This document shows, piece after piece, positions 1 to 62,947 of a DNA stretch of 62,947 bases. The stretch covers positions 1 through 62,947 of the forward strand of contig JAFYFU010000055.1 of NCBI GenBank assembly GCA_017543595.1, in the 5' to 3' direction. Below the pieces are notes generated by a model. The model saw only the letters and a list, made by a program, of their open reading frames with translations, searched no databases and was not told the origin of the DNA. Within the stretch, counting starts at the first letter, position 1. The number at the start of each line of letters is the position of its first letter. The DNA is from Ruminococcus sp. GTDB taxonomy: Bacteria > Bacillota > Clostridia > Oscillospirales > Ruminococcaceae. The translations under genes and the position numbers were made by a program.

Positions 1-192
1 TATAATTATATACTATTCCCGACAAATTGCAAGTGTTGTTTCAAAAAAATATGATTTTATTCAAAACGGGAAAAAATCATCACCCTGTTTTTAATTCCTA
101 TTACACAAATATAATCTTTAAAAACAAAAAAATCTGTCTATCAGGTAAAAAAATATAAAAACTTATTGAAATTTACGGAAAGAGGTAGTAAA
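1..192. other. Upstream region of tmcAL, no gene seen
   Basis: AT-rich non-coding stretch at the window edge. A TATAAT at 110-115 could be the -10 of a promoter for the plus-strand operon that starts at 193, but no good -35 lies 17 bp upstream, so this is a weak call. A second TATAAT-like string starts at position 2. No open frame with a ribosome site was found. The ribosome site AGAGGT at 181-186 belongs to the following gene. Confidence 0.4.
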
Positions 193-1395
193 ATGAAAAT
201 CAGCGGAATGGTCTGCGAATACAATCCCTTTCACAACGGGCATCTTCACCATATAACAGAAACAAGAAAGAACGGCGCAACCCATATTGTCGCCGTTATG
301 AGCGGAAATTTCGTCCAGCGTGGCGATGTTGCCGTTATGGACAAGCATACCCGTGCAAAACTTGCCGTAAGGTCAGGCGTTGACCTCGTTATCGAACTCC
401 CCGTACAGTTCTGCCTTTCCTCGGCGGAGAATTTCGCTGCGGGCGCAATATGGCTTCTGAACTCCCTCGGTGCGGTTGAGGAACTGTCTTTCGGCAGTGA
501 GTGCGGTGACACCGAACTGCTCCGAAAAGCCCTCGATACTGTTGAAATGACGGCAATTTCAAAGGCAAGTATCATCAGAAGCATAATGGAAAAGGGCTAT
601 ACTTTCCCGAAAGCTTTAAATTCCGTTATAAACGGCACAGACCCCGAAGTTGCCTACCTTATCACACAGCCGAACAATATGCTTGCAATAGAATATCTCA
701 GGGCTTTGAAAAAATTCGCATCGCCCATTGAACCCTTTACCGTCAAAAGACGGGGCGCAGCACACGACAGCAGTCAGACGGACGGCGAATTTTCAAGCGC
801 AAGCTTCATAAGGGAAAATATTTTCAAGAGAAACGGCGATTTCCGCATAGACAGACATACACCCAAAATATGGGCTGACGCAATAAAAAATGACCTCAGT
901 TCGGGTCGTATCGCTTCACTTAAAAACCTCGAAAGAGTTATCCTCTATAAGCTGAGAAATACTTCTCCGCAGGAGATAGCTTCAATCAATGATGTCGGTC
1001 AGGGTCTTGAATACAGAATTTTCAATTCAAGAAACGTTTCTTCCTTTGAGGAACTTATCTACACCGTCAAAACAAAAAGATACACGATGGCAAGAATAAA
1101 GCGCATAATGCTTTCGCTCCTCATAGGGATACACAAAGAAGATATGAACAGTATGCCGCCCTACGGACGCATACTCGCTTTCAACGACAGGGGACGGGAA
1201 ATACTTGCGTATGCTAAAAACTACGCTTCAATACCTTATGCCGCTTCACTGGCAAAACTTTCACAGCTCGGCGAAACAGCAGGAAAATTCGCTGAACTCG
1301 AAGAAAAAGCCTCCGATGTCTACGGTCTGGCTCTCGACAGTATAGGTTCGGCTCAGGACGACATAAGGGCAAAAATAATGTTGGATATGGAGTAA
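193..1395 (+). CDS. tmcAL: tRNA(Met) cytidine acetate ligase (TmcAL/YlbM family)
   Basis: Predicted to use ATP and acetate to place an acetyl group on C34 of elongator tRNA-Met, as known for Bacillus TmcAL. The nucleotidyltransferase signature EYNPFHNGH lies at residues 9-17, and 400 residues is the family length. An in-frame ATG at 166 is possible, but the ATG at 193 has AGAGGT seven bases upstream and starts directly with the conserved MKISGMVCEYNPF-type N-terminus, so 193 is chosen. It is the first gene of a tight plus-strand operon (3 bp to the next gene) holding three more RNA-modification enzymes, which supports the assignment. Confidence 0.93.
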   Translation: MKISGMVCEYNPFHNGHLHHITETRKNGATHIVAVMSGNFVQRGDVAVMDKHTRAKLAVRSGVDLVIELPVQFCLSSAENFAAGAIWLLNSLGAVEELSFGSECGDTELLRKALDTVEMTAISKASIIRSIMEKGYTFPKALNSVINGTDPEVAYLITQPNNMLAIEYLRALKKFASPIEPFTVKRRGAAHDSSQTDGEFSSASFIRENIFKRNGDFRIDRHTPKIWADAIKNDLSSGRIASLKNLERVILYKLRNTSPQEIASINDVGQGLEYRIFNSRNVSSFEELIYTVKTKRYTMARIKRIMLSLLIGIHKEDMNSMPPYGRILAFNDRGREILAYAKNYASIPYAASLAKLSQLGETAGKFAELEEKASDVYGLALDSIGSAQDDIRAKIMLDME

Positions 1396-1398
1396 AGA

Positions 1399-2763
1399 AT
1401 GTTATATTTAAAAAAATTTGTTCAGGCTGCCCTCTTAGCAGGAATTGTTACCGTTTCCCTTTCGTCCTGCGGGGCTGAGGAAAATACTGTTTACACAAAT
1501 GCGGAAACAGACTGTGAATACAGCACTGTTGAAGAACCCGTCAACAATGTCATTATGACTATTTCGGCAGGAGAATATATACCTGCCGTCACAACAACTG
1601 CTGTCGTTGAGGAAACTACCGAAAAACACGTTTCCAACAGCGTTGTGTACGAAGCAGGAAAAAATTCGGGTACGGGCATACAGAGAACTCCCCCCGAAGG
1701 CTATGAAATGCCCGAAAAGAAAAAACTTGAATTTGAAACAGTTCTTCAACGTCCCGAACTCCCGACAGGCTGTGAAGTTACCGCCCTTGACCAGACCCTT
1801 AAATATTTCGGATTTGATATAGACAAGGTTGAACTTTGTGAGAAATTCCTCGAACTTGACCTCGATGCCTTTTACAGTATGGACAATGCCTATGTCGGCG
1901 ACCCCTATTCGGAATACGGCTACGGCTGCAACGCTCCCGTTATCGTCAATACTGCCGATGATTATTTCAATTATATAGGCTCAGGCTGGAAAGCCCACAA
2001 TATTACGGGTACGGACTTTGACTATCTCCTGTATCAGCTCGCAGAGGACAGACCCGTTATAGTCTGGGTAACTCTTGACCTCATGGATACCGATGAACCT
2101 ATTTTGCAGTATACATCAAGAAGCGGTGACGATATGTATTTCACAAATCTTCAACACTGTGTAACCATATACGGCTACGACAAGGAGAAGAAAATAATAT
2201 ATACTGCCGACCCCATGAAGGGCAATGTTGAATATGATATGGAACAATTCAAGAGAGTTTACGAACAAATGGGCAAACAGGCTGTCGTTATCTGGGGAAA
2301 TCAGGACACAAAAGGTCAGGATTTAAGTTCCGATGAGGAAAAATCCGCCTATCTCGAAAAAATGAAAGAGGCTCGCCTTGCCAAAAAATCACACTATCTC
2401 TCGATTGCAAGCGGCAACGAAACTACCGAAGCCGCTACGGAAGCTCCCACCGAACCGCCTACCGAACCTCCCACAACCGTTCCCGAAACCACAACTGTTA
2501 CAACAACCGTAACAACTTCAACAACCGTTCCCGTAACTACTTCCGCAGCCACTACCGTTACAACAACTTCAACAAGTACCACTGCATCAACTGCGGCTGC
2601 CACAACAAAAACAACTTCCGCAAATACAGAAACAAAGACAACTTCCGTGACTTCCTCGGCGAAAACAACCGCTGTAAGCACATCTTCCGATACATCAAGT
2701 ACAACTGTTTCTTCTACGACTGCCACAACCGCAAAAAAATTATTCGGAATTAAAATAAACTGA
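1399..2763 (+). CDS. C39-like cysteine peptidase lipoprotein with Thr-rich tail
   Basis: Signal peptide with lipobox LSSC (lipidated Cys24), so the protein should sit outside, anchored to the membrane. Residues about 115-300 match the YvpB-like C39_2 peptidase fold: catalytic Cys125 in PTGCEVTAL, His253 in NLQHCVTIYGY, and Asp271 in TADPMKG. The last 110 residues are Thr/Val/Ser low complexity (2407-2745), probably a glycosylated wall-spanning linker, ending in a short basic tail. Having the linker at the C-terminus of a protein lipidated at the N-terminus is unusual. The start has GGAG just upstream and lies 3 bp after tmcAL. Substrate unknown. The family link is firm; true peptidase activity is inferred. 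Confidence 0.8.
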   Translation: MLYLKKFVQAALLAGIVTVSLSSCGAEENTVYTNAETDCEYSTVEEPVNNVIMTISAGEYIPAVTTTAVVEETTEKHVSNSVVYEAGKNSGTGIQRTPPEGYEMPEKKKLEFETVLQRPELPTGCEVTALDQTLKYFGFDIDKVELCEKFLELDLDAFYSMDNAYVGDPYSEYGYGCNAPVIVNTADDYFNYIGSGWKAHNITGTDFDYLLYQLAEDRPVIVWVTLDLMDTDEPILQYTSRSGDDMYFTNLQHCVTIYGYDKEKKIIYTADPMKGNVEYDMEQFKRVYEQMGKQAVVIWGNQDTKGQDLSSDEEKSAYLEKMKEARLAKKSHYLSIASGNETTEAATEAPTEPPTEPPTTVPETTTVTTTVTTSTTVPVTTSAATTVTTTSTSTTASTAAATTKTTSANTETKTTSVTSSAKTTAVSTSSDTSSTTVSSTTATTAKKLFGIKIN

Positions 2764-2764
2764 T

Positions 2765-3418
2765 ATGATTAAAAGCGTAATTTTTGACCTTGACGGCACT
2801 CTCATAGATTCCATGAAAATATGGTACGATGTTGACAGGAATTTCCTGAAACATATGGGTGTGAAAAATATTCCCGAAGGCATATCCGAAAAAATGAAAA
2901 CCCTTACCATAGAAAAAGCTGCGGATTATTTTATAAATAAATTTAATTTTGACGTTTCCCCCGAATATGTAATAAATAAAATAAGGGAACTCGTCAGAAT
3001 CGAATATGAGGAAAATATTCCCCTTAAACCCTATGCAAAGGAACTTCTTGAATTTCTGAAAGAAAATAATATTCCCTGCGGAATTGCAACCGCAACTTAC
3101 CGCTCTCTTGCGGAATCTGTACTGAAAAGATGCGGAATTTACGATTATTTTAGATTTATTCTCAACGACAGCGACTACCCGAAAGGTAAAAAATGCCCCG
3201 ATATATTTTTCGGTGCTGCCGAAAGATTAAATACATTGCCCTGCGAAACTCTCGTTGTCGAGGATTCCCTCCACGCACTTAGAACCGCCGCAGGCGCAGG
3301 TTTCCCCACTGTTGCCGTATATGAGGAAACAGCTTTCAAGGAAGAAAATGAAATCAAAAAAACTGCCGATATGTATTTTTATTCGTTAAAAGATATTATC
3401 GGTCTTTTCGGAGAATGA
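2765..3418 (+). CDS. HAD-superfamily phosphatase, beta-phosphoglucomutase-like
   Basis: A 217-residue HAD hydrolase. The nucleophile motif DLDGTLIDS is at residues 8-16, motif II is TATYRS near residue 110, the motif III lysine lies in YPKGKKCPD, and motif IV is VVEDS. A helical cap lies between motif I and motif II, as in the beta-phosphoglucomutase/phosphoglycolate phosphatase group. The start overlaps the previous stop region with one base between, and no Shine-Dalgarno is visible, so translation probably depends on coupling to the C39 gene. Substrate cannot be read from sequence. Confidence 0.85.
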   Translation: MIKSVIFDLDGTLIDSMKIWYDVDRNFLKHMGVKNIPEGISEKMKTLTIEKAADYFINKFNFDVSPEYVINKIRELVRIEYEENIPLKPYAKELLEFLKENNIPCGIATATYRSLAESVLKRCGIYDYFRFILNDSDYPKGKKCPDIFFGAAERLNTLPCETLVVEDSLHALRTAAGAGFPTVAVYEETAFKEENEIKKTADMYFYSLKDIIGLFGE

Positions 3419-3422
3419 TATT

Positions 3423-4499
3423 ATGAAAAAAGTAATGGTAGGCATGAGCGGAGGCGTTGACAGCTCCGCCGCAGCTATGCTCCTCAAAGAACAGGGCTGT
3501 GACGTAACGGGTGTTACCCTTAAAATGTTTTCCGATGAGGATATCGTTCAGGCACAGAAAGAAGGAAAAACCTGCTGTGCGCTTTCGGACGTTCTCGATG
3601 CAAGAAGCGTTGCACACCGCCTCGGCTTTGAACATATAGTATTTAATTTCAAGGACTGTTTCAGGGAAAATGTAATGCAGAACTTCACTGACAGCTATCT
3701 CTGCGGACAGACTCCCAATCCCTGCATTGACTGCAACAGATATGTAAAATTTGACAAAATGCTCCGCCGTGCAATTGAACTTGAATTTGATTTTATTGCA
3801 ACGGGTCACTATGCTGTCAATGAATTTGACGAAAATTCAGGCAGATATTTACTTAAACGCCCGAAAGACAAATCAAAGGACCAGACTTATGTTCTGTATT
3901 CGCTTACGCAGTTTCAGCTTGCACATACTTTATTTCCCCTCGGAAATCTAACTAAACCCGAAGTCAGGGAACTCGCCGAAAAGGCAGGTCTTGTAAATGC
4001 CGAAAAGCCCGACAGTCAGGATATTTGTTTTGTTCCCGATGGCGACTATGCGTCTTTTATCAAAAAATTTTCGGGAATTTCCCCGAAAGAGGGAGATTTT
4101 ACCGATATAAACGGAAATATCCTCGGAAAACACAGGGGAATTATAAATTATACAGTCGGTCAGAGGAAACACCTCGGAATTTCTCTCGGAAAGCCTGCAT
4201 ATGTTGTTAAAAAGGATATTCAAAAAAATACTGTCGTTCTCGGTGACGAAAAGGATTTATATACAAATGTTCTCAATGCCCGTGATGTGAATTTAATATC
4301 CGTTCCGGAAATTACCGCCCCCATGAGGATAACTGCCAAAACAAGATATTCCCAGAAAGATTCACCCGCTGTTTTGTCTTACAAGGGTGAGGGAATTTAT
4401 ACCGTTGAGTTTGACAATCCGCAGAGGGCTGTGACTTCGGGACAGGCTGTCGTTTTCTATGACGGTGATATTGTTGTCGGAGGCGGAACTATTATCTGA
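3423..4499 (+). CDS. mnmA: tRNA-specific 2-thiouridylase MnmA
   Basis: Thiolates U34 of Glu, Gln and Lys tRNAs with sulfur passed from a cysteine desulfurase. The PP-loop SGGVDSS is at residues 9-15. Both catalytic cysteines are present, one in TPNPCIDCN and one in SQDICFVPDG, as is the ATGHYA motif of the family. Length (358) is normal. The ribosome site GGAG lies upstream of 3423, and the gene is 4 bp after the HAD gene in the RNA-modification operon. Confidence 0.97.
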   Translation: MKKVMVGMSGGVDSSAAAMLLKEQGCDVTGVTLKMFSDEDIVQAQKEGKTCCALSDVLDARSVAHRLGFEHIVFNFKDCFRENVMQNFTDSYLCGQTPNPCIDCNRYVKFDKMLRRAIELEFDFIATGHYAVNEFDENSGRYLLKRPKDKSKDQTYVLYSLTQFQLAHTLFPLGNLTKPEVRELAEKAGLVNAEKPDSQDICFVPDGDYASFIKKFSGISPKEGDFTDINGNILGKHRGIINYTVGQRKHLGISLGKPAYVVKKDIQKNTVVLGDEKDLYTNVLNARDVNLISVPEITAPMRITAKTRYSQKDSPAVLSYKGEGIYTVEFDNPQRAVTSGQAVVFYDGDIVVGGGTII

Positions 4500-4545
4500 T
4501 TAAAAATTAAAATAAGGGAGGCTTGGGGGAGTTTCCCCGTTCTAT
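4500..4545 (+). repeat. G-rich spacer with hairpin between mnmA and trmN6
   Basis: This 46-bp gap is the longest inside the operon. It holds two G-runs and the self-complementary GGGGA/TCCCC pair at about 4525-4537. The only ribosome-site-like run is the second G-run, 15 bases before the start codon and inside the hairpin, so the structure could damp translation of the next gene. It faintly resembles the G-rich segments at 14560-14612 and 32720-32745. Confidence 0.35.
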
Positions 4546-5223
4546 ATGAAATACGAAAAATTAAATGATAAAATTTATGTCTGCACAAGTGATGACCATA
4601 CTTTCGGAACAGATGCCTTACTGCTTGCGGAGTTCTCAAATCACAGAAAAAAAGACAAGGTTTGTGACCTCGGCACGGGCTGCGGTATTATCCCCCTTTT
4701 TATGCAGAAAGAAAAGCCCCCGCAGATAATTTATGCCGTGGATATTCAGGAAAAAGCCGTCAAACAGCTCGAACTCGGAATAATAAAAAGTCAGGTCGAA
4801 AGCATTGTTCCCATATGTGCGGATTTGAAAAACCTTTGGAGCAGTGCGCCTGTCGGAACTCTTGACCTCGTTACCTGCAATCCCCCATACAAAGCCGCAA
4901 ATTCAGGCATTGAAAGCACTATAACCGCTCACAAAATCGCAAGGCACGAAATACTCTGCAATATTGATGATGTCTGTCTTGCCGCAGAAAAATTACTCAA
5001 ATTCGGCGGAAGATTATGTATCTGCAATCGCCCCGAAAGACTTGCGGACGTTGTTTCCGCCATGAAAAACCACAATATCGAACCGAAAAGACTGCGTTTC
5101 GTTGCGAAATCCCCTGAAAGTCCCCCGTGGCTTTTTCTCATAGAGGGCAAAAAAGGCTCAAAGCCTTTCATGCAGATTATGCCCCAGCTTTATATAAATA
5201 ACTCCATGGGATTTACAACCTGA
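4546..5223 (+). CDS. TrmN6/YabB-like adenine-N6 tRNA methyltransferase
   Basis: A 225-residue class I SAM methyltransferase. The SAM loop DLGTGCGIIPL and the N6-adenine catalytic motif NPPY (in CNPPYKAANSG) are both present. The early string TDALLLAEF is typical of the tRNA1(Val) A37 methyltransferase (YfiC/TrmN6) and Bacillus YabB families. In Firmicutes this gene commonly precedes rsmI, as here (27 bp to the likely rsmI start). Exact target base is inferred from family; another RNA target is possible. Confidence 0.85.
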   Translation: MKYEKLNDKIYVCTSDDHTFGTDALLLAEFSNHRKKDKVCDLGTGCGIIPLFMQKEKPPQIIYAVDIQEKAVKQLELGIIKSQVESIVPICADLKNLWSSAPVGTLDLVTCNPPYKAANSGIESTITAHKIARHEILCNIDDVCLAAEKLLKFGGRLCICNRPERLADVVSAMKNHNIEPKRLRFVAKSPESPPWLFLIEGKKGSKPFMQIMPQLYINNSMGFTT

Positions 5224-5250
5224 CAGATTAAGAAAAGGGCGGTGAAATAT

Positions 5251-6069
5251 ATGACTTTGTATATTATCGGAACTCCCATAGGAAACATGGAGGATATTAC
5301 CCTCCGTGCCTTACGTATGCTCAAAGAAGTGGATTTTATCTGTGCGGAAGATACAAGAATCACTTCAAAGATACTTAATTATTTTGACATAAAAAAGCCC
5401 CTTGTAAGCTTTCATAAGTACAGCCGTCTTACCGATGCCATGAAAATTATAGACAGAATACTCGGCGGTGAAAACTGCGGTATCGTTACAGATGCGGGTA
5501 TGCCCTGCATTTCAGACCCCGGACAGATTCTTGTAAGGCTTGCACATGAACATAATATTACAGTAAAAGTAATACCCGGGGCTACCGCACTTACTTCTGC
5601 GGCGGCACTTTCGGGAATTGACATAAAACGCTTTACCTTTGAGGGATTCCTGCCCGTTGCCAATAAGGAACGCTCCGAAAGGCTTGAACTCCTCAGAAAT
5701 GAAACTGCTGTGATGATATTCTACGAAGCTCCGCACAAACTGAAAAAAACTCTCGCCGATATGAAAGAATTTTTCGGCGAAAACAGGTGCATTTCAATCT
5801 GCCGTGAACTTACAAAAGTCTATGAGGAAACTCTGCTTTTCACGCTCAAAGAGGCTTGCGAATACTATGAATCCCTTGAACCAAAAGGCGAATTTGTTCT
5901 CGTGCTTGAAGGAAAATCCGATAAGGACAAATCCGATGTCACTCTCGAACAGGCTCTCGCTCAGGTTAGAAAATTAATCGAAATGGGCGAAAAACCCACC
6001 GATGCCTGCAAAGCCGTTGCAAAGGAATCGGGTTTCAAAAAAAGTGAACTGTATTCAAATTTGCAATAA
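5251..6069 (+). CDS. rsmI: 16S rRNA C1402 2'-O-methyltransferase RsmI
   Basis: Methylates the ribose of C1402 in the 16S rRNA decoding centre. It starts LYIIGTPIGNMEDITLRALR after the initiator, and carries AEDTR and the VTDAGMPCISDPG SAM-binding loop typical of the tetrapyrrole-methylase fold. A GTG at 5242 is in frame, but ATG 5251 has AGGGCGG at a proper distance and matches the family N-terminus. Last gene of the operon; a strong terminator follows immediately. Confidence 0.95.
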   Translation: MTLYIIGTPIGNMEDITLRALRMLKEVDFICAEDTRITSKILNYFDIKKPLVSFHKYSRLTDAMKIIDRILGGENCGIVTDAGMPCISDPGQILVRLAHEHNITVKVIPGATALTSAAALSGIDIKRFTFEGFLPVANKERSERLELLRNETAVMIFYEAPHKLKKTLADMKEFFGENRCISICRELTKVYEETLLFTLKEACEYYESLEPKGEFVLVLEGKSDKDKSDVTLEQALAQVRKLIEMGEKPTDACKAVAKESGFKKSELYSNLQ

Positions 6070-6099
6070 AAAACTCCCCTTTTCGGGGAGATTTTTTTA
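6068..6099. terminator. Bidirectional terminator after rsmI
   Basis: Stem CTCCCC (6074-6079) / GGGGAG (6085-6090) followed by seven T on the plus strand and preceded by six A, so it can also serve the converging minus-strand hydrolase gene that ends at 6097. Confidence 0.9.
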
Positions 6100-6918
6100 T
6101 ATAAGCTCTGACATTACTTTTGCAAATTCTTCGGGGTGTTCGTATATGAGAAGATGTGAACTGTTCTCTATGCCGACAGCCTTGTAACGCAGACCCGCAA
6201 ATCTTGCCTGCTGACCGTACCACTCCGCAAGTTTCGGCAAAAACAACGAACCGGGTCTTGCATAGACATATGCAAGCGGAACTGTAACTTTCGATATGAA
6301 ATCCCTGTTGTCCTGAAGTTTCATTGAATCAAAGAGAGACATTATAACTCCCTCATCACATTCCGAAAGAACTTTCATAAGGAATTTGTCAACCATGAAA
6401 AACGGCAGATATCTGAGTTTCGGGACAACGCCTCTCATAAAATCCCTTGAAACTTTTTTGAAACTGCTTTTTTCAGCTTTTTTCATTGCCTTAATATCAT
6501 ATCTGCCCCTGTCAAGCCCCAAATCCCAGCTTTCGTCATTGAGCTGTCTTGGTGTCATATCGCAGAGTATAAGCTTTTTGAGATTCTCACAGCCGTATTT
6601 TTTTACATAGGTCATGGCAACGCCCGCACCCATTGACCAGCCGAAAAGATTTACATTTTTCAGAGAAAGACCCTCTATAAGCTCATGCAAATCATCGGCA
6701 AGTGTTTCCATTGTTACAGGGAGTTTGTTTGCACCTTTGCTGTTGCAGTGACCTCTCTGGTCAAAAGTAATACAGCGGAATTTCTCCCTGAGAATTTCAA
6801 CAGGCTTTTCAAAAGCAAGGTGATTGCTTGTAACCCCGTGCATCATAATCAGAATTTCGTCACCGATTTCCGTATCCTCATAATAAATTTTCATTCCGTC
6901 CGACAAAGTAAAATACAT
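6097..6918 (-). CDS. Alpha/beta hydrolase
   Basis: A 273-residue single-domain alpha/beta hydrolase. The nucleophile elbow is GWSMGAG, the oxyanion-side motif MMHGVTSN comes early, and the acid and base can be placed near YARPGS and SSHLLIYEHP. Upstream in-frame ATGs exist up to 7011, but the start at 6918 has AGAGGG just before it and sits after a strong promoter, so the longer reading is rejected. No signal peptide, so it is cytosolic. Substrate unknown; esterase, lactonase or acyl-hydrolase roles are all possible. Confidence 0.85.
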   Translation of the reverse strand: MYFTLSDGMKIYYEDTEIGDEILIMMHGVTSNHLAFEKPVEILREKFRCITFDQRGHCNSKGANKLPVTMETLADDLHELIEGLSLKNVNLFGWSMGAGVAMTYVKKYGCENLKKLILCDMTPRQLNDESWDLGLDRGRYDIKAMKKAEKSSFKKVSRDFMRGVVPKLRYLPFFMVDKFLMKVLSECDEGVIMSLFDSMKLQDNRDFISKVTVPLAYVYARPGSLFLPKLAEWYGQQARFAGLRYKAVGIENSSHLLIYEHPEEFAKVMSELI

Positions 6919-6954
6919 ATACAACCCTCTTTCTGTTTTTTTAAATACATTACT

Positions 6955-6983
6955 ATTATAGCTTTTTTCAAGCTGAATGTCAA
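6955..6983 (-). promoter_or_regulatory. Promoter of the alpha/beta hydrolase gene
   Basis: On the minus strand: -35 TTGACA (6978-6983), 17-bp spacer, -10 TATAAT (6955-6960). Full consensus match, about 37 bp upstream of the chosen start codon. Confidence 0.85.
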
Positions 6984-7053
6984 TGATTAATTTACAAAAA
7001 TATGCAGGCAATTTTTATTGCCTGCATAATATCAGCCTCCTTTTATTTACATA

Positions 7054-7308
7054 TTAACTGAATAACTTCTGAAATATGCCTGCTCCGAAACATATACCCA
7101 CGAAAATTGCAAGTATTACCACAAAACAGAACTGCGACTTTGCGAAATTCTTTACATTCACATTCTGTGCTGCAAATATCATTATAAACGCACACAAAAG
7201 TCCGACAAAGGGGATTGCAAAAAGCAACTCATATCCGAAATATCCCCACGCTGTTACAGGTCTGTTCTGTCCTTCATTGTAAACTCTTTCATTGTAAACT
7301 CTTTCCAT
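7054..7308 (-). CDS. Small two-helix membrane protein, function unknown
   Basis: An 84-residue protein with two hydrophobic helices (around FAIPFVGLLCAFIMIFAA and FVVILAIFVGICFGAGIF) joined by a short polar loop, following a Tyr/Arg/Asn-rich N-terminus. An ATG at 7323 is in frame, but GGAGGA overlaps that codon and sits correctly for the ATG at 7308. The N-terminus contains a short duplication (RVYNE twice) caused by a 15-bp tandem repeat. I do not recognise the family; a transporter accessory or stress peptide are guesses. Confidence 0.65.
   Translation of the reverse strand: MERVYNERVYNEGQNRPVTAWGYFGYELLFAIPFVGLLCAFIMIFAAQNVNVKNFAKSQFCFVVILAIFVGICFGAGIFQKLFS
7276..7307. repeat. 15-bp tandem duplication in a small membrane-protein gene
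   Basis: The unit TTCATTGTAAACTCT occurs twice head to tail and adds five residues (RVYNE) to the N-terminus. Likely slippage; in frame, so the gene stays open. Confidence 0.8.
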
Positions 7309-7440
7309 TTTAAATTCCTCCATTTTACATTTTTTTCAATTTGCGGTTCATTACCGCTTACGTTTATATATTCGTTTCAGAGGTGCAAAAAGGGACAGGT
7401 ATTCAAAAAAATTTCTGAAAAAACTGTTTTCAAATCACTA

Positions 7441-7469
7441 TTGACAAAGATAACATAAAATGATATAAT
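7441..7469 (+). promoter_or_regulatory. Consensus promoter of the coiled-coil/lipoprotein operon
   Basis: -35 TTGACA (7441-7446), exactly 17 bp, -10 TATAAT (7464-7469) preceded by TGA, an extended -10. This is a perfect vegetative promoter, suggesting strong expression. It leaves a leader of about 70 bases before the start codon at 7548. Confidence 0.92.
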
Positions 7470-7547
7470 GTTTACATTGTAGATTATGCACAATCATAAT
7501 ATTGTGAACTTGTTAAAAATGCGAAAAATATTTTGTGAGGGTAGACT

Positions 7548-8726
7548 ATGAGTATATTTACTAAAATAGCCGATTCAATTTCGGGCGGTCTTTTCAGATT
7601 CATAGTGCTGCGTAATATAAAAGGTGCGGAAAATATTGACAATTTAAGCGAAAAAATTCCGAAACTTCTCGAACTCGGAGAACGTGTCTCCGAACTTGAA
7701 AAATTATGCGGTGAACTGAAAAGTATTCCACAAAAAGAATCTCCCGAAGAATCCGAAGAAAAAATCAGGGAAAAAGAAGAAAAAGAAAAACAAGAGAAAC
7801 AGGAAAAAGAAAAATTTGCCACAAAACAGGAGGTTATGCTCAGTATCAAAAAGCTTGTTGAGGAAATAAACAAAAAAGATGCCGCCTCCGAATACAAGGA
7901 CAAAATTGATATTCTCACCGCTACAAACAATTCCCTCGTCAACGAAAATTCGGCTCTCCGTTCGGAAGTCAACGCAATAAAAGAGGATATGGAAAAATTA
8001 AGCTCAATAATTCTTGCGGGCGAAAGCAGACTTTCAGGTGAAGAACCCGATTCCGATGAAAATATCCCACGGAAATCGGAACTTTCCGAACTGTCGGTGA
8101 GCGAAACCATTGACCTTTTCATGCTGAGTAATTCCAGAAACAAAGTCATGGTAAATTCTTCTGTTTCTTCCGTGAGAAATTATATGAAAAATGTTCTCGA
8201 TTTTGATAAGATAGAAGAATGTCTGAAAATTAACAAAGACCACGAGGGCTTTTCTTCTTTTGCGGAAAGTTTCGGCACTTTTTCAAAACTCGCCGAACAA
8301 AAAGCCAAAGAACTCGCAATTATGCTCGAAGATATCAAAAAAGACGATATTTCTGCGGAAATTACCGTTTCGCTTTTCAAGATTATCTCCGCCTATATAA
8401 TTGAACGCTGGATTCCCGTCATTTTCAGGCTTATAAACGAAAAACGTGACGAAAAATATATAAAGCTCCTGAAAGTCGTAAATGAATACCTCGAAAATGT
8501 CGGCGTTTACACTTATAACAAACTCAGAAAAAACGAAAAAATTACAGAAGAATCCCTTGACTATTTCCTGATTGCAAGATGTCCCTCGCCGTCGGAAAAC
8601 CTCAGCGAAACAGTAAAGGAAATTAAACTGCTCCCCTATTGTATAAATTATACCGAGTACGGCGAGAAAACTGCTCATCACACTATGGGAAGTGCTGAAA
8701 TATATTCTGCGGAGGAAAAAATATGA
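7548..8726 (+). CDS. Coiled-coil protein of unknown function
   Basis: Not recognised. The 392 residues fall into a short amphipathic N-terminus, a heptad-like region with a Glu/Lys-only block (residues about 60-90) and more coiled coil to about residue 165, then a helical C-terminal domain containing IIERWIPVIFRLINEKRD. No signal peptide or clear membrane helix; probably cytosolic, perhaps membrane-surface bound. GAGGG precedes the start. It is driven by a perfect consensus promoter and overlaps the next lipoprotein gene by four bases (ATGA), so the three genes form one translation-coupled unit. Confidence 0.7.
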   Translation: MSIFTKIADSISGGLFRFIVLRNIKGAENIDNLSEKIPKLLELGERVSELEKLCGELKSIPQKESPEESEEKIREKEEKEKQEKQEKEKFATKQEVMLSIKKLVEEINKKDAASEYKDKIDILTATNNSLVNENSALRSEVNAIKEDMEKLSSIILAGESRLSGEEPDSDENIPRKSELSELSVSETIDLFMLSNSRNKVMVNSSVSSVRNYMKNVLDFDKIEECLKINKDHEGFSSFAESFGTFSKLAEQKAKELAIMLEDIKKDDISAEITVSLFKIISAYIIERWIPVIFRLINEKRDEKYIKLLKVVNEYLENVGVYTYNKLRKNEKITEESLDYFLIARCPSPSENLSETVKEIKLLPYCINYTEYGEKTAHHTMGSAEIYSAEEKI

Positions 8727-9439
8727 AAAAATTTACGGCAGTTATTGCTGCCCTTATGACAGCTCTGTGCTGTCTGACATCATGTTCGGAAAACAATAAT
8801 TCCTCATTGTCTGAGGAAAGTTCTTCAACCCGTGAAAGACAAAAACGTGTAAGTTCTGCAAAGATTGACGAAAATATCTTAGGCACATGGAGAAATGATT
8901 TGCAGGGATACCGCTTTCAGGAGGACAGAAATGTTTCCCTTTTAATGAATTTTTCCGATTCCGTACACTTCACAAAAGACGGAAAATTAATGCTTGACGG
9001 TGAAATTCTCCCCGATGATATGCTGACAAATGACGGCTTGAAAATAACCGCAAAAAAACACTATGACGGATTTGACGAACCTGCGGATATTTTCACCCTT
9101 GAAAGAAAAGACGGTCAGAAAAATACCGATACAATTGACGGCACTTACAAAATGACCGAGGGAAGTTATATAAAACTCGTTGCCTCAAATTTCGGACTTA
9201 CCCCCGAACAGGCAAATATTGAAGTCGCTGTTGACGGTGAAAATTTCGATATAATCCTTGTTGATTACTGCCTCTATGAAACAAATAACGGAAAACTTGA
9301 CCTTTTCAGCGAAAATATGGACTATGTTGACGAAAATGCAAACGCTGTCTCCTATGATTATTCAATAGACGGCGATACCCTCACAATGACATACGAAACA
9401 GGCGACACGGAAATACTTAAAAAAACCGAGGATAAATAA
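8723..9439 (+). CDS. Lipoprotein, lipocalin-like (paralogue of the next gene)
   Basis: Signal peptide with lipobox LTSC (Cys near residue 21). The mature part begins ILGTWRND and is beta-rich with FTKDGKLMLDGEI, a pattern seen in small lipocalin-like or DUF5640-type extracytoplasmic proteins. It shares layout and short motifs (GTW/GQW opening, MHFT/VHFT, DGKL/QGTL, LERKD) with the lipoprotein encoded 2 bp downstream, so the pair arose by tandem duplication. The start overlaps the coiled-coil gene by ATGA. Ligand unknown. Confidence 0.75.
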   Translation: MKKFTAVIAALMTALCCLTSCSENNNSSLSEESSSTRERQKRVSSAKIDENILGTWRNDLQGYRFQEDRNVSLLMNFSDSVHFTKDGKLMLDGEILPDDMLTNDGLKITAKKHYDGFDEPADIFTLERKDGQKNTDTIDGTYKMTEGSYIKLVASNFGLTPEQANIEVAVDGENFDIILVDYCLYETNNGKLDLFSENMDYVDENANAVSYDYSIDGDTLTMTYETGDTEILKKTEDK

Positions 9440-9441
9440 TC

Positions 9442-10143
9442 ATGAGGAAAATTTTATTCGCACTGGCTTTATGTATGGCTGTTGTCTGTTCCTGCGGTGA
9501 AAAATCACGGGAAAATACAGATTCTTCCGAAATTTCAGCCGTTTCCGAAACAGAATACCAAAGAATTGTCAATGACTATGAGGACGGTATTCTTGTCGGT
9601 CAGTGGAAAGACGAACAGGCAAGTATTATGGTTTTCAATGAGGACGGTTCTGTTGATGCAGTCATGGACGTTTCGTCTTTTATGCATTTCACCGAACAGG
9701 GAACTTTGATACTCGACACAAATGAAATAGCTTCCGATTTCGTCAGATATGACGGCTCAGTTGTCGATGTTTCCTATACAAATGAAGAAACAAACGAAAA
9801 AGTTCAGCTTATATATCTTGAAAGAAAAGACTCCCCCGATGAAAAAAATCTCAACGGAAGATATAAATTCACGGGCGGTACTCTCTTTGATTCACTGTCC
9901 GCAAACCTCGGCATAAAGGGCGATTCCTCCCTTGATTTTATAATAAACGGTGAGGAATGTCTTATTTCCGTGAACAATTCATGCTCATACAGTCAGGACG
10001 GCGATATCCTTGACTTTAAAGGCGATAATCCGCCGTTTAAAACTCAGGAACACGGCGACTGCTATTTCGTCCTTGACGGCGATAAACTTACAATATACAG
10101 CGATTTTGAAAATAAAAAATCTGTCTTTGAAAAAATAAAATAA
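9442..10143 (+). CDS. Lipoprotein, lipocalin-like (paralogue of the previous gene)
   Basis: Signal peptide with lipobox VCSC (Cys18). The 233-residue protein follows the same plan as its upstream neighbour: LVGQWKDE opening, FMHFTEQGTLILD, IYLERKDS, then a beta-rich C-terminus. Last gene of the three-gene operon. Its stop codon ends at 10143 and abuts the converging amidase stop at 10144 with no space and no terminator hairpin, so transcripts from both sides must overlap. Confidence 0.75.
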   Translation: MRKILFALALCMAVVCSCGEKSRENTDSSEISAVSETEYQRIVNDYEDGILVGQWKDEQASIMVFNEDGSVDAVMDVSSFMHFTEQGTLILDTNEIASDFVRYDGSVVDVSYTNEETNEKVQLIYLERKDSPDEKNLNGRYKFTGGTLFDSLSANLGIKGDSSLDFIINGEECLISVNNSCSYSQDGDILDFKGDNPPFKTQEHGDCYFVLDGDKLTIYSDFENKKSVFEKIK

Positions 10144-10869
10144 TTAAGAATTTATAAATTCCGTAAGCCCGTAAAAAAGCGTGAGAGCTATTTTTTCCTG
10201 ATATTCCTCGGTATTCAGCAGGGCGGCTTCTTCAGGATTCGACATGAATCCACATTCCGCCATAACTGTCGGATTCTTGCTGTAATAACAAAGAAAAAGT
10301 TCCTTTCCGCAAAGTTTTGTTTCTCTTGTGTTGTCGGGCTGCAAAAGCTTTGAAAAACTGCTCTGCAACGAACGTGCAAGGCGTTCGTTGTTTCTGTTCG
10401 ATGCTGAATAGAACATCTGCGCCCCGTGATATACCGGGTCTGTAAACTGGTTCTGATGTATCGAAAGACAGATGCAGTTTTTATTTTTGTTGAATATTTC
10501 AAGCCTGTTGTCCATATCAGAACTTTTCTGATTTGCGATTCCCTCGATTCCCTCATCATGTATGGAACAATCACTGTCTCTTGTGACTTCCACTGTATAG
10601 CCCGATATTTCAAGCAAATCACGCAGTCTCAGCAAAATACTGAGATTTATTCCCTTTTCGGGTACTCCGTCCGCAGATGTGCAGCCGCCGTCAATTCCGC
10701 CATGACCCGCATCAAGGACTATAACGGGCGGTTCATCACCAAAAGGCGAAAGAACGGGAATTATATTTTCCTCCGCCCTTTTTGAAAGAACGGATATTGC
10801 ACTGATTGTAAAAACTGTACAGCATAAAAAAATTACACTCGCTATAATATGTTTTCTGATATTTTTCAT
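10144..10869 (-). CDS. CwlD-like N-acetylmuramoyl-L-alanine amidase
   Basis: A 241-residue membrane-anchored Amidase_3. An N-terminal hydrophobic helix (residues 8-27) is followed by the zinc-amidase domain: DAGHGGIDGG, PEKGINL with the glutamate ligand, LSIHQNQ with the second His, and catalytic Glu in MAECGFMSNPEE. It removes peptide stems from muramic acid; the length and organisation match sporulation CwlD, which makes muramic-delta-lactam of the cortex. ATG 10869 has GGGGGAG upstream; the longer reading from 10923 is rejected. Divergent from the NACHT gene. Confidence 0.87.
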   Translation of the reverse strand: MKNIRKHIIASVIFLCCTVFTISAISVLSKRAEENIIPVLSPFGDEPPVIVLDAGHGGIDGGCTSADGVPEKGINLSILLRLRDLLEISGYTVEVTRDSDCSIHDEGIEGIANQKSSDMDNRLEIFNKNKNCICLSIHQNQFTDPVYHGAQMFYSASNRNNERLARSLQSSFSKLLQPDNTRETKLCGKELFLCYYSKNPTVMAECGFMSNPEEAALLNTEEYQEKIALTLFYGLTEFINS

Positions 10870-10944
10870 GATAACTCCCCCTTTATTTTCCAAATATATT
10901 TTGACGAAATTAAAAATATGCAAAAAAATCTGAAAGGTGATAAT

Positions 10945-13086
10945 ATGATGACTGTGAATGTGTTTTTGTCCCTGATATTTCAGGCGAAAATCAAGGGCAA
11001 GGGACTTATATCCAACGGAAAGATATATACAAAATTAATGACGATAATTTCAGATGACAACGAAAATAAACTTATTAAAAAATTCAACAATGAAATTGTA
11101 CCAAAAGAGGCTTACAGGAAACTTGACAGGTATTTAAGCAGATTTATAAGGGACGGCAAAGGCTATCCCTATGAACTTATTAAGTTTGACGAATTTGAAA
11201 AAAATATCGGCGACAGCCAAAAAATAAATGAATATCTGCGGAAAGCCGAAACCGTATTCAGGGAAATTCTTGACGAAAGCAAAACCGAAGCTCTCGTTTA
11301 TATGCTCCTTGAAATTATCCGTCAGGACGAAAGCATTATTAAAATTTTATATGGGTATGAATTTGTTGACAAGGAAAAATTATTCGGAACTTATGCCCAC
11401 CCCAAGAAAATATGCGCTGAGGCTCTGCTTATCGGAATTTTGTATCATGTTCATAAAAATCCCGCAGATTCCAAGAGTTTTGAACTGCCTGAACTCCCAG
11501 AAAAACTGACGTTTAAGGCTGTTCATTTCAGCGACTTCAATTCCCTGAATCCCGATATGCCAATAAGACTGACGGAGAATATTTCCGAAAATGCAAGGCA
11601 TCAGAAATCCGCTGTTTTGAGATATCAGCCCGAATTTAAAATAGACGATGAAATTATTTACGAACTCCCAGAAAGTAAAAATATTTTTCTTTACGGCACG
11701 GGCGGAGTCGGCAAAACCACCGTTTTACTGAATCAGACAAATAAAAATTCAATCTGCTTTTATTTCCCGTTGTATCTTTATAAGGCTGAAAATCGGGAAA
11801 ATTTCCATTCTGTAAGCTGTTGGATACTGCTGAATATCCTGCTTAAATATCACTATCAGTACGAATATCAGACGTATGAAAACTGCTGTGCGAACGAGGG
11901 CGAGGAAAATATTTTAAAACAGCTTACCGAACTTGAAAAAAATTTTAAAATCAAGCCCCTGAACAAGCCGAAATACAGGATTCTTCTTGACGGATTCAAC
12001 GAAATTCCGTCCGATTTTCAGGAGGAATTTATCTCGGAACTTGAATATGCCTGCCGTGAATGGCACAATGTTAAATTTATAATTTCAGGCAGAATCATAC
12101 CGAATTATAATTTTTTTGACGATTTTCAGAAAATCAAATTATGTGGAGTTACTGACAGCGAATTGAAAAAAATATTATCTGATTTCAGCACTATATTGCT
12201 CAATGAAAATCTTGAAGAAATATTAAAGCTCCCTATCTTTCTGAATATGTACCTTGAAACAAATGACGAGTTTGAAACAAGAGGAGAACTTATAGACGGG
12301 TATATCATGCACAAAGCCGAATTTTCAGGGAATACAGAGAAATTTCTTATAAAATACGTTCTGCCTTTTATCGCAAACAAAACTTTCAGAATAATGCTCA
12401 GACAGAGTATAAGCCGTGCAGAAGTCATGGAGGCTGCTGACGAGGCAATCAATTATTATCTTATGAATGAGAATGTTTTTCAGAACTATATTGCTCCTGA
12501 AAATTTCAATAAAAATTCCCTGCGTGAAAGCAGAAACAGAACCGACTGGATAAAAATTTTACTTAATACAGGATTCCTTGAAACGGATATTTCATGCCCT
12601 ATGTTCATGCATTTCACGCATCAGTATTATCAGGAATATTTTGCAGCAAGGCATATAGTAAATTTAATTGAGTCGGCGCAGACTTTATATGATTATCTAA
12701 GCGGAAAACTCCCTGAAAATATTGTTCAGTCGGGGCTGTTCAGTCAGTGGTACGGCAGTTTCGGCTGTGCGGAATGTGATGAAATATACAGATTTATCGG
12801 GGAAATCTGCGAAAATAATTTCAACAGCCTGATTGAAATGTCAAGGGATTTTAAAGGATATTTTACCGCTGAAAACGTTATCAGAACCCTTAAAATTTTA
12901 AATGACAATATTATTAGGAATATTGATTTCAGTGAACTGAAAATGCCTCTTTTTATGTGTGACGATGTTACTTTTATTGACTGCAATTTCAGGAAATGCT
13001 TTATCCCGTGGAATATAAATTCAGATGAACTGAACTTTGAAAACTGCGACTTTTCAGGGGCTTTCTTCCTGATTCCGTATGAATAA
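10945..13086 (+). CDS. NACHT-domain STAND NTPase with pentapeptide-like C-terminus
   Basis: A 713-residue protein starting at ATG 10945 (AAAGGTGA upstream). The helical N-terminal domain of about 250 residues is not recognised. The NACHT core follows: Walker A GTGGVGKTT at 251-259, Walker B LLDGFNEIP with Asp349-Glu353, a sensor-like ISGR, and the typical closing motif FTHQYYQEYFAARH. The last 60 residues contain short repeats such as FIDCNFRKC and FENCDFSGAFF, like pentapeptide repeats. STAND NTPases of this type act as signal switches, and bacterial NACHT proteins include anti-phage sensors. It is alone: divergent from cwlD and converging on a MATE gene, with no obvious effector partner. 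Confidence 0.85.
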   Translation: MMTVNVFLSLIFQAKIKGKGLISNGKIYTKLMTIISDDNENKLIKKFNNEIVPKEAYRKLDRYLSRFIRDGKGYPYELIKFDEFEKNIGDSQKINEYLRKAETVFREILDESKTEALVYMLLEIIRQDESIIKILYGYEFVDKEKLFGTYAHPKKICAEALLIGILYHVHKNPADSKSFELPELPEKLTFKAVHFSDFNSLNPDMPIRLTENISENARHQKSAVLRYQPEFKIDDEIIYELPESKNIFLYGTGGVGKTTVLLNQTNKNSICFYFPLYLYKAENRENFHSVSCWILLNILLKYHYQYEYQTYENCCANEGEENILKQLTELEKNFKIKPLNKPKYRILLDGFNEIPSDFQEEFISELEYACREWHNVKFIISGRIIPNYNFFDDFQKIKLCGVTDSELKKILSDFSTILLNENLEEILKLPIFLNMYLETNDEFETRGELIDGYIMHKAEFSGNTEKFLIKYVLPFIANKTFRIMLRQSISRAEVMEAADEAINYYLMNENVFQNYIAPENFNKNSLRESRNRTDWIKILLNTGFLETDISCPMFMHFTHQYYQEYFAARHIVNLIESAQTLYDYLSGKLPENIVQSGLFSQWYGSFGCAECDEIYRFIGEICENNFNSLIEMSRDFKGYFTAENVIRTLKILNDNIIRNIDFSELKMPLFMCDDVTFIDCNFRKCFIPWNINSDELNFENCDFSGAFFLIPYE

Positions 13087-13094
13087 AAAACTCC

Positions 13095-13139
13095 CTGAAA
13101 CAAGACAAGCCGTTTTTAATGGCTTTACTGACGTTTCAG
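13095..13139. other. Nested inverted repeat between NACHT and MATE genes
   Basis: Outer arms CTGAAAC (13095-13101) and GTTTCAG (13133-13139) enclose inner arms AAGCC (13107-13111) and GGCTT (13121-13125). Read on the minus strand it is followed by GGAG and a T-run, so it may be a second terminator for the MATE transcript; on the plus strand no T-run follows. Confidence 0.5.
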
Positions 13140-13178
13140 ACGGACTTACTTTCATTGATACACCGTTGGTTAAATATG

Positions 13179-13205
13179 CAAAAAAATCCCCCTCAAAAGG
13201 GGGAT
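13179..13205 (-). terminator. Terminator of the MATE gene
   Basis: Stem ATCCCCC/GGGGGAT (13186-13192 and 13199-13205) with a T-run on the minus strand, directly after the MATE stop codon. Confidence 0.85.
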
Positions 13206-13209
13206 AATC

Positions 13210-14556
13210 TCACCAGCGACCCGAAAAATACCTTATCATTGTTTTTCTTCTCTGTATCATATAGTATATGTATATTATCATTGATATGAACATTGTAAGA
13301 ACTTCTGCGGACGGAATTGTAAGCCACAAACCGTTCATTCCCTTTGATGAGGAAAGCGTAAATATAAGCGGTACAACAAAAATTGTTCCCCTTAAAAGTG
13401 ATATTGTCTGTGCGTGGGACGACAGTTCCCTTGAATTGAAATATACCGACAATATTGAATTTACTGCCATAAAAGGCATACAGAGAAAATACAGTTTCAT
13501 TCCGTTTTCGGCAATTTCACGCAGTTCCCTGTTGTTGTCCCAGTTGAAAAGCCTTACTATGAGATTTCCGCACTCATACATCATGAAATATCCCGAAACT
13601 GCAATAAACAGCGAAAGCATTACAGACCAGCGAAGTATCAGGCGCATTTCTCTTTCTTTGTCAAGACCATGCAGTTTGCACATGAGAGGCTGAACGCCTG
13701 TGCCTATACCGCTGAATACCGCCACAACAACTATTGCAATATTTGCAACAACACCATAGGCGGCAATTCCCGTATTTCCCGTAAGTTTATAGATAACATA
13801 ATTAAATACGGCTATTACGATTCCGCCCGAAACTTCCGTGACAAATGAATGAAAGCCGAGAGATATTATTTCTTTTATTGTTCTCCATGAGGGAGACATT
13901 TTTTTTAGTCCGAAAGCATTCCACTTGAAAATAAAATGAAAACTCATGATTCCAAGACTTATCAGCGGAGATGTGCAGGTCGCAAGCGCAGCCCCGAACA
14001 TTCCCATATTCCTGTTGAATATAAATTCATAGTCAAGTACAAGATTGTAAAAATTTGAGAACAACATCGCAAAAGTTGCAAGTCTCGGCGCAGAATCATT
14101 CCTCATAAAACAGACTGTAAGATTGTTTATCAGAAATGCAGACGAAAAAAGCAGTACCGTTTTAAGATATTTGTGCGCCATGTCAAATATTTTTTCGTCA
14201 GCACCAAGCAGCATCGTAAATCTTTCGGAAAAAAATATTCCGATTATCTCAAATACGACAGCTATAACGGCAAGCGCAAAAAATGCGTTTGTATATATCT
14301 TATAAGTTTCTTTGCGGTCTGTACTGTTGTATACCATCGAAAAAAGACTGCCGCCGCCCATTCCGAACATAAGACCAAATCCGTTTATGAAATTGAACAC
14401 TGGCAGACAGAGATTCAGTGCGGCAAGTCCGTCTGCGCCCATTCCTTTTGCTATGAAAAAAGTATCTGCCAGTATGTATACCGACATTCCGACAGAACTT
14501 AATATATTAAGCAGGGTATATTTGAAAAAATCCCTGCGGAGTTTGTTTTTATCCAT
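13210..14556 (-). CDS. MATE family multidrug/Na+ exporter
   Basis: A 448-residue, 12-helix MATE protein. The N-terminus is FFKYTLLNILSSVGMSVYIL followed by ADTFFIAKGMG, and MGGGSLFS in the second helix is typical of the NorM/DinF superfamily. Such pumps exchange Na+ or H+ for cationic drugs or metabolites. The initiator ATG matches the family N-terminus but has no Shine-Dalgarno; instead the leader is a G-rich/C-rich foldable segment. Codon use looks like its neighbours. Substrate unknown. Confidence 0.88.
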   Translation of the reverse strand: MDKNKLRRDFFKYTLLNILSSVGMSVYILADTFFIAKGMGADGLAALNLCLPVFNFINGFGLMFGMGGGSLFSMVYNSTDRKETYKIYTNAFFALAVIAVVFEIIGIFFSERFTMLLGADEKIFDMAHKYLKTVLLFSSAFLINNLTVCFMRNDSAPRLATFAMLFSNFYNLVLDYEFIFNRNMGMFGAALATCTSPLISLGIMSFHFIFKWNAFGLKKMSPSWRTIKEIISLGFHSFVTEVSGGIVIAVFNYVIYKLTGNTGIAAYGVVANIAIVVVAVFSGIGTGVQPLMCKLHGLDKEREMRLILRWSVMLSLFIAVSGYFMMYECGNLIVRLFNWDNNRELREIAENGMKLYFLCMPFMAVNSILSVYFNSRELSSHAQTISLLRGTIFVVPLIFTLSSSKGMNGLWLTIPSAEVLTMFISMIIYIYYMIQRRKTMIRYFSGRW

Positions 14557-14612
14557 TTAAAGTGGGGGCAGACATACTTTGGTGCTTGTCCCCCGAACCC
14601 CCTTTTTTGATT
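14557..14612 (-). repeat. G-rich foldable leader of the MATE gene
   Basis: On the minus strand, two G5 runs (complement of about 14591-14602) can pair with the CCCCC just before the start codon (complement of 14566-14570). The string from AATGCAT through the G-runs to GACAAGC resembles 32705-32742 on the plus strand, so it may be a decayed copy of the same interspersed element. Confidence 0.35.
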
Positions 14613-14627
14613 CATAATGCATTTCTG

Positions 14628-14636
14628 ATTATAGCA
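14628..14636 (-). promoter_or_regulatory. Extended -10 promoter of the MATE gene
   Basis: TGCTATAAT on the minus strand. The -35 at 17 bp is only TATATT, so the extended -10 must carry most of the recognition. Confidence 0.6.
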
Positions 14637-14746
14637 TAAATTTTCTCAAAAATATACAGTTTTTACAATATTCAGCGTTTTTGACGGAAAGTTTAATTAT
14701 TTTAGGCAATAATGCACAAAATTAAGGTTATCCGCAGGAAACATAT

Positions 14747-14800
14747 TTTTAGTTATTATAAATAAATATATCTGTTTATAACTGTAAGAAATAACTAAAA
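14747..14800. promoter_or_regulatory. Nested inverted repeat upstream of gdhA promoter
   Basis: Outer arms TTTTAGTTATT (14747-14757) and AATAACTAAAA (14790-14800) are perfectly complementary over 11 bp; inner arms TTATAAA (14756-14762) and TTTATAA (14775-14781) are also complementary. It ends 34 bp before the -35 of gdhA, so it could be an upstream activator or repressor site. No protein can be named. Confidence 0.45.
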
Positions 14801-14834
14801 TGAAGAAAAATAATAAAATTTATTCTGTTTGCTA

Positions 14835-16278
<1,444 letters not shown>

Positions 16279-16331
16279 TTAGTTAGTTATTAAACCAATT
16301 TTAATTTCACGAGAACAGCAATGAAAAATAT

Positions 16332-16370
16332 ATCTCCCGTTGTGCTAACCAACGGGAGATTTTTTAATTT
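16332..16370 (+). terminator. gdhA terminator
   Basis: Perfect 10-bp stem ATCTCCCGTT/AACGGGAGAT (16332-16341 and 16351-16360) followed by TTTTTAATTT. Confidence 0.93.
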
Positions 16371-16385
16371 GAAATTATATTAAAA

Positions 16386-17651
16386 TTAATTATTAAGCAT
16401 TTCCTGTGCGGCAAGCATTATGCCGAGTTTTCCGCTTGTATAGGTTATTCCGCCCTGCATCCAAACGGCAAAAGGTTCTCTTATCGGGGCATCTGCGGAA
16501 AGTTCTATTGATGCGCCCATTGTAAAAGCTCCTGCCGCCATTATTACCTTGTCGGTATATCCGGGCATATCCCACGGTTCGGGAGTTACAAAAGAGTCTA
16601 TCGGTGCGCCCTTCTGGATTCCACGGCAGAAAGCCGTGAGTTTTTCTTCGTTTCCGAGTTTTATTGCGGTTATAATATCCCCTCTGGGGTCATCTTTTCG
16701 GGGAGAACATTCATATCCCAAAAGCGTGAAAAGTTCGCTTGCAAATGCGGAAGTTTTCAGGGCGGCTGCCACCACATCGGGAGCAAAGAAAAGTCCGAGC
16801 AAAATTTCACGGTTCATTCCGAGAGTACAGCCGACTTCTTTTCCCATTCCCACACAGGTAAGACGGTATGAACAGAGTTCAACAAGGTCTTTTCTTCCTG
16901 CAATATATCCGCCTGTACGGGCAATTCCGCCGCCTGCGTTCTTAATGAGCGAACCGATAATTATATCAGCACCGACTGCGGAGGGTTCTCTGTCCTCAAC
17001 AAATTCCCCGTAGCAGTTGTCTACCATTACGATTGCATCGGGATTTGTTTTTCTCACGGCATTTATCATTTTTTCTATGTCCGAGACAGTAAACGCACCC
17101 CTGAGAGAATATCCCCTTGAACGCTGAATATAGGCAACTTTTGCACCTTTTACAGTTTCGGATATTTTTTCATAGTCGGGAGTTCCGTCAGCTTTCAAAT
17201 CAACCTGACCGTATTCAATGCCGTAGTCTTTAAGTGAACCGTTACCCTTTTCGCCTGCGATTCCGATAACTTCTTCAAGAGTGTCATAGGGCTTTCCCGT
17301 GATTGATATTAACTTGTCGCCTGTGCGGAGAACTCCGAATAATGCAGTAGACAGGGCATGAGTTCCCGAAACAAAATTAAATCTCACAAGTGCATCTTCC
17401 GTTCCGAGTACCTGTGCAAAAACGCTGTCTATTGCATCTCTGCCGATATCGCCGTAGCCGTAGCCTGTCGAACCGTAAAAACACGGCTCGCTTATTTTAT
17501 TGTCCGAAAAAGCTTTTAAGACTTTTGCTCCGCAGTATTCTGCGGTTTCCTCTATTTTTGCAAAAGCCTCATGGCAGTTGTTTTCCGCAGTTTCAGCGAG
17601 ATTTTTTAACTTTTCGTCAAAATTGTAAATATCAAAAATTTTACTGTTCAT
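16386..17651 (-). CDS. Methionine gamma-lyase-family PLP protein (YnbB-like)
   Basis: A 421-residue fold-type I PLP enzyme of the Met_gamma_lyase (PF06838) group, often annotated as aluminium-resistance protein. Landmarks are FYGSTGYGYGDIGRD near residue 60, FVSGTHALSTALFG, the Asp in VMVDNCYGEF and the PLP-lysine region IIGSLIKNAGGGIA. Chemistry is uncertain: annotated homologues are called methionine gamma-lyase without firm proof. A TTG at 17657 is possible; ATG 17651 has AAAGGA ten bases upstream. The start overlaps the end of the GNAT gene, so both are translated from one operon. Confidence 0.85.
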   Translation of the reverse strand: MNSKIFDIYNFDEKLKNLAETAENNCHEAFAKIEETAEYCGAKVLKAFSDNKISEPCFYGSTGYGYGDIGRDAIDSVFAQVLGTEDALVRFNFVSGTHALSTALFGVLRTGDKLISITGKPYDTLEEVIGIAGEKGNGSLKDYGIEYGQVDLKADGTPDYEKISETVKGAKVAYIQRSRGYSLRGAFTVSDIEKMINAVRKTNPDAIVMVDNCYGEFVEDREPSAVGADIIIGSLIKNAGGGIARTGGYIAGRKDLVELCSYRLTCVGMGKEVGCTLGMNREILLGLFFAPDVVAAALKTSAFASELFTLLGYECSPRKDDPRGDIITAIKLGNEEKLTAFCRGIQKGAPIDSFVTPEPWDMPGYTDKVIMAAGAFTMGASIELSADAPIREPFAVWMQGGITYTSGKLGIMLAAQEMLNN

Positions 17652-18441
17652 CAGCAAGTTTTCCTTTCATAACACTTTCCTTTTCAACGTCAATGCGTTC
17701 GAGGACGATTTCTTTTTCAACTTCCTTAAAGCCTATCTCATGATAGAAACTCACACGCACATCAAGTGCAAGCAAAAACGCTCTTTTTCCGAGATTATTA
17801 AGGAACAACGCAAGCCATTTGAGAAACTCCCTTGCATAACCGCTTCCCCTTGCACTTACTTTTGTGGCAACCTGACCTATTAAAACTTCATTTTCTATGT
17901 CAAATATTACAGATGCGGTTGTGCTGTTTCTGTATGTGAATACCCTGCTTATACCGTGTCTGCACCTGTGGGAAGTATCAGTGTACCAAAGCGAAAAATC
18001 CGCAATATTCGGGAATCCTTCGCTTAATATTTTATATACATCGGGCAGATGAGGGTCAAAATCAACGTATTCCTCTGCGAATTTATAACTGTTCTCATCG
18101 GGAATAAGTTCAAATACCGTCCTGTTGAGTGTCTGGTAATGTTCGGGAATTTTTATGCCCTTTAAGATTTTCTGGTTTCCTTCTATTCGGAACGGCAGAT
18201 TCATATTCACAAATATCTGTATTTCTTCGGTGGCTTCAAGCATATCATCGGCACAGATTATAAGCGTTGAATTTATTATGAACATATAGCCCGTCCCCGA
18301 AACATCGGTTATTTTATAAAAGCGGCAGAAATCATAGCCTGCTCCGTAAGCTTTCATATATGCAAGCATTTTCCTGCCCGAAAGAGTTTTAAGCAAAAGT
18401 TCCCTGTCGAGTTCGCTTTCGCTTTTTATAAGCCTTATCAT
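17641..18441 (-). CDS. GNAT-family N-acetyltransferase
   Basis: A 266-residue protein with a GNAT domain in the C-terminal half: VIFDIENEVLIGQVATKV forms the central strands, ARGSGYAREFL is the acetyl-CoA loop, and FYHEIGFKEVEKEI is the closing motif. The N-terminal half (about 130 residues) looks like a second, degenerate acetyltransferase lobe. It overlaps the upstream M42 peptidase by four bases (ATGA) and the downstream PLP gene by eleven. Substrate unknown. Confidence 0.78.
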   Translation of the reverse strand: MIRLIKSESELDRELLLKTLSGRKMLAYMKAYGAGYDFCRFYKITDVSGTGYMFIINSTLIICADDMLEATEEIQIFVNMNLPFRIEGNQKILKGIKIPEHYQTLNRTVFELIPDENSYKFAEEYVDFDPHLPDVYKILSEGFPNIADFSLWYTDTSHRCRHGISRVFTYRNSTTASVIFDIENEVLIGQVATKVSARGSGYAREFLKWLALFLNNLGKRAFLLALDVRVSFYHEIGFKEVEKEIVLERIDVEKESVMKGKLADEQ

Positions 18442-19451
18442 AATTCGGGTATCCTCTCCGCCATAAGCTTAACGAGTTTATAACAGCTTTCAAGGTCATT
18501 CATTTCAATCACAGATGAGGGAGAATGTAAATATCTGCACGGCACGGAAACTGCTATTGTACGCACTCCGCCACGGCTTATATGAATTGCTCCGCTGTCA
18601 TTTCCGCCTGCTACCATGGTTTTTGTCTGGCAGGGAATATTATTCTTTTCGGAAATATCAAAGGCAAGATTATAAAGTCCCTTGTCGTAAACCGTGCTTC
18701 TGTCCATAAAGCCTACTACTGCACCTTTTCCGAGTTGGCAGACTTTTCTTGCACCTGAAACTCCGTCAATATCAGATGCCGTTGTGGATTCAAGGACTAT
18801 TGCAAAATCGGGATTTACGGAAAATGCCGAAACTGTTGAGCCTCTAAGACCTATTTCCTCCTGAACATTGAAAACAAAATATGTATCGTATTCAAGTTCT
18901 TCATGCATTAATTTTATCATCATGGCACAGCCTGCACGGTCATCAATTGCCTTTGATTTTATGCGTCTTTCTCCGAGTTCTGCAAATTCACTTTCAAAAT
19001 AAGCGCAGTCGCCGAGTTTTACATATTTTTCGGCATCGGCTTTGTTTTCCGCACCGATATCTATATAAAGGCTGTCCATAGAGGGAGCTTTTTCACGCTG
19101 TTCTTTTGATAAGTTGTGGACAGCGGTTGAACCTATAATGCCGTTGATTTTTCCGACTTTTACCTGTCTGCCGATTACAACGGAGGGGTCAATACCTCCG
19201 ACTGCACCGAAAGACAAAGTTCCGTCACCGTTTATATATTTAACTATAAATCCAACTTCGTCCATGTGGGCGCATATCATAAGTTTTTTCCCTGACTTTC
19301 TGCCCTTTATGAAACAGATAAGATTTCCTAAATTATCAATTCTGTAATCATTGCAAACATCTTTTATTTTGTTTATTATAACCTCACGGACGGCTTTTTC
19401 GTCACCCGAAACTCCGTTTATAAGGCATAATTCTCTGAGAAGTTCTTTCAT
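18438..19451 (-). CDS. M42 family metallo-aminopeptidase (first paralogue)
   Basis: A 337-residue cocatalytic zinc or cobalt peptidase of the FrvX/YsdC/glutamyl aminopeptidase type. Metal-site motifs are CAHMDEVGFIV, KAIDDRAGCAM (bridging Asp), VQEEIGLRG (catalytic and ligand Glu) and VLESTTASD. Such enzymes form large cytosolic tetrahedral complexes that trim peptides. It lies 1 bp after a second M42 gene and overlaps the GNAT gene by four bases. Confidence 0.93.
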   Translation of the reverse strand: MKELLRELCLINGVSGDEKAVREVIINKIKDVCNDYRIDNLGNLICFIKGRKSGKKLMICAHMDEVGFIVKYINGDGTLSFGAVGGIDPSVVIGRQVKVGKINGIIGSTAVHNLSKEQREKAPSMDSLYIDIGAENKADAEKYVKLGDCAYFESEFAELGERRIKSKAIDDRAGCAMMIKLMHEELEYDTYFVFNVQEEIGLRGSTVSAFSVNPDFAIVLESTTASDIDGVSGARKVCQLGKGAVVGFMDRSTVYDKGLYNLAFDISEKNNIPCQTKTMVAGGNDSGAIHISRGGVRTIAVSVPCRYLHSPSSVIEMNDLESCYKLVKLMAERIPEL

Positions 19452-19452
19452 A

Positions 19453-20466
19453 TTAGTCCTCCTTTATGAAATCCGCAAGAAGTTCTGCTGTGAGTTCGAT
19501 ATCTTTTAAATCTATTACCTCAACAGGAGTGTGCATATTTCTCAGCGGAATTGATACAGTACAGGTTTTCACGCCGTTTCTGCTAACTGAATACCTGTCT
19601 GCATTTGTGGAAGTAAGTCCCTCCATTACTTCAATCTGATAGGGGATATTATTTTTCTCTGCGGTATATTTCAGGTTTTCGGAAATTTCCCTTGAAAGTG
19701 ACGGGGATATTCCTATCATAGCACCCTTTCCGAGTTTTCCGCATTTTCTTTCGTCCTCACCGATTGCATGGGCAAAACTTACATCAACGGCTATTGCAAT
19801 ATCGGGATTTACCGCATAAGCACAGATTTTTGCGCCACGTTCGCCGAGTTCCTCCTGAGTTGCAAGCACGACAGCCACATTATATTTTAATTTTTTACCT
19901 TTGAGTTTGTCAAGTGCAAGCAGAATAGATGCAATTCCGCACCTGTCGTCAAGAGATGCACCTGTTAATCTGTTTCCGATAAGTTCACGACATTTAACGT
20001 CATAAGTCACGCTGTCGCCGAGGGAAATATATTTTTCAAGTTCGTCTTTTGTCATACCCGTATCTATTGAAACATCGTCCCATGCAAGAACTTCCGTTCC
20101 TCCGCTTGTAAGGTGGGGCGGTACGGAACATATCACGCCTTTTATATCTTTTTTTCCGTGAATAATTACAGGCTGTGCAGGCAGGAGTCTCCTGTCGATA
20201 CCGCCTAAATTCGATACTTTTACAAAACCCTCGTCTGTTATGTAAGTTACAATCATTCCCACTTCGTCTATGTGTGCATCAAGGACGAGAAGTTTTTTAT
20301 TTTCGTCATGTTCCCCGAAATACTCCACATAATTATCAGTGCCGATTATTTCGTATCTGTCGCAGTATTTGGAAAAAATTCCGTGGATTTCCTGTGCTGC
20401 GGAGAGTTCGTTTCCCGATGTGCCTTTGAGTTCCGAAAGCCTTATAACGGTTTCTTTGATGTCCAT
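19453..20466 (-). CDS. M42 family metallo-aminopeptidase (second paralogue)
   Basis: Same length (337) and motifs as its neighbour: DAHIDEVGMIV, ASLDDRCGIAS, ATQEELGERG and AVDVSFAHA. The two probably arose by duplication and may form mixed complexes or differ in peptide preference. First gene of the minus-strand operon 20466-16386. AAGGAGTG lies just upstream and a good promoter 33 bp before the start. Confidence 0.93.
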   Translation of the reverse strand: MDIKETVIRLSELKGTSGNELSAAQEIHGIFSKYCDRYEIIGTDNYVEYFGEHDENKKLLVLDAHIDEVGMIVTYITDEGFVKVSNLGGIDRRLLPAQPVIIHGKKDIKGVICSVPPHLTSGGTEVLAWDDVSIDTGMTKDELEKYISLGDSVTYDVKCRELIGNRLTGASLDDRCGIASILLALDKLKGKKLKYNVAVVLATQEELGERGAKICAYAVNPDIAIAVDVSFAHAIGEDERKCGKLGKGAMIGISPSLSREISENLKYTAEKNNIPYQIEVMEGLTSTNADRYSVSRNGVKTCTVSIPLRNMHTPVEVIDLKDIELTAELLADFIKED

Positions 20467-20498
20467 AACATCACTCCTTAAAAAATTTCGCTTAGTAT

Positions 20499-20527
20499 AT
20501 TATAACAGATATTAAAACGGATTTCAA
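20499..20527 (-). promoter_or_regulatory. Promoter of the M42 peptidase operon
   Basis: Minus strand: -35 TTGAAA (20522-20527), 17 bp, -10 TATAAT (20499-20504) with extended TGT. Confidence 0.85.
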
Positions 20528-20530
20528 TAG

Positions 20531-20574
20531 TATCACAAAAACAGAAAATAATTTTTTGTGTAATTATTGTGATA
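20531..20574. promoter_or_regulatory. Inverted repeat between divergent peptidase and pfk promoters
   Basis: TATCACAA (20531-20538) and TTGTGATA (20567-20574) are exact reverse complements, 28 bp apart, lying between the two divergent -35 boxes. TTGTG occurs once more at 20556-20560. The half-site resembles TTGTGA-type redox-regulator (Rex) sites, but the arrangement is not the usual close palindrome, so the regulator is not assigned. Confidence 0.4.
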
Positions 20575-20599
20575 AATATAAGTAAATCTGTTTTTTCTC

Positions 20600-20628
20600 T
20601 TGATTTGCCGTTTATTCTGTGATATAAT
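20600..20628 (+). promoter_or_regulatory. Phosphofructokinase promoter
   Basis: -35 TTGATT (20600-20605), 17 bp, -10 TATAAT (20623-20628) with extended TGA. Confidence 0.83.
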
Positions 20629-20677
20629 TAATTAAGGTTTTGATACCTATATAAGACAGATATGAGAGGTAAAAATT

Positions 20678-21895
20678 ATGTTTAATATTGCAGTTGCACA
20701 GTCGGGAGGTCCTACCTGTGCTATAAATTCTTCACTTGTAGGAGTATTCAGGGAAGCACTCAAAGTTCCGTCAGTTGACGCTGTTTTCGGTTCGATAAAC
20801 GGCATAGAGGGAATTATTGACAATCATCTTGTTGACCTCAGAACCATGATTCTCACAAACAACGATATAGAACTTCTCAAACAAACTCCGTCAACGGTTC
20901 TCGGTTCATGTCGTTACAAGCTCCCCGACTGGCGTGAGGACGAAGAAGTCTACAAAAAAATCGCCGACACCCTGCGTCAGAGAAATATAGGCGCATTTCT
21001 CTACATCGGCGGTAACGACTCAATGGATACCGTAAAGAAACTTTCCGAATATTTCGCTACAATTGACCTTGATGTGAAAATCATAGGCATACCGAAAACC
21101 ATTGACAATGATTTGTGCGTTACAGACCATACTCCCGGATTCGGTTCGGCTGCGAAATATGTTGCGGCTACCATGCACGAAATCACCCGTGACAGCATTG
21201 TATACAGCATACCGTCTGTTACAATCGTTGAAATAATGGGTCGTCATGCGGGCTGGCTTACTGCTTCAAGCGCAGTTCTTCACGCTATGGGCGAAACCGC
21301 TCCGCACCTTGTATATGTCCCCGAAGTAGATTTTTCACTTGAAAAATTTATCGCAGATGTAAGACAGCAGATGTCAAAGCACAAGGCTGTAATTGTTGCC
21401 GTTTCGGAGGGAATTGAAGTCCCCGAAGGCGTTCAGTCGGGCGTTGTGGATAATTTCGGACACAAGTATCTTTCGGGAATCGGAAAATATCTTGAATCTG
21501 TTATAAGAAACGAAATCGGCTGTAAAGTCCGTTCAATAGAACTCAACGTAATGCAGAGATGTTCTTCACATATATGCTCAAAAACAGATATAGATGAGGC
21601 GGAGGCTGTCGGTGCGGCAGGTCTCAGATGTGCAATAGAGGGCGGTACGGGCAAAGTTATGGTATTCAGAAGAATTGAAGATGCTCCCTATACTGTCGTT
21701 ATTGAAACGGCTGATGCAGAAGATATTGCCAACAGGGAAAAATTCCTCCCCGCCGAATATATCAACTCCGCAGGCAATAATATAAGAGAATCCGCTCTCG
21801 GATATTTCCTGCCGCTTATACAGGGTGACTTAAATCTTATAACAGAAAATGGTATACCGAAACATTTCGCCCTGCATGAATCCGTACTCAAATAA
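20678..21895 (+). CDS. Phosphofructokinase, probably PPi-dependent type
   Basis: Phosphorylates fructose 6-phosphate in glycolysis. The 405-residue sequence has the phosphoryl-donor loop AQSGGPTCAIN, GGNDSMDT, and PKTIDND in place of the ATP-enzyme PGTIDND, with MGRHAGWL for F6P binding. A Lys in PKTIDND and loss of the GGDGS glycine are the known marks of pyrophosphate use; here the second position is Asn-Asp-Ser rather than the usual Asp-Asp-Ser. PPi use is therefore likely but not certain. Good promoter, and GAGAGG before the ATG. Confidence 0.88.
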   Translation: MFNIAVAQSGGPTCAINSSLVGVFREALKVPSVDAVFGSINGIEGIIDNHLVDLRTMILTNNDIELLKQTPSTVLGSCRYKLPDWREDEEVYKKIADTLRQRNIGAFLYIGGNDSMDTVKKLSEYFATIDLDVKIIGIPKTIDNDLCVTDHTPGFGSAAKYVAATMHEITRDSIVYSIPSVTIVEIMGRHAGWLTASSAVLHAMGETAPHLVYVPEVDFSLEKFIADVRQQMSKHKAVIVAVSEGIEVPEGVQSGVVDNFGHKYLSGIGKYLESVIRNEIGCKVRSIELNVMQRCSSHICSKTDIDEAEAVGAAGLRCAIEGGTGKVMVFRRIEDAPYTVVIETADAEDIANREKFLPAEYINSAGNNIRESALGYFLPLIQGDLNLITENGIPKHFALHESVLK

Positions 21896-21931
21896 TGCTG
21901 TTCGTTGGTTTGAAGAAAAGAGGCATTAAAT

Positions 21932-23155
21932 TTGAAGAATATTAAAGACCTTATTAAAAAACGCTGGTTTGCAAATGCCCTCGCAGGCTGTATAACAGTT
22001 GCTTTTTATTTGATATTATCAAATATAAGTTCCGTCTGGGGAACTATTACTCAGTTCATAGGCTATTTTTCGACCGTCATAGGCGGTGCTGTCATAGCTT
22101 ATCTTATGAATCCGCTTGCGGAATTTTACAATAAGAAAGTTTTCAAAAAACTGAAATCTCAGTCTGCACAATGGACTTTTTCAATAGTCTGTTCCGTTGT
22201 AACCGTAGTTGTGTTTGTGAGTGTGCTTATGAGTATGCTTATACCTCAGCTTTTTGAAAGTATCACGACTTTTGTCGGAAATATTGACTCTTATGCGAAA
22301 GCTTTGCAGTCTTTCCTGCACACAAGCATAAAAAACTACGAAAAGTTTGAACACCTTGTTGTCTCATCGGAAAATATAATCAATACAACCGTAAACTATA
22401 TAAAGGACAACTCCTCAAAAATAATAGACATATCGACAAGCGCAGGAAAAAGCGTTGTGACGTGGATAATCGCCTTTATACTTTCCGTCTATATGCTTTC
22501 CGCAAAACACCGCCTGCAAGACGGTGCAAAACAGTTCATGGAAACTACTCTCAGCGAAGAATATTATAATTCAATCATGAATTTCCTTAACAGGTGCAAT
22601 TTCATACTCAACCGCTATGTTGTATTCTCACTCATAGACGGAATTATAGTCGGAACTGTAAATGCTGTTTTCATGTTTGTATTCGGTATGCAGTATGTAG
22701 GGCTTGTTTCCGTTGTCGTAGGCATTACAAATCTCGTTCCCACATTCGGACCTATTGTCGGAGGTGTCATAGGCGGATTTATTCTCCTTATGGTAAAACC
22801 TTTCCACGCCCTGATATTTATAATATTTATAATCCTTCTCCAAACTGTTGACGGATATATCATAAAGCCGAAACTTTTCGGAAACACTCTCGGAATATCG
22901 GGACTTCTCATACTTCTGTTTATCCTCGTGGGCGGAAGTATCTGGGGAATTATAGGAATCCTTATAGCTATACCGCTGGCGGCAATAACCGATTATGTAT
23001 ACCGTGAAATGCTTATACCCTACCTGAAAAACCGACACATGAAAGCAAAGAACAACCCCAAAAAAGCCGACAGGCAACAGGAAAATAATCCCGCCGTTTC
23101 AGAAGAAAAACCCAAAGCCGTCAAAAATACCGGAAAATCAGGAGGGAAAAAATAA
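21932..23155 (+). CDS. AI-2E family transporter (TqsA/YtvI-like)
   Basis: A 407-residue polytopic membrane protein of the AI-2E_transport family. The helix pair near WGTITQFIGYFSTVIGGAVI, the conserved C-terminal set QTVDGYIIKPKLFG and GSIWGIIGILIAIPL, and a charged tail are all typical. Members include autoinducer exporters and Na+/H+ or ion antiporters, so the substrate is open. No ATG is near; the start is TTG at 21932 with AAAGAGG upstream. It follows pfk by 36 bp and abuts galE directly. Confidence 0.86.
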   Translation: MKNIKDLIKKRWFANALAGCITVAFYLILSNISSVWGTITQFIGYFSTVIGGAVIAYLMNPLAEFYNKKVFKKLKSQSAQWTFSIVCSVVTVVVFVSVLMSMLIPQLFESITTFVGNIDSYAKALQSFLHTSIKNYEKFEHLVVSSENIINTTVNYIKDNSSKIIDISTSAGKSVVTWIIAFILSVYMLSAKHRLQDGAKQFMETTLSEEYYNSIMNFLNRCNFILNRYVVFSLIDGIIVGTVNAVFMFVFGMQYVGLVSVVVGITNLVPTFGPIVGGVIGGFILLMVKPFHALIFIIFIILLQTVDGYIIKPKLFGNTLGISGLLILLFILVGGSIWGIIGILIAIPLAAITDYVYREMLIPYLKNRHMKAKNNPKKADRQQENNPAVSEEKPKAVKNTGKSGGKK

Positions 23156-24175
23156 ATGAAAACTATACTCTTGGCAGGCGGAGCAGGCTATATAGGCTCA
23201 CATACCGCCGTTGAACTGCTGAACGCAGGCTATGATGTAATTATCGCTGATAATTATTCAAACAGCTCGCCCGAAGCCGTAAGGCGTGTTGAGGAAATAA
23301 CGGGCAAAACCGTAAAAACCTATGAAGTTGATATAAAAGACACTGAAAAACTTGAAAAAATTTTTCAGGAAAACAATATTGATGCCGTTATACATTTCGC
23401 AGGTCTTAAATCTGTCGGAGAATCCATTGAAAAGCCTGTACTCTATTACAGAAATAACATCGACACAACTCTTTCACTCCTTGAATGTATGGAAAAATTC
23501 AACGTGAACAATATTATTTTCTCGTCAAGTGCAACTGTTTACGGTGAGGAAAACCCCGTCCCCTATACGGAAGATATGAAAAGAGGTACTTGCACAAATC
23601 CCTACGGCTGGACAAAGGTAATGATGGAACAGATTCTCGAAGATACCGCAAAAGCAAATAAAAATCTGTCTGTCGTACTGCTGAGATATTTCAACCCCAT
23701 AGGCGCACATGAATCGGGAAAAATCGGTGAAGACCCGAAAGGTATACCAAATAATCTCATGCCTTATGTTTCTCAGGTTGCTGTCGGAAAACGTGAAAAA
23801 CTCACTGTTTTCGGCAGGGATTACGATACAAAAGACGGCACTTGCACCCGTGACTATATTCACGTTGTTGACCTCGCAAAAGGTCATGTAAAAGCCGTTG
23901 AATATATCTTTGAACATAAGGGGACTGAAATTTTCAACCTCGGCACGGGTACTCCGTACAGCGTAACCGAAATAGTTGAAACTTTTGAAAAAGTAAATTC
24001 TTTAAAAGTAAATCATGTTTACGGCGGCAGACGACAGGGCGACCTCCCCGAATGTTTCGCAAACGCTGACAAGGCTTTAAAAGTCCTCGGCTGGAAAACC
24101 GAAAAAACTCTCGATGATATGTGCCGTGATTCATGGAGATGGCAGAAAAATAATCCTGACGGTTATAACAAATAA
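23156..24175 (+). CDS. galE: UDP-glucose 4-epimerase
   Basis: Interconverts UDP-glucose and UDP-galactose. A 339-residue extended short-chain dehydrogenase: NAD loop GGAGYIGSHT near the N-terminus, FSSSATVYG with the catalytic Ser, and NPYGWTK with the Tyr-x3-Lys pair. The ATG follows the AI-2E stop codon with no gap and GGAGGG lies just upstream. Last gene before a bidirectional terminator. Confidence 0.96.
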   Translation: MKTILLAGGAGYIGSHTAVELLNAGYDVIIADNYSNSSPEAVRRVEEITGKTVKTYEVDIKDTEKLEKIFQENNIDAVIHFAGLKSVGESIEKPVLYYRNNIDTTLSLLECMEKFNVNNIIFSSSATVYGEENPVPYTEDMKRGTCTNPYGWTKVMMEQILEDTAKANKNLSVVLLRYFNPIGAHESGKIGEDPKGIPNNLMPYVSQVAVGKREKLTVFGRDYDTKDGTCTRDYIHVVDLAKGHVKAVEYIFEHKGTEIFNLGTGTPYSVTEIVETFEKVNSLKVNHVYGGRRQGDLPECFANADKALKVLGWKTEKTLDDMCRDSWRWQKNNPDGYNK

Positions 24176-24176
24176 C

Positions 24177-24207
24177 AAAAAAGCTCCTGCAAAACAGGAG
24201 CTTTTTT
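24177..24207. terminator. Bidirectional terminator between galE and tRNA-Leu
   Basis: Stem AAAAGCTCCTG/CAGGAGCTTTT with A-tract and T-tract on either side; ends both galE (plus) and the tRNA-Leu transcript (minus). Confidence 0.92.
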
Positions 24208-24214
24208 AATATTA

Positions 24215-24299
24215 TGGTGCGGGTGACAGGACTTGAACCTGCACACCTTGCGGCACAAGAACCTAAATCTTGCGTGTCTGCCAGTTTCACCACACCCGC
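24215..24299 (-). tRNA. tRNA-Leu (anticodon UAG), CCA encoded
   Basis: Complete 85-nt class II tRNA on the minus strand. The 7-bp acceptor stem GCGGGTG pairs with CACCCGC; discriminator A and an encoded CCA follow (24217-24215). The anticodon stem CAAGA/TCTTG encloses the loop TTTAGGT, giving anticodon TAG. A long variable arm (GTGCCGCAAGGTGTGC region) and GGTTCAAGTCC T-arm confirm leucine. Its 5' part is duplicated at 24618-24654. Confidence 0.95.
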
Positions 24300-24301
24300 A
24301 T
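24265..24301 (-). repeat. 37-nt direct repeat, copy inside intact tRNA-Leu
   Basis: The tRNA 5' part from the mature end to the anticodon loop, plus two flanking bases. The same stretch recurs 353 bp away at 24618-24654 with one mismatch. This is the layout of attachment-site repeats. Confidence 0.8.
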
Positions 24302-24309
24302 ATTAAGTC

Positions 24310-24588
24310 TTATGATTCCATAGATATTTTATCAGGAAATATTCTATTTTCTTTGTGATAACGAATTATTTTTCCCAAAATAGCTATCCAACAACATTTA
24401 TGATCAGTGTCTAAAATAGTAACTACATCTTTCGCAGCAATATGAGACTGAGGATTGGTCAATCCATATTTTAAAATAGCTTTGTCAATTTTGAATGTTG
24501 TATAAAGGCGTTCTGGAGAATTTCCACAAGCATATATAACATAATCATCATTCTCTTCGGTTTTTCTTGCATATACACAAATACCCAT
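24310..24588 (-). CDS. Small protein between two tRNA-Leu 5' copies
   Basis: A 92-residue ORF starting MGICVYARK with an ideal ribosome site GGAGGA five bases before the ATG at 24588, so it is very likely translated. No signal peptide or clear membrane helix; a Lys/Asp-rich, mixed alpha/beta-looking sequence with DTDHKCCWIAILGK in the middle. I do not recognise the family. It stops ten bases before the mature 5' end of tRNA-Leu and lies entirely inside the 353-bp interval bounded by the 37-nt direct repeats, so it came in, or is kept, with that duplication. A longer reading from 24612 has no ribosome site. Confidence 0.65.
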   Translation of the reverse strand: MGICVYARKTEENDDYVIYACGNSPERLYTTFKIDKAILKYGLTNPQSHIAAKDVVTILDTDHKCCWIAILGKIIRYHKENRIFPDKISMES

Positions 24589-24617
24589 AGCAATCCTCCA
24601 ATAACGTAACACAAACG

Positions 24618-24654
24618 AAATCCTGCGTGTCTGCCAGTTTCACCACACCCGCAT
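24618..24654 (-). pseudogene. Truncated tRNA-Leu 5' fragment (second repeat copy)
   Basis: On the minus strand, the acceptor 5' strand, D-arm and 5' side of the anticodon arm match the intact tRNA-Leu with one mismatch in 37 nt, then the sequence departs in the anticodon loop. No 3' half follows, so it cannot fold as a tRNA. It would lie in the leader of the small ORF at 24588. Confidence 0.85.
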
Positions 24655-24656
24655 GA

Positions 24657-24681
24657 CATACCGCCTCTGAGGGCGGTATGA
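24657..24681. other. Perfect hairpin upstream of the tRNA fragment
   Basis: CATACCGCC (24657-24665) and GGCGGTATG (24673-24681) pair around a short loop. No T-run follows on either strand, so it is not a classic terminator; it may end the four-Cys gene or be a processing site. Confidence 0.5.
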
Positions 24682-24710
24682 AATATACGCACAAAACAGC
24701 ATAAAGAAAA

Positions 24711-25094
24711 TCATTGTGCCTGATTTTCGTTTTCTTTCTCCTTGACGGGAGTATCCGCATTTTCGGCTGATTTCTCGGCATCTTTCTTCTTTTCTTCTGC
24801 TTTCTTTGTAAGTTTCTGTGCCATTTCGTCTTTCTCAGCCTTATCGCCCACGGATTCGATATATATATCCTCATCTGCGAGACTTCCGACAAAATTAAGC
24901 TGTTTGACGGGAATACGCTTCAAAGGTGAATATATAAACTTACCGCATGAAAAATCACGTTCTGTCATACCTCTTTTTTCGCAGAGGATTTTATTTCCGT
25001 CCTTTGTACGTCTGCCGAACTGGCAGTAATCACATTTAGGCTGTATATTCTTATCGAAATATTTTCCGCCCTTAAAAATGGAGAAGAAATCCAT
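24711..25094 (-). CDS. Small four-Cys protein with charged tail
   Basis: A 127-residue protein, no signal peptide. The N-terminal third has CDYC, then single Cys in ILCEKRG and FSCGKF, a spacing fitting a zinc ribbon. After a short conserved-looking segment (YSPLKRIPVKQL) the last 50 residues are almost only Lys, Glu, Ala and Asp, likely disordered or helical. AGGTGG precedes the ATG. Family not recognised; zinc binding is inferred. Confidence 0.7.
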   Translation of the reverse strand: MDFFSIFKGGKYFDKNIQPKCDYCQFGRRTKDGNKILCEKRGMTERDFSCGKFIYSPLKRIPVKQLNFVGSLADEDIYIESVGDKAEKDEMAQKLTKKAEEKKKDAEKSAENADTPVKEKENENQAQ

Positions 25095-25397
25095 AAAACC
25101 ACCTCTTGTTCAAATCAAAAAATAAACTCTGTATACTATTATATCACGAAATAATATATTTGTCCAGTGTTTTTTTAAAATTTCTGTATAAAATTTATTA
25201 TATTTAAAAATTTGTATAAAATCGGGAAAACCGCCCGCAATTTAATTTATTATTTTTAACGGAAAATCCGTCTGTTATTTACTTTCATTTCAAATGCACA
25301 TTTTTATTTAAAAATCTATTTACATTCCCTTGAAAATAATGTATAATTATAGTGATACGTTTAACACGGTTATTAACAAACAAAGGAAGTGCTGTCA
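25095..25397. other. Divergent intergenic region before the GS-like operon
   Basis: AT-rich, no ORF with a ribosome site. The right end carries the plus-strand promoter at 25319-25347 and the ribosome site AAAGGAAG. I found no paired hexanucleotide hairpins of the ANTAR target type in the short leader, and no riboswitch. Confidence 0.6.
25319..25347 (+). promoter_or_regulatory. Promoter of the GS-like/ANTAR operon
   Basis: -35 TTTACA (25319-25324), 17 bp, -10 TATAAT (25342-25347). About 45-base leader. Confidence 0.82.
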
Positions 25398-26693
25398 ATG
25401 AGCTTTTCTCCAAAGGAGATACTCAATTTTGTAGAGGAAAATGACGTAAAATTCATACGTCTTACATTCTGTGACATCTTTGGAAACCTCAAAAATATCG
25501 CAATTATGCCGAACGAACTCCGTAAAGCATTCAACTGCGGAATACCTTTTGATGCCTCGTATTTTGATTCTTCGTGTTCGGACTTACTGCTTGTCCCCGA
25601 TATATCAACGCTGTCAGTTCTGCCGTGGCGACCGAAATCGGGCAGAGTTGTCAGATTTTTTTGCAGTCTCAAAAATACTGACGGCACGGATTACGGCTGT
25701 GATATGAGAACATATTTAATAAATTACATAAATTCCCTGCGCCTTGACGGGTATTCCTGCGAAATGGGTACAAAATGCGAATTTTATCTCTTTGAACTTG
25801 ACGAAAACGGCATACCTACCAAAAAGCCCCATGACAACGGCGGATATTTAGACGTTGCCCCCCTTGACAAATGCGAAAACCCAAGGCGTGAAATTTGTCT
25901 TTCTCTCGAAGAAATGGGACTTGCTCCGAAAAGCTCCTGCCATAAGCACGGTCCTGCACAGAATGAAATTGAATTTCACGAAAATGAACCCGTAACTGCT
26001 GCGGACAATATGGCGCATTACAAAACTGTCGTGAAATCCATAGCCTATCAGAACGGTCTTTTTGCATCATTTATGCCGAAGCCCCTGCCCGATGACCACG
26101 GCAGCGCACTCAGCATTTCCCTCGGAATAAAAAAGAACGGAAGTTTTATATTCGGAGATTCTCCCGAAAATATGCCTGCTGAGGGCAAATGCTTCATATC
26201 GGGAATACTCCGCAGAATCCGTGAAATAACTGCTTTCCTCAACTGCACGACAAATTCCTATAAGCGTTTCGGAATAGGCTATGCACCCAAATATGTCAAC
26301 TGGTCTTACGAAAACCGCTCACAGCTTATAAGAATCCCCAGAATAAAGGGAACTCCTCCGAAAATAGAAATCCGCTCCGCAGATGCCTGCTGTAATCCCT
26401 ATATAACTTTTAAATTAATACTCGCCGCAGGCATGGAGGGTATAAAGTCGGGCGACTGCTCGCTTATGGAAAAAACTATGAAAAACAGTCGTGAACATTC
26501 GGAATTTGAACCGCTCCCACATTCGCTTGCGGAGGCTGCCGAAATTGCCGAAAACAGCGATTTTGTCAGAAATAATCTTCCTGACGGAATACACAGGAAA
26601 TTCTTTGAACATACAAAAAATATACTCTCTCTCTACGAACTCGCCGAAAATAAAGACCTGTTTGAAGAAAACACCTATTTTAAATTTATGTAA
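25398..26693 (+). CDS. Glutamine synthetase-like protein with altered active site
   Basis: A 431-residue homologue of type I glutamine synthetase: N-terminal beta-grasp (VKFIRLTFCDIFGNLKN), then the catalytic domain with EFYLF, QNEIEF, FMPKP, TNSYKRFG, NRSQLIRIP and EIRSADACCNPY. By eye alignment two catalytic positions are changed: the Glu of the HHE motif is Lys183 (CHKHGPAQNEI), and the His of the GSGMHxHxSL motif is Ser239 (GSALSISLGI). These residues bind metal and glutamate, so it may not make glutamine. ATG 25398 is preferred to GTG 25389 because AAAGGAAG is nine bases upstream. Co-transcribed with an ANTAR protein. Confidence 0.85.
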   Translation: MSFSPKEILNFVEENDVKFIRLTFCDIFGNLKNIAIMPNELRKAFNCGIPFDASYFDSSCSDLLLVPDISTLSVLPWRPKSGRVVRFFCSLKNTDGTDYGCDMRTYLINYINSLRLDGYSCEMGTKCEFYLFELDENGIPTKKPHDNGGYLDVAPLDKCENPRREICLSLEEMGLAPKSSCHKHGPAQNEIEFHENEPVTAADNMAHYKTVVKSIAYQNGLFASFMPKPLPDDHGSALSISLGIKKNGSFIFGDSPENMPAEGKCFISGILRRIREITAFLNCTTNSYKRFGIGYAPKYVNWSYENRSQLIRIPRIKGTPPKIEIRSADACCNPYITFKLILAAGMEGIKSGDCSLMEKTMKNSREHSEFEPLPHSLAEAAEIAENSDFVRNNLPDGIHRKFFEHTKNILSLYELAENKDLFEENTYFKFM

Positions 26694-26705
26694 CAGGACA
26701 AACAT

Positions 26706-27269
26706 ATGAAAAAGGCTATTATCGTATCATCTGCGGAGGAATTGCAGATTCGGCAGATTCTCAAAAATGAAGGTTTTAAAATATTGTCGCTTTCAAGCGG
26801 AAATGAAACAAGAAGAATGACAGCAACGGATTCCGAATATGACATAATTATAATATGTTCCCCCCTGCCCGATGAATTTGGTCAGGAACTCGCCGAAAAT
26901 ATCGCAGCGAATACTTCTTCGGGAGTTATATTCATATGCGGAAACGGAGTTTTTGAGGAAATGTCCGACAAACTCACATATTTCGGAGTTACCGTTCTTT
27001 CAAAGCCCGCAAACCGTCATGTTATATCAAATGCAATAAAGCTTGTATATGAAAATAAAATGCGCCTGACGGGCGCAAAAAAAGAAAATGATTCTCTTTT
27101 TGTCAAGATAGACGAAATGCGCCTTATCAACAGGGCTAAAAGCATTTTAATGAAATATCTGCGGTTTACCGAACCGCAGGCACATAAATACATAGAAAAA
27201 CAGGCGATGAATACAAGACATACAAGAAAAGAAGTCGCTTTGCATATAATTGAAACCTATGAAAAATAA
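26706..27269 (+). CDS. ANTAR-domain regulator with degenerate receiver
   Basis: A 187-residue protein. Residues 1-120 look like a response-regulator receiver, but strand 3 reads IIIICSPLPD, lacking the phospho-acceptor Asp, while the strand 5 Lys is kept in VLSKPANRH. Residues about 130-187 are an ANTAR RNA-binding domain (RAKSILMKYLRFTEPQAHKYI, then TRKEVALHIIETYEK). ANTAR proteins bind paired hairpins in leader RNA and prevent termination, often of nitrogen genes. It lies 12 bp after the GS-like gene. Phosphorylation-independent control, perhaps by its GS-like partner, is an inference. Confidence 0.85.
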   Translation: MKKAIIVSSAEELQIRQILKNEGFKILSLSSGNETRRMTATDSEYDIIIICSPLPDEFGQELAENIAANTSSGVIFICGNGVFEEMSDKLTYFGVTVLSKPANRHVISNAIKLVYENKMRLTGAKKENDSLFVKIDEMRLINRAKSILMKYLRFTEPQAHKYIEKQAMNTRHTRKEVALHIIETYEK

Positions 27270-27281
27270 AGGAGATAAAAA

Positions 27282-28118
27282 ATGAAGAAAATCGTCACAA
27301 TTCAGGATATTTCCTGTTTCGGAAAATGTTCCCTGACTGCCGCACTCCCCATAATTTCGGCTATGGGAATAGAAACCGCCGTAATTCCTACGGCTGTGCT
27401 TTCTACGCATACGGGCGGATTCAAGAATTTCACATTCCGTGACCTTACAGATGATATCCCACTGATTGCGGAACACTGGAAACATCTCGGTCTTAAATTC
27501 TGCGGAATATATACGGGCTATCTCGGTTCGGAAAAACAAATAGATATAGTTTCGGAATTTTTTGATGATTTCGGAACAGACGAAAATTTCATAATCGTTG
27601 ACCCCGCTATGGCTGACGGCGGTCAGCTTTACACGGGATTTACCAAGAATTTTGTTAAAAAAATGGCTGAACTCTGCGCCAAAGCCGATTATATAATCCC
27701 AAATATGACAGAGGCATCTTTCCTGCTTGATATCCCCTATACGGAAAAATATGACGAGGAATACGCAAAGGATATTCTCAGAAAACTCGCAAAACTCGGC
27801 TGTAAAGTCCCCGTTCTTACAGGCGTTCACTTTGATGACAAAAAACAGGGCGCAGCCGCATATGATTCCGCAAACGACAAATTTTATTTCTTTTTCAGAA
27901 ATCATATAGACGTAACCGTTCACGGCACAGGCGATATTTTTTCAAGTGTTTTCACAGGGGCAATCGCTCTCGGAAAAGATATTCAAAAGGCTCTTGAAAT
28001 TTCTGTGAACTATACTGCCGACTGCATTGAGGAAACTCTCCCTGAATTTGATGAAATGTGGTACGGAAGCTGTTTTGAACCATGTATTGAAAAACTTATC
28101 AAATATATCAGGGCATAA
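27282..28118 (+). CDS. Pyridoxal/pyridoxamine kinase (PdxY/PdxK-like)
   Basis: A 278-residue ribokinase-fold enzyme that phosphorylates B6 vitamers. It begins VTIQDISCFGKCSLTAALP as in clostridial pyridoxamine kinases, has STHTGGF near residue 44, and the ATP/anion-hole motif HGTGDIFSSVF with the catalytic Asp. AAAGGAG precedes the start, 12 bp after the ANTAR gene. PLP supply fits the amino-acid theme of the operon. Confidence 0.9.
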   Translation: MKKIVTIQDISCFGKCSLTAALPIISAMGIETAVIPTAVLSTHTGGFKNFTFRDLTDDIPLIAEHWKHLGLKFCGIYTGYLGSEKQIDIVSEFFDDFGTDENFIIVDPAMADGGQLYTGFTKNFVKKMAELCAKADYIIPNMTEASFLLDIPYTEKYDEEYAKDILRKLAKLGCKVPVLTGVHFDDKKQGAAAYDSANDKFYFFFRNHIDVTVHGTGDIFSSVFTGAIALGKDIQKALEISVNYTADCIEETLPEFDEMWYGSCFEPCIEKLIKYIRA

Positions 28119-28146
28119 GCACTCTGCAAAAGAAAGGAGAGGAAAT

Positions 28147-29346
28147 ATGACCGAAAACAATATATCCTCTGAACAGCAGTACAGGGCTGAAATAAGCATA
28201 CTCAATCAGGAAATCCGCCGTCTTACGGACGAACTTGAAAAAAAAGAACCCGACAGCGGACATAAGATTACAAATAAGTTTGACCCTTTTGACAATCCCA
28301 CAGATTATAAATATTTTAACGGGGATTATTCAAAAATTGAACCGAGAATAGAAGAATCAGGATTCAGTTTACCGCTTGAACCCGAATATGAAGAACGCAG
28401 AAAATTAAGAAAATTCTATTCCATAGGCGGTTCGTGCATGATGTTCCATTATTTTTTCATTGAAGCAATAGGATATCTTGCAGTAACCCTTATACTTTAC
28501 CTTTTTTCACTTTTCTCACCAAATACAAGTCAGGAAAGCATATACTCCTATATGAGAGGCTCATCAATAATTGTCGGAGTAAATATGCTTATTTACCTGA
28601 TTGGAAATCTTACTTTCTCCGCAATAGGCATGAAACGTGCAGGAATACGAAAAACTTCCCTCATACGGACAAATGATTTTTCTTTTTCAAGTGCCGTCCA
28701 GTATTGCCTTATCGGATTTTTTCTGTGGTATATATCATATTATATCTCCATGGGAGTGTCTGATATTTTCAGTCAGTACGGCTGGTCAGTGACAACTTCA
28801 AATACAGGCGGAATAGCACAGACTACTCTCGGATATATAATTATGCTGACTTATGACTGCATTATTGCCCCCATAACAGAAGAAATTTTTTTCAGGGGAA
28901 TGATTCTGCGGACTTTTTCAAAGGCAAACCAAAGATTTGCAATATTTGCGTCTGCATTTTTCTTCGGCATGACACACGGAAATGTTCCGCAGTTTATTCT
29001 TGCCTTTATACTGGGAATATTCCTCGCACATATAACTCTTAAACACGGTTCGGTAATTCCGTCTGTAATAGTGCATATATTTATAAATTCCGTATCTTCC
29101 GCAATATCCGAAACAGCATCTCTTAATTTGAACATACAGTTCTTTGTCAACATGGTATGCGTAACTGTCGCAATAATGGGACTTATCTTTCTTTTTATAT
29201 TCAAATCATCAAACAGAATCCCCTCAACAACTCCTCAGCAGGCATCAAGGGGTTACAGGGTTGCCTGCGGTTCATGGGCATTTGTCGGGGCTGCGGGACT
29301 TATGATATTTGATATGCTTTACAACATAATAACAAAAAATATATAA
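28147..29346 (+). CDS. CPBP family intramembrane metalloprotease
   Basis: A 399-residue membrane protein starting at ATG 28147 (AAAGGAGAGG upstream); the longer frame overlapping pdxY is rejected. A charged cytosolic N-terminus with coiled coil (residues 1-95) precedes about eight helices. The abortive-infection/CAAX protease motifs are all present: EEIFFRGMIL with the Glu-Glu pair, FGMTHGN with His, and HIFIN with His. Roles of bacterial members range from bacteriocin immunity to membrane-protein processing. Last gene before a bidirectional terminator. Confidence 0.87.
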   Translation: MTENNISSEQQYRAEISILNQEIRRLTDELEKKEPDSGHKITNKFDPFDNPTDYKYFNGDYSKIEPRIEESGFSLPLEPEYEERRKLRKFYSIGGSCMMFHYFFIEAIGYLAVTLILYLFSLFSPNTSQESIYSYMRGSSIIVGVNMLIYLIGNLTFSAIGMKRAGIRKTSLIRTNDFSFSSAVQYCLIGFFLWYISYYISMGVSDIFSQYGWSVTTSNTGGIAQTTLGYIIMLTYDCIIAPITEEIFFRGMILRTFSKANQRFAIFASAFFFGMTHGNVPQFILAFILGIFLAHITLKHGSVIPSVIVHIFINSVSSAISETASLNLNIQFFVNMVCVTVAIMGLIFLFIFKSSNRIPSTTPQQASRGYRVACGSWAFVGAAGLMIFDMLYNIITKNI

Positions 29347-29347
29347 T

Positions 29348-29378
29348 AAAAAGCCCTTGCCGAAAAGCAAGGGTATTT
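29348..29378. terminator. Bidirectional terminator
   Basis: Stem GCCCTTGC/GCAAGGG(T) with A-tract before and T-tract after; serves the CPBP gene (plus) and the glycosyltransferase gene (minus). Confidence 0.88.
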
Positions 29379-30350
29379 TTATTCTTTGTTTATAAAATCA
29401 ATTTCATTCAGGAAATCCGAAACTATGTATCTCGGACGCTGTTTCACTTCCGCATATATTTTACCGACATATTCGCCTATTATTCCGAGGCACAAAAGCT
29501 GTAAACCGCCTATCAGCCATATTGAAACCATAGTGCTTGACCAGCCGTGAACGGAAAATCCTCCGACTTTCGCAACAACCGCCCATATAAAGGCGGCTAT
29601 GCTGACGATAAACATTATAAATCCGAGATAGGTTATAAGTTTAAGGGGCTTTGTACTGAATGAAGTTATGCCGTTTATTGCAAAGGCTATCATTTTTTTA
29701 AGGGGATATTTGCTTTCCCCTGCGAAACGCTCCGCCCTTTCGTAATAAACATTACAGCTTTTAAAGCCTATAAGCGGTATCATTCCACGCAGAAAAAGAT
29801 TTACTTCTTTATATCCCGAAAGTTCCTGCAAAACACGGCTGCTCATAAGGCGGTAATCCGCATGATTGTAAACAACATCAGCACCCATTACCTTCATAAA
29901 TTTATAGAATCCCTCTGCGGTGAATTTCTTGAAAAAAGTATCTGTTTTTCTTGCACTTCTCACGCCGTAGACTACCTGATTGCCCTCATAGTATCTTTCA
30001 AGCATTTCGTCAACTGCGTTTATATCGTCCTGCAAATCAGCGTCCATAGTTATAGACAGGTCGCAGATATCCTTTACAGTCATAAGACCTGCAAGGACTG
30101 CGTTCTGATGTCCGCAGTTTCTCGACAAACATATTCCCGAAAAAAATTCGGGGTTGCTTTCATGGAGTTTTGAAATTATATCCCATGTATCGTCTTTTGA
30201 GCCGTCATTGACAAATACCACACGGCTTTTTTCGGATATCATATTATTTTTAATTAAATATATAAATTTTTCCTTTAAACGCTTTGAAGTTTCGGGGAGA
30301 ACATCATGTTCATTATAGCACGGAACTATCATATATAAAGTATCAGCCAT
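29379..30350 (-). CDS. GT2 glycosyltransferase, GtrB/polyprenyl-phosphate type
   Basis: A 323-residue inverting glycosyltransferase. The GT-A domain starts YMIVPCYNEHDVLP, with VFVNDGSKDDTW and the metal-binding ITMDADLQDD. Two C-terminal membrane helices (about 235-300, LITYLGFIMFIVSIAAF and IWLIGGLQLLCLGIIGEYVG) are typical of enzymes that load a sugar onto polyprenyl phosphate. GAGGTG precedes the ATG. A missing flippase or glycosyltransferase partner means its end product cannot be named. Confidence 0.9.
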   Translation of the reverse strand: MADTLYMIVPCYNEHDVLPETSKRLKEKFIYLIKNNMISEKSRVVFVNDGSKDDTWDIISKLHESNPEFFSGICLSRNCGHQNAVLAGLMTVKDICDLSITMDADLQDDINAVDEMLERYYEGNQVVYGVRSARKTDTFFKKFTAEGFYKFMKVMGADVVYNHADYRLMSSRVLQELSGYKEVNLFLRGMIPLIGFKSCNVYYERAERFAGESKYPLKKMIAFAINGITSFSTKPLKLITYLGFIMFIVSIAAFIWAVVAKVGGFSVHGWSSTMVSIWLIGGLQLLCLGIIGEYVGKIYAEVKQRPRYIVSDFLNEIDFINKE

Positions 30351-30362
30351 TTACAGCACCTC

Positions 30363-30388
30363 AAAAAATCGCCCCCGCACTGCGGGGA
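30363..30388 (-). terminator. Terminator of the GH5 cellulase gene
   Basis: Minus strand stem CCCCGCA/TGCGGGG followed by a T-run (complement of 30363-30368). Confidence 0.85.
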
Positions 30389-30397
30389 AAAATTATA

Positions 30398-31723
30398 TTA
30401 TTCTGAAACTCTGCCTGCGGAATCGTCATATCTTTTTATTTTTGTTTCAAGACCTGCTTTGGGGTCTTTGTTTTTTACAGCGTTTATTATAGCCTGAATT
30501 ATTTCGGGCTGACTTTGTTCGGCAGATGCCCTCGTGAAAAGTCCGAAACCGTACTGACCGTTATAGCCGTTGTCCCAGTAAACGGGAGTTATTCCGTATG
30601 TTGCGGCGATACCTGCCAGATATCCATTGTAGTAAGCCCTGTTTTCAGCTATCTGATTGGGAATACCCGCATTTGCGGAAGTTTTGTCTATACAGCCGAA
30701 CTCACCTATTACAACATGGAGACCCTTGTCAATGAAATTTTCTTTTAATTTTTTCATTTGATTTTCAAGGTGTTCTTCCTCGCCCCATGAGGCTTTATTT
30801 TTGGGATTAGCCTTGTTTATTTCAACAATCTGCTGACCCTTTTCGCCCCAGAGAAAAGTTTTTTTGCTTTCATCTCCGCAGTAATCCCAAGGGTCATAGC
30901 AGTGAACGGAAACAATCATTCTGTTTTCGCCTGCTGTATTTTTATCGTCCGTGGGCAACTGAAAACCGTAATCCCCGACAGTATAATCAATATTTGTATT
31001 CCAGCCCGGGAACATAAGCCAGCGGTGTGTATTATTTTCACCCGATGCCCTGACAGTATCAATGAAAATCTGATTATAGGCATTTATATTTTCATACTGT
31101 TCCCTTACGGGGTCGGAATAGTTGCCGTTAAACTCCTCGTTCATGCTTTCAAAAATAAGGTGTTCGTCATAGGTTGCGAATTTGTCGGCTATCTGCTGCC
31201 AGAGGGCAGTATATTTTTCTTTTATATAGTCCTGATTTTCGCCGTTGCAGAGAAACCAGCCGCCGCTTATCGTATTATAGCCGTCACCGTGGACATTTAT
31301 AATAACATTCAGTTCCCTGTTATAGCAGTAGTCAACAACTTCCTGCACACGGTTCAGCCATGTTTCATCAACTTTATAATTATTATCATCGTCAATATAA
31401 TCGAGATAGGAAACGGGAACTCTTATTGTTGAAAATCCTGCATCTGCGACAGCATCAACCATTTCCTGAGAGGCTTTCGGATTTCCCCATACGGTTTCAC
31501 TTGGGTGACCGTTTGAATTTGCTTCAAGGGTATTTCCGTAATTCCAGCCTGCGCCGAGAGTTTCGGCTATATTTTCGGCTGACATGGTAAATGTGCCGTT
31601 GTTTTTCGGTGTTTCGCCCTCAGATGTCTGAGTGTTATTATTACTGCCCGAAGAACAGCCCGTAACCGATACCGCAAACAGCACAGCACCGAAAAGAGCC
31701 GCAAATTTTATATCTGATTTCAT
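30398..31723 (-). CDS. GH5 endoglucanase, lipoprotein
   Basis: A 441-residue extracellular cellulase. The lipobox VTGC (Cys23) is followed by an Asn/Ser-rich linker; the GH5 barrel begins about residue 50 (LGAGWNYGNTLEAN). The acid/base Glu is in FESMNEEFNGN and the nucleophile in HVVIGEFGCID. It has no dockerin, so it is tied to the membrane, not the cellulosome. GGAGGA precedes the ATG. Monocistronic between its own promoter and terminator. Confidence 0.93.
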   Translation of the reverse strand: MKSDIKFAALFGAVLFAVSVTGCSSGSNNNTQTSEGETPKNNGTFTMSAENIAETLGAGWNYGNTLEANSNGHPSETVWGNPKASQEMVDAVADAGFSTIRVPVSYLDYIDDDNNYKVDETWLNRVQEVVDYCYNRELNVIINVHGDGYNTISGGWFLCNGENQDYIKEKYTALWQQIADKFATYDEHLIFESMNEEFNGNYSDPVREQYENINAYNQIFIDTVRASGENNTHRWLMFPGWNTNIDYTVGDYGFQLPTDDKNTAGENRMIVSVHCYDPWDYCGDESKKTFLWGEKGQQIVEINKANPKNKASWGEEEHLENQMKKLKENFIDKGLHVVIGEFGCIDKTSANAGIPNQIAENRAYYNGYLAGIAATYGITPVYWDNGYNGQYGFGLFTRASAEQSQPEIIQAIINAVKNKDPKAGLETKIKRYDDSAGRVSE

Positions 31724-31748
31724 GAAAGTTCCTCCGATATATAATCAG

Positions 31749-31764
31749 CCCTGCAAATGCAGGG
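31749..31764 (-). other. Hairpin in the GH5 leader
   Basis: CCCTGCA (31749-31755) and TGCAGGG (31758-31764) form a tight stem in the 5' leader of the cellulase mRNA; no T-run follows on the minus strand. May stabilise the message. Confidence 0.5.
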
Positions 31765-31788
31765 AAAACTAAAAAACCTACCGACAAT

Positions 31789-31817
31789 ATAATAACATAT
31801 TTCCCAATATTTGTCAA
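31789..31817 (-). promoter_or_regulatory. GH5 cellulase promoter
   Basis: Minus strand: TTGACA (31812-31817), 17 bp, TATTAT (31789-31794) with extended TGT. Confidence 0.83.
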
Positions 31818-31821
31818 GAAT

Positions 31822-32598
31822 TTATTTAACGCTTTCCTTTATGCGGTTTATTGCATTTTTTTCAAGTCGTGAGACCTGCGCCTGAGATATACCTATTTCT
31901 CCCGCAACTTCAACCTGTGTTTTGCCTTTAAGATACCGCAGATAGAGGATATTTTTTTCTCTCTCGTCAAGCTTGTTTATTTCGTCACGGATAGTCAGTT
32001 CGTCCATACGGCTTTCAACATCATTCTTGTCACAAATCTGGTCCATTATATATAATGTGTCATCTGAATCGGAATACACAGGTTCATAGAGCGATACAGG
32101 TTCGCTTATGCTTTCAAGGGCTATAACAACATCTTCTCTTTTTTCGTTTATTTCCTTGGCGATTTCGTCTATATCGGGTTCACGCTGATATTTATATATA
32201 AGCTGTTCCTTTGCCTGCAAAGCCTTGTAAGCCATATCCCTGAGAGAACGGCTGACTTTTACACGACTGTAATCTCTCAGATGACGGCGGAGTTCACCGC
32301 TTATCATGGGGACACAGTAAGTTGAAAATCTGACTTCTTTTGTCAAATCAAAATTATTTATTGCCTTGATAAGTCCGACAACGCCCGTCTGAAAAAGGTC
32401 GTCTATATCTTCCCCACGCCCCGTAAAGTGCTGTATAACGCTTAAAACAAGCCTTAAATTCCCGTTGATGAGTTTATCTCTTGCCTGCTTGCTGCCTGTT
32501 TCCCTTATTTCTTTCAGGAGGGCGATTTTCTCCTCCTCTTTGAGAACAACAAGGTCAGAGGTATTTATTCCCGAAATGATTACTTTATTATACATCAT
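31822..32598 (-). CDS. sigG: Forespore sigma factor SigG
   Basis: A 258-residue sigma-70 factor, active in the forespore after engulfment. It keeps the SigG N-terminus (YNKVIISGINTSDLVVLKEEE), which includes the anti-sigma-contact region, the region 2 string NGNLRLVLSVIQHFTGRGE, DLFQTGVVGLIKAI, RFSTYCVPMI, VKVSRSLRDMAYKAL, and the region 4 helix-turn-helix GKTQVEVAGEIGISQAQVSRLEK. GGGGGA precedes the ATG pair at 32598. Its usual neighbours spoIIGA and sigE are not in the window. Strong evidence that the organism is, or recently was, a spore former. Confidence 0.95.
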   Translation of the reverse strand: MMYNKVIISGINTSDLVVLKEEEKIALLKEIRETGSKQARDKLINGNLRLVLSVIQHFTGRGEDIDDLFQTGVVGLIKAINNFDLTKEVRFSTYCVPMISGELRRHLRDYSRVKVSRSLRDMAYKALQAKEQLIYKYQREPDIDEIAKEINEKREDVVIALESISEPVSLYEPVYSDSDDTLYIMDQICDKNDVESRMDELTIRDEINKLDEREKNILYLRYLKGKTQVEVAGEIGISQAQVSRLEKNAINRIKESVK

Positions 32599-32670
32599 GC
32601 AATATCCCCCATACAGTTTTATAAGGATATTATTGACATATATTTATAAACTAATCACAGGAAAATTTTG

Positions 32671-32860
32671 GTTTAATTCGGAATGCGGAATGCGTAATTA
32701 ATAATGCATGGCAGAAGAATACAGGGGGGCTTGGGGGGATAAGCCGCCCCTTGCGCCGAAAGTGAACGCAGCGCAGCGGAGTGAACGAAGGCGCAAAGCC
32801 CCGAATGGGGCGGCGTTCCCCCCATTCAAGATAAGCCTGTTGTGATTTTTTTGAGTTAAG
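32671..32860. repeat. GC-rich palindromic repeat between sigG and ttcA-like gene
   Basis: After a TAATTCGGAATGCGGAATGC stretch comes a strongly GC-rich block in an otherwise AT-rich region. CCGCCCC (about 32744-32750) pairs with GGGGCGG (about 32807-32813), TTGCGCC with GGCGCAA (32790-32796), and outer G-runs (32723-32738) with the C-run near 32818-32823. The core 32752-32800 recurs, inverted, at 58040-58088. No ORF. Looks like a small interspersed palindromic element. Confidence 0.7.
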
Positions 32861-33970
32861 TTAATATTTTTCAAGAAAATTATGCACGCCGTTGCTGTCT
32901 TTGTAAGCTATGACCGTACTTAAATTAACATTTTCAACGCTGCGGAAAATATTTTTCTCAACCTGCGGATTTATTTTTTTAAGTTCGGCAATAAGATTTT
33001 TTATTTCAAGTCTTTTGGATACGGAACGGCTGTCGGGGGCGCAGGTCGTGCAGGTATCCGTAAATTTGCAGGCGCACTGTATGAAATGCAGGTCATTATA
33101 ATCTCTCCAATGCTTTATTTCAGCCTCACGCACAAGATAAAGCGGACGTATGAGTTCCATTCCCTCAAAATTTGTGCTGTGGAGTTTCGGCATCATGGTC
33201 TGAACCTGTCCGCCGTAAAGCATACCCATTAATATAGTCTCGATGACATCATCAAAATGATGACCGAGGGCAATTTTATTGCAGCCGAGTTCCTTTGCTT
33301 TATTATAAAGGAAACCTCTCCTCATTCTTGCACATATATAGCAGGGATTTTTCTCTATGTTGTAAACTGAGTCAAAAATATCCGATTCAAAAATTGTTAT
33401 CGGTATGGACATGGATTCGGCATTTTTTTCGATAATTCTCCTGTTTTCGGGGCTGTATCCGGGGTCCATAACAAGGAATACAAGTTCAAAGGGGAATTTG
33501 TCGTGGCGTTTGAGTTCCTGAAAAAGTTTAGCCATAAGCATTGAATCTTTTCCGCCAGATATGCAGACCGCTATTTTGTCATTCGGAAGCACAAGCTGAT
33601 ATTCGTTTATTGCCTTTGTAAATTTGCACCATATGGATTTTTTGAATTTTTTAACTATGCTTTTTTCAACGTCCTGAGTAATAATTCTGTTTTCCGTTTT
33701 TTCTCTGAGCCATTCAACATATCCGCCCGAAAGATTCACGGCATTTAAGCCTTTTTCGGAGAGATTGTCCGCAACTTCGGCACTTATTCTGCCTATTCTG
33801 CAATATATCACAAGGAGTTTGTCTTTCGGGAGGTCTGCGGAATAAATTTTCTCCTGAGGAATATTCACCGCACCTGTGATATGCCCGTATTCAAAGGCAG
33901 ATTCGTCACGGATATCAACAAGCATATAATTCTCAATATTTTTTAATTCTTTTAAATTTATCTCATTCAT
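32861..33970 (-). CDS. Rhodanese-TtcA-like fusion (tRNA thiolation)
   Basis: A 369-residue fusion. Residues 1-92 are a rhodanese with HITGAVNIP and the active-site loop CRIGRIS (Cys57), able to carry persulfide sulfur. Residues 105-369 are a TtcA-like PP-loop protein: ISGGKDSM at 137-144, CYICARMRRG (Cys210, Cys213, likely Fe-S ligands), ALGHHFDD, YGGQVQTMMPKL. Where TtcA has PCNLC this protein has an enlarged Cys cluster (Cys299, 301, 307, 310). TtcA makes 2-thiocytidine at tRNA position 32. The fusion suggests direct sulfur hand-over. AGGAGA precedes the ATG. Confidence 0.87.
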   Translation of the reverse strand: MNEINLKELKNIENYMLVDIRDESAFEYGHITGAVNIPQEKIYSADLPKDKLLVIYCRIGRISAEVADNLSEKGLNAVNLSGGYVEWLREKTENRIITQDVEKSIVKKFKKSIWCKFTKAINEYQLVLPNDKIAVCISGGKDSMLMAKLFQELKRHDKFPFELVFLVMDPGYSPENRRIIEKNAESMSIPITIFESDIFDSVYNIEKNPCYICARMRRGFLYNKAKELGCNKIALGHHFDDVIETILMGMLYGGQVQTMMPKLHSTNFEGMELIRPLYLVREAEIKHWRDYNDLHFIQCACKFTDTCTTCAPDSRSVSKRLEIKNLIAELKKINPQVEKNIFRSVENVNLSTVIAYKDSNGVHNFLEKY

Positions 33971-33984
33971 ACATATTCTCCTTA

Positions 33985-34019
33985 CAGAAAAACAGACACA
34001 CGGCTTTCCCGTATGTCTG
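33985..34019 (-). terminator. Terminator of the transporter operon
   Basis: Minus strand imperfect 11-bp stem CAGACA.ACGG/CCGT.TGTCTG (33993-34003 and 34009-34019) with a T-run at the complement of 33987-33991. Ends the five-gene operon. Confidence 0.8.
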
Positions 34020-34028
34020 AATATTTTA

Positions 34029-36419
34029 TTATGACTGTTCGCTTAGGTATATTGACAGACGGCTTTGAAGAAGATAAGCAGTTTCATCAACGTCTTTGTC
34101 TCCCCTGAAACAAGCTCCTGTTTCTTCTTTTACTATTGAATAAACATCATTTGCATAGCCCATACCGGGTTTGGCAGACATGAGATATTCGGCATATCTG
34201 TCTCTTTCCTCTTTGCTTATCGGATTAATTTTTATTATTTCGCCTGCATAGTAAGCCTCATCATCTTCCTCGACTTTTTTTCCGTTTTCCATATGATAGG
34301 GCTTTGACATGGACTTATCAAGTTTTTTCTCAAATGCAGGCTTGTAAGTTGGAAATCCCGCAAAGAAATCATTTGCGTTTTCGTAATATTCTTCCGTAAA
34401 GAAAGAACTTAAAAATTTCCAACAGGCATCTTTATTGGGAGAGCTGTCCATTATTCCGAAACACATACTTGTCTGGAATAATGCTCCCCTGCCGTCAGAT
34501 GAAGGGAATCCCACAAAAGATATATCTTCGCCGAAATTTGCATATCTGAGGTGTGCATAATCAAAAGAATTATCGAAAGATACCTGTTTTACAAGTGCCT
34601 TGTCGTCATGTATTGCAAGTTCGGATTCATTGTATGTTGCAATAAGCTCATCAATGTCGATATCCGTGTTTTCGTCCTCTTCGGGTGATTCATCAAAACT
34701 GTTGCAGAAATTAAGAAGCTTTTTGAAATCGTCCGTATCGAAATGGCAGGTATTTGTTGAATAGTCTATGGGACTTGTTCCGAAATAAAGCAGTTCAAAA
34801 ACTTTGTCCCTTGTATTTTCCATACTCAAAAATCTCATTTCTTCGGGCATACTGTTGTAAGCGTCTATCATTTCGTCAATTGTCCAGTTTTCATTCGGGA
34901 GGAATTTTTTCTTTGCGGCAATAGTAGCAACAGTGAATGACGGTATAAGGCTGTAAAGCTTGCCGTTTACTTCTCCCGCCTCAATCGCATTGGGAAGAAT
35001 ATCATCTTTGCTTAAATTTTCATCTTTGTCAAGGTATTCATAAAGGTCTGCAAAGACACCCTTTGAAGAAAAGCTGTTTATCATGTTGGTATTTTCACAG
35101 ATTACCATATCAGGGGCTTTTCCCGATATGATATCAAGTTTAAGCTGTTCTTCGCCTGATTTTCCCTGTTCATAGTCGCTGTATTCATTGTAATCAATTA
35201 CATTTATACGGACATTGTCACTTGACTTGTTAAAAGATGTAGCCATTTTTGTAATATCGTTTGTTGCGTACATAACTCCGAGGTTGATAATGATTGTATT
35301 CGCAAGTTCGGCGGCATCACGCTTTGAAAGCGAATAAAATCCCGTCATATTGTTGTCAAAGTCGTTTATATATACCGTAAATTTGCCGTCATCGGAAGCA
35401 ATGCCAGCCATTACCCTTTCACCGTTCAGGTCTGAATCCACCCAGCTTACGGCTTCCTCTACTGTTCCGTCACTCTTGATGCCAAGCAGGGCTTTGCCTA
35501 AAAGCATATAATAATCATATTCGTTAGTTCCCTTAAACAGCTTTAAGCTGTATAAGCTGTCTGTCTGACCCGAAAGAGGAGTTGTTGAGATTTGTTTGAG
35601 AGTCTCGCCGTCAAATTTTGAAAGGCTGAAATTTTCATAGTCCTCTGACGAAACTATGACAAGATTTCCGTCACTGTCGGTGAAACCTCCTGATATATAA
35701 CCGTTTATGAGAGTTATTTCATTGCTGAGTTTTCCGTCACTTCCAAGTGTGAAATAGTGGAGGCTGTAATCTGAAAATCTCATGCTTACAAGAATTTTTC
35801 CGCCGTTGAGTGCAAAAAGGTCCGCAAAAACCATTCCCTGATTCAGTTCGCCCTCTGCAACCTCATATTCTGCCTTTGATTCTATGGGATTTCTTGAAAC
35901 AATCTGCCCCGTACTGTCTGCAATAATCAGTTCATAGCTGTATTTTACATTTTTGTACATTGCCTCATAGTCAAAATCATCAACACTGAAATCAGGGTCG
36001 GAAGTGTCGGGCAACTTGAAATCTCCGTAATCGGTATACTTCACAATGGCATATATATTCCCGTCGGGAGACGCCGAACCATAAACCGAAACTTCACCGT
36101 TTTCGGGCTTTTTTATACCCATGTCTATTCTGTCAAGACCTGAAAAATCAGAATTTGAAATATAGAACACGGTTTCTTCTGTTTCGGCATCTTTTCCTGA
36201 GAACGCATATTTTCCGTCACCTATGGGGAAAATGTTGTCAAATTCCGAGAAATAAACGGAACTGTTGAGTTCATCACATCTGTATGAATTTGAAATTACA
36301 AGGTCTGCCGTCTGCTGTGAGGCAGTACCTCCGCCCTCCGAACCACTCGAACAGGAAAAGGCTGAAAACATCATTGACGCTGCCATAACTGCGGCAGCAA
36401 CACGCAATTTTTTCCTCAT
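34029..36419 (-). CDS. Oversized solute-binding lipoprotein with extra N-terminal domain
   Basis: A 796-residue lipoprotein (lipobox FSC after AASMMFSA). The C-terminal 420 residues match family 1 sugar-binding proteins: VRINVIDYNEYSDYEQG, LDIISGKAPDMV, ANDFFAGFPTYKP. Between residues 35 and 375 lies a beta-rich domain with recurring strand-loop blocks (ISNSDFSGLDRIDMG, YFTLGSDGKLSNE, LSKFDGETLKQIS), resembling a beta-propeller. That makes it almost double the usual length. ATG 36419 has GGGGAG upstream; the longer reading overlapping the previous gene is rejected. Last gene of the hybrid transporter operon. Ligand unknown. Confidence 0.82.
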   Translation of the reverse strand: MRKKLRVAAAVMAASMMFSAFSCSSGSEGGGTASQQTADLVISNSYRCDELNSSVYFSEFDNIFPIGDGKYAFSGKDAETEETVFYISNSDFSGLDRIDMGIKKPENGEVSVYGSASPDGNIYAIVKYTDYGDFKLPDTSDPDFSVDDFDYEAMYKNVKYSYELIIADSTGQIVSRNPIESKAEYEVAEGELNQGMVFADLFALNGGKILVSMRFSDYSLHYFTLGSDGKLSNEITLINGYISGGFTDSDGNLVIVSSEDYENFSLSKFDGETLKQISTTPLSGQTDSLYSLKLFKGTNEYDYYMLLGKALLGIKSDGTVEEAVSWVDSDLNGERVMAGIASDDGKFTVYINDFDNNMTGFYSLSKRDAAELANTIIINLGVMYATNDITKMATSFNKSSDNVRINVIDYNEYSDYEQGKSGEEQLKLDIISGKAPDMVICENTNMINSFSSKGVFADLYEYLDKDENLSKDDILPNAIEAGEVNGKLYSLIPSFTVATIAAKKKFLPNENWTIDEMIDAYNSMPEEMRFLSMENTRDKVFELLYFGTSPIDYSTNTCHFDTDDFKKLLNFCNSFDESPEEDENTDIDIDELIATYNESELAIHDDKALVKQVSFDNSFDYAHLRYANFGEDISFVGFPSSDGRGALFQTSMCFGIMDSSPNKDACWKFLSSFFTEEYYENANDFFAGFPTYKPAFEKKLDKSMSKPYHMENGKKVEEDDEAYYAGEIIKINPISKEERDRYAEYLMSAKPGMGYANDVYSIVKEETGACFRGDKDVDETAYLLQSRLSIYLSEQS

Positions 36420-36420
36420 A

Positions 36421-37551
36421 TCAGTTCTCCCCATTAATTTCTCTTTTGTATTTTCTTGTTCTGAAACGGTCATATTTGTCTGCTGCCTTGGCTTTGAGAT
36501 ATTCTTTCAGAACACCGCCCGCACGGTAAACCTTTACAAACATACAAACGGCTGCGATAAACGGACACACAAGAAGAAGTCTCTGCAAGAAATAAAGCTT
36601 TGAAAGCTTATATTCCATTATTCTCGATGCGTTTTCCCAGTAGGGATATGAAATACTGCTGTCATCAACGAAATAATTGTAAAGTTTACTGTGATTCTCA
36701 TACATGAGCGAAGGCGCAAAACGTCCTGTATTGTCAACTATTTTATACTTGTTCCTGTAATTCTCCTCAAAGAAGCCCTTTACTTTTTCGTATGCGAACT
36801 TTTCAACGGGACAGGGAAGCATACATTCGTAGCAGTTTATTTTCTTGAAACTGTTCGTGCCTGACGAATTGAAGTCTGTGCTGTCGGACTGTGAACTGTC
36901 AAATGTATCAAGCCTTGATGCGCCGTCATATGTTATATAGGCTTTCGGCAGACTTCCGCTGCACTGCTGTTCAACTTCCGTCTGCGGAGTTTCAATTACA
37001 CCCGATATATAAAACTTTGTTTCTTCTATATACACGGGCAGTCCCGAAACCTCAACAGTGCCGTAAAGCGTCCACGCAAGGTCATGGTCTATGAGGATTC
37101 CGTCCTGCATGGTATCATCATCATAAAGATATGAACCGTCAAGGAGTTCAAAGGCATGGAATACAAAGAAATCACCGCCGACTGCCATAACGTCCGCATC
37201 ATTTTTGACATTTCTGGTGCTTTTAAGGGAATGAACGCCTATTCCTGCGCTGTAAGCTTCGGGATAAGGCTTGTTGCCCTGACCCTCAGCCTCCGAACCT
37301 GCTTCTTTCAGAGCCGTAACAAGTTCATATTTCATAGAGCCTATTTTATCCTTGTCAAAGCCTGAACCTTCTTCAAGAAAACAGCTTACCTGTGCATAAT
37401 CCGTATCTTTTGACCATCTCTCCGCCGTATAGTTGTATGACTGTGTTTTCGCCATAAAACCGCCTATTACATAGACTATTCCCGATGCGGCAACCATAAG
37501 GAAATTCAGGAACAGGAGAAGAACACGCCATTTTCTGCCAATGATTTTCAT
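36421..37551 (-). CDS. MacB periplasmic-domain-like membrane protein
   Basis: A 376-residue protein with one helix at 8-33, a large outside domain (34-310), a second helix at about 320-342 (LQRLLLVCPFIAAVCMFV) and a basic cytosolic tail. The outside part has the look of the MacB_PCD domain of FtsX/MacB permeases (DGILIDHDLAWTLYG, then KFYISGVIE), but the three further FtsX helices and any ATPase partner are missing. It sits between an HlyD-like adaptor (12 bp) and the solute-binding gene (1 bp), so it is probably part of that complex. Assignment by pattern only. Confidence 0.6.
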   Translation of the reverse strand: MKIIGRKWRVLLLFLNFLMVAASGIVYVIGGFMAKTQSYNYTAERWSKDTDYAQVSCFLEEGSGFDKDKIGSMKYELVTALKEAGSEAEGQGNKPYPEAYSAGIGVHSLKSTRNVKNDADVMAVGGDFFVFHAFELLDGSYLYDDDTMQDGILIDHDLAWTLYGTVEVSGLPVYIEETKFYISGVIETPQTEVEQQCSGSLPKAYITYDGASRLDTFDSSQSDSTDFNSSGTNSFKKINCYECMLPCPVEKFAYEKVKGFFEENYRNKYKIVDNTGRFAPSLMYENHSKLYNYFVDDSSISYPYWENASRIMEYKLSKLYFLQRLLLVCPFIAAVCMFVKVYRAGGVLKEYLKAKAADKYDRFRTRKYKREINGEN

Positions 37552-37563
37552 AAGGTCACCGCC

Positions 37564-39213
37564 TTAATTGTCTTTCATGCGAACCTGGTCCTTGGGTGAA
37601 ACAGGCTTGCTTGCCGCCGTTATGACATAATCTCCTGCGCTTATTCCTCCCTTTACCGCTCTTGATGTTTCATCGGAGGCTACGACTTCGACTTCAACTT
37701 TCTCTGCATAGTATCTGTTGCCGAGAGGAGAGGACTTTGATTTTGTTATAAGAACAAATTTATTTCCCTTGTTGTCCTCATATACTGCGCTTTTCGGAAC
37801 TACCGCATCATAGTTTCCGCTTCCGCAGGGTATTGAAAGTTCAAGGTTTGAGCCTACGCTTGTATTTCCCTTTACGGTAAATTCAAGTATCATATTCTTT
37901 GAGCCTGCGACTGTATCATTTTTGATAGCCGTAAGTTCTGCCTGAATGTCGTTGTTGAAATTGTTGAGAATGTCAACTTCTGCGCCTTTCTGGGCTTTCT
38001 TGGCTTTTTCGCCCTCAACCTTTATTTTTACGAGGTATCCCTCATCTGTTATGTCGATATCCATGATTGTATCGCCCGAATTTACTTTGCTGCCTGTTTT
38101 TGTTTTTATATCGGCAACTATGCCGTTATATTTTGAAACTATGCCGTTTGAAGAAGCTTTTTCCTTGGCTTTTTCGAGTTTTTTCTGAGCTTCTTCGAGA
38201 GCAGCCTTTGCCTTTTCGAGTTTAAGGTCATTTACAGTCTGATTTGATTCATTTTTGCTCTGTGTTTTTTCGATTAATTCTTCAAGGGATTTCTGTTTTT
38301 CTGCAACCTGCTTGTCAAGGTCGGAAACCTTTTCAACGCCTTCATTTATTTCATAGGAAGATATTTCGCTTTCAAGGCGGGATATCTCATATTCAACATC
38401 GGAAAGCTGTGAAGTAAGCCTTTCACGGAGAGACTGTTTTGCCTCCTCGTAATTGCTTTTTGCCTCATTCATGGCAGTTTCCTTTTCGGCAACGTCCTCG
38501 GAATTTGCATTGAGAGCCATTTCATAAACTCTTTCGGCATCTTCCGCCCTGCTTTTGAGGAGGTTTATATCGCCCGTATATTCGGGTGCAGCCATTGAAT
38601 AATCGTCCATATCTATTGCTGCTATTGTATTGCTGAGATTCTGCTGTATATTTTTCTGGTATGAAAGTGCGCTTTCGCTGTTTGCCTTTGCGTTTTTGAG
38701 TTCATTGTTGTAAGATTCGTTTGAGGCAGCCTCATCTCTTTTTTCTATTGCGTCATTGAGTTCCTTGCGGGCTTTATTTATTTCATCGCTCTGCTGGTCA
38801 CTGCTGTCTTTCTGAGTGAGAAGTTCCTGCTGGTAGTTGAGTTCTGCATCTCTTACAGCGTCCTGAGCCTGTGTAAGTTCATCGCCTGTACTGCCTGCAA
38901 CTGTGAAAAGTATGTCACCCTGCTTGACTTCCTGACCCTTTTTGACCATGATAGTATCAATGGTTACGTTGTCATCGACAGTAACTTCATATGACTGCTG
39001 AGGTTCTACTGTGCCGTTTCCTCTTATGCGCTCGGTAAGTTTTCCGGAAGTCACGGCTGCGGTAGTGACCTGTGCAAGAGACTTGTTCATTATTGTATTT
39101 GAAAAGAATGTAAGTACAAGAAGAATAACAAGAAATACTATTACTATTCCTCTTATTATGCTCCGCTTTTTTGCGGGGTCACGGTTTTCCATTTCAGATT
39201 TTGAATCGCTCAT
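37564..39213 (-). CDS. HlyD/YknX-like membrane fusion (adaptor) protein
   Basis: A 549-residue adaptor. One N-terminal helix (residues 18-40) is followed by the lipoyl/barrel-sandwich half VTVDDNVTIDTIMVKKGQEV, a coiled-coil hairpin of about 230 residues (NYQQELLTQKD to KAKEKASSNG), the second lipoyl half, and beta-barrel domains. In Gram-positives such adaptors partner MacB-type export ABC systems (YknXYZ). Here the neighbours are MalF/MalG-type import permeases (41 bp upstream) and a MacB-PCD-like protein. AAGGAGAG precedes the ATG. Confidence 0.87.
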   Translation of the reverse strand: MSDSKSEMENRDPAKKRSIIRGIVIVFLVILLVLTFFSNTIMNKSLAQVTTAAVTSGKLTERIRGNGTVEPQQSYEVTVDDNVTIDTIMVKKGQEVKQGDILFTVAGSTGDELTQAQDAVRDAELNYQQELLTQKDSSDQQSDEINKARKELNDAIEKRDEAASNESYNNELKNAKANSESALSYQKNIQQNLSNTIAAIDMDDYSMAAPEYTGDINLLKSRAEDAERVYEMALNANSEDVAEKETAMNEAKSNYEEAKQSLRERLTSQLSDVEYEISRLESEISSYEINEGVEKVSDLDKQVAEKQKSLEELIEKTQSKNESNQTVNDLKLEKAKAALEEAQKKLEKAKEKASSNGIVSKYNGIVADIKTKTGSKVNSGDTIMDIDITDEGYLVKIKVEGEKAKKAQKGAEVDILNNFNNDIQAELTAIKNDTVAGSKNMILEFTVKGNTSVGSNLELSIPCGSGNYDAVVPKSAVYEDNKGNKFVLITKSKSSPLGNRYYAEKVEVEVVASDETSRAVKGGISAGDYVITAASKPVSPKDQVRMKDN

Positions 39214-39254
39214 TGTATTCTCTCCTTATCGTTATATTTTTAAACTATGTGAAA

Positions 39255-40145
39255 TTATCCCTTGATTCCGCCTGCGTAGGTTATGCCTTCAACGAGGTCG
39301 TCCTCGCCGTAAAGGAACATCAGAACCGTAGGAACCATGTACACAACGCCTACGGCAAAGGCAAGTCCTATATCTCCCGTGTTTATCTGGGAAAGAAATA
39401 CCGAAAGCGGGTGCATTGTCGTATCTTTAAGCATGATAAGCGGCTGTTCAACCATGTTCCAGTAGTCTATGAAAACAAGCATTGTAACCGATATTATCGC
39501 ACTTTTGCAGAGGGGAACGAAAATCTTTGTAAGTATCTGAAATTCGCTTGCACCGTCAAGCTTTGCCGCTTCAACATATGATATCGGGATTCTTCTCATA
39601 ACTTTTGATATGAGATAAACGCTGAACGGTGAGAATATTCCCGGAAGGATTATTGACCAGCGTGTGTCAAGAAGTCCGAATTTATCGGCAACAAGATAGT
39701 TGGGTACAAGTGTTACCTGATAGGGCATTATCATAAGTATTACATACACAAAGAAAATAATTGCCTTTGGCTTGCTTGGGTGTCTTGAAAATCCGTATGA
39801 CGAAAGTACGGCAATAACTACCTGAAAAAGCGTTATCGGCACTGTAAGCAATACGGAGTTCCAGAATTTGAGGAGATAATCGGGACTTCTGAAAAGCACC
39901 CCTTCATACTGGCTGAAAGTTACTTTGTCGGGAATAAATTTAAGGTTTACATTTTTTGAAACGAAAGTGTCTTTCTTTTCGGACGCACTTCCGATGAGTG
40001 TGCCGTAGTTTGCTTTTATTTCGCTTGTGGTCATGAATGAGTTCACAACCGTGAAAATTGTCGGCATAATAAAAAGCAGCGCAGCGGCAACGGCAAAAAT
40101 AAATACTATCGTGTTAAGTGTTTTTTCTTTTTTTCTCTTATCCAT
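39255..40145 (-). CDS. Sugar ABC transporter permease, MalG type
   Basis: A 296-residue, six-helix permease of the CUT1 class. The ATPase-docking EAA loop is EAAKLDGASEFQILTKIFVP. It ends GITYAGGIKG, near the typical ITAGAVKG terminus. A periplasmic insertion after helix 1 (residues about 35-85) is a bit longer than usual. TGATG overlap with the MalF-type gene: stop and start share one base. Confidence 0.92.
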   Translation of the reverse strand: MDKRKKEKTLNTIVFIFAVAAALLFIMPTIFTVVNSFMTTSEIKANYGTLIGSASEKKDTFVSKNVNLKFIPDKVTFSQYEGVLFRSPDYLLKFWNSVLLTVPITLFQVVIAVLSSYGFSRHPSKPKAIIFFVYVILMIMPYQVTLVPNYLVADKFGLLDTRWSIILPGIFSPFSVYLISKVMRRIPISYVEAAKLDGASEFQILTKIFVPLCKSAIISVTMLVFIDYWNMVEQPLIMLKDTTMHPLSVFLSQINTGDIGLAFAVGVVYMVPTVLMFLYGEDDLVEGITYAGGIKG

Positions 40146-41020
40146 CAGTCTTCAAGGTCCTTTCCGAAAATACGGTCGGTCGTAAGCAATATTGCAAGGA
40201 CGACAATCATAACGAGTGCGAAAAGAACTGCCGCAGCCGAAAGTTTCTGATAATCAAGACTCTTGAACGTATTGTTCATGAAGTGTTGCAGCATATACAT
40301 CTTGCTTACGGGGTGGTCGCCTGTGAGAAGATATACTTCACGGAATATCTTGAATGAATTGATTATCGAGAGGATAAGAACAAATACTATCGTGGGAGAA
40401 AGATATCTGAGTTTTATCCTGAAAAACTGATACAGCTTGCCTGCACCTTCAAGGTCTGCGACTTCAAGTATATCTTTCGGCACTCCTGCAAGGGCTGACA
40501 TGAACAGTATCATATTGTATCCGAGATTTTTCCAGAGGAACATGGCAATTATGATTATCTGTCCGTGCGGTGACTTTATCCAGTCAACGCCTTCAAATCC
40601 GAATATTTCGCCTATCTGGTTTATAGTGCCGTGATTGTGGAAAAGAACCTGCCATACTATTACAACCGATGCGGTGGGTACCATAAGCGGACTGAGAAAA
40701 AACGTCCTCAGCGCACTTTTATAGGGGATTTTTCTTTCAAGCATAAGCGCAAGTATTATTGAAAGAATTACCGAAAGCGGTACTGCTATAAGCGAAAAGT
40801 ATGCGGAGTTCCATGTTGCCTGCTTGAATGCGGTGTTCTGCAAAAGTGCCTTGTAATTTACAAGCCCCACATATTCATGCAGTATGGGATTGTTTATAGT
40901 TGAATAATAGACGACTATCGCAAAAGGCACGACAAAAAATGCAAGAACGCCCAGAAGTCCGGGCAAAATACAGGCGTATGAGAATATACGCTCCTTTAAA
41001 TTTCCTTTTTCTTTTTTCAT
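40145..41020 (-). CDS. Sugar ABC transporter permease, MalF/UgpA type
   Basis: A 291-residue CUT1 permease, first gene of the operon. The EAA loop reads EVADLEGAGKLYQFFRIKLR. Six predicted helices begin with YACILPGLLGVLAFFVVP. A GTG at 41029 is possible but overlaps the ribosome site AAAGGTGG, so ATG 41020 is chosen. No ATP-binding subunit is present in the operon; a shared MsiK/MalK-type ATPase elsewhere is the usual solution in Firmicutes. Confidence 0.92.
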   Translation of the reverse strand: MKKEKGNLKERIFSYACILPGLLGVLAFFVVPFAIVVYYSTINNPILHEYVGLVNYKALLQNTAFKQATWNSAYFSLIAVPLSVILSIILALMLERKIPYKSALRTFFLSPLMVPTASVVIVWQVLFHNHGTINQIGEIFGFEGVDWIKSPHGQIIIIAMFLWKNLGYNMILFMSALAGVPKDILEVADLEGAGKLYQFFRIKLRYLSPTIVFVLILSIINSFKIFREVYLLTGDHPVSKMYMLQHFMNNTFKSLDYQKLSAAAVLFALVMIVVLAILLTTDRIFGKDLED

Positions 41021-41050
41021 TCCAACCACCTTTTTTTAAAATTTTAATAT

Positions 41051-41063
41051 ATCTGCATCAGAT
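41051..41063. promoter_or_regulatory. Palindrome in the transporter leader
   Basis: ATCTG-CAT-CAGAT lies 14-26 bp past the -10 on the minus strand, a classic roadblock operator position. No regulator can be named. Confidence 0.4.
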
Positions 41064-41076
41064 AAATGCCATATAC

Positions 41077-41105
41077 ATTATAACATTACATTCGTTTTGT
41101 GTCAA
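41077..41105 (-). promoter_or_regulatory. Promoter of the hybrid transporter operon
   Basis: Minus strand: TTGACA (41100-41105), 17 bp, TATAAT (41077-41082) with extended TGT. Perfect consensus. Confidence 0.9.
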
Positions 41106-41160
41106 TGAAAAGGGACGGTTTTTTAACAAATTATTCATATTTTTTCAAATAAGTAAGCTG

Positions 41161-41189
41161 TTGACAAAATTCTCTCAAAGATGTAAAAT
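41161..41189 (+). promoter_or_regulatory. Flavin reductase gene promoter
   Basis: TTGACA (41161-41166), 17 bp, TAAAAT (41184-41189). Divergent from the transporter promoter, whose -35 is 55 bp away. Confidence 0.83.
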
Positions 41190-41232
41190 ATATTATCGGA
41201 TATATCAAAAGCCAAAAGAAAAGAGGTTCACA

Positions 41233-41802
41233 ATGTCAAAACAATTCTGGAAAGGCAGCGTACTGCTTGCGCCTGTGCCTGCTGCCCTTGTAAGCTGCGG
41301 AACTGTCGAAAAGCCCAATGTTTTAACTGTCGGCTGGACGGGAATCGTATGCACTCACCCGCCTATGACCTATGTTTCCGTAAGACCCGAAAGATTTTCC
41401 CACGACATAATAAAAAACAGCGGAGAATTTGTCATAAACCTGACAACCTCCGCCATGATTAAAAAAACAGATTTCTGCGGTATGAAAAGCGGAAGGAACA
41501 CCGACAAATTCAAAGCCTGCGGTTTCTATGCCGTTCCCTCGCAGAAAATTTCCGCCCCCCTGATAGAAGAATGTCCCGTAAGCCTTGAATGTAAAGTCAC
41601 GGAGGCAAAAAATCTCGGTTCGCATACAATGTTTCTCGCCGAAATAGTCGGCATTGACGTTGATGAAAAATACATTGACAGCAAAAACAAGCTGAATTTA
41701 CAGCAATGCGGTCTTGCCGCCTATTCCCACGGGGAATATTTCGCCCTCGGACGAAAATTAGGCGATTTCGGATTTTCCGTCAGAAAAAAGAAAAAGAAAT
41801 AA
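41233..41802 (+). CDS. Flavin reductase-like protein (DIM6/NTAB family)
   Basis: A 189-residue FMN-binding split-barrel protein. PVPAALVSCG, NVLTVGWTGIVCTHPPMTYVSVRPERFS and GEFVINLTT are the flavin-binding core of the Flavin_Reduct family; LGSHTMFLAEIV closes the barrel. The tail is a run of lysines. The longer frame from 40900 has no ribosome site; ATG 41233 has AAGAGG. Probably an FMN reductase or electron carrier; partner unknown. Its stop abuts the converging gene with no gap. Confidence 0.88.
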   Translation: MSKQFWKGSVLLAPVPAALVSCGTVEKPNVLTVGWTGIVCTHPPMTYVSVRPERFSHDIIKNSGEFVINLTTSAMIKKTDFCGMKSGRNTDKFKACGFYAVPSQKISAPLIEECPVSLECKVTEAKNLGSHTMFLAEIVGIDVDEKYIDSKNKLNLQQCGLAAYSHGEYFALGRKLGDFGFSVRKKKKK

Positions 41803-42141
41803 CTATGTCGCTATGTCCTCAATGAACCTGTTGAGTTCATATTCCGTTTCCATTACTATTCCCTCATCAAGCTGACGGCGGTCAAATTCCGACAAAAGCC
41901 CGATATCATAATCTATCACCCTGTACGGTGCATCGCTGCCGCCCTTGAATATGCCTATTCTGCCCTTGTATTCCCTGACAACGCATACGGGCTGTTCCAA
42001 ATCCGCAGCAGATACATTTGTCCTCGATGCGACTTTCTGACGGTGCAGGGACTGTCCGAGTGTGCATATGACTATAAAGCCCGATACAGTCATCGCAGCC
42101 ATGACCATAAAAAAAATTCTCTTGTCAATTCTTTTTAGCAT
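41803..42141 (-). CDS. Membrane-anchored BofC C-terminal-like protein
   Basis: A 112-residue protein: one N-terminal helix (residues 9-28), then an extracytoplasmic domain CVVREYKGRIGIFKGGSDAP followed by YRVIDYDIGLLSEFDRRQL, which resembles the BofC C-terminal domain found in many clostridial small membrane proteins. In Bacillus BofC is a forespore-secreted brake on sigma-K activation; the role of these short forms is unknown. Stop codon touches that of the flavin reductase gene. Confidence 0.65.
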   Translation of the reverse strand: MLKRIDKRIFFMVMAAMTVSGFIVICTLGQSLHRQKVASRTNVSAADLEQPVCVVREYKGRIGIFKGGSDAPYRVIDYDIGLLSEFDRRQLDEGIVMETEYELNRFIEDIAT

Positions 42142-42227
42142 TTTTATCGCTCCTTGCTGAATTTACTGTAATTATTGTTGCCGTAAATCTATGTATTATA
42201 CAAAATCACGAATTTTTTTCAAGGGGC

Positions 42228-42256
42228 TTAACAAATCAGAAATAATATGTTATAAT
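42228..42256 (+). promoter_or_regulatory. PBP1A gene promoter
   Basis: TTAACA (42228-42233), 17 bp, TATAAT (42251-42256) with extended TGT. Confidence 0.83.
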
Positions 42257-42301
42257 GACACTGTATGATTTTGTTCTGAAAGGAGATGCAGCCGAACAAA
42301 A

Positions 42302-44950
42302 ATGGATAACAGCAATCTTAATGACGGCTTTCCGCAGGCTGACGTTCCGGATACGGAAGATGTGAACCCTGCCCCCCCGCCGACTGATGACTCACAGCAG
42401 TATTATCAGAATGTTGCACCGGCAACGGTACGCACAAAAAAGAAAAAGAAGAAGAAAAAGAACATATTTCTTACCGTTCTTAAAAAATTCTTCATGGTCA
42501 TCGCAACAACACTTCTCTCACTTTTCCTCGTAATGGTAATAACAGGCACGATAGTCGCAACGGCTCTTACCGTCTATGTCCTCGATTTCATGGAGGACGC
42601 AACCAATATCACGCTCCAAGAGCTTGAATCGGGAAGCGACACCTATTTTTACGGCAACAAGACAAACGAAAAAGGTGAAAAAGAACTTGTCGTTCTCCAA
42701 AGTATCAAAACGGACGTTCAGAGAATCCCCGTTTCGATTGACCGTATACCCCAGCACGTTCGTGATGCCTTTGTCTACACCGAGGACGAACGTTTCTATA
42801 CACATGACGGTGTTGACTATAAGCGTACTTTTGCAGCATTCGTAAATATGTTCCTTCATATTTACAACACTCAGCAGGGTGGTTCGACTATTACCCAGCA
42901 GCTTATCAAAAACCTCACGGGCGACAACGAATACTCCCCGCAGCGTAAGATAAGAGAAATTTTCAGCGCAATGCAGCTCGAAAAAACTTACTCCAAAGAC
43001 GAGATTCTTGAAGAATATCTCAACTATATCGGCTTCGGAGGTCCTATAAACGGCATACAGCTCGCCGCAACACGTTATTTCGGAAAGAGCGTTGAGGAAC
43101 TTACAACCCCCGAAGCGGCTGTCCTCGCATCTATTCCGCAAAGCCCGCAGTTCTACGGTCCTTTTGTCGAAACTTATGACGATGAAGGAAATCTCATAGT
43201 TGACGGCAGAGCAAACAACAAAATACGTGCAAGATACGTTCTCTCGAAAATCTACGGAAACGGTGCGATAACCTATGACGAGTATCAGGAATATCTCAAT
43301 ACCGATATAATCTATACCGACTCCGAAGAATACAAGAGACTGCACCCCGAAAGCGATATTGACGAAATGGAAGCCTCCCAGAAAATTTATACATGGGAAG
43401 TCGATGCCATGATGTATGAAGCCGCAGGCTATCTCATGAGCCAGTACAATATTGACCTTCAAGAAGCCATAAGACGTATAAACAAGGGCGGTTACAGAGT
43501 TTATTCAACTCTCGATGACCAGATGCAGGAATACATGGAGGAACGTTTCAAGGATTTGAACAACCTCGTTTCCGCAGACTTTGTAAGAAAATGGGTGGAT
43601 ATTGATGATGACGGAAACTTTGAGGAATACCTCCCGCATATCGGATTTATTGCCCTTAACTATGACGGCTCGGTAAAATCCCTCATAGGTGACTGGGGCG
43701 AAAAAGATACATCGCTCTCCACAAGCTACGCCGTCACCGAAACAAGGCAGGTTGGTTCTACCATGAAACCTATTTCAACTTACGGTCTTGCCCTTGAAAC
43801 CGATTATATCCACTGGGGTACTCAAATCAAGGACAGTGCCATCAAGGAAATAGACGGAAAGCCCTGGCCTACCAACTACTCAACAGATAATATCACAACT
43901 CTTTCCAATGCAACTTTCAATGTTTACTATATGCTCCAACAGTCTTTCAATACTGCTCCCGCACATCTCTGTGAGGAACTCACACCGCATGAAGTTTACA
44001 AGTTCTGTAAGGAAAGAATGGGTCTTAAACTTGACCCCGATGATGAGGACCTTTCACCTCTTACCGTTGGTGCGCTTACTTTCGGTATAACTCTCGAAAA
44101 CCTCGTAAATGCTTATATCCCCTACGGAAACCACGGTATCTACAATGAAGCCCACATAGTTTCAAAGATAGAGGACAGCAACCACAAAATCATCTATCAG
44201 AATGACGGAAACGCAAGAGAGGCTGTAAGCAGTGAAACTGCTTGGGTAATGAACAGACTCCTCAAAAACGTTATCGACAACGGTACAGGTATGTCCGCAA
44301 AACTCAACAACAAGGTTGTATGCGGTAAGACAGGTACTACCGATAACTGGTATGACCTCACTTTCGTAGGTCTTACAAGAGATTTTGTAAGCGGTATAAC
44401 TATCGGTTACAAGTATTACGATGAGGATTTACAGCTTCCGACTTCACTCCATTCCGCAGATATCTGGAAAGCCGCTGTCGGCGACTATATCGAAGAAAAT
44501 TTCAAAGATACACCCGCAGACTTTGACGAAAACCCGAATGTAATAGTTGCTCCCATGTGTACTGCTACGGGAATGATTGCAGGAGATTACTGTCCCAAGG
44601 GCATAACAGGCTACTGGAAATCTTCAAATGCTCCCGTATGTACAGGTACTCACGGTTATGTAAGCAGCAACAATAACAACAACAACAATAATACAAACTA
44701 CAACGACTACAATAATTATAACAACTATAATCAGTGGAACAATTACAACTACAATTACACAGACCCCAACGCAGGCGGTTATACCGACCAGAACACAGGC
44801 GGTTACACCGACCCCAATGCAGGAGGTTATGCCGTTCCCGATGCAGGCGGTTACACAGACCCCAACGCAGGAGGCTATGCCGTTCCCGATGCAGGCGGTT
44901 ACACAGACCCCAATGCAGGCGGAAACTATGACGGAGGATTCCTCTGGTAA
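42302..44950 (+). CDS. Class A penicillin-binding protein (PBP1A) with repeat tail
   Basis: An 882-residue bifunctional peptidoglycan synthase. A Lys-rich cytosolic head and one helix (residues 58-95) precede the GT51 glycosyltransferase with YTEDERFYTHDGVD and GGSTITQQLIKN. The transpeptidase follows with SxxK in GSTMKPIS, the SFN triad in QQSFNTAP and KTGTTDNW. After about residue 780 the tail is Asn/Tyr-rich, then seven 8-residue Gly-Tyr repeats. The ribosome site AAGGAGA is 14 bases from the ATG, longer than ideal. Strong own promoter. Confidence 0.95.
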   Translation: MDNSNLNDGFPQADVPDTEDVNPAPPPTDDSQQYYQNVAPATVRTKKKKKKKKNIFLTVLKKFFMVIATTLLSLFLVMVITGTIVATALTVYVLDFMEDATNITLQELESGSDTYFYGNKTNEKGEKELVVLQSIKTDVQRIPVSIDRIPQHVRDAFVYTEDERFYTHDGVDYKRTFAAFVNMFLHIYNTQQGGSTITQQLIKNLTGDNEYSPQRKIREIFSAMQLEKTYSKDEILEEYLNYIGFGGPINGIQLAATRYFGKSVEELTTPEAAVLASIPQSPQFYGPFVETYDDEGNLIVDGRANNKIRARYVLSKIYGNGAITYDEYQEYLNTDIIYTDSEEYKRLHPESDIDEMEASQKIYTWEVDAMMYEAAGYLMSQYNIDLQEAIRRINKGGYRVYSTLDDQMQEYMEERFKDLNNLVSADFVRKWVDIDDDGNFEEYLPHIGFIALNYDGSVKSLIGDWGEKDTSLSTSYAVTETRQVGSTMKPISTYGLALETDYIHWGTQIKDSAIKEIDGKPWPTNYSTDNITTLSNATFNVYYMLQQSFNTAPAHLCEELTPHEVYKFCKERMGLKLDPDDEDLSPLTVGALTFGITLENLVNAYIPYGNHGIYNEAHIVSKIEDSNHKIIYQNDGNAREAVSSETAWVMNRLLKNVIDNGTGMSAKLNNKVVCGKTGTTDNWYDLTFVGLTRDFVSGITIGYKYYDEDLQLPTSLHSADIWKAAVGDYIEENFKDTPADFDENPNVIVAPMCTATGMIAGDYCPKGITGYWKSSNAPVCTGTHGYVSSNNNNNNNNTNYNDYNNYNNYNQWNNYNYNYTDPNAGGYTDQNTGGYTDPNAGGYAVPDAGGYTDPNAGGYAVPDAGGYTDPNAGGNYDGGFLW
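44756..44923 (+). repeat. Seven 24-bp tandem repeats in the PBP1A tail
   Basis: Encodes seven units of the form YTDPNAGG or YAVPDAGG; the 48-bp YAVPDAGG-YTDPNAGG pair is nearly perfectly doubled, showing recent slippage. A preceding Asn/Tyr run (44667-44755) is AAC/AAT rich. Confidence 0.9.
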
Positions 44951-44966
44951 TCTTTTAAGCGATATA

Positions 44967-45012
44967 TCGAACCTGTTCATATAAACCGTGGACAGGTTCG
45001 ATTATAATTTTT
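44967..45012 (+). terminator. Terminator of the PBP1A gene
   Basis: Perfect 10-bp stem TCGAACCTGT/ACAGGTTCGA (44967-44976, 44992-45001) followed by TTATAATTTTT. Confidence 0.82.
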
Positions 45013-45022
45013 AGCTGTCAGA

Positions 45023-45055
45023 AATCAGCGGTCATCTGTATGACCTTTGATTTTT
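45023..45055 (+). terminator. Second hairpin with T-run before the RlmL-like gene
   Basis: AATCA.GGTCAT / ATGACC.TGAT (45024-45050) with loop CTGT then TTTTT. A terminator fold 28 bp before the next start codon; could be a backup terminator or an attenuator. Confidence 0.6.
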
Positions 45056-45083
45056 GATAACTGATATAACAAGGAGTGTTTTT

Positions 45084-46196
45084 TTGGATACATTAAAATT
45101 ATGCTGTCCGTGCCATTTCGGACTTGAAAGCGTTCTGAAATACGAAATAACCAAAATAGGCGGAACGGACTTAAAGGTAAATGACGGAAAAATTACTTTC
45201 ACGGGAGATTTCAACACCCTCGCCCGTGCAAATATCTGCCTTTCCACAGCGGAAAGAGTTCTGATTCAGCTTGCCGAATTTAAAGCCGTGACCTTTGAGG
45301 AGCTTTTTCAGGGAGTAAAAGCAATAGAATTTGAAAGATTCATAGGAAAAAACAATGCTTTTCCCGTAAAGGGCAGTTCCCTGAGTTCGGCACTTCACAG
45401 CGTCCCCGACTGTCAGGCAATAGTCAAAAAAGCCGCCGTTGAAAGACTTAAATCAGTTTACGGCATAAGCTGGTTTGACGAAACCGAGTCAACCGTACAG
45501 ATTCAGTTTAATATATTAAAAGATATGGTTACGGTTTACCTTGATACAAGCGGTGCGGGTCTGCATAAAAGAGGTTACAGGAAAAATTCCAACGCAGCAC
45601 CCATAAAAGAGACCCTTGCGGCAGGTATAATTGACCTTGCAAGAGTCCGCCCCGATACAATCGTCTGTGACCCCTTCTGCGGAAGCGGTACTCTCATTAT
45701 AGAAGCCGCCCTCAAAGCTCTGAAAATTCCTGTCGGCATACGCAGAAAATTCGCAGCCGAAAACTGGGACTGCATAAATCCCGAAATATGGCGTGAAGAA
45801 CGTGCGAGAGCCTTTGAAAATATCGACAAGACCGCAAAATTCCACGCAATAGGTGCGGATATTGACGATGCGGCTGTTGCCCTCACCCTTGACAATGCCA
45901 AAAAAGCAGGCATACTTTCAAGAATAAAAATCGAACAGGCTGATATCTCAAAATTCAGACAGCCCGAAAATTCAACCGTCATCTGCAATCCCCCCTACGG
46001 TGAAAGACTTCTCGAACTTCGTGAAGCCGAAAACATATACAAAATTATGGGAAAAGTCCTCGGAAAAGGCGGAAATATGCAGAGTTACATCATATCCCCG
46101 CATGAACAGTTTGAGCAGTTTTTCGGCACTAAGGCAAAAAAACGCCGTAAACTCTACAACGGTATGATTAAGTGTCAGCTTTATATGTATTTCTGA
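45084..46196 (+). CDS. RlmL-like 23S rRNA guanine-N2 methyltransferase (THUMP)
   Basis: A 370-residue RNA methyltransferase. N-terminal ferredoxin-like and THUMP part (CHFGLESVLKYEI, GLHKRGYRK) is followed by the SAM domain DPFCGSGTLIIEAAL and the catalytic NPPYGERL, as in YpsC/RlmL(N) which modifies G2445. No ATG suits: the TTG at 45084 has AAGGAG seven bases upstream and gives the family start LDTLKLCCPCHFGLE. ComF overlaps its end by 25 bp. Confidence 0.9.
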   Translation: MDTLKLCCPCHFGLESVLKYEITKIGGTDLKVNDGKITFTGDFNTLARANICLSTAERVLIQLAEFKAVTFEELFQGVKAIEFERFIGKNNAFPVKGSSLSSALHSVPDCQAIVKKAAVERLKSVYGISWFDETESTVQIQFNILKDMVTVYLDTSGAGLHKRGYRKNSNAAPIKETLAAGIIDLARVRPDTIVCDPFCGSGTLIIEAALKALKIPVGIRRKFAAENWDCINPEIWREERARAFENIDKTAKFHAIGADIDDAAVALTLDNAKKAGILSRIKIEQADISKFRQPENSTVICNPPYGERLLELREAENIYKIMGKVLGKGGNMQSYIISPHEQFEQFFGTKAKKRRKLYNGMIKCQLYMYF

Positions 46197-46849
46197 GGAA
46201 ATACCGCCGTATAACAAGCCCTTTACTGCATCTTTTCTACCCGACACGCTGTCCCGTGTGCGGGGATTTCATAAATTATGATATGAAATTCTGCGGTGAA
46301 TGTGAAAGCAAGTTAAAATATTTTTCGGGAGATGTTTATATTCCCAATGCCGAAGGATTTTCCGCAGTTTATGAATACAACGAAAATATTTCCCCTGCGG
46401 TGTTTCTGCTCAAAAACGGAATATGCGGAAATGCTGCCTATGCACTCGGAAATTCCCTTGCGGAAAAATTAATCTCGCAGGGGATTTCTGCGGATATGAT
46501 AATCCCCGTCCCCATGCACCCGAAAGACCGCAGAAAACGCAGTCTTGACCAGTCTTTTCTTATCGCCGTTGAAATCGGTGCTGTCATGAATATCCCCGTT
46601 GTAAGCGATGCAGTCGCCAAAATCCGCAGGACTTCCGAACAGAAACATCTTTCGGGCAAGGAAAGACGTGTAAATCTTATAGGGGCTTTCGGCATAAAAA
46701 ACAGCGAAAAAGTAAAAAATAAAAATATTATCCTTGTTGATGATGTATGCACAACGGGAAGCACTTTATCGGAAGTGTCCGCACTTTTAAGGGCAAACGG
46801 CGCATCTTCGGTATACTGCGCCTGCTGCTGCAAGACCAAAGAAATTTAA
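46172..46849 (+). CDS. ComF family phosphoribosyltransferase-like protein
   Basis: A 225-residue ComF protein, linked to DNA uptake or recombination in other bacteria. A zinc motif CPVC...CGEC lies near the start (YPTRCPVCG, MKFCGECES), and the PRPP loop is ILVDDVCTTGSTLSE. QSFLIA and RTSEQKHLSGKERR are further ComF hallmarks. The only suitable initiator is GTG 46172 within the previous gene, so it is probably translation-coupled. No other competence gene is in the window. Confidence 0.88.
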   Translation: MSALYVFLRKYRRITSPLLHLFYPTRCPVCGDFINYDMKFCGECESKLKYFSGDVYIPNAEGFSAVYEYNENISPAVFLLKNGICGNAAYALGNSLAEKLISQGISADMIIPVPMHPKDRRKRSLDQSFLIAVEIGAVMNIPVVSDAVAKIRRTSEQKHLSGKERRVNLIGAFGIKNSEKVKNKNIILVDDVCTTGSTLSEVSALLRANGASSVYCACCCKTKEI

Positions 46850-46859
46850 AAACTTACTG

Positions 46860-46888
46860 TTGACTTTTGTTAATGCCTGTGATATAAT
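46860..46888 (+). promoter_or_regulatory. Promoter of the metal-uptake operon
   Basis: TTGACT (46860-46865), 17 bp, TATAAT (46883-46888) with extended TGA. It lies ten bases after the comF stop codon. Confidence 0.85.
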
Positions 46889-46895
46889 TAAAAAA

Positions 46896-46910
46896 TGAAA
46901 ATGATTATCA
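46896..46910 (+). promoter_or_regulatory. Fur-family box in the metal operon leader
   Basis: TGAAAATGATTATCA differs at one position from the Fur/PerR-type 7-1-7 box TGATAATNATTATCA. It starts seven bases after the -10, over the transcription start, as expected for a metal-dependent repressor. Whether Fur, Zur or another family member binds cannot be told. Confidence 0.8.
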
Positions 46911-46941
46911 GTTTTGTAAGCTTAAAAAAAGAGGTATATAT

Positions 46942-47940
46942 ATGTTCAAAAAATTAGTCCCGCTGATATTATTTTTTACAGTCTTTCTCCTCTGCGGCTG
47001 TACGGAAAAAAAAAATAACGTATATTCGGGAAATAAACTGGATATTGTCTGTACTGTATTTCCCGAATATGACTGGTGCAGGGAAATTCTCGGAAAGTAC
47101 CAAAAAAATGTCAATCTTACCTATCTCCTCGGTGACGGAGTTGATATGCACCACTATCAGCCCGATGCAGATGCCGTCAGTAAAGTCAAAAACTGCGATA
47201 TATTGATGTATGTGGGCGGTGAGTCCGAAAAATGGATAGATGAAGCCCTCGCACAAGTCCCGAATAATAATATAACTGTCGTGAATCTCCTCGATATTCT
47301 CGGAGACAGCGCAATTGAACTTGAACGTGCAAGAGTACGCAGTAAAAAAGCCCTTGACCCCGTGGAAGAAACTACCGAACCAACTACCGTCCCAGAACCT
47401 CTTTACGATGAACACCCGTGGCTTTCACTCAAACACGCCCAGACTTTCTGTACGGAAATAACTGAAATTATCTGCCGGACTGACCCCAGCCATGCCGATT
47501 ATTACAGGGCAAACCTTGAATCATACAACAACAAGCTGTCAGCACTTGACAAGGAATTTCGCCTCATGTTCAACGACTGCAAAAAACACGCCCTGATTTT
47601 CGGTGACAGATACCCTTTCAGATACTTTGAAGCCGATTATAATATACTGTGCTATGCGCCTTTTTCTACCTGCGGTACTGCCTCAACCGCACAATATGAT
47701 GACATTGTTGCACTCGCAAAACAGATAAGCTATTTCAGAACCCATGTGGTATATATACTTGAAAGCTCGGATACAACTATTGCAGATGCCATAATAGAAA
47801 ACACAACTATAAGCAACCAGAGAATTGAAGTTTTAAATTCCGCACAGTCCGTCACGCAGAAACAGGCTGACAAAGGTATGTCATATCTTTCAATAATGCT
47901 CGGAAATTACGATATAATAGAGGAGGCTTTGAATCAATGA
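46942..47940 (+). CDS. Metal (Zn/Mn) ABC transporter binding lipoprotein
   Basis: A 332-residue ZnuA/AdcA-class binding protein with lipobox CGC (FLLCGCTEK). The first metal His is in GVDMHHYQPD and the second region is DEHPWLSLKHA. In the third region, where classical ZnuA has a His, this protein reads FGDRYPFRYFEADY, a version seen in a clostridial subgroup, so the metal set differs. A Thr/Glu/Pro linker (about 135-152) replaces the His-rich loop. First gene of a four-gene operon behind a Fur-type box; overlaps the ATPase gene by ATGA. Confidence 0.88.
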   Translation: MFKKLVPLILFFTVFLLCGCTEKKNNVYSGNKLDIVCTVFPEYDWCREILGKYQKNVNLTYLLGDGVDMHHYQPDADAVSKVKNCDILMYVGGESEKWIDEALAQVPNNNITVVNLLDILGDSAIELERARVRSKKALDPVEETTEPTTVPEPLYDEHPWLSLKHAQTFCTEITEIICRTDPSHADYYRANLESYNNKLSALDKEFRLMFNDCKKHALIFGDRYPFRYFEADYNILCYAPFSTCGTASTAQYDDIVALAKQISYFRTHVVYILESSDTTIADAIIENTTISNQRIEVLNSAQSVTQKQADKGMSYLSIMLGNYDIIEEALNQ

Positions 47941-48650
47941 CAGAACAGATAATCTGTAAAAATGCCGCCCTCGGCTATGAAAATACAATCGTTACCGAAA
48001 AACTTGATTTTACTGTCTGTAAGGGCGATTATCTTTGTATTCTCGGCGAAAACGGTTCGGGAAAATCCACCCTCATAAAAGCCTTGCTCGGTCTTAAACC
48101 GCAGGTAAGCGGTGAAATAAAATGGTGCGGAGATTTCAAGGCTACCCAGATAGGCTATCTTCCTCAGCAGACCCCCGTTCAAAGAGATTTCCCCGCATCG
48201 GTAAGGGAAATTGTTCTGTCGGGCTGTCTCTCGAAAACAGGTTTCCGCCCGTTCTATAACAAAGAAGAAAAAGCCCTCGCCGAAAAAACTATGAATCAGC
48301 TTGGTATAACTCACCTTGCAAAACGCTGTTACCGTGAACTTTCAGGCGGTCAGCAACAAAGAGTCCTCCTTGCAAGGGCTTTGTGCGCCACTCAGAAAAT
48401 GCTGCTCCTTGATGAGCCTGTCACAGGTCTTGACCCCAAAGCCCAAAGCGAATTATATGAAATAATCGCAAAATTAAACAGGGACGGCATAACTATTATT
48501 ATGGTTTCCCATGACATGAATATCGTCAGATATGCAAGCCATATTCTTCATATCGGCAGAAAACAGCTTTTTTTCGGCAGAAAAGAGGACTACCTCAAAA
48601 GCCGTATAGGAAAAACTTTTCTTGAAACGGAGGAGTCTGAAAATGAGTGA
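47937..48650 (+). CDS. Metal ABC transporter ATP-binding protein
   Basis: A 237-residue ZnuC/MntB-type ATPase: Walker A GENGSGKST, signature LSGGQQQR, Walker B LLLDEPVTGLD and switch His in VSHDM. It powers the permease encoded next. Overlaps the binding-protein gene by four bases and the permease gene by eight. Confidence 0.94.
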   Translation: MTEQIICKNAALGYENTIVTEKLDFTVCKGDYLCILGENGSGKSTLIKALLGLKPQVSGEIKWCGDFKATQIGYLPQQTPVQRDFPASVREIVLSGCLSKTGFRPFYNKEEKALAEKTMNQLGITHLAKRCYRELSGGQQQRVLLARALCATQKMLLLDEPVTGLDPKAQSELYEIIAKLNRDGITIIMVSHDMNIVRYASHILHIGRKQLFFGRKEDYLKSRIGKTFLETEESENE

Positions 48651-49491
48651 TATATTTAACAAACTGACTGAATATTTTTCTTTTTCGTTCGTCAGATATG
48701 CCCTCATAGTCGGACTTCTGATAGCACTTTGTTCTTCTCTGCTGGGTGTTACGCTTGTACTTAAAAGATTTTCTTTCATAGGGGACGGACTTTCACACGT
48801 TGCATTCGGGGCTATGGCTGTTGCATCAATGCTCGGATTTGCTTCAAACAACATGGTCATAATAATGCCGATTACGGTAATTTCGGCAATTCTTCTCCTG
48901 CGGACAGGTCAGAATACAAAAATAAAAGGTGATGCCGCCGTTGCGATGATTTCAGTCGGTGCGCTTGCAATAGGCTATATGCTTATGAACCTTTTCCCCT
49001 CAACTTCAAATATTTCAACAGATGTATGCAGTACGCTTTTCGGGTCTATGTCAATCCTCACTTTAAAACCGAGTGATGTGACAATATGCGCTGTAATGGC
49101 TGTAATAGTTATTGCCATGTTTATTATATTTTATAACAAAATATTTGCCGTCACCTTTGATGAAAATTTTTCAAAGGCTACGGGCATAAATGCTGACGGC
49201 TACAATCTTGTTATAGCTGTGATAACCGCCTTTATAATTGTACTTGCCATGAATCTTGTCGGTTCTCTGCTGATATCCGCACTTATTATATTCCCTGCGC
49301 TTTCGGCTATGAGAATTTTCAAAAGTTTCAGGAGTGTTATAATATGTTCGGCTTTGATATCTGTTTTCTGTGCGGGAACGGGAATAATTATTTCAATACT
49401 CGCAGATACTCCTGTCGGTTCAACGATAGTCTGCGCCGATATATCTGTATTTCTTTTGTTCTGGGCGATTTCGGGTCTGAAAAAAGCATGA
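48643..49491 (+). CDS. Metal ABC transporter permease
   Basis: A 282-residue ABC-3 family permease (ZnuB/MntC type) with eight predicted helices. FSFIGDGLSHVAFGAMAV is the family signature and GSLLISALIIFPALSAMRI the conserved ATPase-docking helix. ATG 48643 has GGAGGA upstream inside the ATPase gene; the ATG at 48622 lacks one. Confidence 0.93.
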   Translation: MSDIFNKLTEYFSFSFVRYALIVGLLIALCSSLLGVTLVLKRFSFIGDGLSHVAFGAMAVASMLGFASNNMVIIMPITVISAILLLRTGQNTKIKGDAAVAMISVGALAIGYMLMNLFPSTSNISTDVCSTLFGSMSILTLKPSDVTICAVMAVIVIAMFIIFYNKIFAVTFDENFSKATGINADGYNLVIAVITAFIIVLAMNLVGSLLISALIIFPALSAMRIFKSFRSVIICSALISVFCAGTGIIISILADTPVGSTIVCADISVFLLFWAISGLKKA

Positions 49492-49509
49492 TTAAGAATG
49501 GAGAAAATT

Positions 49510-50007
49510 ATGAAAAGTATTAAAATTTTGTCAGCAGTTACAGTTCTTTCAATGCTTGTCTCCTGCGGAAGCGCAGAGGCAGAGATAATCTATCAAGCCC
49601 CCGAAGAAGAAAGTTCAAAGATTTCCGCCTCGGAAGAATTTGACAGCGTGAACCTTATGAATAATCAGGTTGACGTTGATTTGACCGTTCTTAACTCAAC
49701 TATGATTTACGGACAGGTCTATGAAATGATTTACAATACCGATGAATATACGGGGAAAAGCGTAAAGGTAAAAGGTCCTTTCAGCTATTACAAAGACCCC
49801 AACACGGGAAATGAATATTTTTCCGTTACTGTCAGCGATATTTCAGCCTGTTGCAGTCAGGCTGTTGAATTTGTCCTCAAAGGCGAAAAAAAATATCCCG
49901 ATGACTATCCCGAACTCAATACGGAAATAACCGTTGTCGGAAATTTTAACTGCTACAAAGAAGGCGTTTATACTTATTGTCAGCTTACAGATGCAGAAAT
50001 ATTATAA
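49510..50007 (+). CDS. Lipoprotein of the metal operon, OB-fold-like
   Basis: A 165-residue lipoprotein (lipobox VSC). The mature part TGKSVKVKGPFSYYKDP with a following VSDISACCSQAVEFVLKG looks like an OB-fold and recalls the C-terminal part of DUF1980/YcgQ proteins, which belong to zinc-starvation regulons. The Cys pair could bind metal. Position at the end of the operon, before a terminator, supports a metal-linked role. ATG 49510 has GGAGA upstream. Moderate confidence in role. Confidence 0.72.
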   Translation: MKSIKILSAVTVLSMLVSCGSAEAEIIYQAPEEESSKISASEEFDSVNLMNNQVDVDLTVLNSTMIYGQVYEMIYNTDEYTGKSVKVKGPFSYYKDPNTGNEYFSVTVSDISACCSQAVEFVLKGEKKYPDDYPELNTEITVVGNFNCYKEGVYTYCQLTDAEIL

Positions 50008-50009
50008 AA

Positions 50010-50041
50010 AAATCTCAGGATTTCTCCTGAGATTTTCTTTT
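50010..50041. terminator. Bidirectional terminator after the metal operon
   Basis: Stem AATCTCAGGA/TCCTGAGATT (50011-50020, 50025-50034) with T-rich right and A-rich left flanks; also serves the converging dockerin-LRR gene. Confidence 0.9.
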
Positions 50042-51207
50042 TATTCGGGCAGGGAATTTATAACACCCGCATCAAATTTCTGAATTGATACAGCGTCAAG
50101 ACCTGTAACTCCTTCTTTGCCGTCACAGTCCGCATTAATCAAAGCTTGTCCGTCAAGGGGATATTTTTCGGAATTTGCAAGGTACTGCAATATATAAACC
50201 GCATCTGAAATTGTTACATTTCCGTCAAGGTTCGCATCACCTGCGATATAATCCGAAAGAATTTCAAATTCAGCCCCGTATTTTTCCGCAAATTCCTGTG
50301 CAGTTGAATTTTCGTATCCGCAGATAATAATATCTTTTAATTTATCATCTGTGGTTATATCTTCTATAACGCAATCGGGATTTTTTATTTCAAGTTTTTT
50401 GATTTTACAGTCATAAAATGCCCATTTGCCGATAAATTCAACGCTTTTCGGAATATTTATCTCATCAAGGGAGGTATCCTGCATAAAAGCCCACTGTTCT
50501 ATTCTTTTAACGCTGTCTGGGAGGACAACTTTTTTGAGATTTTCGCAGACTGAAACATCTTCAATTATTTCAATTCCCTGCGGAAAAACAATTGATGTTA
50601 TATTGTTGTTGCCACAGAAAGCCCCTCCCGATATTGATTTTATCGTGTCGGGAACAATTACATCACCTGTACAGTTTGAACCATCAACAAGTATGTCATT
50701 TATTATAAACATGGGGGCTTTTTTACTCTGTTCGTCAAGCCACGGTGTCATGGCAAATGCTCCTGAACCGATATATTTTATATTTTCAGACATTTTAACA
50801 TCAGTGAGATTAACACAGCCCACAAACGCTCCGTTTTCGATTTTTTCCACAGAATCGGGAATTTCAACTGATTTAATTTTACAGCGTTTAAAGGCAATCT
50901 GTCCTATTTCCTTAACAGTGTCGGGAATCGTCACGGAAGTCATATCATAATCTTCCTCAAAGGCGGCAACTCCTATTCTTGTAACGGGTACACCCTCCAC
51001 AACAGACGGTATAATTACATCTCCGCTTTTGTTGTTTCCGTAGTTAAGAACTGCATGGTCTTTGAATATATCATAATACATATCTTCAAAGGTGACTGTT
51101 TCGTAATCAACTCCACGCTCCCCATATCCTGCATTTGCCGTCATGAATACAAAAGACGTTAAAGATATAACAAAAGCCAACGAAACTGATATTAATTTTT
51201 TAAACAT
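50041..51207 (-). CDS. Secreted LRR (BspA-like) protein with dockerin
   Basis: A 388-residue secreted protein. Signal peptide (cut after about residue 26, ANA), then about six BspA/TpLRR-type repeats such as VTIPDTVKEIGQIAFKRC and VEIPDSVEKIENGAFVGC, then a C-terminal dockerin. The first calcium loop is canonical (DANLDGNVTISD) and the second is looser (DCDGKEGVTGLD). The LRR may bind host or plant material; the dockerin should dock it on a cohesin. It lies 4 bp after a cohesin-dockerin gene with an almost identical dockerin. Confidence 0.88.
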   Translation of the reverse strand: MFKKLISVSLAFVISLTSFVFMTANAGYGERGVDYETVTFEDMYYDIFKDHAVLNYGNNKSGDVIIPSVVEGVPVTRIGVAAFEEDYDMTSVTIPDTVKEIGQIAFKRCKIKSVEIPDSVEKIENGAFVGCVNLTDVKMSENIKYIGSGAFAMTPWLDEQSKKAPMFIINDILVDGSNCTGDVIVPDTIKSISGGAFCGNNNITSIVFPQGIEIIEDVSVCENLKKVVLPDSVKRIEQWAFMQDTSLDEINIPKSVEFIGKWAFYDCKIKKLEIKNPDCVIEDITTDDKLKDIIICGYENSTAQEFAEKYGAEFEILSDYIAGDANLDGNVTISDAVYILQYLANSEKYPLDGQALINADCDGKEGVTGLDAVSIQKFDAGVINSLPE

Positions 51208-51211
51208 AATA

Positions 51212-52090
51212 TCACTCCTTTTTGGATTCGGGAAGTGAAGTTATGACACCTGCATCAAATCTCTGGATAGACGAGGCATCATTTGCTGTCACGCCGTCAC
51301 CCGTGTTGTATACATCTGCATTAACCGCAGCCTGTCCGTCAAGGGGATATTTTTCGGAATTTGCAAAGTGCTGCAATATATAAACTGCATCGGAAACTGT
51401 AACATTTCCGTCAAGGTTTGCATCGCCGTAATTTATTTCCTGCTCCCCTGTTATTTTTATACAGCCGTTTTTAATGCCGTTTGCAAAAAGCCATTCCCCC
51501 ATTAATTTTCCTGCTTTATCATCATCAATATTTGTAAAGATACTGTTTACAAAGTCATTGTTGGAATTTTCCCTTGTCATGCGGACGGTTTTGAGTTCAA
51601 ATATATCGCCCTCCTGAACATTGTCAGGCAAAATCAGCGTTGTTGTGAATAAAACTCCGTCAAGACCGTCATTTCCTCCGCCTGCGGCAATTATTCTTAT
51701 TCCGTTGAGGTCAACTATACTGCCCTTTGCCATATCGTAATAAGAAGAATAACTGCTGTGAATATTTAAATTTTTCAATGCATTTCCCAATTTGAAATAA
51801 TTATCTTCACTGTCAGTTTTTATTGAGAGCCTGCTGTCAAAAGATGTCCATATTTCTGCGGTTGAATATTTTTCGTTTGCTCCGCTGATTGTAAGCGATA
51901 CGGTAACTTCGGGATTTTCTTTTGCCTTGTCTATCGGAATATTTATCTGCGGAAAAGAAAGTGTTGGCTTTGTTTCGGAATTTTCTATTTCCGCCTGCGT
52001 GAATGAATATGCATATAAATTTACATTGGTTAATTTCATGGGACAAAGGCATAACAATGCCGATAATACTCCTATTATTTTTTTATTCAT
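51212..52090 (-). CDS. Single cohesin-dockerin protein (cellulosome adaptor-like)
   Basis: A 292-residue secreted protein. After a signal peptide, residues about 40-210 have the cohesin pattern: VTVSLTISGANEKYSTAEIW, then FDSRLSI, and late DGVLFTTTLILPDNVQEGD. The C-terminus is a dockerin (DANLDGNVTVSDAVYILQ, second loop DVYNTGDGVTAND). One cohesin plus one dockerin is the plan of adaptor scaffoldins such as ScaC of R. flavefaciens. ATG 52090 has CAGGAGGA upstream and overlaps the uvrC stop (TAATG). The cohesin call is by pattern, not alignment. Confidence 0.78.
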   Translation of the reverse strand: MNKKIIGVLSALLCLCPMKLTNVNLYAYSFTQAEIENSETKPTLSFPQINIPIDKAKENPEVTVSLTISGANEKYSTAEIWTSFDSRLSIKTDSEDNYFKLGNALKNLNIHSSYSSYYDMAKGSIVDLNGIRIIAAGGGNDGLDGVLFTTTLILPDNVQEGDIFELKTVRMTRENSNNDFVNSIFTNIDDDKAGKLMGEWLFANGIKNGCIKITGEQEINYGDANLDGNVTVSDAVYILQHFANSEKYPLDGQAAVNADVYNTGDGVTANDASSIQRFDAGVITSLPESKKE

Positions 52091-53916
52091 TAAAATTCCT
52101 CCTGTATGAACTTCCATAATTCAAGGGCTGTCTCCTTATTCACTCCCGCTGATGAGGCAAGTCCTTCGGGAGATGCCTGTTTTAAATTTTCTTTTGTCTT
52201 GTAAGCAAGCATGAGTTTAGCGGCTTTTTTCTCGCCTATGCCCCTGACTTTCCGTAATTCGGAAGTATAAGTTTTTTTATTGTGTTTTGTGTGCATATAA
52301 TTTACAGAATAGCGGTGTACTTCGTCCTGTATGCGTGTGAAAAGATTAAAGACGGATTTAAGTTCATTTATCTGAATTTCTTTTCCGCCTGCGGCAATTG
52401 CCCTTGTGCGGTGCTTGTTGTCTTTTACCATTCCGAAAACGGGGATATTTAATCCAAGTTCTTTAACTATCGGGACAATGGTATTTACATGACCTTTTCC
52501 ACCGTCAAGAAGTATCAAATCGGGTGTGCGCCTGAAATATTCGTCACCCTCCTGATTTACAATATGCATCAACCGCCTTTTCAAAACTTCATACATACTG
52601 CCGTAATCGTTCTGATATGCCTGATTTTTTACGGTAAAACGCTTGTAAGCCTTTTTCAGCGGTCTGCCGTTTTCAAAGACTATCATTCCCGCAACCATTG
52701 ATTCCGATGAAAGATTTGATATAACATAGGCTTCAATGTATTTCGGGGGCTTTTCAAGTCCGAGACTTTTTGCAAGCTGTTCAAGGGCGATAATTTCTTT
52801 GCCCGTCCTGTTGTTTTTAAGGGCTGCATATTCCGCACTGTTATTTTTGGCAAGCCTTAAAAGTTCAAAAAGTTTACCTTTTTGGGGCTGATTTATTTTG
52901 ATTTTATGCCCTGAATTTTTTTCAAGCATTTTTTCTATGAGTTCATTATCTTCGGGGATATGGTCGGTGATTATCATTTTCGGGATATCAGATTTGCCGT
53001 TGTAATATCCAATCATAAAAGTATTTAATATATCTTCGTCTTTGTCGGTTCTTTCAAGTTCAAAGACTGCCTTGTCATAAAGCCTGTTTTCACGGTATAT
53101 CAGCACAGATACATATATTCCGTCATAAAATTCCGCAATTCCTATAATATCTGCGGAATCCGCACCGCTGTTTATTATTTTCTGCTTTTCGGAAATTTTT
53201 TTAACTGCAATTATTCTGTCACGGAGAACGGCTGCCCTTTCAAAATCAAGATTTTCTGCGGCGGTATTCATTTCCTGTTCCATTTTTTCAACAGTCTGCG
53301 GACTGCCTGTTTTTATGAAATCAACCGCCTGATTTACGGCATTGAGATATGTTTCATGGCTTATTTTCCCCGTACATACTCCCATGCAGGTTTTTATGTG
53401 GTAATTCAGACACGGACGGCTTTTCCGCATATTTTCGGTGAATTTCTTGTTGCAGGTCGGGAGCATGAAAATTTTATTTGCCTCGTTTACGGTTTCCCTA
53501 ACTATGAATCCGCTTGTATAAGGTCCTAAATATCTGCCTTTCTGCAAAGTATTTTTTTCAGCGGTTATTTTGGGGTATTCGTCATCTGATATTCTTATAT
53601 AATGATATCCCTTGTCATCTTTGAGGAGTATATTATATTTCGGCTTATGCTGTTTTATAAGACTACATTCAAGGAGTAATGCTTCATATTCGCTGTCCGT
53701 GACTATGAAATCATAGTCATAAACATTTGACACCATAGCCGAAACTTTCGGGGTGTGGTCGGGGTGTTCACGGAAATAGCTTGTCACACGGTTCTTTAAA
53801 TTTTTTGCCTTGCCGATGTATATTATTTCGCTGTCTTTGTTTTTCATTATATACACACCTGCGGAAGATGTGAGTTTCCCTGTTTTTTCACGGAGGTATT
53901 CAAGTCTCGGATTCAT
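52090..53916 (-). CDS. uvrC: Excinuclease ABC subunit C
   Basis: A 608-residue nucleotide-excision repair nuclease. The GIY-YIG domain is at the start (SAGVYIMKN, IIYIGKAKNLKNRV), a UVR helix pair lies at EKMEQEMNTAAENLDFERAA, the RNase H-like 5'-nuclease domain has LILLDGGKGHVN, and helix-hairpin-helix motifs end the protein (VRGIGEKKAAKLM). GTG 53925 is in frame but ATG 53916 matches the family start MNPRLEYLREK. It overlaps the downstream cohesin gene by one base, linking DNA repair and cellulosome genes in one transcript. Confidence 0.96.
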   Translation of the reverse strand: MNPRLEYLREKTGKLTSSAGVYIMKNKDSEIIYIGKAKNLKNRVTSYFREHPDHTPKVSAMVSNVYDYDFIVTDSEYEALLLECSLIKQHKPKYNILLKDDKGYHYIRISDDEYPKITAEKNTLQKGRYLGPYTSGFIVRETVNEANKIFMLPTCNKKFTENMRKSRPCLNYHIKTCMGVCTGKISHETYLNAVNQAVDFIKTGSPQTVEKMEQEMNTAAENLDFERAAVLRDRIIAVKKISEKQKIINSGADSADIIGIAEFYDGIYVSVLIYRENRLYDKAVFELERTDKDEDILNTFMIGYYNGKSDIPKMIITDHIPEDNELIEKMLEKNSGHKIKINQPQKGKLFELLRLAKNNSAEYAALKNNRTGKEIIALEQLAKSLGLEKPPKYIEAYVISNLSSESMVAGMIVFENGRPLKKAYKRFTVKNQAYQNDYGSMYEVLKRRLMHIVNQEGDEYFRRTPDLILLDGGKGHVNTIVPIVKELGLNIPVFGMVKDNKHRTRAIAAGGKEIQINELKSVFNLFTRIQDEVHRYSVNYMHTKHNKKTYTSELRKVRGIGEKKAAKLMLAYKTKENLKQASPEGLASSAGVNKETALELWKFIQEEF

Positions 53917-53921
53917 TTTTA

Positions 53922-54494
53922 TCACTGCCTGTTAAAATAATCTATTCCCTTGTCGGGTCTGAAATATGTTCTTATATATCCGTCCGTTGAGAGTACAACA
54001 AATTCATTTGTGCTTTCGATATAATAAATTCCGTCACCGTCCTCTGCCTCTGTTTTGTAAAGCGACACGGGATTATTTATGACATCGCTTGCGCCTTTTT
54101 CGTATTCTTCCGCTGACTGATAGCCGAAATCATATGCAAATTCTCCGCCGTGCTTCTGGAAATGCTGGTTTAATAATTTTTTATTTCTGAAATGATATTC
54201 AACATAATTTTCATTATCATAATCCGCAAAAGTTTCCTCGATTATTTCGGGGATTTCTTCCGTTATTGTTTCGGTGATTTCTTCTGTTGCTGTTTCGGTG
54301 ATTTCTTCTGTTTCTGTGATTTCCTCGGTGACAACTTCTGTTTCCGTTATTAATTCAGGTTCGGTTAAAATTTCTTCGGGGGCTTTTGTATACACAACAA
54401 GTCCTGAGTTTTGAGATTCTTCGGGGATAGTTCCGCACCCTGCCAAAACCGAAATTATAAACAAAGATGTAAAAATCAAAGCTATATGTTTCAT
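53922..54494 (-). CDS. Lipoprotein with TEE-rich linker and toxin-like C-terminal domain
   Basis: A 190-residue lipoprotein (lipobox LAGC). Residues 40-92 are Thr/Glu/Ile repeats, an extended linker. The last 90 residues form a compact domain: LLNQHFQKHGGEFAYDFGYQ, SAEEYEKGA, IESTNEFVVLSTDGYIRTYF, ending RPDKGIDYF. This pattern (His-x-Lys-His-Gly, Tyr-Glu-x-Gly-Ala, Thr-Asn-Glu-Phe, Arg-Thr-Tyr-Phe) resembles BECR/Barnase-like nuclease tips of polymorphic toxins. Here it is tethered by a lipid, which is odd for a toxin. GGAGGA precedes the ATG; a terminator separates it from the SGNH gene upstream. Confidence 0.65.
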   Translation of the reverse strand: MKHIALIFTSLFIISVLAGCGTIPEESQNSGLVVYTKAPEEILTEPELITETEVVTEEITETEEITETATEEITETITEEIPEIIEETFADYDNENYVEYHFRNKKLLNQHFQKHGGEFAYDFGYQSAEEYEKGASDVINNPVSLYKTEAEDGDGIYYIESTNEFVVLSTDGYIRTYFRPDKGIDYFNRQ

Positions 54495-54509
54495 ACTTCC
54501 TCCTTGTCA

Positions 54510-54540
54510 AAAAGCTTCGGGGATTCCGAAGCTTTTATGA
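54510..54540 (-). terminator. Terminator of the SGNH hydrolase gene
   Basis: Stem AAAAGCTTCGG/CCGAAGCTTTT (54510-54520, 54526-54536) with T-run on the minus strand. The next gene starts 16 bp further, so its expression needs read-through or a promoter inside this segment. Confidence 0.85.
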
Positions 54541-55617
54541 TTATTTTCTGAGAATTGCCGTCCTCATGGCGATAACATCAAACACATCAAGGCGTTTGTC
54601 TTCTACGAGGTCATAAGTCTGAGATTCTCTTTCCGTGAGGCTGTTTTCCTCATTGAGAACATATTTTGTAAGCTTGACAATATCGCTTACTGTATAATAA
54701 TATCTTTCATAGACATATTCCGTAGTAGTTTCATTCGGAATATCTGTTGTTGTTTCTGTCAGTGGCTGTTCTTCGGGGGTTTTTCCGTTCAAATAACTGT
54801 CAATAACTTCCGTCCAGTATTCTCCCATAGCCTTATAGCCGATATTATTCGGGTGAACGCCGTCGGCAAGCTGTGTTTTAACGTCTGTAATTGCGCTGTT
54901 CACGTTTGCGGGTCTTACATTAAGACCTTCTGAAAATTTCTTTTCCGCAAAAGATTTTACTTTTTCATTGTAAAGATTTACATTGTTTTTAATGTTAAGT
55001 TCTGCGGTTTCATCATCATACTGTGTCTGCCAGTCTGCGGAATGTCTGTAATTTCCGAACCAGTCATATACATCACTTCTGTTTGGGTCAAGATTCGGGA
55101 TTGACGTAATGAAAAGCGTTGAGCTTTCGGGGATATTTGCCAGTATATAGCTTACAAGCGTTTCTAAATCGTTTAAATTTTCGTCCATGTCGTGATTGTC
55201 TATAATATTATTTGTGCCTATTTGAAGTATAACTATATCGGGATTCTGTGAAAGACAGTTCGTTTCAACAAGTGTTTCATAGATTCCGTTTCTGCCGTTG
55301 TAGGATTTTATCGAATATCCGCTGTAACCCGTGTTGTCATCGTCATATTCAAAGCTTTCGCCTGTTTCTTCATCTGTATAAGTCGTACTCCAACCTGTTT
55401 TTGAGCCGACCATATCTATATTATATCCCTTTTCCGTCAGATTGTGGTACAGAAACTTTCTGTATGAACCTGCTATGCCGTAGCCGTCTGTTATTGAATC
55501 GCCTATGCACATTATTTTTATTTTGTTGTCCTCAGCCTTTGCAGGTTTATCCGCAAATACGGCTGTTCCCGTCAGGGCAAGCACCGATGCGGAAACCGCT
55601 GAAATAATTTTCTTCAT
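54541..55617 (-). CDS. Secreted SGNH/GDSL esterase with dockerin-like C-terminus
   Basis: A 358-residue secreted hydrolase. Signal peptide, then an SGNH domain: block I MCIGDSITDGYG, block III LQIGTNNI and block V DGVHPNNIGYKAMGEYW with the Asp-His pair. Likely a carbohydrate esterase (acetyl-xylan type) by context. After a Thr-rich linker (about 280-300) the last 60 residues (TVSDIVKLTKYVLNEEN, then DKRLDVFDVIAMRTAIL) look like a dockerin that lacks a good first calcium loop. AAAGGAG precedes the ATG. Confidence 0.83.
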   Translation of the reverse strand: MKKIISAVSASVLALTGTAVFADKPAKAEDNKIKIMCIGDSITDGYGIAGSYRKFLYHNLTEKGYNIDMVGSKTGWSTTYTDEETGESFEYDDDNTGYSGYSIKSYNGRNGIYETLVETNCLSQNPDIVILQIGTNNIIDNHDMDENLNDLETLVSYILANIPESSTLFITSIPNLDPNRSDVYDWFGNYRHSADWQTQYDDETAELNIKNNVNLYNEKVKSFAEKKFSEGLNVRPANVNSAITDVKTQLADGVHPNNIGYKAMGEYWTEVIDSYLNGKTPEEQPLTETTTDIPNETTTEYVYERYYYTVSDIVKLTKYVLNEENSLTERESQTYDLVEDKRLDVFDVIAMRTAILRK

Positions 55618-55632
55618 AATTTAAACTCCTTT

Positions 55633-56226
55633 TTATTCCGCTGTGACCTCCTGTAAAGCCTGTGTATTTGCAGTCTGAGAGTTTTCAGTCACAGACGGAA
55701 CAGTTATTGTTTTAACGTCCGTAAATACCATTTTAAGCTTATTGTTCGGCATTTCAAATTCGGATATATAACCTTCGCCGTCAACACGCAGAACATAATC
55801 TCCGCCTTCGAGAGTTCCCGTTATTTCGAGCATACCCTGATTTTCGCTGCCGTTAAGTTTGTCAAGCCTTGCATTTGAATCGACTGCCTCTATCAGATTC
55901 AGAATCATAGCCTTGACGGGAAGTGCAGATTTCGGGACGGAAAAATTAAGTCCCTTGTAATTTGCCGTTACATTTCCCTCGCTGAAAGAAAGTTCAACTC
56001 CGCTGAGAGTATTCGGAGAAGAAAATTCAACTACCCATTCGCCGTCCCCCATTCTTCTGATTTCGCCCTCTGCATTCATATCATCGAGAGTGAGTTCCAC
56101 GGGCGAACCGAATGAACAGCTTAAACCGTTTTCTCTTGCCGAATTTCCGCCCGTTGCAGGCATACTGCACGAAACCGAGCAGACAGCAAGCGTTAAAGAT
56201 GTCATAAATGTAATAAGTCTTTTCAT
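55633..56226 (-). CDS. Lipoprotein of unknown function
   Basis: A 197-residue lipoprotein (lipobox VSC, Cys20). The mature part is beta-rich (EWVVEFSSPNTLSGVELSF, LEITGTLEGGDYVLRVDGEG), compact, with a Thr/Gln-rich tail. No catalytic motif seen. It lies 15 bp upstream of the SGNH gene, so the two are co-transcribed. Family not recognised. Confidence 0.7.
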   Translation of the reverse strand: MKRLITFMTSLTLAVCSVSCSMPATGGNSARENGLSCSFGSPVELTLDDMNAEGEIRRMGDGEWVVEFSSPNTLSGVELSFSEGNVTANYKGLNFSVPKSALPVKAMILNLIEAVDSNARLDKLNGSENQGMLEITGTLEGGDYVLRVDGEGYISEFEMPNNKLKMVFTDVKTITVPSVTENSQTANTQALQEVTAE

Positions 56227-56295
56227 AATATCAGCTCCATATTAAAATATAAGACTTTTTTACATCATTTATTTTTGACATCTGTCATAAATTAA

Positions 56296-57996
56296 TTATG
56301 ATTCTTTATGTTTATCCTTTAATATTTTAAATGCGTCCGAAAGATTATTTATAATATCCCTTGGGAGCATTGCTTCCTGACCGAGTTTCTTTTCAGCCTC
56401 ATCACCTGCAAGACCGTGAATATAAACACCTGCACAGCTTGCGTCAAAGCAACTGTAACCCTGAGCCGCAATTGCGCCTATGATTCCAGCGAGAACATCA
56501 CCGCTTCCGCCTCTGCTCATGCCTGCATTGCCCGTATGGTTTGCGGCAGTTTCCCTGCTGTTTGCAACAAGAGTTCCCGCACCTTTGAGTACAACGGTTA
56601 TATTGAATTTTTCCGCATATTTTTCGGCAACGGTTATGCGGTTTTCATTTATCATAGATGCATCGCATTTCAAAAGCCTTGCCATTTCTCCCGGGTGCGG
56701 AGTTATTATAACTTCCGTATTTTTGTTCACTAATATATCTATGTCGTCAGCAATACAATTTATTCCGTCAGCGTCAACAATTACGGGAACTCTTGCGTTC
56801 TGCACAACATATTTTGTAATTTCGGAGGTATCATTTGTAACGCCCATTCCGCAGCCTATGACAACTGCATCTGCGCTTGCAACCATTTCGGCAAGGCGTT
56901 TTTTATTGTCGTCAAAGAGCATATATCCGTAGTCATCACATTCCATTTCGGTATATATTGCTTCGGGAGCGATTACTGCGACCGTATCAATACATCTCTC
57001 AACAGATGCGACCTGAACAATTCCCGCACCGCTCCTCAGTGCGCCCATAGCCGCAAGAGCCGCAGCTCCTCTCATTGAAGAACTTCCTGCTATAATAAGA
57101 ACCCTGCCGAATTTTCCCTTGTGGGAATCTCTCTGTCGTTCGGGTGGGAATCCTTTGAGATGATGTCTTTCTATTCGGAAATATTTTCTGTCGTTTTCGG
57201 TAATTTCAATTGCAGATGCAGGTATTCCTATATCCGCAAGAGTTATTTTTCCGCAGTATTTTTTAAGGGGGTACTGTGACATTCCTGTTTTTATGTAACC
57301 GAAAGTTATTGTTTCGTCAGCCTCAAACACTCCCGGAGATACAGTTCCCTGAGAGCAGTTTCCGCCGCTGGGAACGTCAACGGCAATTTTATAAGCATTT
57401 GTTTTTATCCCGAAAATTGCCATCATATCCTTGTCAAGCTGTCCACGGAAACCTGTTCCGAAAACTCCGTCAACAAGAATATCCGCACTTGTGACAGCCT
57501 CACGGATAGAATACATTCTCTGTCTTTCCCTGAGAATTATTTTATCAACCGCATTTAGTTCGCCCTTGTTTATTATTTCAGATGCCTGAACGGGTGAAAC
57601 ACTCATATAGTCAAGTTCTGCGACTTCTATGGCGGCTTCGATGTTTTCGCCCTTGTAACCGTTAATGACACTTATCATATCTTTCGGCATAAGTTCAAAC
57701 ATTTCTGTTGAAAGAGGTGTTGAAGGTTTTCCGCCGAGTATGATTACTGTAACTTTATAGCCCATATATGAAAGTACGCTTGCGGCGGCATAGCAGTCAC
57801 CGCCGTTATTTCCCGCACCTGCAAGGAATACTACATGGGTATCATTTGGTTTTTTACCTTTTTTTTCCTGTGCGCTTGTATCGACAAGCCTTGCAAGCTG
57901 TCTGCCCGCATTGAGCATAAGTTCTTTTTTGCTTACTCCGAGCTGTTCCGAACGTTCTTCAATTTTAATCATTTGTTTTGGTGTAACTATCTGCAT
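56296..57996 (-). CDS. nnr: Bifunctional NAD(P)H-hydrate epimerase/dehydratase
   Basis: A 566-residue metabolite-repair enzyme that restores hydrated NADH and NADPH. The N-terminal YjeF_N epimerase domain (1-230) has FLAGAGNNGGDCYAAA and VDVPSGGNCSQG. The C-terminal YjeF_C dehydratase domain (about 270-560) has GRVLIIAGSSSMRGAA, VIVDADGINC, VIITPHPGEMARLL and the phosphate loop MSRGGSGDVLAG. AGGGAGG precedes the ATG. Confidence 0.95.
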   Translation of the reverse strand: MQIVTPKQMIKIEERSEQLGVSKKELMLNAGRQLARLVDTSAQEKKGKKPNDTHVVFLAGAGNNGGDCYAAASVLSYMGYKVTVIILGGKPSTPLSTEMFELMPKDMISVINGYKGENIEAAIEVAELDYMSVSPVQASEIINKGELNAVDKIILRERQRMYSIREAVTSADILVDGVFGTGFRGQLDKDMMAIFGIKTNAYKIAVDVPSGGNCSQGTVSPGVFEADETITFGYIKTGMSQYPLKKYCGKITLADIGIPASAIEITENDRKYFRIERHHLKGFPPERQRDSHKGKFGRVLIIAGSSSMRGAAALAAMGALRSGAGIVQVASVERCIDTVAVIAPEAIYTEMECDDYGYMLFDDNKKRLAEMVASADAVVIGCGMGVTNDTSEITKYVVQNARVPVIVDADGINCIADDIDILVNKNTEVIITPHPGEMARLLKCDASMINENRITVAEKYAEKFNITVVLKGAGTLVANSRETAANHTGNAGMSRGGSGDVLAGIIGAIAAQGYSCFDASCAGVYIHGLAGDEAEKKLGQEAMLPRDIINNLSDAFKILKDKHKES

Positions 57997-58039
57997 TATA
58001 AAACCTCCCTATTTAAAATCGTCAAATTTGCGCTTTTGT

Positions 58040-58088
58040 GGCTTGCGCTTTCATTCACTGCGCTAACGCTGCGTTCATTCTCAGCGCT
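58040..58088 (-). repeat. GC-rich interspersed repeat (inverted copy of 32752-32800)
   Basis: Read on the minus strand it shares TGAACGCAGCG, AGTGAA and GCGCAA in the same order and spacing as the core at 32752-32800 on the plus strand, roughly three of four bases identical over 48 nt. Lies in the nnr leader between nnr and the two-TM protein gene. No ORF. Confidence 0.7.
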
Positions 58089-58125
58089 AGACGAAAATTT
58101 TCCTCTTGTTTAAATTATATAAAAA

Positions 58126-58644
58126 TTATCTTGACCTTAATGTCCTCGGCAAAAATTTATTTATATTTTCTACCATTCTCTCATCGGGGCAGAAAATAAG
58201 CCTTGTACTGCCGTATTCCTCATGCGGGAAATCCGCAAAATATTCCTGATTTGCTATATTGTTTGATGCTATCACGACTGTCATATCATCTGTTTCTTCG
58301 GAGCTGTCCTCATATTTTCCGAAATCCGCAAACTTGCTTATATCAACGCTCACAAGGGATTTACGGCGTTTTTTTGCGATTATCTTATCTATATCAAGTT
58401 CTCCGTTAGTAAAAGTATATTCATATTCAACATCTGTATTCTGAACATAGAAATACGTGCCGTAGCCTGCTCCTGCTGCGAACAAAAGCCCTGCAAAAGC
58501 TATAATCGGTGCAGCAAGCATAAGCATAGCCCCGACAGTCAATAAAATCGTTATCATTACACCGCCGACAAGCATTACAGACCTTTTTGTTTTCTCTGAT
58601 TTTGTCATATTTCTTTTAACAAGCTGTTCCGCAAAATTATCCAT
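58126..58644 (-). CDS. Two-helix membrane protein (DUF6106-like)
   Basis: A 172-residue protein with a short basic N-terminus, two adjacent helices (residues 22-66, VMLVGGVMITILLTVGAM and APIIAFAGLLFAAGAGYG) and a cytosolic beta-rich domain with YEYTFTNGELDIDKIIAKKR and LIFCPDERMVENINKFLP. I believe it matches a clostridial DUF6106-type family. Function unknown; resembles PH-domain-like membrane proteins in plan. Has a perfect own promoter. Confidence 0.75.
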   Translation of the reverse strand: MDNFAEQLVKRNMTKSEKTKRSVMLVGGVMITILLTVGAMLMLAAPIIAFAGLLFAAGAGYGTYFYVQNTDVEYEYTFTNGELDIDKIIAKKRRKSLVSVDISKFADFGKYEDSSEETDDMTVVIASNNIANQEYFADFPHEEYGSTRLIFCPDERMVENINKFLPRTLRSR

Positions 58645-58674
58645 TGTATTTTCCCCTTTTGTTTTTATAATATT

Positions 58675-58703
58675 ATTATATCACGGGTTTAAATATATGT
58701 CAA
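58675..58703 (-). promoter_or_regulatory. Promoter of the two-helix protein gene
   Basis: Minus strand: TTGACA (58698-58703), 17 bp, TATAAT (58675-58680) with extended TGA. Confidence 0.9.
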
Positions 58704-58763
58704 TAATACTGTATGCATATTTCAGCAAAAAGCAAAACGGACAGCACACGGACTGTCCGTTAA

Positions 58764-60677
58764 TTATTCTTTTCTGAACTTTTTGCGTTCAAATTTATTT
58801 TCGTACATTCTTTTGTCTGCGATATCCATGTAATACTGAAAATCCCTGCCGTCCTCGACATATCCGCAGTAATATCCGAGACTTGCGCCCACCGAATATT
58901 TTTTCCCCGATGAACTGTTATATCTGTCAAAGTAATTATTAATATATTTTATATATCCGTTTATTATATCATCGGTGTAGTCATACGCACCGATTACGGA
59001 ATATTCATCTCCGCCTATTCTCGCACATATTTCGTTGTTTTCGCAACAGGTATTAAGTCCGTTCGCACACACGGAAATAGCGTTGTCGCCTTCAACGTGT
59101 CCGAAATTATCATTAATATGTTTAAGCATATCGAGGTCTGCCATAAGTATGAAAAGTTTTTTCTTTTCGGTGAGGGCTTTCTGAAAGATACTTTCAGAAT
59201 ATCTCTTGAAACCCTGCCTGTTATAGATTCCCGTAAGGGTATCTCTTATTGAACTGAGAGTTATTCTCTGATTTATCATTGTAAGCTTTGTCCTTACTCT
59301 GAGAAATTCAAGGGCTATATTTATATTCCTGTTCCAGAGCGAAAAAAGCTGACTGACCATGAATCTCAAATCATTGAACACAAAGAGCGAATATCCGAAA
59401 CATCTGTCCATGAAATGCAGGGGCAGTATGTAATAAGTTGTCGGTTCTTCGTAATATTTCCGCACAGAATCGGGAATAACATCACAGGAGCAGTATTCAT
59501 GCGGTACGCTGTCAAACTCAGGCTCAGTGACTTTATATATCATTCTTGTTTCCATTTTTTCGGGATATCCGTTTCTTAGATATTCCGATTCGTCGGAATT
59601 TTCAAAGCTGTCCCATTCTTTGTTGAGACACATGGTATAGCTGTCCATATCCCTGAGCAGATACATATAATTTGAAAGCTGATTTATCAGGTTGTCGAGA
59701 TTTTCAACTGTACTCAAAGCCTCCTGCATACCGCTGTTATTGTAGTAACTTTCATACTGGTCAGTTATGACTTTGTATCCCTCACGCTGTTTTATAACAT
59801 AATTGAAACCGTCACTGCAACCGCAGCTACCCGCAAGAACAAGTCCGCCTCTTGGCATATCAACCGCTTCGCCGTCCTCTCCCGTTATCATTTTATGAAG
59901 TCTGAGGACAGCCCTTGCGCCGAGAGAACCGTTTTCGGGACATATAGTTGTTATTGACGGAATATTTTCCATAGCGTCCCTTGAACCGTCATATCCCGAA
60001 ACAAGTATATCTTCGGGAACGTTCACACCTCCGTCAATAAGGGTATTGCAAAGGCTTATAGCCATTGAATCATTTGCACAGATAACAGCATCGGGCATTG
60101 GTCTTTCTCCGCTTATAAATTCTTTTGCGAGTTTTTCGGCGGCGGCTTTCCAGAAATCCCCGTATATTACAAGATTTTCGTCATATTCGATTCCATGCTT
60201 TATGAGAGAATTTTTGTATCCGACAATTCTTGATTCCGAAACGGGCAGACCCTCAAAACCCGTAAGGCATATCATTTTTTTACAGCCGTGATGTTCAATA
60301 AAATGGTCTGTCATCATCTCCATGAGCTTTTCGTCCTCTGCTATGATACAGTCGCAGAAATCAAGCTTGCTGTCAATTGATATAATCGGTATGCCCTGAG
60401 AAATGACACTGTCGCCTATTTTGTTTATAATTTCCTTGTTGGCGACACTCTGCATAAGTATTATCACACCGCTTACAGAATCTTTTTTTATCAGGGAAAA
60501 TATATTTTCTTCACCAAACTGTATTGTACTGCCGCCGTCAAGATTGAAAGACATGAAAAGATTATACAGGTCATAGCCGAGATGTCTGCACTGTTCCGAG
60601 ATACCGACACATATTCTGTTCATATAGTCGGTTGAAACATCAGCCGCAACAACGGCTATCGCCTTTCTTTTTTCCAT
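58764..60677 (-). CDS. LacI-type sensor domain fused to GGDEF diguanylate cyclase
   Basis: A 637-residue cytosolic signalling protein. Residues 1-305 are a periplasmic-binding-like domain of the LacI/GalR kind (IAVVAADVSTDYMNRI, GIPIISIDSK, PDAVICANDSMAISL, ILVSGYDGS) without any DNA-binding headpiece or signal peptide. A linker domain with helices (305-470) leads to a GGDEF domain: DTLTGIYNRQGFKRY, LMADLDMLKHINDNFGH and the active motif RIGGDEYSVIG. It should make c-di-GMP in response to a small molecule. ATG 60677 has AGGCGGTGA upstream; 21 bp after mutS2. Confidence 0.9.
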   Translation of the reverse strand: MEKRKAIAVVAADVSTDYMNRICVGISEQCRHLGYDLYNLFMSFNLDGGSTIQFGEENIFSLIKKDSVSGVIILMQSVANKEIINKIGDSVISQGIPIISIDSKLDFCDCIIAEDEKLMEMMTDHFIEHHGCKKMICLTGFEGLPVSESRIVGYKNSLIKHGIEYDENLVIYGDFWKAAAEKLAKEFISGERPMPDAVICANDSMAISLCNTLIDGGVNVPEDILVSGYDGSRDAMENIPSITTICPENGSLGARAVLRLHKMITGEDGEAVDMPRGGLVLAGSCGCSDGFNYVIKQREGYKVITDQYESYYNNSGMQEALSTVENLDNLINQLSNYMYLLRDMDSYTMCLNKEWDSFENSDESEYLRNGYPEKMETRMIYKVTEPEFDSVPHEYCSCDVIPDSVRKYYEEPTTYYILPLHFMDRCFGYSLFVFNDLRFMVSQLFSLWNRNINIALEFLRVRTKLTMINQRITLSSIRDTLTGIYNRQGFKRYSESIFQKALTEKKKLFILMADLDMLKHINDNFGHVEGDNAISVCANGLNTCCENNEICARIGGDEYSVIGAYDYTDDIINGYIKYINNYFDRYNSSSGKKYSVGASLGYYCGYVEDGRDFQYYMDIADKRMYENKFERKKFRKE

Positions 60678-60697
60678 GCACAATCACCGCCTTTAAA

Positions 60698-62947
60698 TCA
60701 TTTTAATTCCGCAATCGTAACTCCGTCCTCGCCTTCTCCGAAAAGTCCCGAACGAAAAGCTTTTACAGACGGGTGTGATTTAAGTCTCTGCTGAACGGCT
60801 TTTCTGAGAAGTCCCGTACCTTTTCCGTGAATTATCGTAACTGTTGATATATTTGACATAACAGCCCTGTCAATAAATGCATCGAGCTGATAAACACCGT
60901 CATCACAGGCACAGCCCCTTATATCGAGTTCCATGCTTCCTCTGCGTTCGGCTTTGACACCGACTTTTCCGACATTTCGTTTTCTTACTGCGGATTTTCC
61001 GCCGACAGTTACTTTCTGAGGTTCTTCAAGGCGCAGACGGGATATATTCATTTTGGTTTTCATAACGCCCATCTGAACGAAAACAAAATCTCCGTCCGGT
61101 TCACCCGCAACAGTGCCTTTGCGCTGTAAATCAACAACATATACAATATCACCCCTGCGGAGTTTTCTCGGAAGTACATATCCCTCATTTGGGTCATGTT
61201 TTTCAAGGGGATTTGCCGTATCGTACATTTTGTTGAAACTCTGCTTTGTACGGGATTTCATACTTGAAACGTCCTGAGAGAAAGTTTTTCTGTCCTTTTC
61301 TTTTCTGAGTCTTTCAAGTTCGTCAAGGAGTTCGTTTGATTCCGCCTTTGTCTGTTCTATAATGGTCATGGCACGCAGTCTTGCTTTTTCGAGTTCATCG
61401 GCTTTTGTTCTTTCGATTTCCTCACGCTGCAAGCGTACAGCCTCCTCATGTTCGGCGGCTTCATTTTTAAGCCTTTGGATTTCGGCTTTTTGTCTTTCAA
61501 GTTCAATTCGTGAGGCTTCAAGTTTTCCTATGACTTCTTCAAGCTTTGTATCCGCCTCGCTGACCCTTGATTTTGCATCATCTATGATATCTTTCGGCAT
61601 ACCGAGATTTTCGGATATTGCGAAAGCATTGGATTTTCCGGGAGAACCTACAATAAGCCTGTATGTAGGTCTGAAAGTTTCTATGTCAAATTCACATGAT
61701 GCATTTTCAACATCAGGGCTGTCTATTGCGAATACTTTGAGTTCCTGATAATGAGTTGTTACCATTAGTTTCGCCTGATTGAACATAAGACGGCGTATTA
61801 TTGAAACCGCAAGCGCAGCACCCTCAACAGGGTCTGTTCCCGAACCGAGTTCGTCAAGAAGAACAAGGGAATTTTCGTCTGCGATATTTATTATTTCTAT
61901 TACTTTATTTGTATGTGCCGAAAATGTGGACAAATTCTGTTCAATGCTCTGGCTGTCGCCTATATCCACAAGAATATTTTCAAACACGGATATACTGCTG
62001 CCGTCCGCAACAGGAATAAGAAGTCCGCACATGGTCATAGCGGAGAGAAGTCCCGCTGTTTTGAGTGCAACGGTTTTTCCGCCCGTGTTTGGTCCTGTTA
62101 TGATAAGTGCCTGATAGTCTTTTCCGAGACTTAAATTTATCGGAACGGCTTTTTTCCTGTCGAGGAGCGGGTGACGGGCTTTTTTAAGGTCAATAACCCC
62201 GTCATCGGTTATTTTCGGCATGGAACATTTAAGTTTTGCGGCAAGGTTTGACTTTGCGAAATATAAATTCAGTTCCGCACAGACCTTGTAATTTGCACAG
62301 AGAATATCCGCATATTCACCTGTTTCACGGCAGAGTTCACGGATTATTCTTTCAATTTCCTCCTGTTCCTTGCCCTGTAAGATTCTTATATCGTTGTTTG
62401 CCTCAACAATTGCCATAGGCTCTATGAAAATAGTCTGACCCGTTGCGGAGGTATCATGCACAAGACCGCTTATCTGAGTTCTGTATTCGGATTTTACGGG
62501 GAGAACAAATCTGCCGTCCCTTATGGTGACATTACTCTCCTGCAAATACTGCTGAGTAGTTTTGTTCTTAACCATTTTGTCGAGAGTTTCACGCAGATGC
62601 ATACCTGCACGGTTTATTTTCCGCCTTATTGCGGCAAGTTCGGGGCTTGCGGCATCTGATATCTCGGTTTCGGATATAATGGACCTTTCGAGTTTTTCAA
62701 GGAGATAATCATTCGGAGAAAGCTGTGAAAACAGATAGCTTAAATCCGTTTCAACATTTTCACAACCCGAATACCATCTGTCAAGGTCACGTATCTGCCT
62801 TAACATAACGGCGATATCAAGCAAATCACGCAGGGAAATTACTGCGCCTGATTTTGCCCTTGCGGCTGCTGATGATATATCTTTGAAATTTGTGAACGGC
62901 GGAGTTCCGAACTGCACCGAGAGCATAAAAGCCTGATTTGTCTTTAA
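60698..62947 (-). CDS. mutS2: Endonuclease MutS2 (5' end outside the window)
   Basis: The reading frame runs to the window edge; codons upstream of 62926 continue the family pattern (LKTNQAFMLSVQFGTPPF), so the ATG at 62926 is not the start and roughly 40-50 N-terminal residues are missing. Present are the clamp/lever region, Walker A TGPNTGGKTVALK, Walker B LVLLDELGSGTDP, the coiled coil (SRIELERQKAEIQRLKNEA), KOW-like RRGDIVYV, and the Smr nuclease domain with LDIRG and HGKGTGLLR. It acts on stalled or collided ribosomes and recombination intermediates. Confidence 0.96.
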   Translation of the reverse strand, partial: LKTNQAFMLSVQFGTPPFTNFKDISSAAARAKSGAVISLRDLLDIAVMLRQIRDLDRWYSGCENVETDLSYLFSQLSPNDYLLEKLERSIISETEISDAASPELAAIRRKINRAGMHLRETLDKMVKNKTTQQYLQESNVTIRDGRFVLPVKSEYRTQISGLVHDTSATGQTIFIEPMAIVEANNDIRILQGKEQEEIERIIRELCRETGEYADILCANYKVCAELNLYFAKSNLAAKLKCSMPKITDDGVIDLKKARHPLLDRKKAVPINLSLGKDYQALIITGPNTGGKTVALKTAGLLSAMTMCGLLIPVADGSSISVFENILVDIGDSQSIEQNLSTFSAHTNKVIEIINIADENSLVLLDELGSGTDPVEGAALAVSIIRRLMFNQAKLMVTTHYQELKVFAIDSPDVENASCEFDIETFRPTYRLIVGSPGKSNAFAISENLGMPKDIIDDAKSRVSEADTKLEEVIGKLEASRIELERQKAEIQRLKNEAAEHEEAVRLQREEIERTKADELEKARLRAMTIIEQTKAESNELLDELERLRKEKDRKTFSQDVSSMKSRTKQSFNKMYDTANPLEKHDPNEGYVLPRKLRRGDIVYVVDLQRKGTVAGEPDGDFVFVQMGVMKTKMNISRLRLEEPQKVTVGGKSAVRKRNVGKVGVKAERRGSMELDIRGCACDDGVYQLDAFIDRAVMSNISTVTIIHGKGTGLLRKAVQQRLKSHPSVKAFRSGLFGEGEDGVTIAELK

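Follow-up and report, generated by a model that had tools for sequence, protein, structure and literature searches.

Gene content and transcription of the operon

The window, the whole 62,947-nucleotide stretch of Ruminococcus sp. DNA that was analyzed, carries a five-gene operon, with every gene on the minus strand and at the position given in an earlier sequence-only reading, whose account of the gene content also held up. The genes encode a MalF-type permease (40145-41020, 291 aa), a MalG-type permease with a lengthened first extracytoplasmic loop (39255-40145, 296 aa), an HlyD/MacA/RND-type adaptor (37564-39213, 549 aa), a MacB-like protein with two membrane helices (36421-37551, 376 aa), and a solute-binding lipoprotein (SBP; 34029-36419, 796 aa). 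They are as tightly spaced as had been described, with a 1-bp overlap between MalF and MalG and subsequent gaps of 41, 12, and 1 bp. The perfect promoter reported ahead of the operon was found again on reading the sequence; it has the form TTGACA-17 bp-TATAAT, with a TG before the -10 and 12/12 consensus matches (41105-41077, minus strand). An intrinsic terminator-like hairpin of 11 pairs with a T tract lies just 3' of the SBP stop codon (34019-33993, minus strand). Promoter-like sites as such were in no clear excess in the region (23, versus 17.3 in shuffles, SD 4.3), and the promoter argument is made from the single 12/12 site and its placing, not from site abundance; terminator-like sites numbered 11 (shuffles 7.1, SD 2.6). 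Promoter, spacing, and terminator together point to a single transcript for the five genes.

Permeases and their putative ATPase

MalF was identified by Pfam and NCBIfam-type profiles and alignment, and MalG by profiles and alignment. Both carry BPD_transp_1 (Pfam, 1.1e-17 and 1e-12), and among solved complexes the MalG profile matched AlgM2 (3.4e-24), SugB (7.9e-23), and MalG (9.7e-19). The two permeases are the best conserved parts of the set, with 55 to 73% identity to the window proteins (13 relatives each). Each has an EAA-type loop: EVADLEGA... at residues 186-206 of MalF (40403-40465, minus strand), where E186, V187, A188, L190, E191, and G192 are invariant in 14/14 rows, and EAAKLDGAS... 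at residues 192-211 of MalG (39513-39572, minus strand), where E192, A193, A194, D197, G198, and A199 are likewise invariant in 14/14 rows. Judging by family, we take these to be the ATPase-docking loops. The outer loop region of MalG comprises 67 residues in the window protein and 58 to 74 in the 14 aligned rows, compared with 45 to 52 in four ordinary MalG proteins.

No ATPase is encoded in the window operon, as the sequence-only reading had stressed, but this is not special: 9 of 122 loci have a MalK/MsmX-type ATPase adjoining the core, with OB_MalK and TOBE_2 domains in both neighboring ATPases checked, and the window's own genome (93% complete) has one OB_MalK match, a MalK-type ATPase encoded elsewhere. 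The idea that the operon is odd for want of an ATPase was rejected on these grounds, and the operon may pair with the MalK-type ATPase of its own genome. Two features of CUT1 importers are present in this system, namely, two BPD_transp_1 permeases with EAA loops and a MalK-type ATPase with OB_MalK/TOBE domains. Other ABC ATPases were found within 3.5 kb of the core in a few of the 124 loci read, and never between core genes; those checked adjoin a SufB/D gene (L088), follow an NMT1-type importer (L087), or are paired with an ABC-2 permease (L195). No MacB/LolD-type ATPase was found in the window operon or among the core genes of the 124 loci.

Adaptor and MacB-like protein

The adaptor, identified by profiles and alignment (window plus 35 of 74 listed relatives), is built of an N-terminal membrane helix with an FSNTI motif, lipoyl-type halves, a long helical hairpin (about residues 105-356, limits drawn by eye), and a C-terminal part. 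It carries HlyD_3 (Pfam, 1.6e-7), and its NCBIfam RND_mfp score of 79.7 is under the cut-off of 94.9. Across the family, 36/36 members matched RND adaptor models and 27/36 matched type I secretion adaptor models at E <= 0.001. Among solved proteins, the adaptor profile found MacA (1.2e-9), EmrA (1.2e-8), and 5xu0 (0.00018). An HlyD/MacA-type adaptor, one feature of MacAB exporters, is present.

A second such feature, the MacB periplasmic core domain, is also present. Pfam places a MacB_PCD match at residues 57-212 of the MacB-like protein (36916-37383, minus strand), which in the window protein alone falls just short of the cut-off (25.3 bits versus 27; 2.1e-5). A chance match was considered and rejected, as 63/63 family members (window plus 62 of 66 listed relatives) match at E <= 0.01 (best 1.3e-12) even though the window protein misses the cut-off. 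The family profile also matched solved MacB core domains (1.3e-7), YknZ (9.2e-5), and 5xu1 (0.0062); similarity to MacB_PCD, chosen beforehand as a test of the proposal, is real. The four-helix FtsX-type transmembrane domain of MacAB exporters is absent. FtsX is not among the four Pfam families listed for the 63 members, and the window protein has two helices, read by eye from its sequence, that flank the core domain. The earlier description of this protein as lacking the FtsX helices was right about the FtsX domain and has to be amended in that two helices remain.

Basal relatives encode a longer, multi-helix MacB-like protein, as judged by a simple hydropathy scan. In a tree of 54 of the 125 rows, which included every long form, a selection of named lineages, and roughly one in five short forms, the two-helix form occupied one side of a branch as a single clade (support 100/98), in a topology with long outgroup branches, a program warning of long branches meeting, and an unsure root. 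The adaptor and the SBP are also longer in the two-helix clade, with medians of 590.5 versus 425.5 aa and 803.5 versus 459.5 aa, respectively (L198 was omitted from long/short labeling). The match between the short and long MacB-like families is confined to the core domain (99.5%, 148 columns). That the longer relatives would be FtsX permeases was anticipated but not borne out: none of 8 had a Pfam FtsX match at E <= 0.01, and their family aligned only weakly, over part of the core domain, with the FtsX permease of the window's own genome (probability 58%), for which reasons we call them multi-helix. The short-family profile gave no match to that FtsX permease (probability 1.9%).

Solute-binding lipoprotein

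The SBP was recognized by Pfam (SBP_bac_1, 3.2e-9) and alignment (window plus 62 of 70 listed relatives). Its lipobox, ...SAFSC, was seen by eye and ends in a cysteine, C23, that is invariant in 63 rows; the longest frame begins at 36473, and the start used here was picked by eye from the lipoprotein signal. The C-terminal half (34029-35249, minus strand) is the SBP_bac_1 part, and its closest solved relative is CbpC of Clostridium (Acetivibrio) thermocellum. The N-terminal half (residues 40-388; 35256-36302, minus strand; aligned for the window plus 41 of those 62 relatives) shows internal repeats in profile self-comparison and weak matches to WD40, NHL, and designed propellers, and is probably a beta-propeller. 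A solute-binding protein of the SBP_bac_1 family, a third CUT1 feature, is present here and was not recognized beside the core in every relative.

Conservation of the gene set

A scan with MalG alone, the fairer choice since it would also reveal MalG genes standing apart from the rest of the set, confirmed 578 places, the best 80 of which were named as loci. Among these best 80 of 578, the order MalF-MalG-adaptor-MacB-like was kept in 74, an SBP came next after the four-gene core in 60, and no SBP of the family was recognized beside the core in 9, two of them with less than 1 kb of contig left; numbered genomes and named loci overlap (e.g., L040 and L105, whose contigs both measure 85,498 bases), and the counts refer to loci rather than to independent species. 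An adaptor match was found in 123 of the 124 loci read with the window's MalG clade, and the exception (L203) is a contig end. Searching with the MacB-like protein only, 15 of 148 family genomes matched, the window's own included; 13 of the other 14 have MalF, MalG, and adaptor adjoining, one contig begins inside the adaptor, and the SBP was unrecognized beside the core in 4 of the 14 loci. In a class search, strong MacB-like matches (E < 1e-30, 23 genomes) all fell in genomes with the MalG clade. Departures in gene order were seen in L204 (adaptor, multi-helix protein, MalF, MalG) and L195 (adaptor, MacB-like, SBP, MalF, MalG, with an ABC-2 type ATPase and permease ahead of the adaptor).

The set is present in Oscillospiraceae, Lachnospiraceae, and other Firmicutes, as judged by the titles of the database records, one of which is titled Alistipes. 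Adaptor and permeases stay together from one genus, family, or class to another, so that their co-conservation, likewise fixed beforehand as a test, holds. Among 116 same-strand flanking genes at the best 80 of 578 loci, no family had more than 5 members, and there was no consistent substrate hint.

A probable single membrane machine and its rivals

We think it rather probable that the products of the five genes form a single membrane machine, a MalFGK2 motor joined to a MacAB-derived outer module and probably importing. In this machine, a CUT1-type MalF-MalG core would be powered by a MalK/MsmX-type ATPase encoded elsewhere in the genome, and its outer face would be fitted with a module derived from MacAB exporters, comprising the adaptor and the two-helix MacB core-domain protein. 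The propeller-fused lipoprotein would capture the ligand and hand it over to MalFG. Adaptor and MacB-like protein would rest against MalFG from outside, perhaps at the lengthened first loop of MalG, where they would hold or gate the entry route across the cell wall or lengthen it, with the adaptor as an outer sleeve. This reading is based on the kept gene order (74 of the best 80 of 578 loci), the near-constant adaptor (123/124), the MalK-type ATPases (9/122), the invariant EAA-type loops, the longer MalG outer loop, and the restriction of the two-helix form to one clade. That the genes form one complex, as the sequence-only reading had proposed, is well supported by co-inheritance; contact of MalFG with the adaptor and MacB-like protein, the direction of import, and the sleeve role are what we infer. 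Its further suggestions, an adaptor and MacB-like part that may gate or position the importer, or a sensing device, are hypothetical.

Several observations count against one machine: the SBP unrecognized beside the core in some loci, the block order of L195 and L204, the short MacB-like profile without a match to the FtsX permease of the window's own genome, and two published properties of the C. thermocellum relative. In the available text of PMC9601137, the CbpC pocket is reported as blocked, and normal growth on glucose, cellobiose, and Avicel is described for the transporter C mutant. Co-inheritance could reflect a shared pathway, and a ring of adaptors encircling MalFG might keep a binding protein from docking.

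Unlikely, in our judgment, is an FtsEX-like signaling or force transmitter that is not an importer, with MalFGK2 using ATP to move the MacB-like core and adaptor upon a cell-wall target and the SBP serving as a sensor or structural part. MacB and FtsX core domains do work by force-type transmission, and cell-wall genes lie close by in L225 (D-Ala-D-Ala carboxypeptidase), L227 (D-Ala-D-Ala ligase type and VanW), and, by eye, L226; yet the 116 flanking genes (best 80 of 578 loci) showed no general cell-wall theme, and the gene set has neither an FtsX match in the family nor an FtsE-type ATPase. No cell-wall hydrolase recurs regularly among those flanking genes, and such a partner may have its gene at a distant site. 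The strongest conservation falls on MalF and MalG, as would be expected of a transport path. The blocked pocket and the lack of a growth phenotype on three carbon sources (PMC9601137) suit a transmitter, whereas CbpC affinities of 0.28-0.49 uM for glucose to cellopentaose, from an earlier study as cited in the available text of PMC11212667, speak for ligand capture.

Quite unlikely, too, are two independent units in one operon, an ordinary CUT1 importer and an adaptor/MacB-like pair serving another transporter or none. The orders of L204 and L195 do present the halves as separable blocks, L195 has its ABC-2 type ATPase and permease ahead of the adaptor, 2 of the 116 flanking genes (L121 and L123; best 80 of 578 loci) encode large FtsX permeases, and MacA-like, ATPase, and FtsX-like genes form a set apart on contig C28 of the window's own genome. 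Against such independence stand the adaptor's presence in 123/124 MalG-clade loci, the lack of a MacB-type ATPase among the core genes of 124 loci, and the confinement of strong MacB-like matches to MalG-clade genomes.

Very improbable is an exporter in which MalFG-type permeases run outward, their cargo leaving through a duct formed by the adaptor and the SBP acting in retrieval or quality control. Known exporters do use HlyD and MacA adaptors, and this family matches RND and type I secretion models, but MalK/MsmX-type ATPases and CUT1 permeases are importer components and an SBP is usually encoded (60 of the best 80 of 578 loci directly after the core).

Taking the one-machine reading further, we can offer only tentatively either a tripartite importer that would draw ligand across the thick Gram-positive wall through a tube formed by the adaptor, thus running opposite to known tripartite exporters, or a MalFG/MalK motor that would drive a MacB-like force transmitter.

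Comparison with known systems

These results suggest an overlooked hybrid transport machine, combining an importer membrane core with export-pump surface parts, in gut and plant-fiber-degrading Clostridia. Importers and tripartite exporters have so far been handled as separate architectures, and this gene set joins both. As the set is kept together across Firmicutes, neither an adaptor nor a MacB core domain is a reliable sign of export, and automatic annotation, which lists an efflux adaptor beside a sugar permease, can hide such a system. The role of an adaptor on an importer becomes a testable question.

With CUT1 type I importers (MalFGK2, AlgM1M2SS, and SugABC), the window system shares the MalG profile, EAA loops, and an SBP, and a shared MsmX-type ATPase would be expected. 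It differs in the extra adaptor and MacB-like protein, the longer MalG outer loop, and the propeller-fused SBP, which is also found in most two-helix relatives. With MacAB-type exporters, Gram-positive YknXYZ, and pneumococcal 5xu0/5xu1, it shares the MacB core domain and adaptor profiles, but it has no MacB ATPase and no FtsX match, has two helices, and has MalFG in place of the FtsX core. We know of no adaptor or MacB-like partner in the multitask MsmX systems of Firmicutes. These likewise have importer operons without their own ATPase and one MalK-type ATPase elsewhere (available text of PMC7658222 and PMC9601137). No link to the operon was found in the available text of PMC4300822 on Ruminococcus albus 7.

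A close published relative is the CbpC/'transporter C' operon of C. thermocellum (Cthe_2125-2128, Clo1313_2783-6). One of our loci, L197, encodes a protein that matches the solved CbpC chain 7x0o with 100% identity across 387 residues, which points to C. thermocellum as the source of the locus. Its gene order is CbpC, one AAA_3-domain gene, MalF, MalG, an adaptor whose frame is split into two overlapping pieces, and the MacB-like protein. It differs from the window set in having a multi-helix MacB-like protein of 473 aa and an SBP of 460 aa without the propeller half. An acra gene is named among the transporter clusters in a figure legend of PMC9601137 and would be part of transporter C. By sequence, the published transporter C appears to belong to this gene-set family, and it deserves testing as a larger complex with adaptor and MacB-like protein.

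Operon structure and gene identities

Re-reading bore out the five-gene layout of the sequence-only reading, a single tight unit on the minus strand with genes for MalF-type (41020-40145) and MalG-type (40145-39255) permeases, an adaptor (39213-37564), a MacB-like protein (37551-36421), and a solute-binding lipoprotein (SBP; 36419-34029). Because the unit is tight, preceded by a promoter with a 12/12 consensus match (41105-41077, minus strand) and followed by a terminator-like hairpin from a sequence scan (34019-33993, minus strand), we infer a single transcript. Genes 1 and 2 encode CUT1-type (sugar importer class) permeases by Pfam, and the MalG profile hits AlgM2, SugB, and MalG of solved complexes. 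Gene 3 encodes an adaptor of the HlyD/MacA/RND kind (Pfam, NCBIfam, and PDB profile matches); all 36 adaptor-family members examined matched the RND adaptor model at E <= 0.001, the window adaptor scoring under the model's own cut-off. The membrane helix in its N-terminal part (39213-39080) carries an LTFFSNTI-like motif, well conserved in relatives, basal ones included.

The MacB periplasmic core domain claimed for gene 4 is supported by MacB_PCD matches across the family and by matches of the family profile to PDB entries (MacB, YknZ, and the pneumococcal permease 5xu1). The window protein falls slightly below the Pfam MacB_PCD cut-off (25.3 bits against 27), but all 15 family members examined first, and all 63 examined later, matched at E <= 0.01. 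By eye, a single helix lies on each side of the core domain. In two Lachnospiraceae-type records (L121, 933-4448; L123, 1097-4540), proteins of >1,100 aa with FtsX-type similarity are encoded upstream of the operon.

Gene 5 encodes a 796-aa lipoprotein (start taken at 36419). Its C-terminal half belongs to SBP_bac_1 by Pfam, and with the family profile its nearest match is CbpC of Clostridium thermocellum (2.4e-38). Self-comparison of the N-terminal profile revealed internal repeats as off-diagonal alignments (160 columns at 5e-10; 141 columns at about 6e-5, offset 50), and there were weak hits to designed, WD40, and NHL propellers, the best to a designed propeller (2.5e-7), with no single stretch passing alone; this half is probably a beta-propeller.

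Elsewhere in the window, we noted by eye a penicillin-binding-protein-like gene (42302-44950) with a tail of asparagine-rich and DPNAGGY-type repeats, a second ABC set resembling an importer of zinc or manganese (with binding protein, ATPase, and permease; 46942-49491), and, a few genes from the operon, a GH5-type-cellulase-like lipoprotein (30398-31723).

Conservation of the gene set

Among 148 genomes of the family, the MacB-like protein was patchy, being present in 15 (own genome included; 10 of 123 genera). MalF, MalG, and the adaptor adjoin it in 13 of the 14 other genomes, counting one locus (L041) with adaptor and MacB-like positions swapped; the 14th contig starts inside the adaptor. 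The SBP was recognised at 10 of these 14 loci, whose flanking genes mostly differ, some being common to close relatives. Scanning named genomes with MalG as the sole query confirmed 578 places; in the best 80 of them, the order MalF-MalG-adaptor-MacB-like (the core) was recovered in 74. Five of the other six contigs stop in or just past the adaptor, and L124 lacks only a recognised MalF. In these best 80 of 578, the SBP follows the core in 60 loci. Of the 14 other loci with a core, five carry the SBP ahead of it, and no SBP was recognised in nine; in two of these nine, <1 kb of contig remained. Hosts, per the records, were mostly Ruminococcus, other Oscillospiraceae, and Lachnospiraceae, including Kineothrix alysoides.

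At class level, 40 of 391 genomes carried the MalG clade (E <= 1e-70); MacB-like matches occurred in 50 at E <= 1e-10 and in 23 below 1e-30, all 23 falling within the 40. At phylum level, the clade occurred in 8 of 398 genomes, 5 of which lie outside the class. An adaptor was present in 15 of 16 more distant MalG loci, the contig of the other (L203) stopping 145 bp past MalG. When 125 loci (80 named, 45 from numbered genomes) were recounted in six frames, 124 contained the MalG clade, and all of these but L203 had an adaptor match no more than 6 kb away (123 of 124).

The adaptor position in a second set at L201 holds pieces only. This partly reduced copy (11918-15437) follows the first; instead of a whole adaptor it encodes a 146-aa protein, whose N-terminal helix is similar, and an adaptor-like piece of 81 aa. 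At loci without the family SBP after the core, a large secreted protein was seen nearby: a GH9-CBM3 cellulase, a dockerin-bearing leucine-rich protein, or a lectin with beta-helix (L211, 10744-13350; L032, 5333-8707; L035, 9388-10920). Elsewhere a D-Ala-D-Ala carboxypeptidase and a histidine kinase (L225, 9418-12832), or D-Ala-D-Ala ligase-type and VanW genes (L227, 9566-13454), adjoin the operon, together with a two-component pair, VanRS-like by eye. No theme hinting at a substrate emerged among 116 flanking genes.

Short and long forms

The short MacB-like form, as in the window (94 loci, median 378 aa), occupies one side of a 100/98-supported branch in a tree of 54 MalG, whereas the long form of 16 basal relatives (median 462 aa) has three to five helices past the core domain, as counted from a simple hydropathy scan. 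Median adaptor length is 590.5 aa in short-form (n = 92) and 425.5 aa in long-form loci (n = 16), with hairpin regions of 227-382 (36 rows) versus 55-270 residues (15 rows); SBP medians are 803.5 (n = 100) and 459.5 aa (n = 20). These length changes may be a single event on the tree and so are not independent support. In L199 the MacB-like form, the adaptor, and the SBPs are all long. The first outer-loop region of MalG spans 58-74 residues in the clade (14 rows) versus 45-52 in a small control of four ordinary MalG.

A probable single machine, its ATPase, and the favoured direction

A MalK/MsmX-type ATPase lay within the fetched stretch at 9 of 122 MalG-clade loci (L192, L193, L198, and L223-L228), immediately 3' of the MacB-like gene in eight; that of L198 is in pieces at a contig end. 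The two of these nine that were checked carry OB_MalK and TOBE_2. Other ABC ATPases occurred <=3.5 kb from the core in a few loci, never between core genes, and those checked were assigned to SUF (L088), an NMT1-type importer (L087), and an ABC-2 pair (L195).

The earlier proposal that the proteins form one complex stands as regards co-inheritance (123/124 loci), with physical contact an inferred part. Given this co-inheritance and the MalK-type ATPase that some relatives encode next to the core, one machine whose parts would touch is the best reading. CUT1 systems are importers, with a typical SBP, permease family, and ATPase family, and on these three features import is the favoured direction. 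The own genome (93% complete) has one OB_MalK match (contig C71) and components of a further CUT1 system. One ATPase is therefore expected to be shared, as reported for MsmX (PMC7658222) and for Clo1313_2554 of C. thermocellum (PMC9601137).

The presence of the adaptor, the lack of a recognised SBP at some loci, and the CbpC pocket, which an extra loop reportedly blocks (Yan et al. 2022, PMC9601137), would also fit a role in force transmission or sensing, a less probable alternative to import.

Comparison with transporter C of C. thermocellum

Among the open-access papers listed by our searches, a scope outside which most subscription papers lie, no title or abstract start described CUT1 permeases, adaptor, and MacB-like protein together. 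AcrA, cellodextrin, and ABC transporter co-occurred in PMC9601137 alone among the papers searched; a figure legend there names acra, the legend text leaving the cluster unstated. The operon is treated as Cthe_2125-2128 in PMC8303734 and PMC3492117, and an older study, as cited in PMC11212667, gave CbpC sub-micromolar affinities for glucose and cellodextrins. On glucose, cellobiose, and Avicel, growth of the transporter C mutant was reportedly normal (Yan et al. 2022, PMC9601137). Our locus L197 encodes a protein 100% identical to CbpC over 387 residues, in the order CbpC, an AAA_3-domain gene, MalF, MalG, a split adaptor, and a 473-aa MacB-like protein. The adaptor consists of two overlapping frames of 300 and 152 aa (7634-8987, minus strand), a split that is either real or an assembly fault and, if real, may bear on the missing phenotype of transporter C.
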